From Mayamaea pseudoterrestris (taxonomy: Eukaryota; Bacillariophyta; Bacillariophyceae; Sellaphorales; Sellaphoraceae): DNA of 64,000 bases. Positions 1 through 64,000 of this stretch are shown one piece after another. The notes beneath the pieces are model-generated. The model saw nothing but the letters and a program-made list of their open reading frames with translations, did not search any database and was not told the origin of the DNA. Position 1 is the stretch's first letter. Each line of letters starts with the position of its first letter. The stretch is taken from positions 62,001-126,000 of the forward strand of contig BROI01000039.1 of the NCBI GenBank assembly GCA_027923505.1, written 5' to 3'. The position numbers and the translations under genes are program-made.

Positions 1-111
1 CTTGGCTCGACTGGGCCATGCGCAACTTTTGACAATGAGCCACTTTGCGACCAGGACACGTTTGAAATTGTAGACTTGGAGATTTATGGGTATCTCATCG
101 GACAGTTCTGA
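1..111 (+). CDS. 3' end of a TLDc-domain protein (partial)
   Basis: The window opens inside a coding region that stops with TGA at 109-111. The 36 residues seen contain NEPLCD followed by FEIVDLEIYGYLIGQF at the C-terminus. This matches, residue by residue with conservative changes, the end of the TLDc domain encoded on the other strand at 13106 (NEPLCD, then FAIEDLEVFGFLVGTF). It is therefore a diverged paralogue of the TLDc module of the ALG8 fusion, not a copy of the recent duplication. TLDc domains occur in oxidation-resistance and V-ATPase-regulating proteins (family knowledge); the function here is unknown. The gene converges on the myosin gene, whose stop lies 190 bp away. Everything upstream is outside the window. 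Confidence 0.7.
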   Translation, partial: LGSTGPCATFDNEPLCDQDTFEIVDLEIYGYLIGQF

Positions 112-299
112 CGCGTCTTTTATACTTGATTACGATGAGGTATATCTACGATCTGTCGTTCTTCCGCCCAAGTTATCTTTTGATTTCATTGTCTACGCAA
201 ATATAACTATAAAGTAGGCACTGTGTTTTTATATTTTATGTAATGATGCTTTAAGATTGACGATACAACGCCGGATAAACAGTTTGTAACGCGATTACT

Positions 300-3200
300 T
301 TAACGATTCGCGAGTAAATTCATCTTTTCCGACTCAACCGAGACGAGACGGGTATTCAGTCTGTCATTTTGATCTCTCAAATCCTCATTGTCCATCAAGA
401 GCGTCTCTAACTTCTTGCTTAACTGCATGATCAGCTTAGAATCATTTGCCTGGACACGATCCTTCTCCTTAGTCTCAGACACTACATTCTGAAGTTTGCT
501 GCGTAGACCTAGCAGTTCGTCTTCCTTGTCCTTCAAATCCTCAGAGCCCTGCAGCAGCATCAAGAGGATGCGATCGTACTGCTCGCGCTCCCGATTCAAG
601 GCTGTGTGAACGGCCGCTAGAGGTACCATGATCTCGTCACGATCAGCGTCTTCCATATCAGGGCCGTTTTCGTTGTGCAAACCCGAAATACTGACACCTT
701 CTGAAATCTGCATGTCTGCCAAGATACTGCGTAAACCATTCATTGTATCGTTACGGGCCGACCTTGACTTGAAACGGAAAATGTAAGACCGCGTGGATGC
801 GAGTGGAGTTGGTGTAGCCTTGATGGTCATGAAAAGACTTGCTTGCTCGTTCTCACTCTTAGATGAGCTCTTGCTCTTCGACGATTTTGACGTCTTGCCA
901 GATGAAGAAGGCAGCTCAGTGTGATCGTATCCAGAGCACCCGGCGCGAACCTCTAAGATATCATGCAATGACAAGGGTTCAAGGGCAGTTTTGTCGACAT
1001 GGCGGTTACGACCCATCGCCTTGCTCAGGTACCCACCGCGAAGCATGAAAGTGAGCACCGTCTGTACGAAAAGCTCACCGCGTCGATGCATTTTCATTGT
1101 TACATTTGTCGACTTCAATGAAAACTCATCTGCTTCGCCGCCTGTTTCCGGTGCTCCCTTGTTCAACTGCCACAAGACGACATCGACACCTTCTTCTAAA
1201 TTATGAGCAAACCTTTTCATCCTGATTTCAAAACGATGCACCTCATCTCGCAAAGCTTCCTCCCTTTCCTTGCGACTGCGTATTTCAACCTTCCAACCCA
1301 CAGCAAGAGCGTCATCCACTTCTTGATCCAAATTACCAGCTAAGCCGCGACGAATCATTGGAATAAAGTCCGCTCCAATCTTAGCCAGCATGCTCGGACG
1401 CTGTGTTTCCTCTTTAATCCCGAGCTTCTCAAGTCTAGTTTGGACCTCCAATGGTCGTCCATCTTTCTCTTCCTGGCCAGTAAACTCCGGATCGTCCCTG
1501 AAAATAATACGAATCGAGCGTTAGTTGAATCAGAAATATTATAGGCTGAAACGATGGCGGGGTGCGATGGACGACTATATAAATCCATATGCGGACAGAA
1601 TCTGAAGGTTCTGTTGCAAATGAATAACATGGAAAGTAATATGCATACGATTTCATTTCAACAACTACAAACTGTCGATGCCGGGCAATTCGTATTTCCC
1701 AAGTATCGCTGAATCACCGTGCATCATCCCTGCATGAAAAAGCCCTCGTTGTGACACTCGATCAAATACTTGTGCGGCAGGATTTTGTAATCGAACAATT
1801 ATAGTGCCCACCAAACACAAAAACAGCATGACAACAAAAAGCAAAAGGAGGAGATGTGCATACCTAGGCCCGCCGGTCAAACGCACAAGCGAATAGTTGG
1901 TAACGGATGACAAACGTCACAATCCCAACGAGAGGCTTACCTTTTACCGTCTTCATCAAAGTCGACCGATCCAGCATCTGATACAGCAGACGAAGCTGTT
2001 CCGGATTGCTGCGGCGCCAAAAGAGCGTTGACATCTTCCGAATTGAGACTGACACCGTTAATCGCAGCACGTAGCTTAATAATCTCACCATCAGCATCGC
2101 GGCGCATAAGTCGTTCCTCTTCCAGTTCTTCTTCCAATCTGGCGACTTTCGACATGTGCTCTTGTAGAAGCGCGGGGCTAATGAAACTTTCCGACATCCC
2201 TTCTGGTGCCTCGGATGCCGCAGCAGACGAGACTCGCCGATGAATTGGTGGAGAATCAGGCATTCTCTTGCCCGAGCGGCGGGCAGTGCGGTGCTGTTGC
2301 AACTCTGATTTGTCATGAGCAGCCTCTTGGCTTTGACGTTGTAAATCAGCCTCAAGCTTTTGAACGACCGCCTTCGCCTCATCCAATTCCTTCTCTATTT
2401 CAGCAATCCGTCTCTCCAACTCAGCAATTTGGTCTTCTTTTTCTTTGAGTTCCTTCAAGTGAGCAGCTCCAGCCGCGCTTTCCTTCGCCTGTGCGTTCAA
2501 CATGGCACGAAGAGTTGCCATTTCTTCCTTAAGCTTGACATTGGCATTTTTGAGTTTGCCGACATCCTTCTGTTCCTTCTTGAGCTCTGTCAACGCATGC
2601 AACGCCATTCGGCGGCGAACTGCGCATTGAACTGCAATAATCGCAGACTTGAGCATTCTGTACTTCTTTTGAGCAATGAACTTACGGTAGCCTTGTTGAA
2701 CCACAATCGAAGCTTGTTCTTTTCGGACGTGACGACCACGAAAACGCGCTTGCAGTCTGATACTTCCCCGCCGAGCCCGATTGTATGCACGCCACTTGAC
2801 AAGCATGCGAAAATGGTTCGTAAGGAGATCGCCAGCAGAACCTTGCCGAAGTTGACGCCATCTAAAAGCGGAGCAAAATATCAGTGAGCGACACTAACAT
2901 TGAATACGTGCAACATATTATCTGAACCAACTCACCGTTCCCGTCCTTTCGCGCCTCTGTAACACCGCTGAATAGTTTCAACAGCGTTCTGAATAATATA
3001 AAATAGACGCTGTGCACCGAGTCCACGCGCCCATGACTGGATGACCGTCGCACTAGTGTGCTGATGAAATACGCGATGAGCTTCGAGGCAATCGTGTGGG
3101 TGCTTGCGCATGAACACTTTAGTTAGACCAAGTTGGACATCAGTCTTGGGAAATATCATGGGAAGGGGCTGCATAGCGCGTAAGCGACGAATCTTTTCTG

Positions 3201-5589
3201 AGCGAGTAATTCCAGACTCGCCCGGACTAAGCGGCCCATTTTGGGTTAATTGTTGGTGCTTTTGTCCTTCCTCCAAAGCCACTTCAACCAATTTCACGCA
3301 TAGAACTTGTGCCTTGTCTTCGTCGAAAGCCCAAGGTAGAACGCTATCAGGCGTAGTAGGCAGAAGCATGCGATATCGCTTGTAAAACGACTCATGATAC
3401 ATTCGTACTGGATAGCCAGCACGGGCAACACGGACAGCCTCGAGTACACCACCGTAACGGAGCTGCTCGGTCGTTCTCTTTCTCGTCAAAAGCAAAGGCT
3501 TTGCCGCGTCGTTTGGCTTGATACAACGAATATAATGAGGATCCGTCGTTTGAACGCTCTCAATGAGACTACTCAGCTGCTCTTTAAACTGTTGCCCAAC
3601 AGTTTTCGACTTGGCCTGCTTGCCACCTACTTCGGCGTCGCGTCCTGTGCTGTCCCGCGTTTGAACCGCATATGTGTCCTTGATGAGCTGAGACGGAGCA
3701 GTCTCAAACATTTGAACAGCAGTTAAGGGGATTTCGTCCTTGTTCTTTTCCATGAAATTAGTTTCTGCTCGGTATTCAACAATGCCAGCAAAGTGACGCA
3801 CACAGAAAATAGCCTTTGCTTTCTGAATATTCGTTGCATGAAATCGAGTATTCTCTGAGACAACAGTGTCTTTGCCGGGAACCCATTGCTCATACATTCG
3901 CTTCGACCAGTTGCGATCGCTTCCCTTGGGCAAACGGCATTCATCGTCCAACATGGACAGTATGCCGATTTTGGGAGCTTGAATCGTATCTAAGCAGTCT
4001 TGATTGTCAGGAAACTCAATGAATGCCCACTCGATCTTCTCCGCGTCATACTCAGCTTGTTCTAGCTTGAAGATAAATTGATTGAATTGCTGTTGTAGCG
4101 CTTCGTTTGTGTAATTGATACAAAGCTGCTCGAAGGAATTTATGGCGAAGCACTCGAAACCAAAGATATCAAGAACACCACATGACGACTTGATTTCTGA
4201 ATCATCCTTCCAACCAATACTTTGATTGACCTGATCGACAATCCACAAGAAGAGCGATCCGTACACAGTCTTGGAGAGTGCATCGCGAGCGTCAGCCGCC
4301 CTTTCGGGTGTTAGCTGCGTTTTGATTTCTTGACCACGCGCCAAAATGATACGCTCCGTCAAAGCGAGTCGCAAACGATCCAAATCGACACCGAGTAAGC
4401 GAGCGGAATATTGAAGCACCTTTTCGTCAGCAATTTCTGCCGTCTCCATGCCGTCCTTTTCCACGGAGTTGAATGTAATCTGACCAAGATGCAAAAGCCC
4501 AGCAATAATGCAAAATACTTGATCAATCGTCTCCTCGCTCCATCCAAGCCGTCGCATCGCTTTGATCGTATACTCGTAACCCGACTCGTCGGTGAATTCA
4601 CGCAAGTGCGGCGCTCCACCTTGGCCGGTGTAATGGAAAAAGTTTGGCAAGTCTAATCCTCCGGTAATACCTTCATGAAACTCGTACTTTGCATGGTCCT
4701 CTTCCTTGCAGCCTCGAAGCAGCTGATAAAAGATGTGATAGTTTCGTTCTCCTGCTGCATGAAACGCAAGACGGACCTTCTCCAGCAGATAGGTTTGAAC
4801 CTTCGCGCCTTTCAAATGTCCGGCGCGGTTAAACCCGAGCTCAATGAACTTTCCGAACCGACTCGAGTTATCGTTACGAAGGGTTCGTGCGTTACCAAAA
4901 GCTTCCAAGACAGGATTCGACTGCAGAACTCGTTCCATGACTGATAATTCTCCGCCTTCCTCTTCCGGCGGCGTCTCCTCGCTCCCCGCTCCAAGCGTCG
5001 TCAGGTAAAGCATGACGATCTTGGTCGATTCCGTCTTGCCTGCACCAGACTCTCCGGAAATTAGAATACTCTGAGACTTGCGTGCCTCGCTCATCATTTG
5101 CCGATAGGATCGATCTGCAATGGCAAATACATGCGGCTCTAAATCCTCGCCCGACTGCATGCCTTGAGCGCGCAATAAACCATCGCGCCGATACTGCTCG
5201 AGAATCTCGTTCGTGTAGAGCGCCAGCCGCTGGAAAGGATTGACAGCAATCAGGACAGGGCCCGTCCATGTGTAAATTTTCCCCCGAAAGAAGCGATCGC
5301 TGAGCGAGTGCAAAATAGCCGGTTCATGCAAATGCGGCAAGGTAATCAAGTCATTGTCGCGGCCTTCCTCCTTCTCCTCCTGGCTCAGCGGCGTATTTGC
5401 TAGTTCGACTCCGTCAAACTTCGTTTCACCTGTCTCTTGATTGAGCGTATCGATTCCACGCGTAAATGCCGATTGGCCGTTGAGAGGTTTGAGGGAAAGC
5501 TGGTCCGGTTTGCGTTGAACGACTTCGGCCAAAACCCAAGCCTCATCACCGTCCTTGTCGCGGCACCAAACCTGCGCGCCTGGTTCCAT
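300..5589 (-). CDS. Myosin heavy chain with IQ, coiled-coil and PH-like tail, 3 exons
   Basis: Actin-based motor. Exons read 5589-2936, 2861-1941 and 1497-300 (introns of 74 and 443 bp, GT-AG, phases agree), giving about 1,590 residues. The first ATG is at 5589; a longer frame begins only with GTG. Seen in order: an N-terminal SH3-like stretch, P-loop GESGAGKT (about residue 176), switch I NDNSSRFGKF (about 241), switch II DIFGFE (about 475), actin-contact IRCIKPND, converter GLTKVFMRK, several IQ-like helices (about 850-950), a coiled coil (about 960-1060), a PH-like segment (about 1366-1452) and a terminal coiled coil. All key ATPase motifs are intact, so the motor should be active. IQ motifs imply calmodulin-type light chains; the PH-like part suggests membrane cargo (inference). 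The class cannot be settled by eye; no DIL or MyTH4-FERM tail is seen. Confidence 0.9.
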
Positions 5590-5932
5590 GACTACAAATG
5601 ACACTTGCTGCTCTTAGATTAAAGCAGACTATGTACTTGCGATGCTGTACTTCCTATATGAGAGACACGACTTGCACCGCCATCGCCATGGTCGAGACGA
5701 GTTGCACAAGGCGCGGCGGCGATCGGCCGCGCCAACCAGAAACCGTCAGCGACGTGGCGCACTGTGCCGCAGAGAGTACAACCAAGCGTTGAGCCTCACA
5801 TGACCGCACAATCCAAGTGTGCCGCAAACCCGGAGAGCCTGGGGAGATTGATGGTGCGACAAGCCGACTGCCTTTCATTTTTCAAAGCAAACCACACGAC
5901 GCAAAGCATCAACAAGCAAGCGTCTGTTAGTC
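5590..5932. promoter_or_regulatory. Divergent intergenic region, myosin / coiled-coil gene
   Basis: These 343 bp separate the start codons of the myosin gene (-) and the small coiled-coil gene (+), so they should hold both promoters. The left border of the 3,938-bp duplication falls inside, at 5806. The second copy of the coiled-coil gene therefore keeps only the 127 bp next to its ATG and sits behind TLDc coding sequence instead. I see no clear TATA box. Confidence 0.4.
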
Positions 5933-6465
5933 ATGTCGAATTCGAATTACCCTCCAACACTGCATAACCATATTCTGCATTTACTGGAGGATCAGAAGCA
6001 GCAGCGCGAGGAGATTCCCGACAGGAAACGATTCGGCGTCTCGGCCGCAAGTTTACTTCTTACACACAAGAAACGGCGGCTGACTGAGACGAAACTTCCT
6101 TTTGAACAAGGGAAGGAAGAATTGAGCGAATCCGTAGTGGGAGAAGATGCCGAGGCTAAAGCTATGGATGTTCCTGATATGGCCTATTATCAAAAACTAA
6201 AGGATGAATGTCAACGCCAAGAACGCGAGCAGGAGCAGTGGGCTCGAGAACGACTGGAAAAGGTTCATGACCTGCGAAAGGTGTACCTATTCGGCCTCTC
6301 AAAAGTGTGAGTGAGCTAGAAAAGCCGAAATGATGCTTTTTGCAAGCGAAACGTCTCTAATCATCATGTTGTCTGTCTCACAGATCGGCTCTGCAAGACC
6401 TTCGGACTGCTCCAGACGCTATATTGCCTGGAAACATCGTACAGCCGCAGAAGAAGAAGAAGTAA
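5933..6465 (+). CDS. Small charged coiled-coil protein, 2 exons (copy 1)
   Basis: Exons 5933-6306 and 6384-6465 join across a 77-bp intron (donor GTGAGT, acceptor CTCACAG) to give 151 residues ending QPQKKKK. The N-terminus reads MSNSNYPPTLHNHILHLL. A basic patch HKKRRLTE lies near residue 48, and a strongly charged predicted helix (QRQEREQEQWARERLEKVHD) lies around residues 90-110. There is no signal peptide or membrane span. I do not recognise the family; the composition and the basic C-terminus suggest a nuclear or cytoskeletal helical protein, which is inference only. An identical copy starts at 9871. Confidence 0.65.
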
Positions 6466-7642
6466 ATATGTATTTACATTACTTAATTACAGTTGCTTCC
6501 TCCGTACAGTCAGGAAAAGCGCGACATGGTTGCCATCATCGTCGGCGCCCGCCAGCATGTTTGTGGTGAGCGACTTGCCTTTCGTCGAGTCACCTGTCTT
6601 AGCAACGCCTCCACATACCTTCACGCCATTCATAGATAATTCTAAATAATTGTAAATCTTTCTAATGCAACCAATTGGAGCTGTAGGGATGCTTACGTAG
6701 CGCTTGACTCGTCTTTGTAACGGCGAGCTGAACATCAACCGGAAACCATTCATATACTCCTTCGCCCTCGCTGCCTCATCACATCATGAACCTTTGTCCA
6801 CGGTTCATTATTGTTTAGAAAATGCTTTGGCCAATTAGTATGCGATAGCGTTTTGGAACGCTTCGATAGATAGTCTTGCAACAAGCCGACACATACTTGG
6901 ATGTATTGTGTTCCTCTCACGCTTCTTGATCAGAGCGCCTCTTCCACAGAGAATGCCTCGATTAGTGTACGGTAACGATACTGAGTCTTTGCCAGTAAGA
7001 GATTCTGTTGTTGAGTGCTGCAAGGGTGCATGGTTGCCGCTGTATCGTGGTGGGCAACCAGCGGATGAACATGATTCACCGTGGGTTGTATAATGGAAGA
7101 AATGATGCCGGAACATCGTGTTTTCCCGTTATCTTGTTTCCGTTGTTTGATATCGCAAGAGATTGGCCTCAAAGAGCAAGCTAAGGCCTGCCCCTCTTGT
7201 GCCTGCAACCGATTCGTCAACTATACACGTTGGTTTGTCCGCCATATTCCATATTCAACTCAATGCACGCGGTCGCTTCCATTGGCACGCAGCATAGTTC
7301 GAATTGATGCCTGGCTGCTCGTTGACATGGCAGCTGGTTAATGTGTTGGCGCCGAGAGTTGCATGTTCTGCGTACTTTGGAAGAAATACGAGATAATGAC
7401 GAATGGCGAGGCATCGTCGTCGTCGCCGCCAGCGAATCATGCATTGGGTCTACAAAATCCGACATGCCGCTAAACATTGTTTTAATTTCACCACGTTTTC
7501 CGAGGCTCAGCCAGTGACAAACTCCTTTCTTGCTGCCGATGTGCTCAGGTCGATCCGCCACCAAGTGGTTCATGGATCTTGGATGATGGCGAGAATCTTT
7601 CGCGATACATCGTCACAGCGGTTCTGCATGGCTATTGTCTTG
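6466..7642. other. No supported gene (1.18 kb)
   Basis: Between the coiled-coil gene and the minisatellite, only short overlapping frames of under 120 codons occur on both strands. None has recognisable domains, and I could not join them with convincing splice sites. One plus-strand frame (ATG at 7093 to about 7341) has a CxxC...CxxCxC pattern that could be a zinc ribbon, but nothing else supports it. The stretch is repeated identically at 10404-11580. Confidence 0.4.
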
Positions 7643-8017
7643 TGACGCAGTTTTCACTGGCACTTGTTTCGTATTATTGCCTCAATGACGTAGTTTTCAC
7701 TGGAACTCGTTTCGTATTATTACCTCAATGACGTCGTTTTCACTGGCACTCGTTTCGAACTATTGCCTCATGACGTATTTGACACTGGCACTCGTTTCGT
7801 AATATTGCCTTAAAACGTATTTGACACTGGCACTCGTAACAACTATTGCCTTGTGACGGGATTGAAAATATCACTCGTTTGACTATTGCCTTGTGACGTA
7901 ATTGACACTGGCACTTGTTTCGTACTATCGCCTTGTGACGTAATTGACACTGGCACTCGTTTCGTATTATTGCCTTTTGACGTAATTGACACTGGCACTC
8001 GTTTCGCGTTGACGTCA
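7643..8017 (+). repeat. 41-43 bp minisatellite, 9 units, each led by TGACG (CRE-like)
   Basis: Nine imperfect direct repeats run from 7643 to about 8009. A typical unit starts TGACGTAATTGACACTGGCA and continues to TATTGCCTTG. Units begin TGACGC, TGACGT (several times), AACGT or TGACGG, and the array closes with a full palindromic TGACGTCA at 8010-8017, 100 bp before the SPC25 start codon. TGACGT/ACGTCA are core sites for bZIP factors, and TGACGT, ACGTCA and TGACGC are described as CO2/cAMP-responsive elements in the diatom Phaeodactylum (established knowledge). A regulatory role here is inference. Confidence 0.8.
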
Positions 8018-8116
8018 TCAACGGTTTTGCATGCCAACGTCTCGACCATGGCACAAATTCACCGCAACACGCCTCGCGTCCTACTCTCACTTGCAGGGCT
8101 ACTGTAATCTACCACC

Positions 8117-9024
8117 ATGCCTACATCGTACAAAAATTCATTCACGGCTAGTCTCCGTGAACGCCTCCATCTCGATCGCTCTCGCATTACCGAATGGGCC
8201 GAGCATGAAAAGGAGCATATTGACGTTCTAGCCGAGCGCCATCGATCGCAGGCCATGGAAAAGCAGGCATCCTTGGATGCATCCATGACGCAATATTTGA
8301 CGCTTAAAATGCAAGCCGACTGCAAGGTCCAGGAAGCGGTTCAGGCTCAGGGAACTATTGAAGAGTTGCAAGGGCAATCAGAGGAGCGGTCGCATGAGAT
8401 TGCTGCTCTTGAAGACAAATTAAACGAGCACCAAACAGCAATGCGGGGTAAGGAAAAAGGAAGTAAATTGGAATAAATGTAGATTGGCTCAGAATCTCAT
8501 ATTGCTTGGATTATATCTGTCTCTCCAGAACTCCGACTGGATTTGATTGACGAGAAGCATGCTGTCCAGTCGGCTAGACGAGGTTTGGAGGAAACGCAGA
8601 CGAGCCCCAACGCGGAGCTTGACATAATTCAGCGACATATCAAGCGCTTCAATTTTCTTGGTATTGATTTTGAGAGTTCCGAGAACAGCGTATTGCGGTG
8701 AGTGCCTTTGATTCACCTCCTGCTTGTGTGGCTGACTCCGTAACCTTTTTCAACACGAATTTGTACTAACGCGCACCCTTCTCTTGCCGCAGTTTCATCT
8801 TTACTCTCATTGATCCCAATAATCCTGAAAAAGAGTTTTGGATAAAACTGACAACCAACGACGAGGATGACTGGGTAGTCACGGATTACGAGCCGGGCTT
8901 ACACGAAGCTTTGGTCGATGAATGCTTGAACGAATTGAATGACGTCGGAGATGGACTACTGCAGTTTGTCAGGAGCATACGCCAACTCTTTGTTGCGAGC
9001 ATAAACAACAAAGAGGAGGAGTGA
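8117..9024 (+). CDS. SPC25: Kinetochore protein Spc25 (Ndc80 complex), 3 exons (copy 1)
   Basis: Exons 8117-8447, 8529-8697 and 8793-9024 are joined by GT-AG introns of 81 and 95 bp; the second contains the branch-point sequence TACTAAC. The product is 243 residues, close to the usual Spc25 length. Residues up to about 150 form a coiled coil. The C-terminal globular domain shows the family pattern FNFLGIDFE, then LRFIFTLIDPNNPEKEFW, then a helix ending LLQFVRSIRQLF. Spc25 pairs with Spc24 to anchor the Ndc80 complex to the inner kinetochore so that chromosomes attach to microtubules. The gene sits just downstream of the TGACGT minisatellite. It is complete in both copies of the duplication. 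Confidence 0.85.
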
Positions 9025-9167
9025 TGGACACAATGTAGCGTTGCATGTGTAACTGCATTTGCAGGTTGTCGTCGGCAGCAAATACGAAGCTTACGTGCAG
9101 TAGATAATTATTAATGGTTTTGAATTATATGCTTGCAAGTTTTTGGTAGTAGCTGGGTTTCTATTAT

Positions 9168-9743
9168 TCAAAAGGTTCCGACAAGGAAACCAAAAACCTC
9201 CAAGTCTTCAATAGCAAAGATTGTCTCATCACACAAGGGCTCGTTGTTGAACGTGACGCAATGGCCAGTCGTACCGATCTGGAAGTGCCGCTCAATCACC
9301 AAGCCAAATGCAGTCTGTCCAAGGTCATCGCTGCCTCCTCCAAAAGCTATCCGTTGATTATTTGCATCGCATAGTTGTACAAACCGATTGACGCCGGACC
9401 ATTTATACGGAATGACAGTGCCGTCATACATCTTGTACAAACAGGCCGATGGACCGCCAACAAATTGAGGTGCGTTCTGCCATTCAGCATCGGCAAACGC
9501 CCCTAACAAGGACCCCTTGGTGGTCCGAATAACGATCAGTGTACGAGACTGACCCTTGACGCACTCCATAAAGGCCGCGAAGGAATCTCCGTCGCGCGAG
9601 AGGCGATACAGTCGTCTCCATGGACAGTAAGTAATTCCCTTTGGTATGATCAGCTCAGCGATTTGCTGCATCTCTTTGGTGGAAAGCAGGTACGCATACT
9701 GATCATCATCATTGTCTTTCACGACGCGGACAGGAGGAATGTA
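9168..9743 (-). pseudogene. 5'-truncated copy of the ALG8-TLDc gene (TLDc part only)
   Basis: This is the part of the ALG8-TLDc gene caught in the left duplication copy. It keeps the last 191 codons, from YIPPVRVVKDND to the stop at 9168, including the whole TLDc domain. The ALG8 part is missing because the unit ends at 9743. Upstream the frame runs into unrelated sequence of the right copy with no ATG; the first internal ATG lies at MQQIAEL. It could make an isolated TLDc domain only if a new promoter and start were used. I treat it as a fragment left by the duplication. Confidence 0.75.
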
Positions 9744-9870
9744 GCACAATCCAAGTGTGCCGCAAACCCGGAGAGCCTGGGGAGATTGATGGTGCGACAA
9801 GCCGACTGCCTTTCATTTTTCAAAGCAAACCACACGACGCAAAGCATCAACAAGCAAGCGTCTGTTAGTC

Positions 9871-10403
9871 ATGTCGAATTCGAATTACCCTCCAACACTG
9901 CATAACCATATTCTGCATTTACTGGAGGATCAGAAGCAGCAGCGCGAGGAGATTCCCGACAGGAAACGATTCGGCGTCTCGGCCGCAAGTTTACTTCTTA
10001 CACACAAGAAACGGCGGCTGACTGAGACGAAACTTCCTTTTGAACAAGGGAAGGAAGAATTGAGCGAATCCGTAGTGGGAGAAGATGCCGAGGCTAAAGC
10101 TATGGATGTTCCTGATATGGCCTATTATCAAAAACTAAAGGATGAATGTCAACGCCAAGAACGCGAGCAGGAGCAGTGGGCTCGAGAACGACTGGAAAAG
10201 GTTCATGACCTGCGAAAGGTGTACCTATTCGGCCTCTCAAAAGTGTGAGTGAGCTAGAAAAGCCGAAATGATGCTTTTTGCAAGCGAAACGTCTCTAATC
10301 ATCATGTTGTCTGTCTCACAGATCGGCTCTGCAAGACCTTCGGACTGCTCCAGACGCTATATTGCCTGGAAACATCGTACAGCCGCAGAAGAAGAAGAAG
10401 TAA
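9871..10403 (+). CDS. Small charged coiled-coil protein, 2 exons (copy 2)
   Basis: Identical to the gene at 5933, with exons 9871-10244 and 10322-10403 (151 residues). Only about 127 bp of its original upstream sequence was carried along; before that lies the truncated TLDc fragment in the opposite direction. Promoter function may therefore differ from copy 1. Confidence 0.6.
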
Positions 10404-11580
10404 ATATGTATTTACATTACTTAATTACAGTTGCTTCCTCCGTACAGTCAGGAAAAGCGCGACATGGTTGCCATCATCGTCGGCGCCCGCCAGCATGTTT
10501 GTGGTGAGCGACTTGCCTTTCGTCGAGTCACCTGTCTTAGCAACGCCTCCACATACCTTCACGCCATTCATAGATAATTCTAAATAATTGTAAATCTTTC
10601 TAATGCAACCAATTGGAGCTGTAGGGATGCTTACGTAGCGCTTGACTCGTCTTTGTAACGGCGAGCTGAACATCAACCGGAAACCATTCATATACTCCTT
10701 CGCCCTCGCTGCCTCATCACATCATGAACCTTTGTCCACGGTTCATTATTGTTTAGAAAATGCTTTGGCCAATTAGTATGCGATAGCGTTTTGGAACGCT
10801 TCGATAGATAGTCTTGCAACAAGCCGACACATACTTGGATGTATTGTGTTCCTCTCACGCTTCTTGATCAGAGCGCCTCTTCCACAGAGAATGCCTCGAT
10901 TAGTGTACGGTAACGATACTGAGTCTTTGCCAGTAAGAGATTCTGTTGTTGAGTGCTGCAAGGGTGCATGGTTGCCGCTGTATCGTGGTGGGCAACCAGC
11001 GGATGAACATGATTCACCGTGGGTTGTATAATGGAAGAAATGATGCCGGAACATCGTGTTTTCCCGTTATCTTGTTTCCGTTGTTTGATATCGCAAGAGA
11101 TTGGCCTCAAAGAGCAAGCTAAGGCCTGCCCCTCTTGTGCCTGCAACCGATTCGTCAACTATACACGTTGGTTTGTCCGCCATATTCCATATTCAACTCA
11201 ATGCACGCGGTCGCTTCCATTGGCACGCAGCATAGTTCGAATTGATGCCTGGCTGCTCGTTGACATGGCAGCTGGTTAATGTGTTGGCGCCGAGAGTTGC
11301 ATGTTCTGCGTACTTTGGAAGAAATACGAGATAATGACGAATGGCGAGGCATCGTCGTCGTCGCCGCCAGCGAATCATGCATTGGGTCTACAAAATCCGA
11401 CATGCCGCTAAACATTGTTTTAATTTCACCACGTTTTCCGAGGCTCAGCCAGTGACAAACTCCTTTCTTGCTGCCGATGTGCTCAGGTCGATCCGCCACC
11501 AAGTGGTTCATGGATCTTGGATGATGGCGAGAATCTTTCGCGATACATCGTCACAGCGGTTCTGCATGGCTATTGTCTTG
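10404..11580. other. No supported gene (copy 2 of 6466-7642)
   Basis: Exact repeat of the gene-poor stretch in the left copy. The same short frames occur, and none is convincing as a gene. Confidence 0.4.
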
Positions 11581-11955
11581 TGACGCAGTTTTCACTGGCA
11601 CTTGTTTCGTATTATTGCCTCAATGACGTAGTTTTCACTGGAACTCGTTTCGTATTATTACCTCAATGACGTCGTTTTCACTGGCACTCGTTTCGAACTA
11701 TTGCCTCATGACGTATTTGACACTGGCACTCGTTTCGTAATATTGCCTTAAAACGTATTTGACACTGGCACTCGTAACAACTATTGCCTTGTGACGGGAT
11801 TGAAAATATCACTCGTTTGACTATTGCCTTGTGACGTAATTGACACTGGCACTTGTTTCGTACTATCGCCTTGTGACGTAATTGACACTGGCACTCGTTT
11901 CGTATTATTGCCTTTTGACGTAATTGACACTGGCACTCGTTTCGCGTTGACGTCA
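11581..11955 (+). repeat. TGACG-led minisatellite (copy 2)
   Basis: Same nine-unit array as at 7643, again ending in TGACGTCA (11948-11955), 100 bp upstream of the second SPC25. That the unit number is unchanged between copies of such a recombination-prone array supports a very recent duplication, or an assembly artefact. Confidence 0.8.
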
Positions 11956-12054
11956 TCAACGGTTTTGCATGCCAACGTCTCGACCATGGCACAAATTCAC
12001 CGCAACACGCCTCGCGTCCTACTCTCACTTGCAGGGCTACTGTAATCTACCACC

Positions 12055-12962
12055 ATGCCTACATCGTACAAAAATTCATTCACGGCTAGTCTCCGTGAAC
12101 GCCTCCATCTCGATCGCTCTCGCATTACCGAATGGGCCGAGCATGAAAAGGAGCATATTGACGTTCTAGCCGAGCGCCATCGATCGCAGGCCATGGAAAA
12201 GCAGGCATCCTTGGATGCATCCATGACGCAATATTTGACGCTTAAAATGCAAGCCGACTGCAAGGTCCAGGAAGCGGTTCAGGCTCAGGGAACTATTGAA
12301 GAGTTGCAAGGGCAATCAGAGGAGCGGTCGCATGAGATTGCTGCTCTTGAAGACAAATTAAACGAGCACCAAACAGCAATGCGGGGTAAGGAAAAAGGAA
12401 GTAAATTGGAATAAATGTAGATTGGCTCAGAATCTCATATTGCTTGGATTATATCTGTCTCTCCAGAACTCCGACTGGATTTGATTGACGAGAAGCATGC
12501 TGTCCAGTCGGCTAGACGAGGTTTGGAGGAAACGCAGACGAGCCCCAACGCGGAGCTTGACATAATTCAGCGACATATCAAGCGCTTCAATTTTCTTGGT
12601 ATTGATTTTGAGAGTTCCGAGAACAGCGTATTGCGGTGAGTGCCTTTGATTCACCTCCTGCTTGTGTGGCTGACTCCGTAACCTTTTTCAACACGAATTT
12701 GTACTAACGCGCACCCTTCTCTTGCCGCAGTTTCATCTTTACTCTCATTGATCCCAATAATCCTGAAAAAGAGTTTTGGATAAAACTGACAACCAACGAC
12801 GAGGATGACTGGGTAGTCACGGATTACGAGCCGGGCTTACACGAAGCTTTGGTCGATGAATGCTTGAACGAATTGAATGACGTCGGAGATGGACTACTGC
12901 AGTTTGTCAGGAGCATACGCCAACTCTTTGTTGCGAGCATAAACAACAAAGAGGAGGAGTGA
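12055..12962 (+). CDS. SPC25: Kinetochore protein Spc25, 3 exons (copy 2)
   Basis: Exons 12055-12385, 12467-12635 and 12731-12962, identical in coding sequence to the copy at 8117 (243 residues, coiled coil plus Spc25 globular domain). It carries the whole upstream minisatellite with it, so both copies should be expressed alike if the duplication is real. Spc25 works in a fixed four-subunit complex, so doubling one subunit alone would upset stoichiometry (inference). Confidence 0.85.
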
Positions 12963-13105
12963 TGGACACAATGTAGCGTTGCATGTGTAACTGCATTTGC
13001 AGGTTGTCGTCGGCAGCAAATACGAAGCTTACGTGCAGTAGATAATTATTAATGGTTTTGAATTATATGCTTGCAAGTTTTTGGTAGTAGCTGGGTTTCT
13101 ATTAT

Positions 13106-15292
13106 TCAAAAGGTTCCGACAAGGAAACCAAAAACCTCCAAGTCTTCAATAGCAAAGATTGTCTCATCACACAAGGGCTCGTTGTTGAACGTGACGCAAT
13201 GGCCAGTCGTACCGATCTGGAAGTGCCGCTCAATCACCAAGCCAAATGCAGTCTGTCCAAGGTCATCGCTGCCTCCTCCAAAAGCTATCCGTTGATTATT
13301 TGCATCGCATAGTTGTACAAACCGATTGACGCCGGACCATTTATACGGAATGACAGTGCCGTCATACATCTTGTACAAACAGGCCGATGGACCGCCAACA
13401 AATTGAGGTGCGTTCTGCCATTCAGCATCGGCAAACGCCCCTAACAAGGACCCCTTGGTGGTCCGAATAACGATCAGTGTACGAGACTGACCCTTGACGC
13501 ACTCCATAAAGGCCGCGAAGGAATCTCCGTCGCGCGAGAGGCGATACAGTCGTCTCCATGGACAGTAAGTAATTCCCTTTGGTATGATCAGCTCAGCGAT
13601 TTGCTGCATCTCTTTGGTGGAAAGCAGGTACGCATACTGATCATCATCATTGTCTTTCACGACGCGGACAGGAGGAATGTAGTCTACATCATCAATTTCA
13701 TCTGGCTTCACTGCAATTGAAAAATCCTTAATAGAAGTTGCGGTTGCATTGGCGACAACGTCATGGACGCTACAATAAATTAGCATGTTGGTTGTTAGCC
13801 TTGCAAAGCACTGAATGAGGCCGGCGGCACATGCCAAACTTGTCACCGCTAAGGGTGCGAATTCCATGCGACCCCAAAATGATATGGGAAGCCCCTCCAA
13901 CATAACAATAACAGCAAACACACCCACTAGAGATACTCCAACCCATGCCTTTTCTGTGTTGCTGGTTCGTCCGACGAATGCGTATAGTGCAGCCATGTAG
14001 GCCATATAGCTCGTCAACTTTAGAAGGAATTCCCTCGGCTCAAACAGGAGCGGAAACAAGCCCAACAATCCCCATGCCGTGGACTCCCACAGCAGTAGTG
14101 TATATTGCTTGTCCAAGGCAGCTAGAAACGTCAGTAGCACAAGTGTCGTCATGATTGCCTTTTCGTGAACGTGGTAGGCAGTCAGGAACGACACCATGGC
14201 CGAGTACGCGAGCGAAAGTAGCAGAAGATGATTGTCGCGTTGCGCGGCCGCCATCCATGCCGCTTTGGCGCCAATCATGAGAAAGAGAAGCATGATCATG
14301 CCGACAATGAAAGGAGAAACATCTGGCAGCGACGCCTGAAACAGCTTGGCAAACACCTTGTCGATGGCCTTGTAAACAGCCCAAACGTTGCCAGCCCAGT
14401 AGTCGTGAACTAGGCCCCGACCAAACGGAAAGAGTCTCGAAGCAATTTGCTTCACTAGCAAAGTCGGCTGCGGCGACGTCATGAGCAGCGGCAAAAAGGG
14501 CGTCATTAAACAATGCAACGTCCCCACTCCCAGTAGCAACAGTCGCTCAATGCTGAATTTGTTCTGCACAAAGCAGAACCTTCTCAGTAAATAGGCAAAA
14601 TACCAGAGCGCCAGTGTCAAGTACAAGTGTTTGAGCGTCAAGAGAATGGCAAATAAGGCGGCACCGACGAGCTGGTAAATGTCGGATGCAGCCGTTGGTT
14701 TGCCGCATCGTAGCTCGAGCTTATTCGCTTGTAGCAGACACGCCACCGATAAGAACAAGACTCCCAACAGCAAACCATTGTATTGAAAGTGGACATGATC
14801 CAGCCATATTAGTCCAGGATTAAGAACTGTGAAGAGAAAGCCAGGCATGCTCATGCTTGCCTCCGACGATTCGACAGCCACTGCCATGGTCCCAGCTCCC
14901 AGCCACAAGACAAGGTCGCCTACGATAACAGTTGATCTCATGAATGCGACGCATCGATTCGATATGGAATCTTTTAGTTCATTGTCATTTAGTAGCTCCA
15001 AACAAGTTTCGTCCAATATGAAACGTTGCAGCAACGTGCGTGTCACGTAGTTGTTGGCGAACGCACTTTCCAGAAAGGCAAAGCCGGGTGGATAGTCGAG
15101 CGTATGCTTCGTTGATACATAAACGTCGTCAAAGTACCATTCGCTCATTGGTAAATGCTTCGTCACTGCCTTCCAATGTCGATGGACGAGAAAATCAGTG
15201 GAATAGTAGGATGGAAAGAGGAGAATTTTGCTGCTGGTTGCAATGAGAAATGTGCAAATTAAAAGCGACTTGTTACTGACAGCAAACGTCAT
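13106..15292 (-). CDS. ALG8: ALG8 alpha-1,3-glucosyltransferase fused to a TLDc domain
   Basis: One uninterrupted frame of 728 codons from ATG at 15292. Residues 1 to about 540 are the multispanning ER enzyme that adds the second glucose to the dolichol-linked N-glycan precursor. They show the ALG6/ALG8 motif TLDYPPGFAFLE in the first luminal loop, LDHVHFQYNG, and HVHEKAIM, with about ten hydrophobic helices. From about residue 560 a TLDc domain follows (SLLGAFADAEW, IAFGGGSDDLG, FGLVIERHFQIG, then a C-terminal VFGFLVGTF). ALG8 proteins normally end after the last helix, so the TLDc tail is unusual. A short intron with a non-standard donor near the joint (about 13740-13800) cannot be excluded, but the frame is open without one. 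The first 86 codons recur at 18149-18407. Confidence 0.85.
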   Translation of the reverse strand: MTFAVSNKSLLICTFLIATSSKILLFPSYYSTDFLVHRHWKAVTKHLPMSEWYFDDVYVSTKHTLDYPPGFAFLESAFANNYVTRTLLQRFILDETCLELLNDNELKDSISNRCVAFMRSTVIVGDLVLWLGAGTMAVAVESSEASMSMPGFLFTVLNPGLIWLDHVHFQYNGLLLGVLFLSVACLLQANKLELRCGKPTAASDIYQLVGAALFAILLTLKHLYLTLALWYFAYLLRRFCFVQNKFSIERLLLLGVGTLHCLMTPFLPLLMTSPQPTLLVKQIASRLFPFGRGLVHDYWAGNVWAVYKAIDKVFAKLFQASLPDVSPFIVGMIMLLFLMIGAKAAWMAAAQRDNHLLLLSLAYSAMVSFLTAYHVHEKAIMTTLVLLTFLAALDKQYTLLLWESTAWGLLGLFPLLFEPREFLLKLTSYMAYMAALYAFVGRTSNTEKAWVGVSLVGVFAVIVMLEGLPISFWGRMEFAPLAVTSLACAAGLIQCFARLTTNMLIYCSVHDVVANATATSIKDFSIAVKPDEIDDVDYIPPVRVVKDNDDDQYAYLLSTKEMQQIAELIIPKGITYCPWRRLYRLSRDGDSFAAFMECVKGQSRTLIVIRTTKGSLLGAFADAEWQNAPQFVGGPSACLYKMYDGTVIPYKWSGVNRFVQLCDANNQRIAFGGGSDDLGQTAFGLVIERHFQIGTTGHCVTFNNEPLCDETIFAIEDLEVFGFLVGTF

Positions 15293-15385
15293 CTTTCATT
15301 GAAACGGATTCTTGTCGCAAATGATTGCCTTGAATGTAGAGGCGGAGCAATGGACAATGCTGCTGGTTTTGATGGTCGTGTTAAT
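15034..15385 (+). repeat. 352-bp direct repeat, left copy (ALG8 5' end and flank)
   Basis: Bases 15034-15385 recur at 18149-18500 with no difference seen. The repeat contains the first 86 codons of ALG8 and the 93 bp upstream of it. Between the copies lie 2,763 bp of unrelated DNA with a copia fossil. Left and right outer flanks show that the original order was ALG8 (-) followed by the membrane microprotein gene (+). Confidence 0.9.
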
Positions 15386-16169
15386 TTTTTCGTACAAGAA
15401 CGGCGACCTTTCGGAGTACCGGTCTGAAAGGTGCGAAACGTCAGTACCCCTATCCTTAAGTCAGTAAACGTCTCATGGGTTTTCAGTGCGACTCCAAGGT
15501 TTCGCTCGATGATGGCGCTTGCGCGGCGGCAACTCACTAGCTCTGCATCATCATCACCTTCACATGTTTGTTACCTTGGCTTGTCATAAATTAAATGAAT
15601 CAGCATGCCGCAGTAGGATTGTCTACAAGCATCAAAAGAGGCTATGATGCTGCCATTCAAGGTTTTGATGAATTCTAGTCCAAGTCCTGACGACTGTTCC
15701 AACTATGACCTTTTGTACAATCATTTGTGTCACCAAGCCTTGGAAAAGGATCAAGTCAGTGAGAAGACCAAGTGATCAAGTTCAATTCTAACAAGCCTTG
15801 GAAATGGATCAAGTCAGTGAGAAGACCAAGTGACCATGTCCAATTCTAAGCGAAGTGTTAACTCTGCCAAGCAATCCAGTTTGCCGAGGGTGAGGTGGAG
15901 GCCGTGACAGTGGAGCTGGTCGCGGTGGTGGTGGAGGCCATGGCAATGGAGGCAGCAATGCCAACTGTCCTGGTGACAGTCTCATTCTGGCTCAATTGTT
16001 GCAGCAACCCTGGTCCTACTTGTCGCAAGCCAGGTACAATGAGCTTCGTGATTCTGGGGAGCTCACTCAAGTGATGGAGGCATGCCATCGGATCTGGCGT
16101 CTACTCCTGCTCCTGCTCATGGTCCAGCTTCAAGTCAAGTCCCTAGAGTCGTGTTGTTTTTAATGACGG
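15386..16169. other. Left part of the inserted segment, no intact gene
   Basis: Starts abruptly at the repeat border. A 58-bp sequence is doubled in tandem at 15734-15849 (units beginning CAAGCCTTGGAAA). A Gly-rich GGTGG-repeat stretch lies around 15900-15960. No long frame or recognisable domain is seen. It may be part of the copia element's 5' half or unrelated filler DNA. Confidence 0.4.
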
Positions 16170-17745
16170 AGGCTCTACTTGGAAGCGAAAACGAAAGAGA
16201 AGGTTTATATCGTGGCAGGTCCGGAGTTCGGGGAGCTCGAGGGTCACACGCTCACGATCGTGAAGGCATTATACGGTCTTCGCACGTCAGGCGCACGCTG
16301 GCACGAGCACTTTGCAGACACGCTCCGCGACATTGGCTTCACGCCGTGTATCGCAGAACCGGACGTGTGGATGCGCTGGCACACGCTAATACGTTTGTGT
16401 GTATGTCGACGATTTAGCGATAGCGATGAAGAATCCGAAGGAACTAACGGATCTTTTAATTGAGAACTACAACTACAAGTTGAAGGGCGTCGGTCCATTG
16501 GCATATCATTTGGGCGCAGACGTTTGGCGAGATGACGACGGCGTACTCTGCTTCGGAGCGAAGAAGTACGTCACAAGACTACTAGCGAACTACAGAGAAA
16601 TGTTCGGCGAGGAACCGCGACCGCAGACAAGTCCACTACGCGACGGCGATCATCCGGAACTCGACGAAACGAAAGAACTTGACGACGACGGAATTGCGAA
16701 GTATCAATCGATCATTGGTGCGTTGCAATGGGCAGTAAGTTTATGTCGATTCGACATTCACTGTGCTGTCATGACTATGGGGAGATTCCGAGCTGCGCCA
16801 CGAGCGGGGCACTTGGAACGGTTGAAGCATATTTGCGGATACTTACGACGATACCCGGATGGAGCGATTCGATTCAACGTTTCGATTCCAACGGACGAGC
16901 GATACGCGACAGTTGACAAGATGGATTGGGATTACAGTGTAATGGGCAAGATCTGCGAAGAGCTTCCGTGGAACATGCCCACGCCGCGGCAAGGCGGTGC
17001 GAATGTCAACGTTCGAAGATGCGAACCTGTACCACGATTCACCCAGGGACGGGCAGCGATGGGCATGCTACACATGTTGAATGGGAAAGTCGTCGATTGG
17101 TTTCGAAACGCCAAGCGACGGTCGAGGCGACGTACGGCTCGGAGTTTGTAGCAGAGAGAGTAAGCACGGAGCAGATCATGGATCTTCGTTTCACGCTACG
17201 GATGTTGGTAGTTCCGCTCGACGGACCTTCATGGATGTTTGGAGACAACAAGTCGGTAACGCAAAGCAGCAACCTACCGGACTCTAGTCTGACGGCGACA
17301 CAATGCACTGGCATTTCACCGTGTACGCGGCATCTGGAGGAATTATTAATTTCAACCACATCATGGGAACGACAAACCCGGCGGATGTACTTACCAAGTT
17401 TCTTCCACGGGCTACGGCAAGCAAGCACTTAAAGAACCTGCTCTTCAAGGAATCTAACTATTAGGTATGACTTGAGGGGAGTTGCAGGATGCGAACGAAA
17501 ACAGCGAAAATCGGGCAAGTCACACCGAATGTCCGATAGGGTGACACAGCGGCACTCGCGGCTCACCACAGCCTCACGATCGCGTGATGCGTGGCAGCGA
17601 CGGCTTTGAAGCGATTCAACGAGCATATTGCTGAAACTAGTGCGATATAGAGTAAAAACAAGCAGACTTACTAAGCTTGAAGAGTTAAGAAAGCGATTTA
17701 TTCGTCTCTCGTATTGTAGCAACTGCAAGCTTGGATTGGCCATCC
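16170..17745 (+). mobile_element. Ty1/copia LTR-retrotransposon fossil (RT/RNase H part)
   Basis: Fragments of the copia reverse transcriptase (LYGLRTSGARWHEHF, YVDDLAIA) and of the RNase H end with the family's NPADVLTKFLP-type tail lie on the plus strand between about 16170 and 17450. A purine-rich tract near 17470 and a following AT-richer stretch to about 17745 could be the start of a 3' LTR. I see no 5' LTR, gag or integrase that I can support. The element is partial and broken, with several breaks. It looks like a moderately old remnant. Confidence 0.8.
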
Positions 17746-18148
17746 AAGGACAGCTACAAGCGAAAGGTGCAACGATTTGATTTACAAGTTACAAATCATT
17801 TGCTCTGGCTCAATCACCTTGCTCAATCACCACATGCGTTGGAATATGCGCCAGAAATAGATAGTGTGTCTTCTTTGGGTGCGCTAGAGATGACTGCTCC
17901 GGCAAGTACGATGGTTGTGACAAGTGTGTCTGGTGTGCCACGCGCAAGTTCTCTGGTGCCGGCTGCCGAGTGTGGCGGAATGGCCAGCTACGTCTGGAGA
18001 GTGCCAAGAATGGGACAATGGCAAGAGCGACGGGAGCTCTGGTGGCAACAAATGCAACTGGAGGACCTGCTCTGCTCTGTATGAAGCGTCAACACGTACA
18101 AGTCAAATGCAACTGGAGGACCTGCTCTGCTCTGTATGAAGCGTCAAC
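17746..18148. other. Right part of the inserted segment, with a 55-bp tandem doublet
   Basis: Contains short plus-strand frames, one of them Cys-rich, that I cannot assign. A sequence beginning TGCAACTGGAGGACCTGC is doubled at 18053 and 18108 (period 55). The second unit runs into the 352-bp repeat at a shared ACGT. Its origin is unclear: either part of the mobile element or captured DNA. Confidence 0.4.
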
Positions 18149-18407
18149 ACGTGCGTGTCACGTAGTTGTTGGCGAACGCACTTTCCAGAAAGGCAAAGCC
18201 GGGTGGATAGTCGAGCGTATGCTTCGTTGATACATAAACGTCGTCAAAGTACCATTCGCTCATTGGTAAATGCTTCGTCACTGCCTTCCAATGTCGATGG
18301 ACGAGAAAATCAGTGGAATAGTAGGATGGAAAGAGGAGAATTTTGCTGCTGGTTGCAATGAGAAATGTGCAAATTAAAAGCGACTTGTTACTGACAGCAA
18401 ACGTCAT
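18149..18407 (-). pseudogene. ALG8 5' fragment (86 codons)
   Basis: Begins with the same ATG and first 86 codons as ALG8 (MTFAVSNKSLL to NNYVTRT), then runs one codon into inserted DNA and stops. It holds only the first membrane segment and the TLDYPPGF loop motif, so it cannot be an enzyme. It still lies next to the original divergent flank at 18408-18435, so it may be transcribed from the ancestral ALG8 promoter. The full-length gene at 15292 now has inserted DNA beyond 93 bp upstream. Confidence 0.85.
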
Positions 18408-18500
18408 CTTTCATTGAAACGGATTCTTGTCGCAAATGATTGCCTTGAATGTAGAGGCGGAGCAATGGACAATGCTGCTGGTTTTGATGGTCGTGTTAAT
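18149..18500 (+). repeat. 352-bp direct repeat, right copy
   Basis: Second copy of 15034-15385 (offset 3,115 bp). Its right edge continues uninterrupted into the membrane microprotein frame, while the left copy breaks off into inserted DNA at 15386. The right edge is therefore ancestral. Confidence 0.9.
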
Positions 18501-18609
18501 CGTGGTAGGATATATCCGGACATGCTTCACGACATTAATGGGTGTAACTTGGTGCGACATGCCGTACTTCTTGGCGTTCATGCAGTCTTCTCCAATGACC
18601 CATAAGTGA
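18436..18609 (+). CDS. 57-residue single-span membrane microprotein
   Basis: ATG at 18436 opens a 57-residue frame, with one hydrophobic helix at about residues 11-27 (WTMLLVLMVVLIVVGYI) followed by a short Cys-containing tail ending SSPMTHK. The start is only 28 bp from the ALG8 start on the opposite strand in the ancestral arrangement. The left 352-bp repeat holds its first 21 codons and then diverges, so that copy is broken. I do not recognise the family. The frame is short and could be the first exon of a longer gene. Confidence 0.4.
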   Translation: MIALNVEAEQWTMLLVLMVVLIVVGYIRTCFTTLMGVTWCDMPYFLAFMQSSPMTHK

Positions 18610-19153
18610 CCGGTGGTTCTGCGACATCATCTACCCGAGCCAGTTAATTTAGCATACTGCGTCTGCTGGTTGGCAATGTTTGTGCGCGCGTAGCGCGCAA
18701 AAGTCGTTGCAGACATTGTAAAACCATTGATCCTACCACCTCCCCGCCCGCGCGAAAGGTCGCTTTTTTCGCCATGGCGTGACCAACAGCGCGCGAGCCA
18801 TTTATCGCAGGGGTTTTGAACCGGTGGCAGCATCACGGCAATGATATGGCGTACGATTCACCCAATGATATCAATGGATCCAATTGGGCCTTTTTTCACA
18901 GTTATTGGACTACTCTTTGATCTACTGTGCCAATAACTTTGATTTCAAAGTTTTTGGCACTACTCTTTGATCAACAGTGGCACAAAAAATCAAAGTTTCT
19001 GTTCGTACTGTTTTGTTTGATCCATAGTGAGTGATTATGCACGACCGCCAAGATCGCAGTCCGGAGCGTTTCGTCTTCATCACGAAACACGAAGGATATT
19101 GGAAAACTCTTCCGTAACTTTACTTCAAAGTCAATGTCATAGTACACAATACA
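18610..19153. promoter_or_regulatory. Intergenic region with dyads and a dispersed repeat motif
   Basis: No gene seen. A G+C-rich hairpin TGCGCGC-GTA-GCGCGCA lies near 18687. Between 18900 and 19030 is an AT-rich cluster of dyads: AGTTATTGG (18900-18908) pairs with CCAATAACT (18930-18938), and ACTTTGATTTCAAAGT (18937-18952) is a near-perfect palindrome. The 16-mer CAAAGTTTTTGGCACT at 18946-18961 recurs at 38360-38375. The cluster lies about 130 bp upstream of the coiled-coil gene at 19154 and may be promoter or a small mobile-element remnant. Confidence 0.55.
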
Positions 19154-20068
19154 ATGCCGGACATATTTGCAAGCCTCGGGCAGTATGAAAATGGCTTTCA
19201 GACGGGCCGAAAGGCTGCCGCAGCGGAATGCAAAGCCTTGGAGGAGAAAATCATTTCGCTTGGCAACGAAAAGAACAACTTGCTCGTCGACTTGGCCGCA
19301 AAGGAACGTGCAGCCGAAAACAAAACTATCCGTCTCGAAACTGAAAATGAAGCTCTGAAGCGAGAGCTGTTAACGTACAAGGCGAGTCTGTCTTTTTTGG
19401 GTCAGGTGTTTGCGGAGGAAGTCATTCGTTTGAATGGACCGCAACTGGCGATTGACGATACTAATGGACTGGCGGAAAAGTCCCATAAGCGACTCAAAGC
19501 CACTCAAGAGGACGCTCTTGGCTTGCTTCATACGGAGAAGCAGCAAGCGACTACGAACACAGTTGCAGACATTGCGACGACGACGACTACTGCTGCTGCT
19601 GCGGCTGAAGTTTCTCATTCGTCACGCTTGCAGGAGAAACTCGACATGGTCAATCAGCAAAAGGATTTGCTTACGGCAAACTTGAAGAAGACGACTGATG
19701 CTTTGGCAGCTGCTGAAAATGGAAATTCTTTTCTCCAAGAGCAAGTTTGGGACGCCAAATCAAGAATGTCTGCTATGCAGAATGAGTGTGACACTGCCAT
19801 TCAAGCCAAGCGGCTGCTCGAGACGGCTAATCAAACCGCACATGGCAAGCTCGCTACAACGGAAGCAAAGATGAAAGCCATGATTGTCAAAACTCAAACC
19901 TTAGAGGAGGCATTGGCGATGGAGCGTCGAAAGAATCTAAACGCTGATGTCTGCGAGCGCTGCCGACGCGGTCCTTCCTACCACAAGGCTCATACCTGCC
20001 CTGAATACGCATGCCCCGAGTCGTTGGCGTACCAGCAACGAATGGCAAAAACGAATGGTCGGATTTAA
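19154..20068 (+). CDS. Coiled-coil protein with a C-terminal Cys/His cluster
   Basis: Single-exon frame of 304 residues. It is nearly all predicted coiled coil: residues about 25-85 (KALEEKIISLGNEKNN onwards) and 155-265, broken by a low-complexity Thr/Ala stretch near residue 140 (ATTTTTAAAAAE). The C-terminus has CERCRRGPSYHKAHTCPEYA, a CxxC-x7-H-x3-H-x-C arrangement that could bind zinc. There is no signal peptide or membrane span. I do not recognise the family; a structural or scaffold role is inference. The gene converges on zeta-COP 460 bp downstream. Confidence 0.65.
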   Translation: MPDIFASLGQYENGFQTGRKAAAAECKALEEKIISLGNEKNNLLVDLAAKERAAENKTIRLETENEALKRELLTYKASLSFLGQVFAEEVIRLNGPQLAIDDTNGLAEKSHKRLKATQEDALGLLHTEKQQATTNTVADIATTTTTAAAAAEVSHSSRLQEKLDMVNQQKDLLTANLKKTTDALAAAENGNSFLQEQVWDAKSRMSAMQNECDTAIQAKRLLETANQTAHGKLATTEAKMKAMIVKTQTLEEALAMERRKNLNADVCERCRRGPSYHKAHTCPEYACPESLAYQQRMAKTNGRI

Positions 20069-20530
20069 TGAGGAGAATTGGCAACTCGCATGATTCGTCA
20101 CATGAATATCCTTAATTCGAAAAGATTTCCTAGTCCAAGCTATTGACACGGATATTTATTTGCGCACCAGCTGTATGCGTTGCAAGTGTGTGACTGCTTA
20201 ATTTGCTGGGTAGTACCTTCAACTGTATTATATAACCTTCGTTTCGTAACATGAGACGTCGTTTGACTTAATCGATCTCTGCTGAGCCTGTTTTATGTAG
20301 GTCAGTAAAGCGCCACGGAAGTGAGATGCATTCAAAGCTTATCGGCGAGAGCCATCTTTACTTTACTCTTATGCTCAAGAGCAAGATATACGGTTGCCTA
20401 CAGCAGTTCGTTGAGCGGCAAAGGTCAAGAGCTACAGAGCGACAATAATCCAAGTCCATATGGTATGTCATCCTACAGTACGAGCAAAATGAGCATATTG
20501 ACCCATATAAAACTTTTAATATCAAGCCCA
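20069..20530. other. Convergent intergenic region
   Basis: 462 bp between two 3' ends. It should hold both polyadenylation regions; I see no gene or repeat. Confidence 0.4.
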
Positions 20531-21437
20531 TTACATTCCGTCTCTGCTGGTCATATTGGCCATGAACTGCTCGCGAGCTTGTCGAAGCGCTTGCCCAATG
20601 GTCATATCCGCTGCGCCACCCCCAGCATGCACAACGCCAGGCTGGCGCATCTCTTCCACCATGCCTGGTTCTTCATCGCGTAACAAAACGGCCGATGCGA
20701 GCTTGGATCCATCAACCTCCAGTATAATACCTCCATCGCAATGCTCATCAATCAACAAAAAGACAAGCTCCAAACTATCCAAAACGACGGCACGATCAGT
20801 CGATCCTCCCATGAGATGACTGAGTGCATCATACATGCCTTCGCACAAATGCGCCAATACCAGTTCACTTTCACCAGGAGGACCAATGTGAACGATTCGT
20901 ACGTCGCCATTGCCTCCGCCACCGACGGATCCTCCGCAAAAGACTGCTGTACGGCCCTGACACGTTACAACCTCGGCAGCATCCGGACGAGCGGCAATGC
21001 CAGCAATCTTTTGATGCAGCTGCTTCTCAAACTCCTTGCGAAGGTCTTCAGAAGTCTTTTCGCCTACCGTATTCTTCAAAAAGGTGCCATAGTACTTGCC
21101 GGCCAAGCGATTGCCGTCGCCGTCCAGTACCAAAATGGCGTCGACTTTGGGGAGCAACGGAGGAAATGACTGTGATGAAAGAGTAAAAAAGGGAGTTAGG
21201 TACCAATGAGTCGTTTAGCAATGACAAGGCCTGATCATATGAACAGGATCATGACAAGGGCGATGAATGATGAATGCGAAAGGCGAAATACACGGATGCA
21301 GCATCGGAATCGGATCTAGCATATTAAGCGGTTGGATCTCCGACAAAGCGATGATTCGTTTCTCTTCCATCACACTCTCGACAATCCTCTATGCATACAA
21401 CAATTAACCCCATCGACAGAGACCGACATACCGTCAT
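20531..21437 (-). CDS. COPZ: Coatomer subunit zeta (zeta-COP)
   Basis: Small subunit of the COPI coat that forms retrograde vesicles at the Golgi. Exon 2 (21169-20531) encodes the longin-fold core: PKVDAILVLDGDGNRLAGKYY, VLAHLCEGMYDALSHL, VLDSLELVFLLIDEHCDGGIILE and a helical tail. The frame has no ATG before this core. A six-base first exon (ATG ACG, 21437-21432) with donor GTATGT and a 262-bp intron ending CACAG supplies the start in phase, giving 214 residues beginning MTSFPPLLPKVD. Family members are about 175-215 residues. The first exon is inferred from splice signals only. The start is divergent from Psb31, with 253 bp between. Confidence 0.85.
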
Positions 21438-21690
21438 GGTGAGTTTCGACTTGTGGATCGTCGCGTCGCATCTCGCGGCTCGCGGTGACCCGAAACGACT
21501 TACGGTACGTTTTATACAGTTAAGGTTTGTGTGATGACGCCATTTCCACGACCCAACATTTACCACGACTTACGCGCATACGTTGAAGTCGCAAGATCGG
21601 CGCGAGATCTTGTGGGAGGCGACGAGGATGATGCAAGAGCCAAGAGTTGGCTCCTTCAATTTCAGCCTTCATCCCTTTTCAATTGTCACC
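21438..21690. promoter_or_regulatory. Divergent promoter region, zeta-COP / Psb31
   Basis: 253 bp between two start codons, one for a housekeeping coat protein and one for a photosynthesis gene likely to be light-driven. I see no diagnostic box that I would name. Confidence 0.35.
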
Positions 21691-22474
21691 ATGAAGCTCT
21701 CCCTTGCCATCTGCGCCGCCGTTGCCACTTCGGCCGCTGCCTTCCAGCCTGCCGTCAGCCAGGTACGGAATTTTGATTGATCCTTTCGGATGAGATTGAT
21801 GGGTGATGGATTGGAGAGGATGACTGATGGCCAAATTGTCGTCAACTACCGGTAGTGGCGTAATTTACAAATACCTCAAAATGCTTTCTCACTTTTATCT
21901 TTGTCGACTGTTAAAATCTATAGCGCTCCGGCACTGCCTTGAACATGGATCGCCGTGCTGCCATTGGCCAGGCCGTCGTCGGAGCCGCAACCATCGCTGC
22001 ACTTCCTCAGCTTGCACTTGCCGATGGTGCTGTCTCTGGTGCCACCATTGCTCGCGCCAAGTTCAATTACGGAAGCAAGATTTACTCATTGAAGTCTGCC
22101 GTGGAAAAGGGCGACTTTGACGCTGTTGCCGCCGAAAAGAATTCCTTCATTCTCTTCAACTCGGGCGTTTACCCAACCGCCAAGAGTAAGCCATTGAAGA
22201 AGGCTGCCATCAGCGCAACGAATGAAATTTTCCGCGCCGTCAAGAGCAAGGATGCCAAGGCACTCAAGGAAGCATACGGCGCCTACCTGGCGGCCAACTC
22301 AATTACTGCCCCAGCCGTTGCCGATAAGAAGACCACCCAAGGTTACTCCAACGACTTTGACTACAAAGTGCGAACCACGGCAGGGTAAGTCATTTAGGGA
22401 CACTACTTTATTCCTTGTCGCGCCCGTTCTCAATATTATATCCATCCCTCCACAGCACCATCTACCAGCGCTAG
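21691..22474 (+). CDS. PSB31: Psb31, extrinsic photosystem II protein, plastid-targeted, 3 exons
   Basis: Exons 21691-21762, 21924-22384 and 22456-22474 give 183 residues. Targeting is layered: an ER signal (MKLSLAICAAVATSAAAF) with the AAFQP plastid motif, then a twin-arginine thylakoid signal (RRAAIGQAVVGAATIAALPQ) cleaved after ALA. The mature helical protein begins DGAVSGATIARAKFNYG and matches Psb31, a luminal subunit that stabilises the oxygen-evolving complex in diatoms (established for that family). Exon 2 reads into a stop at once if unspliced, but a perfect GTAAGT donor there and acceptor CTCCACAG lead to a last exon encoding TIYQR. I prefer the spliced form. Confidence 0.85.
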
Positions 22475-22937
22475 ATTGTAGACTGCTTTCTTACAGAAAA
22501 TAATGCAGGATTGATCGTCGGCGGCTAGATCATGCATCAACTGTTAAGACAGTGCACTAAATAGGAATGCTTTTACAAATACAAATAGCTTCTTTTTGAT
22601 TTGTACACATAGTGCATGGCGCGTACCATTCAAGGCGCGAGTTTACGCCTGGAGACTGTACCTAAGACGCTGCGCATGTCTTGGCCGAGAGTTTAGTGCT
22701 GTCGACACGAGTGCTCGAATCGCTTTCCTTGCAGGAACCAATAGGAAGCGGAATTAGTCTGATCCTGCTTAACTTGACTCGGAGGCGTAGGCAGGGATAC
22801 TTAGAAGCTTGCTTCATGACGGCTAGCATTTGCGGTCCTTGAGCAAGTCAATATAATTCAAAGGATAACTATGGCTGACGTATTAGGAGTAGTATAAGAA
22901 TGGTACATTTCGTTCAATCCGTTCCGTTGCAAGAATC
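22475..22937. other. Convergent intergenic region
   Basis: 463 bp between the 3' ends of Psb31 and the isopropylmalate dehydrogenase gene. No gene or repeat recognised. Confidence 0.4.
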
Positions 22938-24309
22938 TTATGCTGCCACCGCGACGGGCATGTCAATCTCCGCAACAGCCTTGGCAACGGCTTCACCCAT
23001 CTCCACGCACCCGACAAGCTTGCATCCATCATTTTCTTGCTTGATATCGGGAGTACGGAGTCCTTGGTCCAAGACTGCTACGACTGCATTCTCAATCAAC
23101 AAGGCCTCGTCCGATCGATCCAAATCGTACTTCAGCATCATGGCGGCCGACAAAATCATGGCTAGCGGGTTTGCCTTATTTTGTCCAGCGATATCGGGAG
23201 CAGATCCATGGCAAGGCTCGAAAACACCAGGTCCAGAGTCACCGATCGACGCCGACGGAAGCATTCCCAAACTTCCAACAAGCATACTAGCTTCATCCGA
23301 AAGAATATCCCCAAAAATGTTTCCTGTTACAATGGTATCAAACTGCTTGGGCCACCGAATGAGCTGCATGGCAGCATTGTCAACGTACATGTGGCTGAGC
23401 TCTACATCTGGAAAGTCCTTGGTAATGACATTCGTGACAACGTCCCGCCATAGTTGGCTCACGTCCAAAACGTTGGCCTTGTCAACGCTGCACAGCTTGC
23501 CTCCGCGCTTGCTGGCAACATCGCCAGCGACGCGGGCAATGCGATCAATCTCGGATTCGCGATATATCATGTTATTGTAGCCAACGCGTTCTCCTGTAAA
23601 AACAATGAACAGTAGAGATGTGGCCTCAGGGATGTATAACTTATAATTCATCACAAGGTCGCATTGACAGCAAATACTCAAGAACAGGACATTACTCACC
23701 ATCGACAACATCAATTCCCTTGGGCGTTCCAAAGTAAACATCTCCGGTCAATTCTCTCACAACCATGACATCAACTCCTTCCACAACTTCTCGCTTTAGT
23801 GTCGACGCATCAATGAGCTGATCCAATACCTTGGCCGGTCGCAAATTGGCAAAGAGTCCCATTTCCTTGCGCATCTTGAGCAGTCCCGATTCAGGTCGTA
23901 GCTCCCGTGGATTATTGTCCCACTTGTATCCACCAATGCAGGCCAGCAAGACAGAATCCGATGCCTGACACTGTTCCAGTGAAGCTTGCGGAAAGGGATC
24001 ATTCTCGGCGTCAATGGCAGCTCCGCCAATCAAGGCTTCCTTCAACTCCATTTGAAAGCCGCAGCGCTCACACAGCGTCGCCAAGACTTGCTTGGTCGCC
24101 GTTGTGATTTCGGGTCCAATGCCATCTCCCGGCAGTAGCGTAATCGAGTAGCTATCCTTTTTGGAGACGGCATGTAGCGACGGAAATGGCGACACGGAGG
24201 ATCCAATCATTCGACTAGCAACTTGACGCATGCCGCTCAAAGATGGCGCAAAGGCGCTACATGTCTGCTGAGATACAAGGACGGCAACTGCGAGATATGG
24301 GGAACGCAT
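22938..24309 (-). CDS. leuB: 3-isopropylmalate dehydrogenase, plastid-targeted, 2 exons
   Basis: Oxidative decarboxylation of 3-isopropylmalate in leucine biosynthesis (NAD-dependent). Exons 24309-23700 and 23593-22938 (106-bp intron, phases agree) give 421 residues. The N-terminus is an ER signal ending CSAFAP, the plastid-import motif. The enzyme core starts near residue 53 with [13 protein letters not shown] and contains [33 protein letters not shown] and the cofactor-site [20 protein letters not shown]. All motifs are intact and the mature length of about 370 residues fits the family. Its start is divergent from the secreted protein gene at 25755 across 1.4 kb. Confidence 0.95.
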
Positions 24310-25754
24310 GTTGATATGGCTGTTGCTTGCTTTTCTTGCAGCGTGACAAGCAATGGATCAACGTTCGATCCGTCGTCGCGATAAAATCGACGGTCGCAGA
24401 CGGATGTCCTCCGTGAAACGATGCGACTGATTCAGTACCGGTACGAGGATGTGGACATAAGCCTTTTGTTTCACTTTAGCACGACTGACTGTGGATCTAT
24501 GGATCTATCGTCGACAACTCCTCCATCAATCCTTTCTTTTGTCGCTCAACTTACATCATACTGATTAGCGGTTCATCATATCAGTTGCTACTGGTAAAAC
24601 AAGATTGCACTTCTAAATCAAGGCACTCATTTTGCGAGTAATGAGCACCAGGGTTTTTGCAAGATTTACCACAGAAGAAGAGCACTTGTGACTTGTGCAA
24701 CGAGTGGATAACAAAGTTCGAGCGACACACTGATTCGAGTACTTCCGTACCGTGGCGGGAAAGCTATGTTAAGTTGTAAAGCTAGTGTATTACCGAGATT
24801 GACGGTCTTTGGGACTACCAGGCTCGCGCACCTACACTATTGCAATGGACTGTATCTTCTGGCACGATGCTGCAAATCGCAGGGACGGTAACTGTTCAAG
24901 CTGCCTCGGATGAATAAAAGGCGGCGCCGGTAACTTTTTTTAGGATGTGGACAAGTCTACAGCGATTGAAAATAGCCAGCGCGAAACTACGGTCTCAATG
25001 TCTCGCCGACGCCGCCTCGATGCAGCCTTCTTCAAGCCGACGCCATCCGATGCGGCCTTTCGTTAAGCCAATGAATATCGTTCTGCGGCGGTAACATAGG
25101 ACGTCGTAAGGCCATATCTTTGCATTTGCTTGCAACCATATATGGCCTTCGCTGCCTTTCTATATGCCAACACACACTGTATGCAGCTGCGTCTTCGCCA
25201 ACTGCCATGATAACATGCGCCCACTCGCGTCAGCGTCACATTAGAGGACGTCAACAGCCTCTCAGACGACGTGCGAAGGATTTTTGGAGCTACATCGAGT
25301 CTCGACGAACGTCAGACAAACATGCAAAACAGCGATACATCCAAACGACTTCCTTTTATTGATTCGTCAAATTCTTCTCAGTCTTGTTCAAAGGAACAAC
25401 CGTAAACTCACTTACTGTCGCCATAAAAGTACATGAAAATATGGCTTGTGCTTAAGTACGTTTGTGAGTAGAAAGCGTCGTAGTTTACGGTTAATAGGCG
25501 TTATTTACAACTGGACGCACGACTCACATTACTCCGAACCAAGACCAACCACGTGCGCAATGACGCATACCGTACCACCAATGCTCATTGCGATTGGAGG
25601 ATTTAGGTTCACGCCTTTTTGGCCGACCGATTTCTTTGAAGCATGTGGATCCGCCAAGTTCACGGATCTTCGGAGAGAGATTCGCACGTAAAGGCTGGCC
25701 AAAGTGTGCATCAATGTCATGCTCACAATTCGAGAAAGCGAGTAAGTTGAAACG
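24310..25754. other. 1.4-kb divergent intergenic region
   Basis: No convincing gene. Short frames (for example minus strand 25063-25254) lack start context, domains and splice signals. It must hold the promoters of leuB (-) and the secreted protein gene (+). No tandem repeat or transposon ends were seen. Confidence 0.4.
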
Positions 25755-27105
25755 ATGAAGATCTCTCAAGCCCTCCCCACTGTCCTCGTCCTCGCTAGCG
25801 CGATGGTTACGCATGGCGCCGGGTGTGAGACTGCCTACGCCCTATGCCAGAATACGTTGAGTCAATGCTTCATTACCGACCCATTGATCAAGTCTGAACA
25901 GTGGGGTTGGAATAACAAGATTGTCAACAGCCCTTTCGGACCACCGCCGATCAAGTGCACCATGTACGCTGGAGCTGCCGGGTGCGACACGGATGTTGGC
26001 GAGAACGTTGGAACCGTGACCATTAAGCCCAAATCCTTCTCGATTGATTGGGATGCAGGATGGGATGTTCAGGAAGTGCACTTCTACCATGGCACTGATC
26101 CGTACCCAACGAGTAATGGCGCGTACACTGTCGCTCCTGGTCAGTATTCTACCAAGAACTATTCAAGTTCGGCAACGACGTGGACAATCTATGATGGGCC
26201 ATTGTCCATCGGAGATTATTTCATCCTTCATGCGAGTGTCTGCCCAAGCGTAAGTAACTGACGAGTGTTGCCTACCGGTAGCTATTTGGTATTCTTGCCG
26301 TTCGTGTGTCTTACAAAGCCTTACTAAAACAAACAGGGTACTACTGCATCACCCACCTATGCCCCTACTTCGTCCCCAACGGATTCCCCCACGAAGGTAA
26401 GTTTTGCCCGCCTCGTTCTACGAGCCATCTGCTGTTGCTTGCAGTGACATCTAACCTAAAAATCAACTGCTGTTGTACTCACAGAGTCCCACCGCATCAC
26501 CAACCAATGCCCCGACTTCGTCGCCAACTGATGCCCCTACAAAATCCCCAACGTCCAGCCCGACTCAGTCTCCCACCAAGTCACCTACGTCGTCGCCATC
26601 TGCTGCGCCGAGTCCGGTACCCAGTCCTAGTCCATCTCTACGTCCCACCAGCGCTCCTACTGCCGCACCAACTGCCGGAAAATGCGAAACTGCCTTTGCC
26701 AAATGTGAAAGTGTCGCCAACGTTTGCTTCTTGGACGATTCGATGGTAGCGTCCTTTCAACGATGGGGTTGGAAAAACAAGCCAACCAACCCGGGCACCT
26801 TTACGTGCACACTTTGGGCCGGAGCTGCTGGTTGCGACACTAGCAAGGGTGCCAACGCTGGCACCGCAAGCTTCGAAAGCGGAGACAGTTTTTCGATTGA
26901 TTTGAACGCAGGATGGAGCTTGAAGGAGGTTCACTTTTACCACGGCTTGAAGAAGTATCCCAAGGACTCCAGTGGCAAGTACACTGTCGCTCCCGGTCAG
27001 TACTCGCAATCAAATTACGATCCATCTTTGACCACTTGGACCATCGATGAGGGAGGCTTGGAGTCGAATGAATATTTCATTTTGCACGCGGTTGTCTGCG
27101 AGTAG
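25755..27105 (+). CDS. Secreted two-domain protein with a Ser-Pro-Thr linker, 3 exons
   Basis: Exons 25755-26249, 26337-26396 and 26485-27105, all phase 0, give 391 residues. A signal peptide (MKISQALPTVLVLASAMVTHG) precedes domain 1 (about 24-163). A 60-residue linker of SPT/APT repeats follows, then domain 2 (about 245-390). The domains are clear duplicates: both begin CETA, share AGAAGCDT, EVHFYHG, YTVAPGQYS and TTWTI, and end YFILHA-VC. Exon 2 codes only for linker, and the linker DNA itself is repetitive. Paired Cys at equal places imply disulphides. SPT linkers are common in diatom extracellular and cell-wall proteins (family knowledge); a surface role is inference. I do not recognise the domain. 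Confidence 0.75.
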
Positions 27106-27459
27106 TTTGTCTCATAAGTAACTAGCGCAACTGTTGACCCGCCAAATGACTGCTTATAAAGTACTTTTGAAAGCTGTTCCAATTCTGTAGTTTTAACAGT
27201 GAGCCAACTACAAGATAACCATGACGGAAGTAACATGACAATACAGCATATTTCTCTGCTACTTCCATAATTGACGGGAATATGGAGAGGCCCAGCAGCG
27301 GACCATGTTGTGGACTATTGCACGTCGACGAAACATTGATTTGTCTCACCGGTTGATACTGAGACATCTTGATCGGGTCGACGGATGTGTGGGATGCAGC
27401 GAACACACACCTCGCCTTGATCTTGCGCACGCATCAACTTCGTTACTCGCATTACAAGC
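27106..27459. promoter_or_regulatory. Intergenic region upstream of the 27460 gene
   Basis: 354 bp between two genes in the same direction; it should contain a polyadenylation region and a promoter. Nothing specific recognised. Confidence 0.35.
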
Positions 27460-28293
27460 ATGTCGGCTACAAAGTCTTCACAATCTGCTCTCGCTCACTT
27501 GAAGCGTCTCAAACCACTGGACGGCTGGGCGCTCGACTTCAAGTCCAACACTGTTCGCTTGCTTCGCCGCAACGTGCCAGTAAGCGAAACGTACTTTCTT
27601 GGCTTGCATGTTACTCCACAGAATCAAGTAGTTGGAATATTGACGGAAAGCAAGAATGGACAAGCACAGGGACAAGCGCTGGTGGACGAAAAGAGAAATT
27701 TAGTCAAGTCTGTTTCGATTGTTTCCGTCAAGGACTGGAAGAAGACGACCGAGACTGCACATGCCTCATCGACGGCTCGCTCCAACTTTTCGAGCAGCAA
27801 CGCAAGCAACAATTCATCGATACCATTCTCTCCAGACGAAAATAAGCAACTACTTCAATACGCTGCGATAGCAGTCGGGGCTGCAATCTTTCTCAAGATT
27901 CTCTTGTCGTCGCTGTCGGGTCTATTGATCCTTATACTACCTGCTGCATACGTTTACTGCGTTTTGAATTGTCCATCGGAGGATTCGTTTGACATTAAGC
28001 AGCAACTGAAGCGAGTCATGCGAGGTCAACACTTACCAGAGACTCATCCCGACAAGCCAAAAGGCTTCTTCTCCGAAACCTTGGCAAGATTTCAAGCGAC
28101 TGTCGCGACGGAACTTAGCACGTCGCTTGGCTACAATCTTAACATGATTAACGTTATTAATGCGGCGCTGGTCGCCAATGTGCATGTTCCAAGCATCGAG
28201 CGAGAGTTTTATTGGCTTGGCGTGAACAATCATTGGTATTATCTGTTTTCGAGCAGTACTTCGTCGACGGCGAGGCCAACGCGATCGGTTTGA
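27460..28293 (+). CDS. Membrane protein of unknown function
   Basis: Single-exon frame of 277 residues, starting MSATKSSQSALAHLKRLK. Residues 15-85 look like a small folded domain (LDGWALDFKSNTVRLLRR...). A Ser/Asn-rich linker follows, then two adjoining hydrophobic segments at about residues 130-170 (YAAIAVGAAIFLKILL and SGLLILILPAAYVYCVL), probably a helical hairpin. The soluble tail of about 105 residues ends in a Ser/Thr-rich tail. There is no signal peptide. I do not recognise the family; the hairpin would suit an ER or lipid-droplet protein, which is speculation. Its 3' end is 156 bp from the convergent CHD gene. Confidence 0.65.
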   Translation: MSATKSSQSALAHLKRLKPLDGWALDFKSNTVRLLRRNVPVSETYFLGLHVTPQNQVVGILTESKNGQAQGQALVDEKRNLVKSVSIVSVKDWKKTTETAHASSTARSNFSSSNASNNSSIPFSPDENKQLLQYAAIAVGAAIFLKILLSSLSGLLILILPAAYVYCVLNCPSEDSFDIKQQLKRVMRGQHLPETHPDKPKGFFSETLARFQATVATELSTSLGYNLNMINVINAALVANVHVPSIEREFYWLGVNNHWYYLFSSSTSSTARPTRSV

Positions 28294-28449
28294 AAATGTG
28301 CGGCGAAAGGCGAAAGAATAACGGTGGTCACATTTTTTGCATAATATACTGACTGCTTTATGACTGTTCTAAATTATTATAGTATTGTAGTCGGAGTACT
28401 TTCCACGCAGCAAACGCATGCACTTGTATCCAACCCATACCTCCGATGA

Positions 28450-31400
28450 CTACAAAGCGCGCGGCTTCTTGTCGACGACGACAACTTCGACGCTGGAATC
28501 ATCCAACGACGGCCGCTTAAGGCCGGCCTTGGCCGAATGCGCAACAATTTCGACGCTGCTGTCGTCGCTCATAGCAACATCCACCACATATCGCGCATCA
28601 ACGTCATGGAGTGCCTTGGCGAGCAGACTCGCACGACTTTGGACGGCGCGTTTGGACACTCCAATATTTTGCAAGGTGAGTTTTGCAGCAGACTGGGAGA
28701 ATACGTAGAGACGACGTTAGTCATAGCGCGTCTCGTCATCGCAACGCAAACAACTGCTAGCTCAACTTACGACCTCAGTGATACCATAGTCTTGGGTGTC
28801 GAGGTGGACAGAGTTAAAGCCCTTCCGGATAAGCCGCTGAAGCAACAGCATGTCGTGTGCGGCATCTTTTTCATGACCGACACCTACGCCCCTCCATCCG
28901 ATTCCAAGCTCCCACTTTTCAGACGCAACAGATTCACTTGCCTCACTGACAAGCTCAGTAATTAGTGCATCTCTCGTGACAAAAATGTTCCGAAGTCGTG
29001 AAATGACAGCCACTTGTTGCAAAATATTGTAGCAGCCTCGTTTGTCAACGCAGGCAGCAATCACAATGCAATGGCGATCTTCTTCGGGCAAGTCCTCCAT
29101 AAAGTCTTTTGCGGTAAATCCCAACGGAGCACCTGCGCTGTCGACGAGTTCTAAACTTGTACTCCAGCGATGAACTTCAGTTTCCATCCAGTGCAACACC
29201 TTGGGATCCAACCCTATATCGCCTTTCCAAACAGGCAACCCAGGTTTTTTGGAAAGAAAACGTTGTAGCCGAGGAAACATCATTACAGACTTCTTAGCAA
29301 GTTTCTCGGGGTCATCGGCGTACTCGCTAGCCTGAGAACATGCAGCCTCTCTCATGTTGTAGCGACGCTTTGCGTTGTATAGCACTGCTTCCGAATTCCC
29401 TTGAATGCGTCCCTTTGCTTGCTGAACACTCGCCAGCTTCGCCTCTTCCTGCTTTAAGCCGTCTTTCGCACTTTGAATAAGAATCTGACTGAAGCGGTAC
29501 CAAGTCAAAGCGTAGTCGTTGCACGCAACATTTTTCAACAATAATGACTTCCAATCATGTTGCCACACGGGGAGTCCTACTGCACATGCCACTTTCAGTA
29601 TGAGCGTTTCAATTTCAGTAAGATCGAGCAAGTCATCCGAATTTTCTTGGCCTCGTGTGACCACGTACAACTTCCGAGCCGCTGCATCGAAAGCGCGATC
29701 ACCAGATGTCTTTGAGTCGCTTGGAGATTTATTATCGGAGCCAGCAAACGTCTGCAACACATTCGCATCAAGGACCGCCCTTTCAGTAGGAAACATTGCC
29801 TCCTCAGTTTTGCTCGGGATCGGGTCATCGCCCAAAATCACACGAAGCACATTCTTATACAGGCGCGACTTGGTGGAGGTTAGTTCTCGCTTGACTAAAT
29901 CCAAATGATCGACGATTCTTTTCATATCCGAGAAGCGTTCTTTTTGCTGCTTCGCAGACTCGGCTAGTGTTAAGGCCTCGTTTCTGGCAAGCGCGCACAG
30001 ACTCTTTTTTCTATATAAATATTTCTGTGGCGGCGCCTTCATGATTCCGCGGAGAAGCTCGGCCAGAAGTGCATTAATTCGTTGGCTTTGATCCAATACT
30101 GCAAATGGGTACGACGGTTGTTGAATCACTTGTTTCGTTAAGGTGGTAGTAGCCTCCCCAACTGGGTGATGGATCGATTGCCGAGCTAGTAACAGTTTTG
30201 CCCGAGCAAGCAAATCCTTCTGCGAAGGAAGGTCCTGCGCGACATTCGAATCCGGCTCGTGAGCAGCGCTAGCACTTTTCAAAGCCATTTCGTCAACTAT
30301 CCAAGGGAGGTAGAAATTGCCGTCGCCATCTTCACCCGCTTCACTTTCATGCGATTGTTTCAGTCCGTATGCTTTCTTCAGTTCGTCCACTCGTATGCCC
30401 TTCATTTCGTTCAGAAGATCTACGTTAGCGTTGAGAAAAGATGCAGTACGACGAGCGACGGCGAGGACGTCAGTGAAGCTCTCCCTGAGATTTTGCGCCG
30501 AGGGGTCTACGCTCGAGTTGCGCGTACCATCGAAAGGAGGTCCCCATTTCATGCTTGAGTCTTGCGCAATTGCCCGGCAACTCGCGTCTTGCTCAATCCA
30601 GCCATGCTTTGCAATTGCGCAGATCAAGGTGGCATCGTGAGCTACCACCCATTGCGGATGCGGAACTTTTGACTTCCGCTCGACAGTCATCAATGCTGCT
30701 TCAAGCTTATCCGTTACAGAACCCATTGAGGGATTGGCGATCGCTTCTTTGTATAAAGTATTGGCGCTTTCCATATATATACATGTCTTCAAGTTTCTTC
30801 TAGGAAGGCTTACTTTTCTGGGCCTTGTTCGGTCATACAAAAGTTGCAAACAACCGTAGCGCTCCATGAAACTTTGGATCTTATCAGCTGTGACGTTTTC
30901 ATTGTTCAATTCAAGTTCGACTTCACGCTCCTTCAACTCGTGATCTTGGCCACGTCTCCTGTCCAAGTTGTGCAGATCAAGCACGCGGCTGCAAACATGC
31001 TCTAGGTCTGGGTGCAGCTTGCTAGCAGCTTGCATGACGGATTGCTGTGTCCAATACTAACAAGTCGGCAATCTTCGTCAGTTCACTGGTGAATGACATA
31101 ATGAAGGTACTTTGTAGCACTTACCTGCTTATCGTCAAATTCATATTTCGTCTTCCCAGCCTTGTCACCTTCCGTCAACAGTGTTGCTTTCCACCCTCGA
31201 TTCTTTAAAGATTGCCATGTCTGTGCAAAACTAGATGCAATCGCTGAATCCGTTTCTGCCTTGGACTTGAACGTTTCCGGTCGTAGCGTTTGCTCGATTG
31301 AGTCGGAATCTCGTGGCTGGTTTGCTTGCGCGAACGCGACGGCGTCGCACAGAGCCTTATTAATCCAATTTTTGTTTTCTTTCCACAACTCCTCGAACGC

Positions 31401-34400
31401 ATCTTTTGCGATTCTAATTTCTTGGTCAGCTGTAAGTTTTATCAGTGCTGTTCGAGCTAGCATACCTCCGTTTCCAGCGTCGTCTTTAAACGCATCTTTT
31501 GGTGGTTCCATCTCACGTTTCCGGCGCTTTGCTATGACTTCAGCCACACTTTCAAGAAAGGTCATAAATATGACGCTCCACATCATGCGATGAACCTAGA
31601 AGCAGAATGAATGAGTAGTGGTCGCGCCGTACACGAACTGGACCAAGAATGGCTGTCGTTAAGACTTACCTCTTGGTCAGGGAATGAACTGCGTGGACCA
31701 GCAGCCTTGAACAACTCGATGATTCGACAATTGTAGCCATGGGTAGACATCAGCTTTATGATGTGCTCAAAGTCTCCTCTCCCCCATTCGCCCTTCTCCG
31801 GAACGCCTCCCCATCGGTATCGTTCCTGATCTCCTTGTTCGTTGTTGTCATCGTCATTCTCATTCGCGTCAGATGCATCCGAATCCGACACCAAGAGAGC
31901 ATCCTCGACGTCTGCGGCCAACGCCGTTTCTGCGTACGACTTCATCTTAAATTTCTCTCGACGCGATGTCAAAGCTTCCTGCAGCACAGCCTCAACGGCC
32001 GTCTCACCGACAACTTTCTTCCAAAATTCAGGATCATCAACATCTAGGCAGATAAACGCATCAGAAACAATGATTGTAGATCAATCGTCATATTCAACTC
32101 ACCTACGTCTTCATAATTGACATTCCCCGAAGCGTCCGGCGACTTCGCCACTTTGAAGCTGGCTTTTGAAAAAGTACTGCCAGCAGCAGACCTATTAGTG
32201 CCATTGGTACCTTCGTGTACAACAGTCCGCGCATGCCGCTGCATAATCGTGTCAATGTCTTGCTGAATAAATTCGTTTGATTCATCTTCAGCCTTCCCCT
32301 CTTTATCCTCCTTAAAGATCTCATAGGCACCATTGCGAAGTAATCTTTCGATCTCTTCCTTTGACAGCGCGCCCTCACCACTGGCGCCAACCTCAAATCC
32401 ATTTAACACTGCCTGGTCAAGACCCATCTTTAAGCTTGCCATATGGAACATCTGGACTTCATATGTCTTGCGGGTCAGCAGGCGATATACCTAAATAGAT
32501 TGCACAGAAGTGTCAGCAGAGTGTGACGCCCACGATAATGGCACCAATGTAAGCACGAACCTTTACGCTCTTGGTTTGACCAATGCGATGACACCGTCTA
32601 CAGTTTGGAAGAACAGAAGATAAGATAGAAAAATTAGCCGATGCGTTCAACGACTGTCTTAATCTCCGTAGCATACTTACGCTTGTCTGCGTCGCAACAG
32701 ACGAACAAAAAAGGGAAGGAAGTGTGAGCATTAGTATGCAAAAAAGTGGTTTGGTAACGCAATCTCCTGCACTGTAACGTACGCTTGTCTGCAGCATCGT
32801 GAAAAGAATGAGAAGAAGAATAGACGGTGCGTTAGACGTGATGCCAGGGACAAACAAACAAATTTTACCGGCATGTATGACCTACAAGTCGGCCTGTGGG
32901 TTCCAGTCAGAGTCAAAGATAATTACCGTGTCCGCTGCAGTGAGCGTTATACCAACCCCACCGCTGCGAGTGCTCAACATCATAATAAACGGCGACTCCC
33001 GTCCCTCGGTAGGCGGTGCCTGAAATCGATCAATCGCCTGCTGCCGTCTGTGGCCCGTAACTGAACCATCAATTCGCTCAAATACCATATGTCTTGATTT
33101 GAAGTAGTCTTCAAGAATATCAAGCATAATCTTGAACTGCGAGAACATGAGGACACGGTGCCCTTCTTCCTTCAGACGCGGTAGCAGTTTATCGAGTAGC
33201 ACAAGCTTCCCCGATGCCTTTACAAGGAGATCAGCTTCAGATAGACTTTTATTCTCTGCTTGGGCTCGAATAACATCCTCGACGCCATTCAAAAGGAATG
33301 TATGGTTGCAGCACTTGCGCAACTGCATCGCGAGATTGCTAAGACTCGGCCCATCCATCGCCTTCTTCTTCGTTTTGTGGAGAAACCCGACATTCTTCTC
33401 GTACAGCGCGCGGTAGTACTGCTTCTGCATCATAGTCATTTCAATTTCAATTAGCGTCTCTTCCTTTGGTGGCACCGACTTCTCCACGTCTTCCTTGAGG
33501 CGTCGTAGAATAAACGGTCGGATCTCTTCGTGAAGCCCATCAATTGTTTCTTTGCTTTTCATATCAGCATACTTGTCATTGAAGTCATCTGGGTCCGCGA
33601 ATTGATGAGGTTCAATGAAATTTAATAGCGTCCAGAACTCTGAAATTGAATTCTGCAGTAAAGGAATCGTATTTCATAAGGGCATTTAGACACCACAGCC
33701 TATTAGACATCGAGAGGATTACATCCAGCGCGTACCTGAATTGGGGTCCCAGTGAGCAGGAGCTTAAAATTGAAAGAGAACTTTGGGTCGCGCAGCTTGA
33801 CTGCCAGTTTTGACGTATGATTCTTTAAACGATGGGCCTACAGCGACGAGCACGTTTGTCAGAATGTGCAAAAGACGAGAATTAACCACATCAACAATCT
33901 TACCTCATCGACCACCAAGCACTCCCATTCTACAGCAGTTAGCTCACTGACATCGTCGGCGATCATCATTTCAGGCGTCGTCAAAACAACGTCGACCATC
34001 CAGGGACAATCCGTCTTGGTGCGCTTGGGTGAACCGCACTTCTTAAGGTAGAGTTGATTGATGCCGACAGTTTGAGACGGACGGTCATCGTGGTACGCAA
34101 ATTCATGATAACGTAAGTGTTTCCTATCATTCGCTGAGCCGTAGTAGACAATAGTGTTCAAATCGGTCCACGCCTGAAATTCACGTTTCCAGTGAATCAG
34201 TGTCGACAAAGGAGCTATGATCAAAATGGGCCCAAATACACATATCTGTTTGATTATAATGTTCATTGAAGCGGCAGTTTGAAGCGTCTTGCCGAGGCCC
34301 TGAGACAGCGAGTCGATGTAACGTTAAGCGGATTGAAATGCATACGGCAATTACCTCGGCGATTATGTGTTTGCAACTTACCATCTCATCCGCAAGAATA

Positions 34401-36006
34401 CAAGAACGATTGTTGATATAATTAGAAAGCATCCAAGCAACGCCTTCTGCCTGATAATCACGAAGCTGGCCGCCATTTTTAAATTCAAGATTCTGAAGCG
34501 CGAGCTTGTACTCCTCCACCGCTTCTTCCTTGCTTTGTGCGTCAATGGGGCTCTTTTCGCCGAAAATCTTATACAATCGACGCCGTTCCTTTTCGCAAAC
34601 TCTGAGCAACTCTCGCGTGACCGACTTTTTTGGTTTTGTCCGTCGCCGAATAAAGCCTTTCACCTCGTCCTTGTAATCAACGTCTGCGAGAATTAGATCC
34701 CTTTCAAACTCATATGATGCGTCGTCATAACATGTGTTACCCCACTTGACGAGGAACTGCCGACCCGTTCCTTGGTCAAAATCCTTGTGCAGTCGATCCA
34801 AGATTATACCATAATCCTCTAGTGTCGCCTTGTCTTCATTCTCAATCGTCAATGCAGGGCAGCCATCTAGCGGCTCAACATCCAAAATGCGCTCAATCTG
34901 CGTCCATGCCGGATCGAAGTAGTCTCCGTCGCATCGTTCGTCCGCTGACAATAGTACTCCATTACTCATCTTTCGAAAGAAGGTTGTCAATTGCGCCTTT
35001 GACTTGTTGAGCGTATAGCTGTCCAAATCGACCTGCGTCTCCCAAGAGCAGTGAAGGTAGCTCAAGTCACTCCACTTGACGAGGAAGCGTTCCTCAAACA
35101 CATTCTCCATGTCAACTGACGGATCGACTTCTTGATGCCAGCGACTGCCCGTATCAATCTCTGAGGTTTGAATTTTAGCGCAGATTGCTCTCCATGTTGC
35201 CAATGTTTCGGTCCGAACAGCCAGAATGCGGTGAACCCTGAGCGGCTCCCCATCCTCCTCCATTTCGTCGTCGTCGTCATCATCCGACTCACTCTCGGCT
35301 GAACCATCATCCGAAAAGGATCCGTCAGCATCTGCATCCATGGCTGTTGTCGAATGGTCCAGTGACAAGCGAGGCTTGGCGTGCCGTCGGGCCGAAGACT
35401 TTGGCGGACTGCCAAGTGAGGCCAAGGAATCGCGAAGACCACTATCCGGCTTATTGCTGCGTTGTAATCCTCCGGTCCTCTTCTTTGCCGGCGGTGGTGG
35501 CGACTCGCTTTCACTCTCATCCGTATCTTCCAACGTTTCTCGCATGGATCGCTTCATGCGAAAGTCTGCGTCGGACGGTTCCGTCATGGTTTTGGTGCAT
35601 TTCGTGGTGCGCGAGGAAATGCGACGATACCCATTCTTGGTTGCCGCAGGTTTCGCAGACCGGCTGCTAGTCTGCGCCGTTCGTGAACTCTTGCGTCGAG
35701 CGACTGGTTCCTCGCTTGATTCTTCTTCCTCGTCTTCGCTCGTGTTTGAGCTTTGATTGTCGTCGTCGACTGCATCCTCGTCGCCAACGCCAGAGGTGTC
35801 GTCATTCTTGTCGTCATCATCGTCTTCACTTGCCGCAACATCTTCATTCTTTGCCAAAAAGTCAGTCTGCTTGATTTGGCGAGTAGTGCGACGGAGGTTC
35901 AGCTCATCCTGCGGTTGGCAAATTGAATTTGGAAGCGTGAGAGTTGTATAACGAGCAGCGTAACGAATGCTCGGCGACATGAGCCAGACTTACGGACGAC
36001 GACATG
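28450..36006 (-). CDS. CHD: CHD-type chromatin-remodeling ATPase, 13 exons
   Basis: ATP-driven nucleosome remodeler. Exons: 36006-35995, 35908-34382, 34299-33904, 33837-33736, 33652-32886, 32788-32783, 32686-32681, 32597-32561, 32490-32103, 32043-31670, 31595-31125, 31044-28771, 28692-28450. All junctions are GT-AG and in phase; the product is about 2,200 residues. An acidic Ser-rich N-terminus leads to two chromodomains (about 230-320 and 343-420). The SNF2 ATPase has ADEMGLGKT (joined across exons 2/3), VVDEAHRLKN, GTPIQNSISEFW, DIFDSDWNPQ-type motif V as IIFDSDWNPQ, and DLQAQARCHRIGQ. A SANT/SLIDE-like region and a long basic tail follow. The double chromodomain puts it in the CHD family, nearest CHD1. 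An optional in-frame intron near 30790 cannot be excluded. Confidence 0.92.
32681..32686 (-). other. Six-base microexon 2 of the CHD gene (ACAAGC)
   Basis: Preceded by acceptor GACGCAG and followed by donor GTAAGT. It encodes the second Gln-Ala of the QAQAR motif (Q938 and most of A939). Without it and its twin, the protein would lack residues present in nearly every SNF2 ATPase, and the two flanking exons would still join in frame. Confidence 0.85.
32783..32788 (-). other. Six-base microexon 1 of the CHD gene (ACAAGC)
   Basis: Preceded by acceptor GCTGCAG and followed by donor GTACGT. It encodes the first Gln-Ala of QAQAR (Q936 and most of A937). It is identical to microexon 2. The flanking introns are 97, 96 and 83 bp, a normal size for this gene. 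Confidence 0.85.
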
Positions 36007-36600
36007 GTCGCAAGTACAACTCAGCCAAGATGCAACAGTCGAATCAATAGGCAAGGCTAGATAAGATGTATTGGTATATTGCTACTGTATGACTGCCTCT
36101 TCTTTCCCAAGCTCGATCATCCAGAGGTGTCGCGGTTGCCTCGATGTTTTCCAAGGTCTCGCCTTGGCGGTTTCGCATTGGGACGAAATGGATGAGGGGG
36201 CGCCCCCGCGACATTACTTTGCTGATGATACAGCTAATTTTTTCGCACCTCTACCCTCGACTTTAGCTATCCATGAGCTAAGTCCACGCAGAATTAGAGG
36301 CCAGCAGAGCATTAATTCTGCTAGGATATGGTCCGAAATTTATCTACAATCCGAACCTGCTAGACCAAGAACCACACTAGCATGCTATGAAAGTCTCATC
36401 AGTCTGAAGCGTAGACCACTGCTGTATATTCGATCTACCCCTACTATGCATCTCTTTTACAAAAGCAAACTTCTACACCCAGTCTCCACAATGAATCTAT
36501 CAAAGCTCAAGCTATCTCCTCTCCGTGGCCAAGAAAAACGGCGACATACTAAGCATGTGATTTGCTTGTGTAAGCAATGTGCATTATTACTTTCTGCCAG
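36007..36600. other. Intergenic region with a doubtful open frame
   Basis: Lies between the CHD start and the 3' end of the zinc-finger gene. A plus-strand frame stays open from ATG 36089 to 36631 (180 codons), but it has no recognisable domain, looks compositionally random and runs into the neighbouring gene's last exon. I do not call it a gene. Confidence 0.35.
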
Positions 36601-38152
36601 CTACAATGCTACTGCGCCATTTTGTGCATAGTTCATCAACAAGTCGTGGTGATGACGCTGATGGTGCCGAGTCGTCATTGCAGTCGTCTCGCCATGGCGT
36701 TGATTGCTCACGTCAACAGGATATGCGTCGGCGTATAGAGAAGCATCTTGATGGTTTATTGCGTCACCGTCATTGCCGTCGCGGATATTTTCACCACCTC
36801 GCCTTGCGCGTAGCTTTTTGCGAAAGGATGCCTTGGCTTCATCGGAAAGTTTGCTGCCGGCATCGCTCCGACGCTTGCGGTCAACTTCACCGCGGCGTTC
36901 GCAAACCGATTGAGCAAGCGCCGTATGAAAGCCCTTGTCGCGGCCCCATGCGTGAGCAAGGTCTGCTTGCGAGAAGGATGTTGGATGAGTTGAGTCGTGT
37001 ACCCCGGGAGTATAGTAGGATGCAACGCAATCTACCCTATACATACCTTTAAAGTTGGCATAGGGGGTTCCTCCGCTAAGCATGAGCGTTTCGACGAGCG
37101 CCTGCAGCAAGCACGAAAAAGCATGAAAACGTAAGCTACAGCTAAGAGAGATGCGCAAAGCAGGAGCGACAAGATCAATAACGTTACATAAACCAAGGAT
37201 CAAACATAGACTTACCAATTGTCGCTCCCAAGGCTCCAACTGCTGCGACAAGTTTGAAACAAGAAACATGCCTCTTGCTCGTCGCTCGGCATTGCGATGC
37301 CAGCCCGCTTCTCGATGCCGCTCGTGTCGCAGAAACGTAATGAGAGGCATGACGCAAGTGCCTGGAGGCGGATGAAGAGGGTCGAGTGGATCGTTCCGTG
37401 CTGCTGCTTTCGAAGTTCTAGGCGCAGCTGCTGCAAGGTCAAGCGCATCAATATTGCCTTCCCATATAATTGATGCATCAGTTGGCGCCGTCATTGTCTC
37501 GCCGTGAAGTTGTTGATGCTGCTGCTGAGGCGCAACTGGTCTTATACGCATATTGACTGGACGAAAGGCAATGGACGCTGGAAGAATTGTGTCATAGACC
37601 GACTCTCCCTCGGGCGGCGGAGGCTGCTCACTGACAGGTTGCTCCTCTGGACAGTTAATGGACTTCCAGTGGCGCTTACACATGCCATCATGAGTGCCCT
37701 GCGCTTGCTTTTCGCAGCCTGCAACATGGAAGAGGCGAGAAATTCGATATCAAGTTGAGTCGTGGATGCAAACGATTGGAGTTGATGGTACCATCCGAAA
37801 TTCAATACTCACCATCTATGCGGCAACGCTTCGTCTTGGCTCCATGCCGCTGACAATGTCCCTGTGACTTGATCACGCGGGTACATCCTGGAAAGCGACA
37901 CAATCGCTTGCCCTTGGGAGCATCATCACACAATGAGGATGCGCCTCCTCCGTCGACTAGCAAATCGGCTCGAGCATCGTTTAAAGCAGCAGCTACATGG
38001 TAGGCTTGCTGATGATGAAGGCTCACATGGTCACTGCTGCTACTGCCTCCAGCAAAACTCATAGTGTTTTCCTGTCGATGCACTAGCAATGGGTCCATTG
38101 CCGCGTTCATAATGCCAATGTCGCGCCTCGTTATGAGTGAGTAATGATCCAT
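36601..38152 (-). CDS. WRKY19-like zinc-finger protein, 4 exons
   Basis: Exons 38152-37813, 37718-37216, 37101-37047 and 36962-36601 give 419 residues from ATG 38152. A Cys/His module spans the first intron: CRFPGCTRVIKSQGHCQRHG, then KRCRIDGCEKQAQGTHDGMC and KRHW. This repeated CxxxxC...CxxH pattern with PGC and KRC is that of the WRKY19-like zinc fingers frequent in stramenopiles. DNA binding is likely but not proven. The rest is low complexity with poly-Gln/His patches, one conserved-looking segment (PGTCVMPLITFLRHERHREAGWH) and a basic stretch (FRKKLRARRG). Introns 2 and 3 (114 and 84 bp) are multiples of three with no stop, so unspliced forms would also be translatable. Confidence 0.7.
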
Positions 38153-38800
38153 CTGCAATGCAAGAGTCAAGTCGTGCGGCGAGCTCTAGAAACGTCTGTT
38201 CGTCGTCGGATCGTAGTTCGTGATGACGTCATTTGCGTAGAATCCACGTGGGTTCAGTATGACGCCAGCTGTTTCAGTCGGAAGCAATCGTTGTCCTCCA
38301 CAGTGAAAAGCTTTTATCACACTTCATCGAAGAGTAGTTGTCATGAGTCCCGGGAAAATCAAAGTTTTTGGCACTGTAAGCTCAACAGTAGTCATGAGTC
38401 ATTGAAAATCGAAGTTTTTGGCACTGTACGCTTAACAGTAGTTGTCATGAGTCCCGGGAAAATCAAAGTTAATGGCACTGTAAGCTCAACAGTAGTCATG
38501 AGTCATTGAAAATCAAAGTTTTGGCACTGTTTTCCACATAGTACTTAGCTGTACTGTTTGAAACCTTCATCCAAATCGCGACATTGATTGCGACCATGGA
38601 GGAAGGCAGCGTTTGTTACCTGAAATAACAGTGGCAAAAGAAGACACTATTCAAGGGAGGTTGATGCAAGACTGTTCATCACAACGTTGACTGCAAATTA
38701 GTCGCTAATGTTTGTTTAGTTCAAGCTCTATCATTCAAACAGCGACCGTTCGAGTCCGAGGACGAACATCAATCAGTCATCATTCACCCATCGTTTTGTA
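38153..38800. promoter_or_regulatory. Divergent intergenic region, zinc-finger / macrodomain genes
   Basis: 648 bp between two start codons. The middle is occupied by the repeat cluster at 38331-38560. A sequence resembling a splice acceptor directly precedes the zinc-finger ATG (GCATTGCAG), so that gene may have a 5'-UTR intron here. Confidence 0.45.
38331..38560. repeat. Four-unit tandem repeat with CATGAGTC and CAAAGTTTTTGGCACT
   Basis: Units of about 56-59 bp alternate between two types: one has CATGAGTCCCGGGAAAATC, the other CATGAGTCATTGAAAATC. Both are followed by AAAGTTTTTGGCACTGTA and CAACAGTAGT. The alternation A-B-A-B shows that an AB dimer of about 115 bp was itself duplicated. 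The core 16-mer also occurs at 18946. Confidence 0.75.
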
Positions 38801-39693
38801 ATGTCCAAGGTCCTGCTGCGACAGTCCAAAATAGCACCCAAACTAATCTACGAAGCTTGCCATGACACGCGCGTTGTTCAAGTCTGGACGACTCCGTGCA
38901 TTGTGACTCGGTTCGGCAAGCCAAATGGCTGCTGCTCCATTCTTGTCAATCCATCCAATCCAGAGCTTTCCGGGTGTCGAAATTTCCCGTACTTTCCCAA
39001 GGGAGGTCCAGTGCCGGCAAAGGTGGATTCCATGCACAAGGATTGGCAGCCGCTTGGTATGTAATGCTATTTGTGACAGTGTGGACGAACTGCGCGTTGA
39101 CGTATGTGTCAGCTAACGCTCACTTTGCGCTTGTCCATCGACTACTGCAATAAACAGGCTTTGTCTCACAATGGGGAGGCATGGAGGTAGGCAGTGGCAT
39201 GCTGTTTCCCGTTTCCGTGGTTGACGGCTTGGTCCATCAACTGGGTGGATGGACTTTGCAGGCGGAAATTGCAGTCAAGCGTCTGGTGAACTCTCAGCCT
39301 TGCCCTGTTGGAAGGGCATGTCGCACCACTGCCGGCCAAGGCAAACTACGAGACGAATACGATGAAATAATACATACGACTCCTCCCTTTTACAAGCATG
39401 ACAAGTCACCGGAGCAAATGCTGTCAAGTTGCTACGAGTCGGCGCTCCGCCTGGCGTTTGAACACCAAGAGACTGACATGGGCGTTGCGATTCCGTTACT
39501 TGGCGCAGGTGCCAGAGGATTTCCTACAAATATTGCCATTGATGTTGCAGCCAAGTCTGCTGTCGCATGGTGCAGGTCTGACAACAAGAAATTCGCGAGC
39601 AGGAGTTCAACGCAGAGGATTGCGTTTGGACTGCTCGAAGACGACGACGCGAAAGCATTGTCCGAAGCCATAGATCTGGAATTGAAAGGATGA
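38801..39693 (+). CDS. Macrodomain (ADP-ribose-binding) protein, 2 exons
   Basis: Exons 38801-39056 and 39158-39693 (101-bp intron, acceptor AAACAG) give 263 residues. The macrodomain fold is marked by SILVNPSNPELSG near residue 47, a Gly-rich segment FVSQWGGMEVGSG, the strand EIIHTTPPFYKH, the helix SSCYESALRLAFEH and the phosphate loop IPLLGAGARGFP. Macrodomains bind or hydrolyse ADP-ribose and its derivatives. The region between the first two motifs is longer than in simple family members. There is no targeting signal; probably cytosolic or nuclear. It converges on homoserine dehydrogenase. Confidence 0.8.
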
Positions 39694-39953
39694 TGGGTTT
39701 TTGAACCAGGTACATCTACTGATGTCTAGCTCCCGTTGCAACATTTGCGACGTGGAGTTTTAACGATCAGTTCGGACCATGCGACGAAGATCTATCGAAG
39801 GGCAAGATCATTATTATACTGACTGATAAATGCAATAGTATTGGACAATGGCTGGTCACGTACCAAAATTAAAGCTCTGACCGCAGCAACGATAGATACG
39901 ACATGGAATAAGTAGCTTATATTAAATGCCCTAGCTTACATTTGATACTGCAT

Positions 39954-41643
39954 CTATGCCTTGACGGAAACCCAATCTTCTCGCAGCACTGGCATGTAGT
40001 ATGTTGGACCCCGACACCAATCCAAACCTTCCAAATCGGCGCAAACATTCTTGACAGCCTGCAACGGAACCTTTTCGGTAATGAGGACGAATGCAGCATC
40101 ATCTCGTCGAGTGACTGGATTTTGAAGAATTGAATGAATGGAAACGTTGTGTCGCTCACATATCTCTCCACATTGTCTCGTGATGCCAACTTGATCGCGA
40201 TACTTGATGCGAATGTAAAAGACGGAATCGTAATTATTGACAAAAATTGTGTCCGTCGAAACTGGATTGAAGGGTGCAGGATTCGCGTCGCCTTTTGTCA
40301 ATGAAACAAGATCGTTGACGCAGCTATTGGCAGTCGGGTATCGACCGGCTCCTTGTCCAATGTAGGTGGTTGATTGCAGGTTGGCGGAAATGACTTCAAC
40401 AGCATTGGTGGCTCCATTCACCGAGGCCAATGCGTCGTTACCAGTCACGTAACAGGGCGATACAAAGGCTGCCACCTTGTTTCCTGGCAGCTTCTTGGCC
40501 ACACCAATTAGTTTCAACGTCCCACCCATCATTTTGGCATACTCGAAATCAAGCTTGGTGAGCTCCGTGATTCCCCGACACGAAATTTCTTCCTCGTCGA
40601 CTTCAACCCCGTACGCCAGTCGCATCAATATACGCAACTTGCTTCTGGCGTCAAAGCCACCTACGTCCAACGTTGGATCTGCTTCGGCGTATCCAAGTCG
40701 CGCAGCCTCCGCCAATGCCTCGTCATACGATTTACCAAATTGGTCCATTTCCGTGAGCATAAAGTTGGTGCATCCGTTGATAATTCCCGAAAGCATGGAA
40801 ATGTCATCACCGACAAAGTCCGTCTGCATGGAACGAATGACAGGAATGCCTCCACAGACGGCAGCCTCGTACCGAAACTCGACAGGCTTTTCGTTGGCTG
40901 CCAGTCTCTTTTGATTAACTTGTTCCAGTAACGCTTGAATCTCGGGCAAATGCTTAGCAATGAGCGCCTTATTGGCCGTGACAACGTCCTTTCCGTTGCG
41001 AATAGCAGTTTCCACAATCGTCTTGGCATCCGTCACACCGCCCATGACTTCCACGACAATGTCAATGGAGTCATCCTGCAAAATGTCGCTGTACGAGTCG
41101 GTGACGGTCACGCCGTCGGGTAGCGTAAAGTCGCGCTCCTTGGACTTGTCGCGTACGCAGAGCGAAACAATCTCCATGCTGTTGCCACCCGTCAAGACGC
41201 GAAAGTGATCCTGTTTTCGTTGGAGAATCTCAACAATTCCTCCACCGACGGTTCCTGCGTGTGCAAAAACAAGGGTTTAGCGGTGAGTTATTGTAATTTA
41301 TGACATTCGGGTGAGATAGTAGTGACATGGCGATTGGCGATGGAGTGGCTGAATATGAAATCGAATCCAGATGTTACATTCGTCCGTATTGAACATGCTG
41401 ATATTTGGCACGCATGTATCAATCAAGTCATTCATTCCTTGGTAAGCCAAAGATACTCCATATGTAGTAAGTATTGCACTCACCGCCTCCAAAGATTCCA
41501 ATTCGTCGCGTCGTGGCCGACAAGACTGTCGATGACGATGACGATGCTCGTTGGCTCAACACTGGCGCAAAAGCAACTGCTCCATTCCTTAGAAAAACAG
41601 TCGATAGCAACAGCGACATGCTTCTTCTGATAGCTCTAGTCAT
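39954..41643 (-). CDS. hom: Homoserine dehydrogenase with ACT domain, plastid-targeted, 2 exons
   Basis: Reduces aspartate semialdehyde to homoserine, the branch point to threonine and methionine. Exons 41643-41484 and 41254-39954 (229-bp intron) give 486 residues. The N-terminus has a signal peptide and plastid motif AVAFAP. The split intron rebuilds the nucleotide-binding loop GIFGGGTVGGGIVEIL. Further motifs are VVTANKALIAKH, GIINGCTNFMLTEM and the catalytic DPTLDVGGFDARSKLRIL. The last 85 residues form an ACT domain (VFYIRIKYRDQVGITRQ), expected to give feedback control by threonine. It is not fused to aspartokinase, unlike many plant and bacterial enzymes. All catalytic motifs are intact. 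Confidence 0.93.
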
Positions 41644-41944
41644 GGTAAGGTTGCTAATCAAGCTCGACACGAAACAAGTCCTTGATTCGACGTTGCACAA
41701 CAAAGAATGATGGCCGATTTGTTTGTGCGGCTGTCACATCATCATCGCGGCTGTCGTAACGGTACTAGGACGAACCTCAACGTCTCGAAAACGCGACTGC
41801 TTTCGGCCATGGCCGCATAAATGTTCGCAAGTGATCGACTTGCGCAGAGAACGCAACAAGCTGCTGCATACACATTGCTCATTACTCGCAGTGAAACAAG
41901 GTTTGCTGTTTTCACGAAAAGAATACTTAGAGACTCCGGAAAAC
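41644..41944. promoter_or_regulatory. Divergent promoter region, homoserine dehydrogenase / UIM protein
   Basis: 301 bp between start codons. The plus-strand frame of the UIM gene is open across most of it but has no ATG, so I do not extend the gene. Confidence 0.35.
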
Positions 41945-43168
41945 ATGGCTGACAAGGGCAAACTCCAAAAACCAGCAGCATCACCATCACCACAAGACTC
42001 ATCGTCATCATACGTTCCTCGTCAATCCAACCGCGTCGCTGCTAATCAAACACCATTATCCGACGGCGACGTTTGGAACGAATGCTTGTCGGTCTGCGAG
42101 GGAGCCACGCCCAGCGGAGCGCCCAAACTCATGGTGCGCAGCTACTTTCGCAACCAGCGCACCCAACAAAAGGTCTGGGACGAGCCTCCGAGTGGCGCCA
42201 GCAGCGTCAAATTCGCCAGTAGCGACAAGCGCGCCAAGGCGCAGGCGAAACTCAACGAACTGCAAACGACGTTGGATATGATTCCGCCGGATTCTGATGA
42301 GAATGAACAAGGGTGGAAGCAAGTTCAGCATACTCTGCCGAGTAGCAACAAGAAGGAGACCAAGGGAGGCTTCTTTCGGAAATTGATCAAGAAGAAGGAA
42401 AAGCCAATTTACCAAATTAATGAGTCGCAAGATATCAACTTGCAGCGAGCCATTGCGCAGAGCATGGTGGACTTTCATGGGCACCCTTCCACGAGCAATG
42501 TTGACGACGAGCCCATCGTACTATTCGACACGGAGAGTTCAACGCCATTACGCGCCGGACGAGGCAAATCATCACGGCCTGCAGCGGAAGATGATGACTT
42601 GGAGCTGGCCAAGGCTCTTTCCATGTCGCACGGTGGTGTAAATAATTTGAGCGAGGAGGAACAGTTGCTCATGGCGCTGGAGCAGAGCCGCATCGAAGCA
42701 GAACAAGGAATGGAACCGACAAGCGTTGCTGCAGCCGCAAGGTCGACGGAGCTTGAAGATCTTGTCGACTATTCAGAGTTTGAAGCAGTTGGTCCAGCCA
42801 TTGCTCCCTCGTTTTCAGACGACGACTTGGATCGCAAAATGCCGGCTGTGGAGCGAGTCAACCCGTTCGAATCACCGCCACCATCGCCATCCAAGATTGC
42901 AACCTTTGATCCATACTATTCACCCACGTCGCTGGGAAGCCAGCAGGAAGCCACTTTTAAGTCACCGCCGCCGCCAAGTGCAGCTGACATCGAATCACTC
43001 TCCTTGCCTCCGACCGAGGCTGACCTCTTGTCAATGGAGACGCTGCAACAACAGGAGCCTGCCAAACATGAAAAGGAGCAGCAGACGAACAAGCCCAAGC
43101 GAAACGTTGGTCGCATGTTTGCCGGTGGCCGGCGCAAGGCAATCGAGGACGAAGCAGGAGTTGTGTAA
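41945..43168 (+). CDS. Triple-UIM protein with an NPF motif
   Basis: Single exon of 407 residues from the first in-frame ATG. Three ubiquitin-interacting motifs are visible: LQRAIAQSM (about residue 162), an acid-led LELAKALSMS (about 221) and LLMALEQSR (about 240). Each has the Ala-xxx-Ser core, and the second follows an acidic run. The tail has VNPFESPPP, an NPF motif of the kind bound by EH domains, then Pro-rich stretches and a basic C-terminus. An N-terminal segment (RSYFRNQRTQQKVWDEPPSG) resembles a WW-like strand with W and P. UIM plus NPF is the toolkit of epsin-type endocytic adaptors, but no ENTH domain is present, so an endocytic role is inference. Confidence 0.7.
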   Translation: MADKGKLQKPAASPSPQDSSSSYVPRQSNRVAANQTPLSDGDVWNECLSVCEGATPSGAPKLMVRSYFRNQRTQQKVWDEPPSGASSVKFASSDKRAKAQAKLNELQTTLDMIPPDSDENEQGWKQVQHTLPSSNKKETKGGFFRKLIKKKEKPIYQINESQDINLQRAIAQSMVDFHGHPSTSNVDDEPIVLFDTESSTPLRAGRGKSSRPAAEDDDLELAKALSMSHGGVNNLSEEEQLLMALEQSRIEAEQGMEPTSVAAAARSTELEDLVDYSEFEAVGPAIAPSFSDDDLDRKMPAVERVNPFESPPPSPSKIATFDPYYSPTSLGSQQEATFKSPPPPSAADIESLSLPPTEADLLSMETLQQQEPAKHEKEQQTNKPKRNVGRMFAGGRRKAIEDEAGVV

Positions 43169-43243
43169 TAAAAGATATATATTTTACTTTATCTGAACGA
43201 TAACCATAGTTGCCCGGGGCGGCCACGCGGGTGGCATGCCAGT

Positions 43244-43600
43244 CTTGCAAGCGCTGCCTCTCCATAGCGAAAGGAGTTCAAAGAACCTTGCAGCGCTTGC
43301 GAAAAATGCAGCAAAGACAGAAATGATCTTTCGTTCGACAATGGGCATTGGTGAAGATCATGCTGTCGTGCAAGTAATAAGGCAACGCTCTAGCACGCAA
43401 AGTAACTGATGTCATTCCATTCTAGCAAGCGCACGCCCCTCCGCAACGAAAGGAGTTCGAAGAACCTTGCAGCGCTTGCGAAATGCTGCAAAGCCAGGAA
43501 CGATGTTTCGTTCGACAATGTGCATTGATAAATTCTTGTTGTCGTGCTTAGTAATGATAAGGTGACGCTAGTAAGCAAAGTGACTTTGATCTCTGTCTGG
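43244..43600. repeat. Diverged 178-bp tandem duplication with a hairpin
   Basis: Units at 43244-43421 and 43422-43600 share GAAAGGAGTTC, AAGAACCTTGCAGCGCTTGC, TTTCGTTCGACAATG and GCAAAGT. In the first unit CAAGCGCTGC (43248-43257) and GCAGCGCTTG (43290-43299) are perfect complements around a 32-bp loop; in the second the left arm has decayed. The doublet fills most of the 785-bp gap between the UIM and RING genes; the remainder (43601-43953) shows nothing I can name. Confidence 0.7.
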
Positions 43601-43953
43601 AGGAAAAGTAATGCCTAAGGTACATCAAGTGAACTGAAATTTACCAGTAGTTTGCATTGTGGAGTTGACATAGGCGGAAGTTGAGAGAATCTCCCCCAAT
43701 GCTTAGAATACAGCATCGATATGCGGAGCGTATATAGCTGTAAAGATTATCACGACCACACACAGCCACGAGAGCTAAAGGATTCAAAGAGTTGATAGTG
43801 AGTGAACTGATAGCTCGCCCAGCTACCCTGCGGCAAGGCAATTTTGGCACCCGCGCGGCTTCTTTGCCATGGCGGACAGGATGAGGGTGAGAAATAACTC
43901 ACCAGATTTACAAAGTTGCTTGTCCATGATTTCAAATCATTCTGAAAAAGACC

Positions 43954-45378
43954 ATGACGAATCCACGAGCTTCCGTTATGGAATGTGAAGACTTTGTAGA
44001 ACACAGTGGCGCCAAAGGTCGTGGCATTTTACTCGCTGCAGGCGAAGCTGAATATTCTGCTCCAACCACTGTAACTGCAATCAGTGACTTGACAAATCGC
44101 AATTATGTTAATTTAAGCTGGTCCCATAAAGTAGCTCGAAAAGGCGCTGCAGGATTAAGTGAAGATGCTTCGTTTGATGCTCTGTTTACCGCAAAACCAG
44201 AAAACCTATTGGCTCTACCACATGACAAAGACCCACTGAATGAGAGTAATGGTCGTATTTGTTACAAGTGTCAGAATTGCCTGGGCTATTCCAACTCCCT
44301 CATCCTGGTTCCTTGCGGTCACGTCTTTCACGAAAAATGTGTGAAGGTGCCGCAGCGGGCACATGCGGCAGACGCTGGGGCTTGCCCTGCATGTTGCGCA
44401 CTCTTCACGAGCAGCAATCGCATTTTTCTCAATCAAAACTGTCCAGTTTGTCTCGAGGGAGAATGGTTGTCACGAAAGTGCACTTGTTTTAGTCCATGCG
44501 GTCACGTATTGCATAACAAATGCCACAAAACGACGCTCTCGCACGGCCTGCGTAATTGCCCATTGTGCAACCAAAACATCTCCTCTACTACTAAAGCGTT
44601 CCTAAAACACGATATCGATGCAGAAGCAGAAGAGCTGATGTTATCTATCAGGCGCTCCAGCGAAGTTGTCGACATAGAACATGCGCTCGCGAACATCGTC
44701 GAGTTTGTACATTTACATGATCCACGCGAGCAACGGACAGAGACTGCGCAGTTAGTGCGTCGATCTTCTGCAATAAGTAGGGCGGGAGGCGTTGAGGTCA
44801 TTCTCGGGACCATTCATGCTCTCGCGGATGGGCTACTGCGTCGGTGTTTTGCAATATCAACGGCGGGAGGTGTAGAAGTGATTCTTGATACCATTCATGC
44901 GCTCGAGGACTGGTCAGATGCAAAGAACTATGCACTTTCCGTTCTAGCTAGATTATGTTTCTCCAGTGACGACAGTAAACGTGAATTTTTGCGCTACGGC
45001 GGTATGTCTATGCTTATTGAACGTTTTGATATGGGTGGGATTTCAGCGGAGTTTGCAGCTTACGCAACACATTACCTTATTCGATTGCGCTCGACGCATG
45101 AGTCATTTGTTGCTTTAGGAGGAATCAAGCACGTCGCAGCTGCCATGCGACGAGTTATTGACGATGCGGAGCTTCAATACTCTGGGTGCTACATCATCTT
45201 TTATCTATCGTCAAATTCTGACTACCTTGAGGAACTCGAGAAAGAAGGTTGCTTCTCACTCGCGGCCATGGCGTACGAGACTTATCCAAACTATTTACGT
45301 ATGAAATATCGATTCGCTATTGTTATGAAACGTTACAAGGCTTTCATTGCATCGAGTAAGAGTAAAGAGTCCCTCTGA
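43954..45378 (+). CDS. Double RING-finger protein with ARM-like repeats (putative E3 ligase)
   Basis: Single exon of 474 residues. RING 1 (about 103-152) reads CYKCQNC, PCGHVFHEKC, CPAC; RING 2 (about 169-208) reads CPVCLEG, PCGHVLHNKC, CPLC. Cys and His spacings fit zinc-binding RING domains that recruit E2 ubiquitin-conjugating enzymes. The C-terminal 250 residues are helical and resemble armadillo repeats (AGGVEVILDTIHALED, ALSVLARLCFSSDDSKREFLRYGG, GGIKHVAAAMRRVIDDAELQYSG). A short internal duplication, AIS-x-AGGVEVIL-x-TIHAL, occurs twice about 32 residues apart. The ARM part would select substrates (inference). No targeting signal. Confidence 0.75.
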   Translation: MTNPRASVMECEDFVEHSGAKGRGILLAAGEAEYSAPTTVTAISDLTNRNYVNLSWSHKVARKGAAGLSEDASFDALFTAKPENLLALPHDKDPLNESNGRICYKCQNCLGYSNSLILVPCGHVFHEKCVKVPQRAHAADAGACPACCALFTSSNRIFLNQNCPVCLEGEWLSRKCTCFSPCGHVLHNKCHKTTLSHGLRNCPLCNQNISSTTKAFLKHDIDAEAEELMLSIRRSSEVVDIEHALANIVEFVHLHDPREQRTETAQLVRRSSAISRAGGVEVILGTIHALADGLLRRCFAISTAGGVEVILDTIHALEDWSDAKNYALSVLARLCFSSDDSKREFLRYGGMSMLIERFDMGGISAEFAAYATHYLIRLRSTHESFVALGGIKHVAAAMRRVIDDAELQYSGCYIIFYLSSNSDYLEELEKEGCFSLAAMAYETYPNYLRMKYRFAIVMKRYKAFIASSKSKESL

Positions 45379-45537
45379 TTCTTAATATGCGCAGGTCGCG
45401 GGCGCGAACGAATCAGCGCAAGCCATGGTCCTTCCTTTTCTAGTTCAACACAATCCGTTGCCCAGATACAAGTTTTTAATGTTAGCAATGACTAGAAAAC
45501 TGTACACTATATTGTAATAAGTGACCTCGCACAATTG

Positions 45538-46728
45538 CTAGTTTAATCGTTCAATGACAATGGCCGAAGCGCCTCCACCTCCATTACAAATGCTGGCGCA
45601 TCCAATCGTCGCGTCCTTTTGGTTAAGCACGTTGTACAAATTCCCTACAATGCGAGCGCCACTCATCCCAATGGGATGCCCAAGAGCCACTGCTCCTCCA
45701 AAGACGTTTACCTTGGTTGGATCAAGGTTCATGAGCTTCATATTCGCAATCGCCACGACGCTAAACGCTTCGTTAATTTCGTGATAGTCCACATTCTCCG
45801 CTTGCACTCCGGCATGCTGGAGCGCCACCGGCACCGCCAAGGATGGCGTCGTGGTAAAGTCAACGGGAGCCTGCGCCGCGTCGCCGTAGCCCAAAATGCG
45901 GGCCAGCGGCTGCATGTTGCGCGCCATGGCTTCGCTCTCCGTCATGAGAACGAGCGCGGAAGCTCCATCGTTCAACGAACTGGCATTGGCAGCCGTGACA
46001 GTACCTTGCTTGCGATCAAAAGCTGGTTGAATTGTTGCTATTCGGTCCATTTTGACATTGGACGGCTCCTCATCCGTGTCGACAACCAAAGCATCACCCT
46101 TGCGCTGCGGAACAGATACAGGAACAATATCGGTAAAGGCTCCATCTTGAATCGCCTGTTGCGCGCGCCGATACGATTCCACGGCATGTTCATCCTGCTC
46201 CTCCCTTGATATGGAGTAGTCCTTGCTGCACTTTTCGGCGCACATTCCCATGTGCTGCTCATTGTAAATGTCGTACAAGCCGTCGTGCACCAGGCCATCA
46301 ATGAGACTAGCGTTTCCGAGTGGAAATCCATTGCGTGAATTCATGAGATAGTGTGGAATGTTGGACATGCTTTCAAAGCCACCGGCCAGCATGGCGTAGT
46401 TGGCATTTTGAGGAGCGGCGCACTGGAGCGACTGCGCCGCCAGCATGATGGACTTCATGCCCGACGCACACACCTTGTTGACAGTGGTACAAATGGTAGT
46501 TTCCGGCAAGCCCGCATATATTACAGCCTGACGAGCTGGCGCTTGGCCCATGCCAGCCGAAACAACATTCCCTAGAAAGGCTTCCTTGATCAGTAAATCG
46601 TTTGGCAGCTTGGATACTGCTCCCTTGATGGCAGCCGCGCCAAGCTCGGAGCCCTTGAGCGAACTCAGTGAACCACGGAACTTGGCAATGGGAGTTCTGG
46701 CAATGCTGACAATCACAATGTTTGTCAT
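45538..46728 (-). CDS. ACAT: Acetyl-CoA C-acetyltransferase (thiolase II)
   Basis: Condenses two acetyl-CoA to acetoacetyl-CoA, the entry to the mevalonate pathway, or the reverse. Single exon, 396 residues, the family's usual length. The nucleophile Cys87 lies in NKVCASGMKS; NEAFSVVA, the His in GGAVALGHPIGMSGAR and the second Cys in CNGGGGASA complete the active site. There is no N-terminal extension, and the last residues (VIERLN) are not a clear peroxisomal signal, so the enzyme is probably cytosolic. Its start is divergent from the PEX13-like gene. Confidence 0.95.
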   Translation of the reverse strand: MTNIVIVSIARTPIAKFRGSLSSLKGSELGAAAIKGAVSKLPNDLLIKEAFLGNVVSAGMGQAPARQAVIYAGLPETTICTTVNKVCASGMKSIMLAAQSLQCAAPQNANYAMLAGGFESMSNIPHYLMNSRNGFPLGNASLIDGLVHDGLYDIYNEQHMGMCAEKCSKDYSISREEQDEHAVESYRRAQQAIQDGAFTDIVPVSVPQRKGDALVVDTDEEPSNVKMDRIATIQPAFDRKQGTVTAANASSLNDGASALVLMTESEAMARNMQPLARILGYGDAAQAPVDFTTTPSLAVPVALQHAGVQAENVDYHEINEAFSVVAIANMKLMNLDPTKVNVFGGAVALGHPIGMSGARIVGNLYNVLNQKDATIGCASICNGGGGASAIVIERLN

Positions 46729-47096
46729 GCTGAAAGTCTCGTAGCTGTAAATGGATTGTGAAGTTGACGAAACGTTTTCGTTTCACAGTCTCAAGTGTCA
46801 TGGTCGCGTGACGCGCGGCGACGCCCTGTCGCATCGCAACAGACACATTCTGGTCGCATCGGTAATGACATCGCGCGACTCGGCGGCCAGTCGCCACCAT
46901 GGAGGAAGCGTTCGACAAGAGTCAGTCTGATTCCGGAACGATCAAGCGATTTATTCTCTTTGCTTGAGCTCAGTAACTCAGTAAATCACATTGATCCACC
47001 AATTCGCATACCAAGAACCATAAAGTCCTGGAGTATAAGCTTTTCTTTTTGTTTTTGCCACCAAAAACAACAATCAATTGAACAACAACAGCAACA
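46729..47096. promoter_or_regulatory. Divergent promoter region, ACAT / PEX13-like
   Basis: 368 bp between start codons. The last 30 bp before the PEX13-like ATG are A/C-rich (repeated CAACA), as in many 5' leaders. No further element named. Confidence 0.35.
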
Positions 47097-48047
47097 ATGG
47101 CTCCTCCAAGCGTTTCATCACCAGTGACTACGCCTTACTCGAGTCAATATATAAGTTCTGCGTTGAAAGGTAATGGCGGTGAAAAGGCCAAGACTGTCAG
47201 AATACAAGAATCGCAAGCAGATGAAGCGCATCAGCAACAAGGAACGAACAACAATTCTACGAAACGAGCGACAGCAACGACTGCTTTTAATAGTCCAACT
47301 TCTACTCCAGCTGCTACCCTGCCAACATCAAATGTCGCTCCGTTGCTTCCATCATCAGCACTATATGGAGGAGCCAGCAGTTTATACGGCGGCGCCAACA
47401 TGGGAATGTATGGTGGCGGCTACGGAGGTGGCGGCGCCTACAACCCCATGTTGATGGGAGGAGGCATGTACAGCGGCGGCTACGGCGCCATGAACATGCT
47501 GGGAGGTCCATTAAACACACTGAATCAAGTCTTGTTCAGCGTGCAGACGGTCGTCTTTTCGCTTGGCCAGGCGGTGCAAATTATTGGCATGAACACGCAG
47601 GCAATCAAGCAATTATTTGAATCATTGACGGGCATGTTTGACCACATTGTCGCCGCCGTGCAGGAACTGCAGGCACTGGAGCAGCAACAACGAGACAACA
47701 TGACGGAGCAACAACTGAAACGGAAACGAAGGTTGCAAATGCTGCGATGGACCCTTGCGACGGCTGTCAGTTATAGTGCCTACAGGCTTGTTCGACGAAT
47801 GTTTGGTCGACGACGAGACGATGCAATGCAACGACTTACAATGGGCAATGGCGGGAGCTACGGTGATCCATCGGGAGCGCTGCCAAATTTCAATACTCAG
47901 TATGGGAATGCTGGATACGGCAACGGTTCATACAATGGTTATGGAGGCATGAATCATCCACCGTATTCATCGTCTGGAATGTTGCCGCACCAATCGTCCT
48001 ACGGCGGCTACAATGGCAACTACGGACAAGGTGGAGGCTACTACTAG
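47097..48047 (+). CDS. PEX13: PEX13-like peroxisomal membrane protein (candidate)
   Basis: Single exon, 316 residues. An N-terminal low-complexity half turns Gly/Tyr-rich (SALYGGASSLYGGANMGMYG and more, about 88-130). A hydrophobic segment follows (LNQVLFSVQTVVFSLGQAVQII, about 140-165) with QLFESLTGMFDHI, then a charged helix, a second weaker hydrophobic stretch (WTLATAVSYSAYRLVRRMF) and a second Gly/Tyr/Asn tail. A YG-rich domain followed by such an amphipathic/hydrophobic block is the layout of PEX13, part of the peroxisomal import pore. No SH3 domain is present, as in plants. Assignment rests on layout and composition, not on a sequence search. Confidence 0.55.
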   Translation: MAPPSVSSPVTTPYSSQYISSALKGNGGEKAKTVRIQESQADEAHQQQGTNNNSTKRATATTAFNSPTSTPAATLPTSNVAPLLPSSALYGGASSLYGGANMGMYGGGYGGGGAYNPMLMGGGMYSGGYGAMNMLGGPLNTLNQVLFSVQTVVFSLGQAVQIIGMNTQAIKQLFESLTGMFDHIVAAVQELQALEQQQRDNMTEQQLKRKRRLQMLRWTLATAVSYSAYRLVRRMFGRRRDDAMQRLTMGNGGSYGDPSGALPNFNTQYGNAGYGNGSYNGYGGMNHPPYSSSGMLPHQSSYGGYNGNYGQGGGYY

Positions 48048-48133
48048 CGTTAACCATGTAAAACATTCTATATTATGTCTTTTAAAAGCATTTACATTGT
48101 TTCGATTCGACATTCCCAATAGTCGAAGCTTGT

Positions 48134-50257
48134 TTAAAGATCCACTGTATCATGCAAATTATACGTTCGTCGAGCGTTCCTCGGAATATCGCTCGCTCGC
48201 TGTGGATTGGTTGGTATAAAGGTGACGCCCCGTTGCCGCTTGAGCTCGCACGATTCGCAGTGCGGCGATGAGCACCAGTGGTGATCGGCATGTTGAATGC
48301 GATCCTGCGAGTCCACCTCTATGTTTTCATCCTCGTTCATAAAGTCCTCGTCAAATGTACGGTCCAGTCGATTGTTGTTTTTAACTCTTGACGCTGCATA
48401 GACCGGTTGCACTTCAACTCCGTCGCCATTGTTCGAGTAGTCCGATGTCAGAATGGAGTCATCTTCGCCTACTACATGCGCCATGCGCTTTTGCTGATAC
48501 GGAGTGCTGCTGTAAGCACTGGAACTATGCAGCATGCTTTCGTCCTCCTCGTCATCGGTATTGGCCGCCTTGAGCAAGCTATTGTCTTCGCGGAAGCGCC
48601 TGCCGCGGCGGTTCGCGGCAAAGACGGACGCCAGCACCACCACCAGCACGCTCAAGGTGACAGCCACGGCGGCGCCAGCGGAAATGCCACCCGCGCCAGG
48701 TTCCACGTTGCTTGGTCCCTGAATGCCCGACGTGCCGTCATCGTCGTTGGTATCGTCATCGCGACCCGATGCATCGTCATTATTGTCAAGGTCATCGTCG
48801 TTGGACGAGTCTCCGCCACCTTCCTGAACCGGTGGCGTACCATAAACACTCTTCGTCGCCAGTGAGCTCACAACGTCATTGCCTTGCACGTCAAGATTGG
48901 CGCTCATAATGGCCGTCTCGAGCGAGTTGGGAAAGCCGCTCAAATTGCCGACAGAATTGTCGTAATAAGCAGTGACGCGACTCCTTGTCGTGACGCAAAC
49001 AGTCTTGCCGTCGGATGCAATTCCAAACTCGCTGCACTCGTCTGTGGGCGCAGTAGTGAAAAGAGAGAATCGTGTGAGTTTAGAATGGGATGCGAATCTA
49101 AAACGACATCGTTTCATTCAATTGAATCACTTACTAAACTCATCCACTTGCAGCGACCCAAAGACAACGTTAACAATCGTAGCTTCCTCCTGCGAGTCTG
49201 TATTCTGCAGGTACCGCAGTCGCCGGCGTCCATTGCTATTGTTTCTATCACTATTTTCGTCGCTTGCGGCGTCACTACAATTAGTCAATGTGGGTGCCAC
49301 TTGCGTCTGCAGCGCCAGTCGCAACTCGTCCAAGACTTGCTCGACGGATGCCGTGGACGACACCGCCAAGCCAAGCTGCAAGTCAAAGGTGGTTGACGAG
49401 GACGAAGCGGAGCTGCTAACAAACGTTTCATCCGCCACTTTGTCGCAGGCAGTCTTTGGTGTAGCCGTGGGACGACTCGTTGGGGATGCACTTGGTCTAC
49501 CGGTACGCGTCGTCGGTTCCTTGCTTGGAGCAAACGTTGCTTCCGCTTCGGCTCTACCCGCAGTTGGAGCTACTGTTGATGTTTCAAAAACACTTGGTGT
49601 CGGAAAGGGAGTCGTCATTGTTGGAGTAGTCATGGAAGGTGCCATGACTGGTGGCGTGGTGTAACTCGACGCTGCAGTTGGTGCAGGTGTGCCGTCGCCT
49701 TGAAGTCCAGGTGATATTGTAGGTTCGCCGCGTCCAATGAGTGTACTGTCGTCGTCATCGGCATTTACTTCGGGAACACTTGTTCCATCAGTGCCGCCTC
49801 CTCCAGTTCCATCAGTCTTTCCTTCATTATTGTCTGGAGGAGGAGGCGGCGGTGGAAGCGGTCTACTCCCGGCCGATCCGCTGCTACTGGAGATTTCGCG
49901 ACAAAGTCGAGGCGGCGGCCCCTTCTTCTTGGACGCCTTTGCTTGCTTGAGTGAAGCTCCTTTGAGTTGCTTGACGCAATCAGTTGTCAAAGGAGGCGTT
50001 CCCTTGGGCGGTGCAGCTGCTTGAAAGGCGCGACTCAGTACTTGCAGCGGATTCTGTGGAGTGGCAATGACGACCTCATTATTGTCAACGTGAAGTTTAC
50101 GACTAAATTGTTCGTGTTCGTCGTCTTGTCGGGAATAGTCATGGCGTACTATTGCATCGACCGATGTTACTGATAGTTGTTGAGGTTCGCCGCTTGCATT
50201 GAGCGAGTTCCATGATAGAAGAAGCAACCCGAGTAATTGCAGAGATTGTCGCATCAT
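48134..50257 (-). CDS. Large type I membrane protein, Pro/Thr-rich ectodomain, 2 exons
   Basis: Exons 50257-49135 and 49041-48134 (94-bp intron) give 676 residues. A signal peptide (MMRQSLQLLGLLLLSWNSLN) is followed by a region with a poly-Pro run and KTDGTGGGGTDGT, a long Thr/Ser/Pro mucin-like stretch, and a Cys-containing domain around the intron (TACDKVADETF, then ECSEFGI and VCVTT). A very acidic Asp-rich spacer precedes one membrane span (ISAGAAVAVTLSVLVVVLAS, about residue 530) with basic stop-transfer residues RRGRRFR. The cytosolic tail of about 130 residues ends near HWCSSPHCESCELKR. I do not recognise the family; a cell-surface or silica-wall-associated role is speculation. Its 3' end is 86 bp from the PEX13-like gene. 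Confidence 0.65.
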
Positions 50258-50617
50258 TCACTGTCAGGTAGTCTCCTTATTCCAATCAAGTATTACTGTA
50301 TAAACTTTGCAGGGATGTTGACGCTAGCAACGACGACGAGGACGTTCATTCCAGAGTCGTTGAGGACGTGTGCGTCAACAGGCGGATGAAAATTTCGTTG
50401 GCAGTCATCGCGCACGCAAATCGTGTGCACGTCCATGGGCTCGGGAAAATGGCGGGTCACTTTGTGGCGGTCATTGTCCGTTGGGCGAGCGTGTCGGGTT
50501 GTGCTGTGTGCGAAGATAGTCGTATCGGTACTAAACATCGGAACGGGACTGATTCCAGCGTCGGAACGAGCACCGTCCGATTCCTTCGTTCCAACAGCAT
50601 GAACATCAACTTTAACT
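50258..50617. promoter_or_regulatory. Divergent promoter region, membrane protein / DHQ synthase
   Basis: 360 bp between start codons; no specific element recognised. Confidence 0.35.
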
Positions 50618-52015
50618 ATGGCAGCAGCAACGACAAGACCTATATGCGCTTGGGCGCTGACTCTGTGGATGCTTGCATCTTGTATTCATGACGCGAGCGC
50701 CTTTGCCAATGTCAATAGTAGCAAGCGACAATCACTCGGCGTCGCCCGAGCAGCAGCAGCATCCGATCTGGGAAGCACCGTCGTTAGCAAACATCACTAC
50801 GACGTTGTCAAGGTTGATTTGGAAGATGGAAGAGACTATCCCATTTACATTGGAACGAAATTTGCAAATGACGAAGGTACGTAGTGTGGCATTGACTCCC
50901 ATGCAGACTACTTGCATTGCTTCTTTGCTCATTCATTTTCGAAAAATTGCCGTGCCACAACTACAGCCGCATCAATACTACAATCGCATATTCACGGAAA
51001 CAAGGTTCTCATTGTCACGAACGATCGCATTGCACCAATGTACCTTGACAAGTACACGCAATTGCTAGCTTCCAATCCTCAATTATCCGTCGACACGTTG
51101 GTCATTCCAGACGGCGAGCAGCACAAGAACTTTGACGTATTGCAAAGCATACTCGACAAGTGTTTGGAGAATAGTTTGGATCGCAAGGCGACACTCGTTG
51201 CCCTGGGCGGCGGTGTCATTGGTGACATGGTGGGTTTTGCGGCGGCCATTTACCAGCGCGGCGTCAACTTTGTGCAAATACCCACCACCGTCATGGCCAT
51301 GGTTGACAGCAGTGTCGGAGGCAAGACGGGGGTGAACCATCCAATGGGTAAAAACATGATTGGCGCGTTTCATCAACCTCAATGTGTTTTTGTTGACACT
51401 GATACACTAGCGACCTTGCCGGATCGGGAGCTGTGTTCGGGTATTTCGGAAATTATCAAGTACGGACTTATCAGGGATGCTGCATTCTTCGAGTGGCAGG
51501 AGGAGCACATGGATGAGTTGCTGCAACGAAACCCTGAGGCGCTGCGGTATGCCATCACAAGGTCATGCCAAAACAAGGCAGCCGTTGTCAAGGCTGACGA
51601 AAAGGAGGCTGGGCTTCGTGCAACGCTGAACTTGGGTCATACGTTTGGACATGCGATTGAGAATGGGTCTGGCTACGGCACTTGGCTACACGGTGAAGCC
51701 GTCGCCATTGGAACCGCCATGGCTACGAGCATGTCGGCGCGACTGGGCTGGATTGACACGAGCTTGGTGAAGCGAGTTTACGACATATTGCACCGGGCCA
51801 AGCTACCAACGGAACTACCATTGGACTCACCCATGAACCGCGACAATTTTCTAAGGCTCATGTCTGTTGACAAAAAGGTGGCCAATGGGCAGTTGCGGTT
51901 AATTTTGCTCAAGGGCGAACTGGGCGAATGCGTCTTTACAGGCAACTTCGACAATGAAGCTATGATTGATACTGTGGATGAATTTGTGGCTGAATGTGGA
52001 GCCATTGCAAAGTAG
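50618..52015 (+). CDS. aroB: 3-dehydroquinate synthase, plastid-targeted, 2 exons
   Basis: Second enzyme of the shikimate pathway: DAHP to 3-dehydroquinate, using NAD and a divalent metal. Exons 50618-50876 and 50967-52015 (90-bp intron) give 435 residues. An ER signal ends in the plastid motif ASAFAN. The core has VIPDGEQHKN, the NAD loop ALGGGVIGDMVGFAA, IPTTVMAMVDSSVGGKTGVN, metal-ligand LGHTFGHAIE and HGEAVAIG. It is a stand-alone enzyme, not part of a fungal-type AROM multifunctional protein. Its stop lies only about 100 bp from the satellite array, so its polyadenylation region is very short or lies in the first repeat. Confidence 0.94.
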
Positions 52016-52117
52016 CAACAATATACTAACTCTATTTACAAGTATGAGTAGTAAAGTCTTTGTGATAGTTAAAAGGTATGTCAGTCAGATCCCGTTGCTA
52101 CACTGTTGCGGGACTAT

Positions 52118-55100
52118 GTTCTCAGCCTGCAGATGCCTTGGCATTCAAAACGCACCTACAGCAGGCCATGTATATACCCAAATGACACCAGAATGGTGCT
52201 AACATCATTATTCAGGCTGCGCTACAAGATGGTAGGCTTGGCTGGTGTCTCAGGGCATGGCTTTGTATTTGGTGACAACTTGTCACCAGTCTCAGCCTGC
52301 AGATGCCGTGACATTCAAACGCCCCTACAGCAAGCCCTGTAGGTGCCCAAAATACACCAGAATGGTGCCAACGTCATTGTTCAGGCTGCGCTACAAGATG
52401 GCAGGCTTGGCTGGTGTCTCAGGGGATGGCAATGATATTGGTGACAACTTGTCACCAGTCTCAGCCCGCGGATGCCGTGACATTCAAACGCCCCTACAGC
52501 AGGCTATGTATACACCCAAATGACACCAGAATGGTGCCAACATCATTATTCAGGCTGCGCTACAAGATGGTATGCCTGGCTAGTGTCTGAGGGGATGGCA
52601 ATGTTATTGGTGACAACTTGTCACCAGTCTCAGATTACTGATGCCGTGACATTCAAATGCCCCTACAGCAGGCCATGTATACACCCAAGCTACACCAGAA
52701 TGGTGCCAACATCAATATAAAAGCTGCGCTACAAGATGGTATGCCTGGCTGGTGTCTCAGGGGACGGCAATGATATTGGTGACAACTTGTCACCAGTCTC
52801 AGCCTGCAGATGCCATTACATTCAAACGCGCCTACAGCAGGCCATGTATAAACCCAAATGACACCAGAATGGTGCTAACAACATTATAAAACCTGCGCTA
52901 CAAGATGGTATGCCTGGCTAGTGTCTCAGGGGACGGCAATGATATTGGTGACAGATGCCGTGACATTCAAACACCCCTACAGCAGGCCATGTATACACCC
53001 AAATAACACCATAATGGTGCCAACGTCATTATTCAGGCTGGGCTACAAGATGGTATGCCTGGCTAGTGTCTCAGGGGACGGCAATGATATTGGTGACAAC
53101 TTGTCACCAGATGCCCGGCATTCAACCTACAGCAGGCCATGTATATACCCAAATGACACAAGAATGGTGCCAACATCATTTTTCAGGCTGCGCTAAAAGA
53201 TGATATGCCTGGCTAGTGTCTCAGGGCATGGGGATAGACAACTTGTCACCAGTCTCAGCCTGCAGATGCCGTGACATTCAAACGCCCCTACAGCAAGCCC
53301 TGTAGGTGCCCAAAATACACCAGAATGGTGCCAACGTCATTATTCAGGCTGCGCTACAAGATGGTAGGCTTGGCTGGTGTCTCAGGGGATGGCAATGATA
53401 TTGGTGACAACTTGTCACCAGTCTCAACCCGCTGATGCCGTGACATTCAAACGCCCCTACAGCAGGCCATGTATACACCCAAATGACACCAGAATGTTGC
53501 CAACATCATCATTCAGGCTGCGCTACAAGATGGTATGCCTGGCTAGTGTCTGAGGGGATGGCAATGTTATTGGTGACAACTTGTCACCAGTCTCAGATTA
53601 CTGATGCCGTGACATTCAAATGCCCCTACAGCAGGCCATGTATACACCCAAATGACACCAGAATGGTGCCAACATCATTATTCAGGCTGCGCTACAAGAT
53701 GGTATGCCTGGCTAGTGTCTCAGGGGATGGCAATGATATTGGTGACAACTTGTCACCAGTCTCAGCCTGCAGATGCCATTACATTCAAACGCGCCTACAG
53801 CAGGCCATGTATAAACCCCAATGACACCAGAATGGTGCTAGGGTAACTTCATTATACAACCTGCACTACAAGATGGTATGCCTGGCAAGTGTCTCAGGGG
53901 ACGGCAATGTGATTGGTGAGTAGTTCTCACCAGTCTCATCCCACAGATGCCGTGACATTCAAACACCCCTACAGCAGGCCATGTATACAACCAAATGATA
54001 CCAGAATGTTGCCAACATCATTATTCAGGCTGCGCTACAAGATGGTATGCCTGACTAGTGTAGTGTCTCAGGGGACGGCAATGATATTGGTGACAACTTG
54101 TCACCAGTCTCAGCCTGCAGATGCCGTGACATTCAAACGCCCCTACAGCAGGCCATGTATACACCCAAATGACACCAGAATGGTGCCAACTTCATTATAC
54201 AACCTGCGCTACAAGATGGTTTGCCTGGTTAGTGTCTCAGGGGATGGCAATGTGAGTGGTGAGTAGTTCTCACCAGTCTCATCCCACAGATGCCGTGACA
54301 TTCAAACGCCTTTACAGCAGGCCATGTATAAACCCATATAATACCAGAATGGTGCCAACATCATTGTTCAGGCTGCGCTACAAGATGGTAGGCTTGGCTA
54401 GTGTCTCAGGGGACGGCAATGATATTGGTGACAACTTGTCACCAGTCTCAGCCTGCAGATGCCGTGACATTCAAACGCCCCTACAGCAGGCCATGTATAC
54501 ACCCAAATGACACCAGAATGGTGCCAACATCATTATTCAGGCTGCGCTACAAGATGGTATGCCTGGCTAGTGTCTCAGGGGACGGCAATGATATTGGTGA
54601 CAACTTGTCACCAGTCTCAGCCTGCGGATGCCGTGACATTCAAACGCCCCTACAGCAGGCCATGTATACACCCAAATGACACCAGAATGGTGCCAACATC
54701 ATTATTCAGGCTGCGCTACAAGACGGTATGCCTGGCTAGTGTCTCAGGGGACGGCAATGATATTGGTGACAACTTGTCACCAGTCTCAGCCTGCAGATGC
54801 CATGACATTCAGACGCCCCTACAGCAGGCCATGTATACACCCAAATGACACCAGAATGGTGCCAACATCATTATTCAGGCTGCGCTACAAGATGGTATGC
54901 CTGGCTAGTGTCTCAGGGGACGGCAATGATATTGGTGACAACTTGTCACCAGTCTCAGCCTGCAGATGCCGTGACATTCGAACGCCCCTTCAGCAGGCCA
55001 TGAATATATCCAAATGACACCAGATTGGTGCCAACATTAATCATTATTCAGGCTGCGCTACAAGATGGTATGCCTGGCTAGTGTCTCAGGGGACGGCAAT

Positions 55101-58100
55101 GATATTGGTGACAACTTGTCACCAGTCTCAGCCTGCAGATGCCGTGACATTCAAACGCCCCTTCAGCAGGCCATGTATACACCCAAATGACACCAGAATG
55201 GTGCCAACATCATTATTCAGGCTGAGCTACAAGATGGTATGCCTGGCTAGTGTCTCAGGGGACGGCAATGATATTGGTGACAACTTGTCACCAGTCTCAG
55301 CCTGCAGATGCCGTGACATTCAAATGCCCTTACAGCAGGCCATGTATACACCCAAATGACACCAGAATGGTGCCAACATCATTATTCAGGCTGCGCTACA
55401 AGATGGTATGCCTGGCTAGTGTCTCAGGGGACGGCAATGATATTGGTGACAACTTGTCACCAGTCTCAGCCCGCGGATGCCGTGACATTCAAACGCCCCT
55501 ACAGCAGGCCATGTATACACCCAAATGACACCAGAATGGTGCCAACATCATTATTCAGGCTGCGCTACAAGATGGTATGCCTGGCTAGTGTCTCAGGGGA
55601 CGGCAATGATATTGGTGACAACTTGTCACCAGTCTCAGCCCGCGGATGCCGTGACATTCAAACGCCCCTACAGCAGGCCATGTATACACCCAAATGACAC
55701 CAGAATGGTGCCAACATCATTATTCAGGCTGCGCTACAAGATGGTATGCCTGGCTAGTGTCTCAGGGGACGGCAATGATATTGGTGACAACTTGTCACCA
55801 GTCTCAGCCTGCAGATGCCGTGACATTCAAACGCCCCTACAGCAGGCCATGTATACACCCAAATGACACCAGAATGGTGCCAACATCATTATTCAGGCTG
55901 CGCTACAAGATGGTATGCCTGGCTAGTGTCTCAGGGGACGGCAATGATATTGGTGACAACTTGTCACCAGTCTCAGCCTGCAGATGCCGTGACATTCAAA
56001 CGCCCCTACAGCAGGCCATGTATACACCCAAATGACACCAGAATGGTGCCAACATCATTATTCAGGCTGCGCTACAAGATGGTATGCCTGGCTAGTGTCT
56101 CAGGGGAGGGCAATGATATTGGTGACAACTTGTCACCAGTCTCAGCCCGCAGATGCCGTGACATTCAAACGCCCCTACAGCAGGCCATGTATACACCCAA
56201 ATGACACCAGAATGGTGCCAACATCATCATTCAGGCTGTGCTACAAGAGGGTATGCCTGGCTAGTGTCTCAGGGGACGGCAATGATATTGGTGACAACTT
56301 GTCACCAGTCTCAGCCTGCAGATGCCGTGACATTCAAACGCCCCTACAGCAGGCCATGTATACACCCAAATGACACCAGAATGGTGCCAACATCATTATT
56401 CAGGCTGCGCTACAAGATGGTATGCCTGGCTAGTGTCTCAGGGGACGGCAATGATATTGGTGACAACTTGTCACCAGTCTCAGCCTGCAGATGCCGTGAC
56501 ATTCAAACGCCCCTACAGCAGGCCATGTATACACCCAAATGACACCAGAATGGTGCCAACATCATTATTCAGGCTGCGCTACAAGATGGTATGCCTGGCT
56601 AGTGTCTCAGGGGACGGCAATGATATTGGTGACAACTTGTCACCAGTCTCAGCCCGCGGATGCCGTGACATTCAAACGCCCCTACAGCAGGCCATGACTA
56701 TACCCAAATGACACCAGAATGGTGCCAACATCATTATTCAGGCTGCGCTACAAGATGGTATGCCTGGCTAGTGTCTCAGGGGACAGCAATGATATTGGTG
56801 ACAACTTGTCACCAGTCTCAGCCTGCAGATGCCGTGACATTCAAACGCCCCTACAGCAGGCCATGTATACCCAAATGACACCAGAATGGTGCCAACATCA
56901 TTATTCAGGCTGCGCTACAAGATGGTATGCCTGGCTAGTGTCTCAGGGGACGGCAATGATATTGGTGACAACTTGTCACCAGTCTCAGCCTGCAGATGCC
57001 GTGACATTCAAACGCCCCTACAGCAGGCCATGAATATACCCAAATGACACCAGAATGGTGCCAACATCATTATTCAGGCTGCGCTACAAGATGGTATGCC
57101 TGGCTAGTGTCTCAGGGGACGGCAATGATATTGGTGACAACTTGTCACCAGTCTCAGCCCGCAGATGCCGTGACATTCAAACGCCCCTACAGCAGGCCAT
57201 GAATATACCCAAATGACACCAGATTGGTGCCAACATCATTATTCAGGCTGCGCTACAAGATGGTATGCCTGGCTAGTGTCTCAGGGGACGGCAATGATAT
57301 TGGTGACAACTTGTCACCAGTCTCAGCCTGCAGATGCCGTGACATTCAAATGCCCCTACAGCAGGCCATGTATACACCCAAATGACACCAGAATGGTGCC
57401 AACATCATTATTCAGGCTGCGCTACAAGATGGTATGCCTGGCTAGTGTCTCAGGGGACGGCAATGATATTGGTGACAACTTGTCACCAGTCTCAGCCCGC
57501 AGATGCCGTGACATTCAAACGCCCCTACAGCAGGCCATGACTATACCCAAATGACACCAGAATGGTGCCAACATCATTATTCAGGCTGCGCTACAAGATG
57601 GTATGCCTGGCTAGTGTCTCAGGGGACGGCAATGATATTGGTGACAACTTGTCACCAGTCTCAGCCTGCAGATGCCGTGACATTCAAACGCCCCTACAGC
57701 AGGCCATGAATACACCCAAATGACACCAGAATGGTGCCAACATCATTATTCAGGCTGCGCTACAAGATGGTATGCCTGGTTAGTGTCTCAGGTGACAGCA
57801 ATGATAGTGGTGACGACTTGTACCAGTCTCAGCCTGCAGATGCCGTGACATTCAAACGCCCTCACAGCAGGCCATGTATACACCCAAATGACACTAAAAT
57901 GGTGCCAACATCATTATTCAGGCTGCGCTACAAGATGGTATGCCTGGCTAGTGTCTCAGGGGACGGCAATGATATTGGTGACAACTTGTCACCAGTCTCA
58001 GCCCGCAGATGCCGTGACATTCAAACGCCCCTACAGCAGGCCATGTATACACCCAAATGACACCAGAATGGTGCCAACATCATTATTCAGGCTGCGCTAC

Positions 58101-61100
58101 AAGATGGTATGCCTGGCTAGTGTCTCAGGGGACGGCAATGATATTGGTGACAACTTGTCACCAGTCTCAGCCTGCAGATGCCGTGACATTCAAACACACC
58201 TACAGCAGGCCATGTATACACCCAAATGACACCAGAATGGTGCCAACATCATTATTCAGGCTGCGCTACAAGATGGTATGCCTGGATAGTGTCTCAGGGG
58301 ACGGCAATGTGATTGGTGACAACTTGTCACCAGTCTCAGCCTGCAGATGCTGTGACATTCAAACGCCCCTACAGCAGGCCATGTGTACACCCAAATGACA
58401 CCAGAATGGTGCCAACATCATTATTCAGGCTGCGCTACAAGATGGTATGCCTGGCTAGTGTCTCAGGGGACGGCAATGATATTGGTGACAACTTGTCACC
58501 AGTCTCAGCCCGCGGATGCCGTGACATTCAAACGCCCCTACAGCAGGCCATGTATACACCCAAATGACACCAGAATGGTGCCAACATCATTATTCAGGCT
58601 GCGCTACAAGATGGTATGCCTGGCTAGTGTCTCAGGGGACAGGAATTGGTGACAACTTGTCACCAGTCTCAGCCTGCAGATGCCGTGACATTCAAACGCC
58701 CCTACAGCAGGCCATGTATACGCCCAAATGACACCAGAATGGTGCCAACATCATTATTCAGGCTGCGCTACAAGATGGTATGCCTGGCTAGTGTCTCAGG
58801 GGACGGCAATGATATTGGTGACAACTTGTCACCAGTCTCAGCCTGCAGATGCCGTGACATTCAAACGCCCCTACAGCAGGCCATGTATACACCCAAATGA
58901 CACCAGAATGGTGCCAACATCATTATTCAGGCTGCGCTACAAGATGGTATGCCTGGCTAGTGTCTCAGGGGACGGCAATGATATTGGTGACAACTTGTCA
59001 CCAGTCTCAGCCTGCAGATGCCGTGACATTCAAACGCCCCTACAGCAGGCCATGTATACACCCAAATGACACCAGAATGGTGCCAACATCATTATTCAGG
59101 CTGCGCTACAAGATGGTATGCCTGGCTAGTGTCTCAGGGGACGGCAATGATATTGGTGACAACTTGTCACCAGTCTCAGCCTGCAGATGCCGTGACATTC
59201 AAACGCCCCTACAGCAGGCCATGTATACACCCAAATGACACCAGAATGGTGCCAACATCATTATTCAGGCTGCGCTACAAGATGGTATGCCTGGCTAGTG
59301 TCTCAGGGGACGGCAATGATATTGGTGACAACTTGTCACCAGTCTCAGCCTGCAGATGCCGTGACATTCAAACGCCCCTACAGCAGGCCATGTATACACC
59401 CAAATGACACCAGAATGGTGCCAACATCATTATTCAGGCTGCGCTACAAGATGGTATGCCTGGCTAGTGTCGCAGGGGATGGCAACGATATTGGTGACAA
59501 CTTGTCACCAGTCTCAGCCTGCAGATGCCGTGACATTCAAACGCCCCTACAGCAGGCCATGTATACACCCAAATGACACCAGAATGGTGCCAACATCATT
59601 ATTCAGGCTGCGCTACAAGATGGTATGCCTGGCTAGTGTCTCAGGGGACGGCAATGATATTGGTGACAACTTGTCACCAGTCTCAGCCTGCAGATGCCGT
59701 GACATTCAAACGCCCCTACAGCAGGCCATGTATACACCCAAATGACACCAGAATGGTGCCAACATCATTATTCAGGCTGCGCTACAAGATGGTATGCCTG
59801 GCTAGTGTCTCAGGGGACAGCAATGATATTGGTGACAACTTGTCACCAGTCTCAGCCTGCAGATGCCGTGACATTCAAACGCCCCTACAGCAGGCCATGT
59901 ATACACCCAAATGACACCAGAATGGTGCCAACATCATTATTCAGGCTGCGCTACAAGATGGTATGCCTGGCTAGTGTCTCAGGGGACGGCAATGATATTG
60001 GTGACAACTTGTCACCAGTCTCAGCCTGCAGATGCCGTGACATTCAAATGCCCCTACAGCAGGCCATGTATACACCCAAATGACACCAGAATGGTGCCAA
60101 CATCATTATTCAGGCTGCGCTACAAGATGGTATGCCTGGCTAGTGTCTCAGGGGACGGCAATGATATTGGTGACAACTTGTCACCAGTCTCAGCCTGCAG
60201 ATGCCGTGACATAAAACGCCCCTACAGCAGGCCATGTATACACCCAAATGACACCAGAATGGTGCCAACATCATTATTCAGGCTGCGCTACAAGATGGTA
60301 TGCCTGGCTAGTGTCTCAGGGGACGGCAATGATATTGGTGACAACTTGTCACCAGTCTCAGCCTGCAGATGCCGTGACATTCAAACGCCCCTACAGCAGG
60401 CCATGTATACACCCAAATGACACCAGAATGGTGCCAACATCATTATTCAGGCTGCGCTACAAGATGGTATGCCTGGCTAGTGTCTCAGGGGACGGCAATG
60501 ATATTGGTGACAACTTGTCACCAGTCTCAGCCTGCAGATGCCGTGACATTCAAACGCCCCTACAGCAGGCCATGTATACACCCAAATGACACCAGAATGG
60601 TGCCAACATCATTATTCAGGCTGCGCTACAAGATGGTATGCCTGGCTAGTGTCTCAGGGGACGGCAATGATATTGGTGACAACTTGTCACCAGTCTCAGC
60701 CTGCAGATGCCGTGACATTCAAACGCCCCTACAGCAGGCCATGTATACACCCAAATGACACCAGAATGGTGCCAACATCATTATTCAGGCTGCGCTACAA
60801 GATGGTATGCCTGGCTAGTGTCTCAGGGGACGGCAATGATATTGGTGACAACTTGTCACCAGTCTCAGCCTGCAGATGCCGTGACATTCAAACGCCCCTA
60901 CAGCAGGCCATGTATACACCCAAATGACACCAGAATGGTGCCAACATCATTATTCAGGCTGCGCTACAAGATGGTATGCCTGGCTAGTGTCTCAGGGGAC
61001 GGCAATGATATTGGTGACAACTTGTCACCAGTCTCAGCCTGCAGATGCCGTGACATTCAAACGCCCCTACAGCAGGCCATGTATACACCCAAATGACACC

Positions 61101-64000
61101 AGAATGGTGCCAACATCATTATTCAGGCTGCGCTACAAGATGGTATGCCTGGCTAGTGTCTCAGGGGACGGCAATGATATTGGTGACAACTTGTCACCAG
61201 TCTCAGCCTGCAGATGCCGTGACATTCAAACGCCCCTACAGCAGGCCATGTATACACCCAAATGACACCAGAATGGTGCCAACATCATTATTCAGGCTGC
61301 GCTACAAGATGGTATGCCTGGCTAGTGTCTCAGGGGACAGCAATGATATTGGTGACAACTTGTCACCAGTCTCAGCCTGCAGATGCCGTGACATTCAAAC
61401 GCCCCTACAGCAGGCCATGTATACACCCAAATGACACCAGAATGGTGCCAACATCATTATTCAGGCTGCGCTACAAGATGGTATGCCTGGCTAGTGTCTC
61501 AGGGGACGGCAATGATATTGGTGACAACTTGTCACCAGTCTCAGCCTGCAGATGCCGTGACATTCAAACGCCCCTACAGCAGGCCATGTATACACCCAAA
61601 TGACACCAGAATGGTGCCAACATCATTATTCAGGCTGCGCTACAAGATGGTATGCCTGGCTAGTGTCTCAGGGGACGGCAATGATATTGGTGACAACTTG
61701 TCACCAGTCTCAGCCTGCAGATGCCGTGACATTCAAACGCCCCTACAGCAGGCCATGTATACACCCAAATGACACCAGAATGGTGCCAACATCATTATTC
61801 AGGCTGCGCTACAAGATGGTATGCCTGGCTAGTGTCTCAGGGGACGGCAATGATATTGGTGACAACTTGTCACCAGTCTCAGCCTGCAGATGCCGTGACA
61901 TTCAAACACCCCTACAGCAGGCCATGACTATACCCAAATGACACCAGAATGGTGCCAACATCATTATTCAGGCTGCGCTACAAGATGGTATGCCTGGCTA
62001 GTGTCTCAGGGGACGGCAATGATATTGGTGACAACTTGTCACCAGTCTCAGCCTGCGGATGCCGTGACATTCAAACGCCCCTACAGCAGGCCATGTATAC
62101 ACCCAAATGACACCAGAATGGTGCCAACATCATTATTCAGGCTGCGCTACAAGATGGTATGCCTGGCTAGTGTCTCAGGGGACGGCAATGATATTGGTGA
62201 CAACTTGTCACCAGTCTCAGCCTGCAGATGCCGTGACATTCAAACGCCCCTACAGCAGGCCATGTATACACCCAAATGACACCAGAATGGTGCCAACATC
62301 ATTATTCAGGCTGCGCTACAAGATGGTATGCCTGGCTAGTGTCTCAGGGGAAGATATTGGTGACAACTTGTCACCAGTCTCAGCCTGCGGATGCCGTGAC
62401 ATTCAAACGCCCCTACAGCAGGCCATGTATACACCCAAATGACACCAGAATGGTGCCAACATCATTATTCAGGCTGCGCTACAAGATGGTATGCCTGGCT
62501 AGTGTCTCAGGGGACGGCAATGATATTGGTGACAACTTGTCACCAGTCTCAGCCCGCAGATGCCGTGACATTCAAACGCCCCTACAGCAGGCCATGTATA
62601 CACCCAAATGACACCAGAATGGTGCCAACATCATTATTCAGGCTGCGCTACAAGATGGTATGCCTGGCTAGTGTCTCAGGGGACGGCAATGATATTGGTG
62701 ACAACTTGTCACCAGTCTCAGCCTGCAGATGCCGTGACATTCAAACGCCCCTACAGCAGGCCATGTATACACCCAAATGACACCAGAATGGTGCCAACAT
62801 CATTATTCAGGCTGCGCTACAAGATGGTATGCCTGGCTAGTGTCTCAGGGGACGGCAATGATATTGGTGACAACTTGTCACCAGTCTCAGCCCGCAGATG
62901 CCGTGACATTCAAACGCCCCTACAGCAAGCCCTGTAGGCACCCAAATGACACCAGAATGGTGCCAACATCATTATTCAGGCTGCGCTACAAGATGGTATG
63001 CCTGGCTAGTGTCTCAGGGGATGGCAATGATATTGGTGACAACTTGTCACCAGTCTCAGCCTGCAGATGCCGTGACATTCAAACGCCCCTACAGCAGGCC
63101 ATGTATACACCCAAATGACACCAGAATGGTGCCAACATCATTATTCAGGCTGCGCTACAAGATGGTATGCCTGGCTAGTGTCTCAGGGGACGGCAATGAT
63201 ATTGGTGACAACTTGTCACCAGTCTCAGCCTGCAGATGCCGTGACATTCAAACGCCCCTACAGCAGGCCATGTATACACCCAAATGACACCAGAATGGTG
63301 CCAACATCATTATTCAGGCTGCGCTACAAGATGGTATGCCTGGCTAGTGTCTCAGGGGACGGCAATGATATTGGTGACAACTTGTCACCAGTCTCAGCCT
63401 GCAGATGCCGTGACATTCAAACGCCCTTCAGCAGGCCATGTATACACCCAAATGACACCAGAATGGTGCCAACATCATTATTCAGGCTGCGCTACAAGAT
63501 GGTATGCCTGGCTAGTGTCTCAGGGGACGGCAATGATATTGGTGACAACTTGTCACCAGTCTCAGCCTGCAGATGCCGTGACATTCAAACACCCCTACAG
63601 CAGGCCATGTATATACCCAAATGTCACCAGAATATTGCTAACATCATCATTCCGGCTGCGCTACAATATGGTATGCCTGGCTAGTGTCTCAGGGGACGGC
63701 AATGATATTGGTGACAACTTGTCACCAGTCTCAGCCCTGCAGATGCCATGACATTCAAACGCACCTACAGCAGGCCATCTAGATCCACACATAACGCCAC
63801 AATCTTGCCATCATCATCATTCAGGCTGCGCTACAAGATGGTATGCCTGGCTAGTGTCTCAGGGGACGGCAATGATATTGGTGACAACTTGTCACCAGTC
63901 TCAGCCTGCGGATGCCGTGACATTCAAACGCCCCTACAGCAGGCCATGACTATACCCAAATGACACCAGAATGGTGCCAACATCATTATTCAGGCTGTGC
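52118..64000 (+). repeat. 169-bp satellite array, about 70 monomers, continuing past the window
   Basis: Head-to-tail monomers of 169 bp fill the window from about 52118 to its end. A monomer can be set to begin ATGACACCAGAATGG and contains ATTCAGGCTGCGCTACAAG, GTGTCTCAGGGGACGG, the 19-bp dyad TGGTGACAACTTGTCACCA and GCAGATGCCGTGACATTC. Monomers at 52.1-54.3 kb are diverged and some are shortened. From about 55.2 to 63.4 kb many are identical. Divergence rises again around 63.6-63.8 kb. This is the pattern of unequal exchange with decayed edges. Because 169 is one more than a multiple of three, each ATG opens a 113-codon frame over two monomers; I regard these frames as a by-product. No other genes lie in this stretch. 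Confidence 0.97.
52226..53830 (+). repeat. Multi-monomer duplication at the array edge (offset about 963 bp)
   Basis: Rare variants occur in the same order twice: GCAAGCCCTGTAGGTGCCCA (about 52311 and 53287), CTCAGATTACTGATGCC (about 52629 and 53592), then GCCATTACATTCAAACGCGC. A block of about four monomers was therefore copied as one unit, forming a local higher-order repeat. Some monomers between are shortened (near 52955, 53105 and 53225). Confidence 0.7.

Follow-up and report, generated by a model that had tools for sequence, protein, structure and literature searches.

The question raised by this locus is whether a catalytic motif of a chromatin remodeler can be pieced together from two consecutive exons of only six nucleotides each. 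The gene concerned lies on the minus strand of a window of 64,000 nucleotides (GC content 49 %) from the diatom Mayamaea pseudoterrestris; the window is the whole stretch of DNA that was analysed. The original prediction had read two identical ACAAGC hexamers as separate microexons within the helicase motif of a CHD remodeler. The term microexon stands here for an exon of at most 15 nt with a spliceosomal intron on either side.

The remodeler gene and the joining of motif VI

The hand-built gene model (36005..28762, minus strand) comprises 12 coding exons with an intact frame and a predicted protein of 2126 amino acids, and all introns follow the GT-AG rule. Pfam searches covered residues 1-1205 and exon 12. 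Within residues 1-1205 the domains SNF2-rel_dom (250.1 bits), Helicase_C (78 bits) and a single Chromo domain (residues 272-302, 42.2 bits) were found, while exon 12 was without a match. A second Chromo match was absent from residues 1-1205 at an E-value of 0.001; by eye, residues 389-404 (FLVKWGNTCYDDASYE), which have no Pfam match at this E-value, look like the first chromodomain (FLVKWSDLSYLHCSWE). Among the 60 listed of 77 PDB matches, human CHD1 (9ear, 424 bits) was the top solved structure, followed by human CHD4 (6ryr, 408 bits). The predicted protein contains an SNF2 ATPase core with the Helicase_C lobe, and this core and motif VI are common to the window protein and the CHD/SNF2 remodelers CHD1 and CHD4. 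The locus is best explained as a gene for a CHD-family ATP-dependent nucleosome remodeler.

Motif VI is spanned by the predicted residues 935-946, and in the two-microexon model exon 5 is joined to exon 8 through the predicted sequence ACAAGCACAAGC (Table 1). The microexons provide the last base of Leu935, the codons of Gln936, Ala937 and Gln938, and two bases of Ala939. The positions on which the original prediction was built are correct: the hexamers stand at 32788-32783 and 32686-32681, GCAG preceding each and GTACGT or GTAAGT following, exon 5 ends with GAC TT at 32886, exon 8 starts with ACGGTGTCATCGC at 32597, the introns have the claimed sizes of 97, 96 and 83 bp, and exons 5-8 sum up to 767+6+6+37 = 816 nt. 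The borders are canonical, CAG/ACAAGC/GTACGT for microexon 1 and CAG/ACAAGC/GTAAGT for microexon 2. As had been stated, the joining TT/ACAAGC/ACAAGC/ACGG restores the QAQA family motif in frame, and the frame is kept with two, one or no hexamers, the join without hexamers yielding DLRCHRIGQ. Among the three join products, the motif VI form QAxxRxHRIGQ was found in the two-microexon product alone. In fragments of 195-199 residues, Helicase_C scored 82.2 bits when both Gln-Ala pairs were present, 72.8 bits with one pair and 68.6 bits with none. The arginine-finger equivalent in exon 8 was located by counting along the CHD4 sequence in the PDB alignment.

Table 1. Coordinates of the predicted remodeler gene and of the region around the two microexons
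Feature	Position	Strand	Description
CHD-type chromatin remodeler gene	28762..36005	(-)	hand-built model with Pfam Chromo, SNF2-rel_dom and Helicase_C
Exon 5	32886..33652	(-)	767 nt; ends ..SDWNPQAD + TT
Intron 5	32789..32885	(-)	97 bp; GTAGGT..CAG; CTAAC 32835-32831 (-47), then pyrimidine-rich stretch
Microexon 1 (exon 6)	32783..32788	(-)	ACAAGC; phase 2 start
Intron 6	32687..32782	(-)	96 bp; GTACGT..CAG; CTAAT 32734-32730 (-48); longest pyrimidine run 16 nt
Microexon 2 (exon 7)	32681..32686	(-)	ACAAGC; phase 2 start
Intron 7	32598..32680	(-)	83 bp; GTAAGT..TAG; CTAAT 32637-32633 (-40)
Exon 8	32561..32597	(-)	37 nt; starts ACGGTGTCATCGC; completes Ala939; carries CHD4 arginine-finger equivalent

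Other features were observed elsewhere in the window. Two head-to-tail copies of a 3939-bp segment (5806-9744 and 9744-13682) are 100 % identical, and each has a 42-bp tandem array inside; either the duplication is very recent or the repeat is an artefact of assembly. A single open frame at 13109-15295 (minus strand) encodes both an ALG6/ALG8 domain (13802-15238) and a TLDc domain (13124-13633). This fusion may be a product of the 3939-bp duplication or of a misassembly, since the join adjoins the edge of the duplicated segment at 13682. Direct repeats of 369 bp with 98.6 % identity (15017-15385 and 18135-18500) enclose a weak RVT_2 match below the cutoff (16390-17151). These repeats may be LTRs of a Copia-type element or, since the first of them overlaps the ALG6/ALG8 match in its N-terminal portion, may stem from a duplicated gene fragment. 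A gene for DHQ synthase (50618-52015; putative join of first exon and main frame at 50885) starts with MAAATTRPICAWALTLWMLASCIHDASAFANV, a plastid presequence of the ASAFA type. Such presequences are a hallmark of algae with red secondary plastids, diatoms among them, and indirectly support the diatom attribution. The best PDB match of the gene was 3zok, presumably of plant origin. About 0.1 kb past the end of this frame begins a satellite array (52120-64000) with roughly 70 copies of a 169-bp unit, approximately 95 % alike, which reaches the end of the window. The unit is of nucleosome length, and the satellite could be centromeric or subtelomeric.

Homologous motifs and alternative splice chains

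The motif segment was free of gaps in the five displayed PDB alignments of the 77 matches (E-value 1e-30; 60 listed), with QAQA in CHD1, QAFS in CHD4 and QAMD in the ISWI-type chains 6ne3 (presumably of this type), 6pwf and 6jyl. Further loci were found with a four-row ATPase alignment, three in a viral contig collection (L001-L003) and two in a genome contig collection (L004, L005). L005 was left out, its match covering just 22 residues, and of L003, a distant SNF2 protein with 23 % identity, the motif alone was used. The motifs read QAQD (L001), QAMD (L002), QAED (L003) and QAQA (L004), so that four residues of the form QAxx are kept in nine of nine homologous motifs compared. Close relatives were not found in the viral contig collection, either with exon 5 alone as query or with the start of exon 9 aligned to L004.

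The apparent orthologue of the window remodeler is L004, with 45 % identity over residues 711-1175 and 31 % over residues 287-697, the post-ATPase region included. The L004 contig is assigned to a Verrucomicrobiaceae MAG, yet its CHD remodeler gene (L004 1-4690) looks eukaryotic and has intron-like interruptions of about 33 nt; owing to these the contig is probably eukaryotic contamination of a bacterial record. QAQA is encoded without a break in L004, thus introns that split this motif are not universal. L001 and L002 are also unbroken through the motif; they may belong to other SNF2 subfamilies. In the alignment, L004 shows three intron-like breaks of 11 codons each. As read from the alignment, none of its breaks at DEMGLG/KT, HRLKN/SK and, a few codons upstream of QAQA, DSDW/NPQ (33 nt) coincides with the compared intron positions of the window gene, DEM/GLG, DE/AHR, PIQ/NS, L/QA/QA/R and VK/VYR. 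A possible shared position lies near window residue 1080, where the alignment is poor and each gene is interrupted. From this single pair of genes intron positions look mobile, and most simply the introns splitting the motif would have been gained in the window lineage after its split from the L004 lineage; alternatively, they may have been lost in L004.

Chance occurrence of the hexamers was evaluated in several ways. That the two hexamers are identical carries little weight alone, because each has to encode a codon end and Gln-Ala in the same phase. The exact 10-mer AGACAAGCGT occurs twice in 64 kb, both times at the microexons, against an expectation of 0.11, and at least two copies appeared in one of 100 shuffles. 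With up to two mismatches, CAGACAAGCGTANGT also matched just the two microexon copies in the window; 13 of 100 shuffles likewise gave two matches at this lax setting, so the exact 10-mer is the better test. Splice chains were enumerated from DWNPQ to HRIGQ with GT-AG introns of at least 40 nt, four introns at most and the nine codons fixed in the family. Nine chains kept family length and frame; five of these were free of stops and three fitted xD[LIV]QAxxRx. Splice sites were scored with weight matrices built from those eight introns of the gene that have no microexon at either end. The weakest donor of the proposed chain scored 5.7, just below the training range of the eight other donors (5.9-9.4), and its weakest acceptor 5.1, within the training range of 4.5-7.3. 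Each of the remaining eight chains contained one or more donors at or below -0.5, hence the proposed chain alone is without a weak site. Among 5000 dinucleotide shuffles of the gap, three produced any family match, none QAQA and none a family match with equally strong sites.

The other two fitting chains define a rival reading, in which microexon 1 (or its acceptor) is real and the second small exon differs: ACAGTC would lead to QAQS, or a shifted pair to QAYS, in either case through the donor GTTGAA. Both chains are in frame and fit xD[LIV]QAxxRx, and CHD4 reads QAFS at the corresponding position. Their donor scores -2.6, however, compared with 5.9-9.4 in the eight other donors, and their acceptors 1.1 and 0.2 compared with 4.5-7.3 in the others of the gene; moreover, L004 and CHD1 have QAQA, and CAG/ACAAGC/GTAAGT would be left without use. 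We regard this reading as very improbable. The hexamer of microexon 1 is used in both chains, in one case inside a 10-nt exon. Microexon 2 is used in neither and is for that reason somewhat less certain than microexon 1. Still more improbable is a pseudogene, an assembly error or a chance pattern in which the hexamers are not exons at all. The exact 3939-bp tandem repeat elsewhere in the window indicates that assembly or locus may be imperfect, but the reading frame of 2126 codons is intact across 12 exons, and none of the 5000 gap shuffles produced QAQA. The two-microexon gene model is strongly supported by sequence, splice signals and homology.

Layout of introns 5-7 and origin of the pair

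Introns 5-7 share a distinct layout, a distant CTAAY (-47, -48 and -40) with a pyrimidine stretch after it. Among the other eight introns, four have just CTGAY at -21 to -26, intron 4 has CTAAT at -54, and three are without CTRAY. In the last 27 nt before the AG the pyrimidine fraction is 0.78, 0.74 and 0.74 in introns 5, 6 and 7 and 0.44-0.70 in the other eight; in this post hoc comparison on one gene the three are the pyrimidine-richest of the eleven introns over the last 27, 36 or 37 nt, and one of 165 triples is as high. Resolved by distance, the excess is located at 21-40 nt (1/165 triples), not at 5-20 nt (32/165). Measured from the candidate branch point, intron 10 is the pyrimidine-richest (0.83). 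Three introns of the next gene, read by eye, had fractions of 0.70, 0.74 and 0.63 in the last 27 nt; the largest open frame of that gene was without a Pfam match. Introns 5-7 are among the longest of the gene (3/165 triples). Their donors lack G at exon position -1, as does the donor of intron 1, and agree with CAG/GTAAGT in 5-6 of nine positions, the others in 6-9. AC follows each of introns 5-7 and none of the other eight. The predicted RNA fold of 32561-32906 is ordinary (z -0.89; 22 of 100 shuffles fold as well), and Rfam gave no match at the gathering threshold within the window.

The hexamers are identical chiefly through the repeated Gln-Ala with the same codons, Leu-Gln-Ala-Gln-Ala being written as TTA CAA GCA CAA GCA, and a duplication need not be assumed. 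A different origin would be a tandem duplication of an exon-intron unit, or introns 5-7 as copies of one mobile intron (introner). Introns 5-7 have in common the following AC, absent after the other eight introns, the CTAAY at -40 to -48 and the pyrimidine stretch, and the alignment of intron 5 with intron 7 beats 994 (local) and 995 (global) of 1000 dinucleotide shuffles. This similarity faded in shuffles that hold donor, branch point, tract composition and acceptor: the counts of shuffles as good rose from 6 and 5 to 36 (local) and 152 (global) of 1000. The pairs 5-6 and 6-7 show no local similarity (405 and 463/1000), and their global values of 47 and 88/1000 in the plain shuffle became 711 and 795/1000 with the architecture kept. 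In a screen of all 55 intron pairs, z values above 2.5 were obtained for 1-6 and 6-8 as well, about as chance allows, and a convincing copy of introns 5-7 was not present elsewhere in the window (best other E-value 0.11). Besides, as the family has four residues at this place anyway, a duplication would imply an extra pair. These tests did not support a duplication of the introns, and this origin is considered unlikely. The AC after introns 5-7, unlike the other eight, leaves room for a shared target-site preference.

Constitutive inclusion, skipping and known parallels

In the proposed mechanism, a 12-nt coding segment would be interrupted by three short introns, one at each end and one in its middle, so that two 6-nt exons remain and each supplies one Gln-Ala of the motif VI segment. 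Splicing would most likely proceed by intron definition, as each of the introns of 83-97 bp carries its own donor, branch-point-like CTAAY and pyrimidine-rich stretch. The introns may be removed one after another, since 6 nt leave hardly any room for factors to sit on the two exon ends simultaneously. For plants it was suggested that the two introns flanking a microexon leave one after the other (PMC8831610), and by analogy we assume the same here. Nearly all functional mRNA would most likely contain both microexons. This constitutive inclusion is favoured because nine of nine homologous motifs keep the four residues; the full reading, a CHD gene with two constitutively included microexons, is given a joint probability of about 0.82. 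Sequence, frame, splice motifs, homology and uniqueness in the window are seen directly; splicing itself, constitutive inclusion and the order of intron removal are deduced from them.

The layout of the introns decides neither for constitutive nor for regulated use. In human genes the T-rich stretch lies 5-20 nt upstream of constitutive micro-exons, but at a distance of more than 20 nt in the case of alternative ones (PMC4317164). The pyrimidine content of introns 5-7 was initially taken as a sign of constitutive use and then dropped, as the excess at 21-40 nt, rather than 5-20 nt, resembles human alternative micro-exons; the confidence in constitutive use was thereby slightly lowered and that in a switch slightly raised. 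Branch points near the AG go with early upstream splicing, and the 3' context tends to be weak in neural microexons that depend on SRRM4 (PMC10250204). Candidate branch points of the microexon introns are distant from the AG, unlike the early-splicing case of that study; together with ordinary CAG or TAG acceptors they fit neither class cleanly, and the evolutionary distance is very large.

In the original prediction, splicing was seen as a possible switch. Regulated skipping would produce isoforms with two, one and no copies, the short ATPases being inactive or dominant-negative, and would tune remodeling. It could draw on join products that are all in frame and would not be removed by nonsense-mediated decay, on nearly identical borders of both microexons (CAG/ACAAGC/GTANGT) and on the pyrimidine excess at 21-40 nt, which is more like that of human alternative than of constitutive micro-exons (PMC4317164). 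Since the four residues are kept in all nine homologous motifs, the microexon splice sites are about as strong as those elsewhere in the gene and the predicted RNA fold is not unusual (z -0.89), regulated skipping appears improbable. Interchangeable borders and in-frame skipping products would also permit a length dial, a regulated ratio of full-length enzyme to nucleosome-binding, ATPase-defective one- or zero-copy forms; this we consider a speculative and rather doubtful variant.

Effects of skipping can be estimated from studied remodelers. The arginine finger of CHD4 is R1162 in motif VI; in Drosophila dMi-2 the equivalent of R1162Q lowers the ATPase activity to 19 %, and H1151R leaves 55 % of the ATPase activity with a loss of remodeling (PMC5974244, PMC7338049). 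Counted along CHD4, the microexon residues correspond to Q1155-S1158, between H1151 and R1162 and four to seven positions ahead of the arginine finger. With two residues deleted at the motif, the arginine finger would be displaced against the remainder of the lobe. Skipping should therefore harm the ATPase and presumably cause a loss of activity. With the four residues kept in nine of nine motifs, the shortened product would probably not work as a normal enzyme. As the skipping products are in frame, such errors would not be cleared by nonsense-mediated decay.

Adjacent microexons have precedents. Plant Peptidase M1 genes of rice, Arabidopsis (AT1G63770.5) and Zygnema contain adjacent microexons of 5 and 12 nt, likewise a pair of tiny neighbouring exons within conserved coding sequence; they had been overlooked by annotation and are fused in other algae, which the authors read as gradual intronization (PMC8831610, PMC11096116). 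The plant exons are of unequal size with RT-PCR or RNA-seq support, whereas the window gene has an identical 6-nt pair in SNF2 motif VI that is read from DNA alone. Human RPS24 resembles the window gene in having several consecutive microexons, three between exons 4 and 6 (PMC12686416, PMC11162997); these are described as alternatively spliced, and the residues concerned in the window gene belong to a catalytic motif kept in nine of nine homologues. The pair had been called very unusual, which is fair for two identical 6-nt exons in a catalytic motif but not for adjacency, as adjacent microexons are already known (PMC8831610, PMC11096116). As a rather extreme, recognisable case of the known micro-exons the predicted pair is well supported.

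Annotation misses of microexons were reported in plants (PMC8831610), and automatic annotation would probably miss the present ones and report a wrongly joined ATPase. Microexons in diatoms, stramenopiles and protists seem little studied: judged by title and start of the abstract, none of the papers retrieved from the open-licence PMC literature was on this subject. The pair suggests that such pairs can also originate in lineages other than land plants and their algal sisters. It would present an extreme natural test of the minimal exon size of the spliceosome, twice running and in catalytic residues, where missplicing would delete these residues without triggering nonsense-mediated decay.
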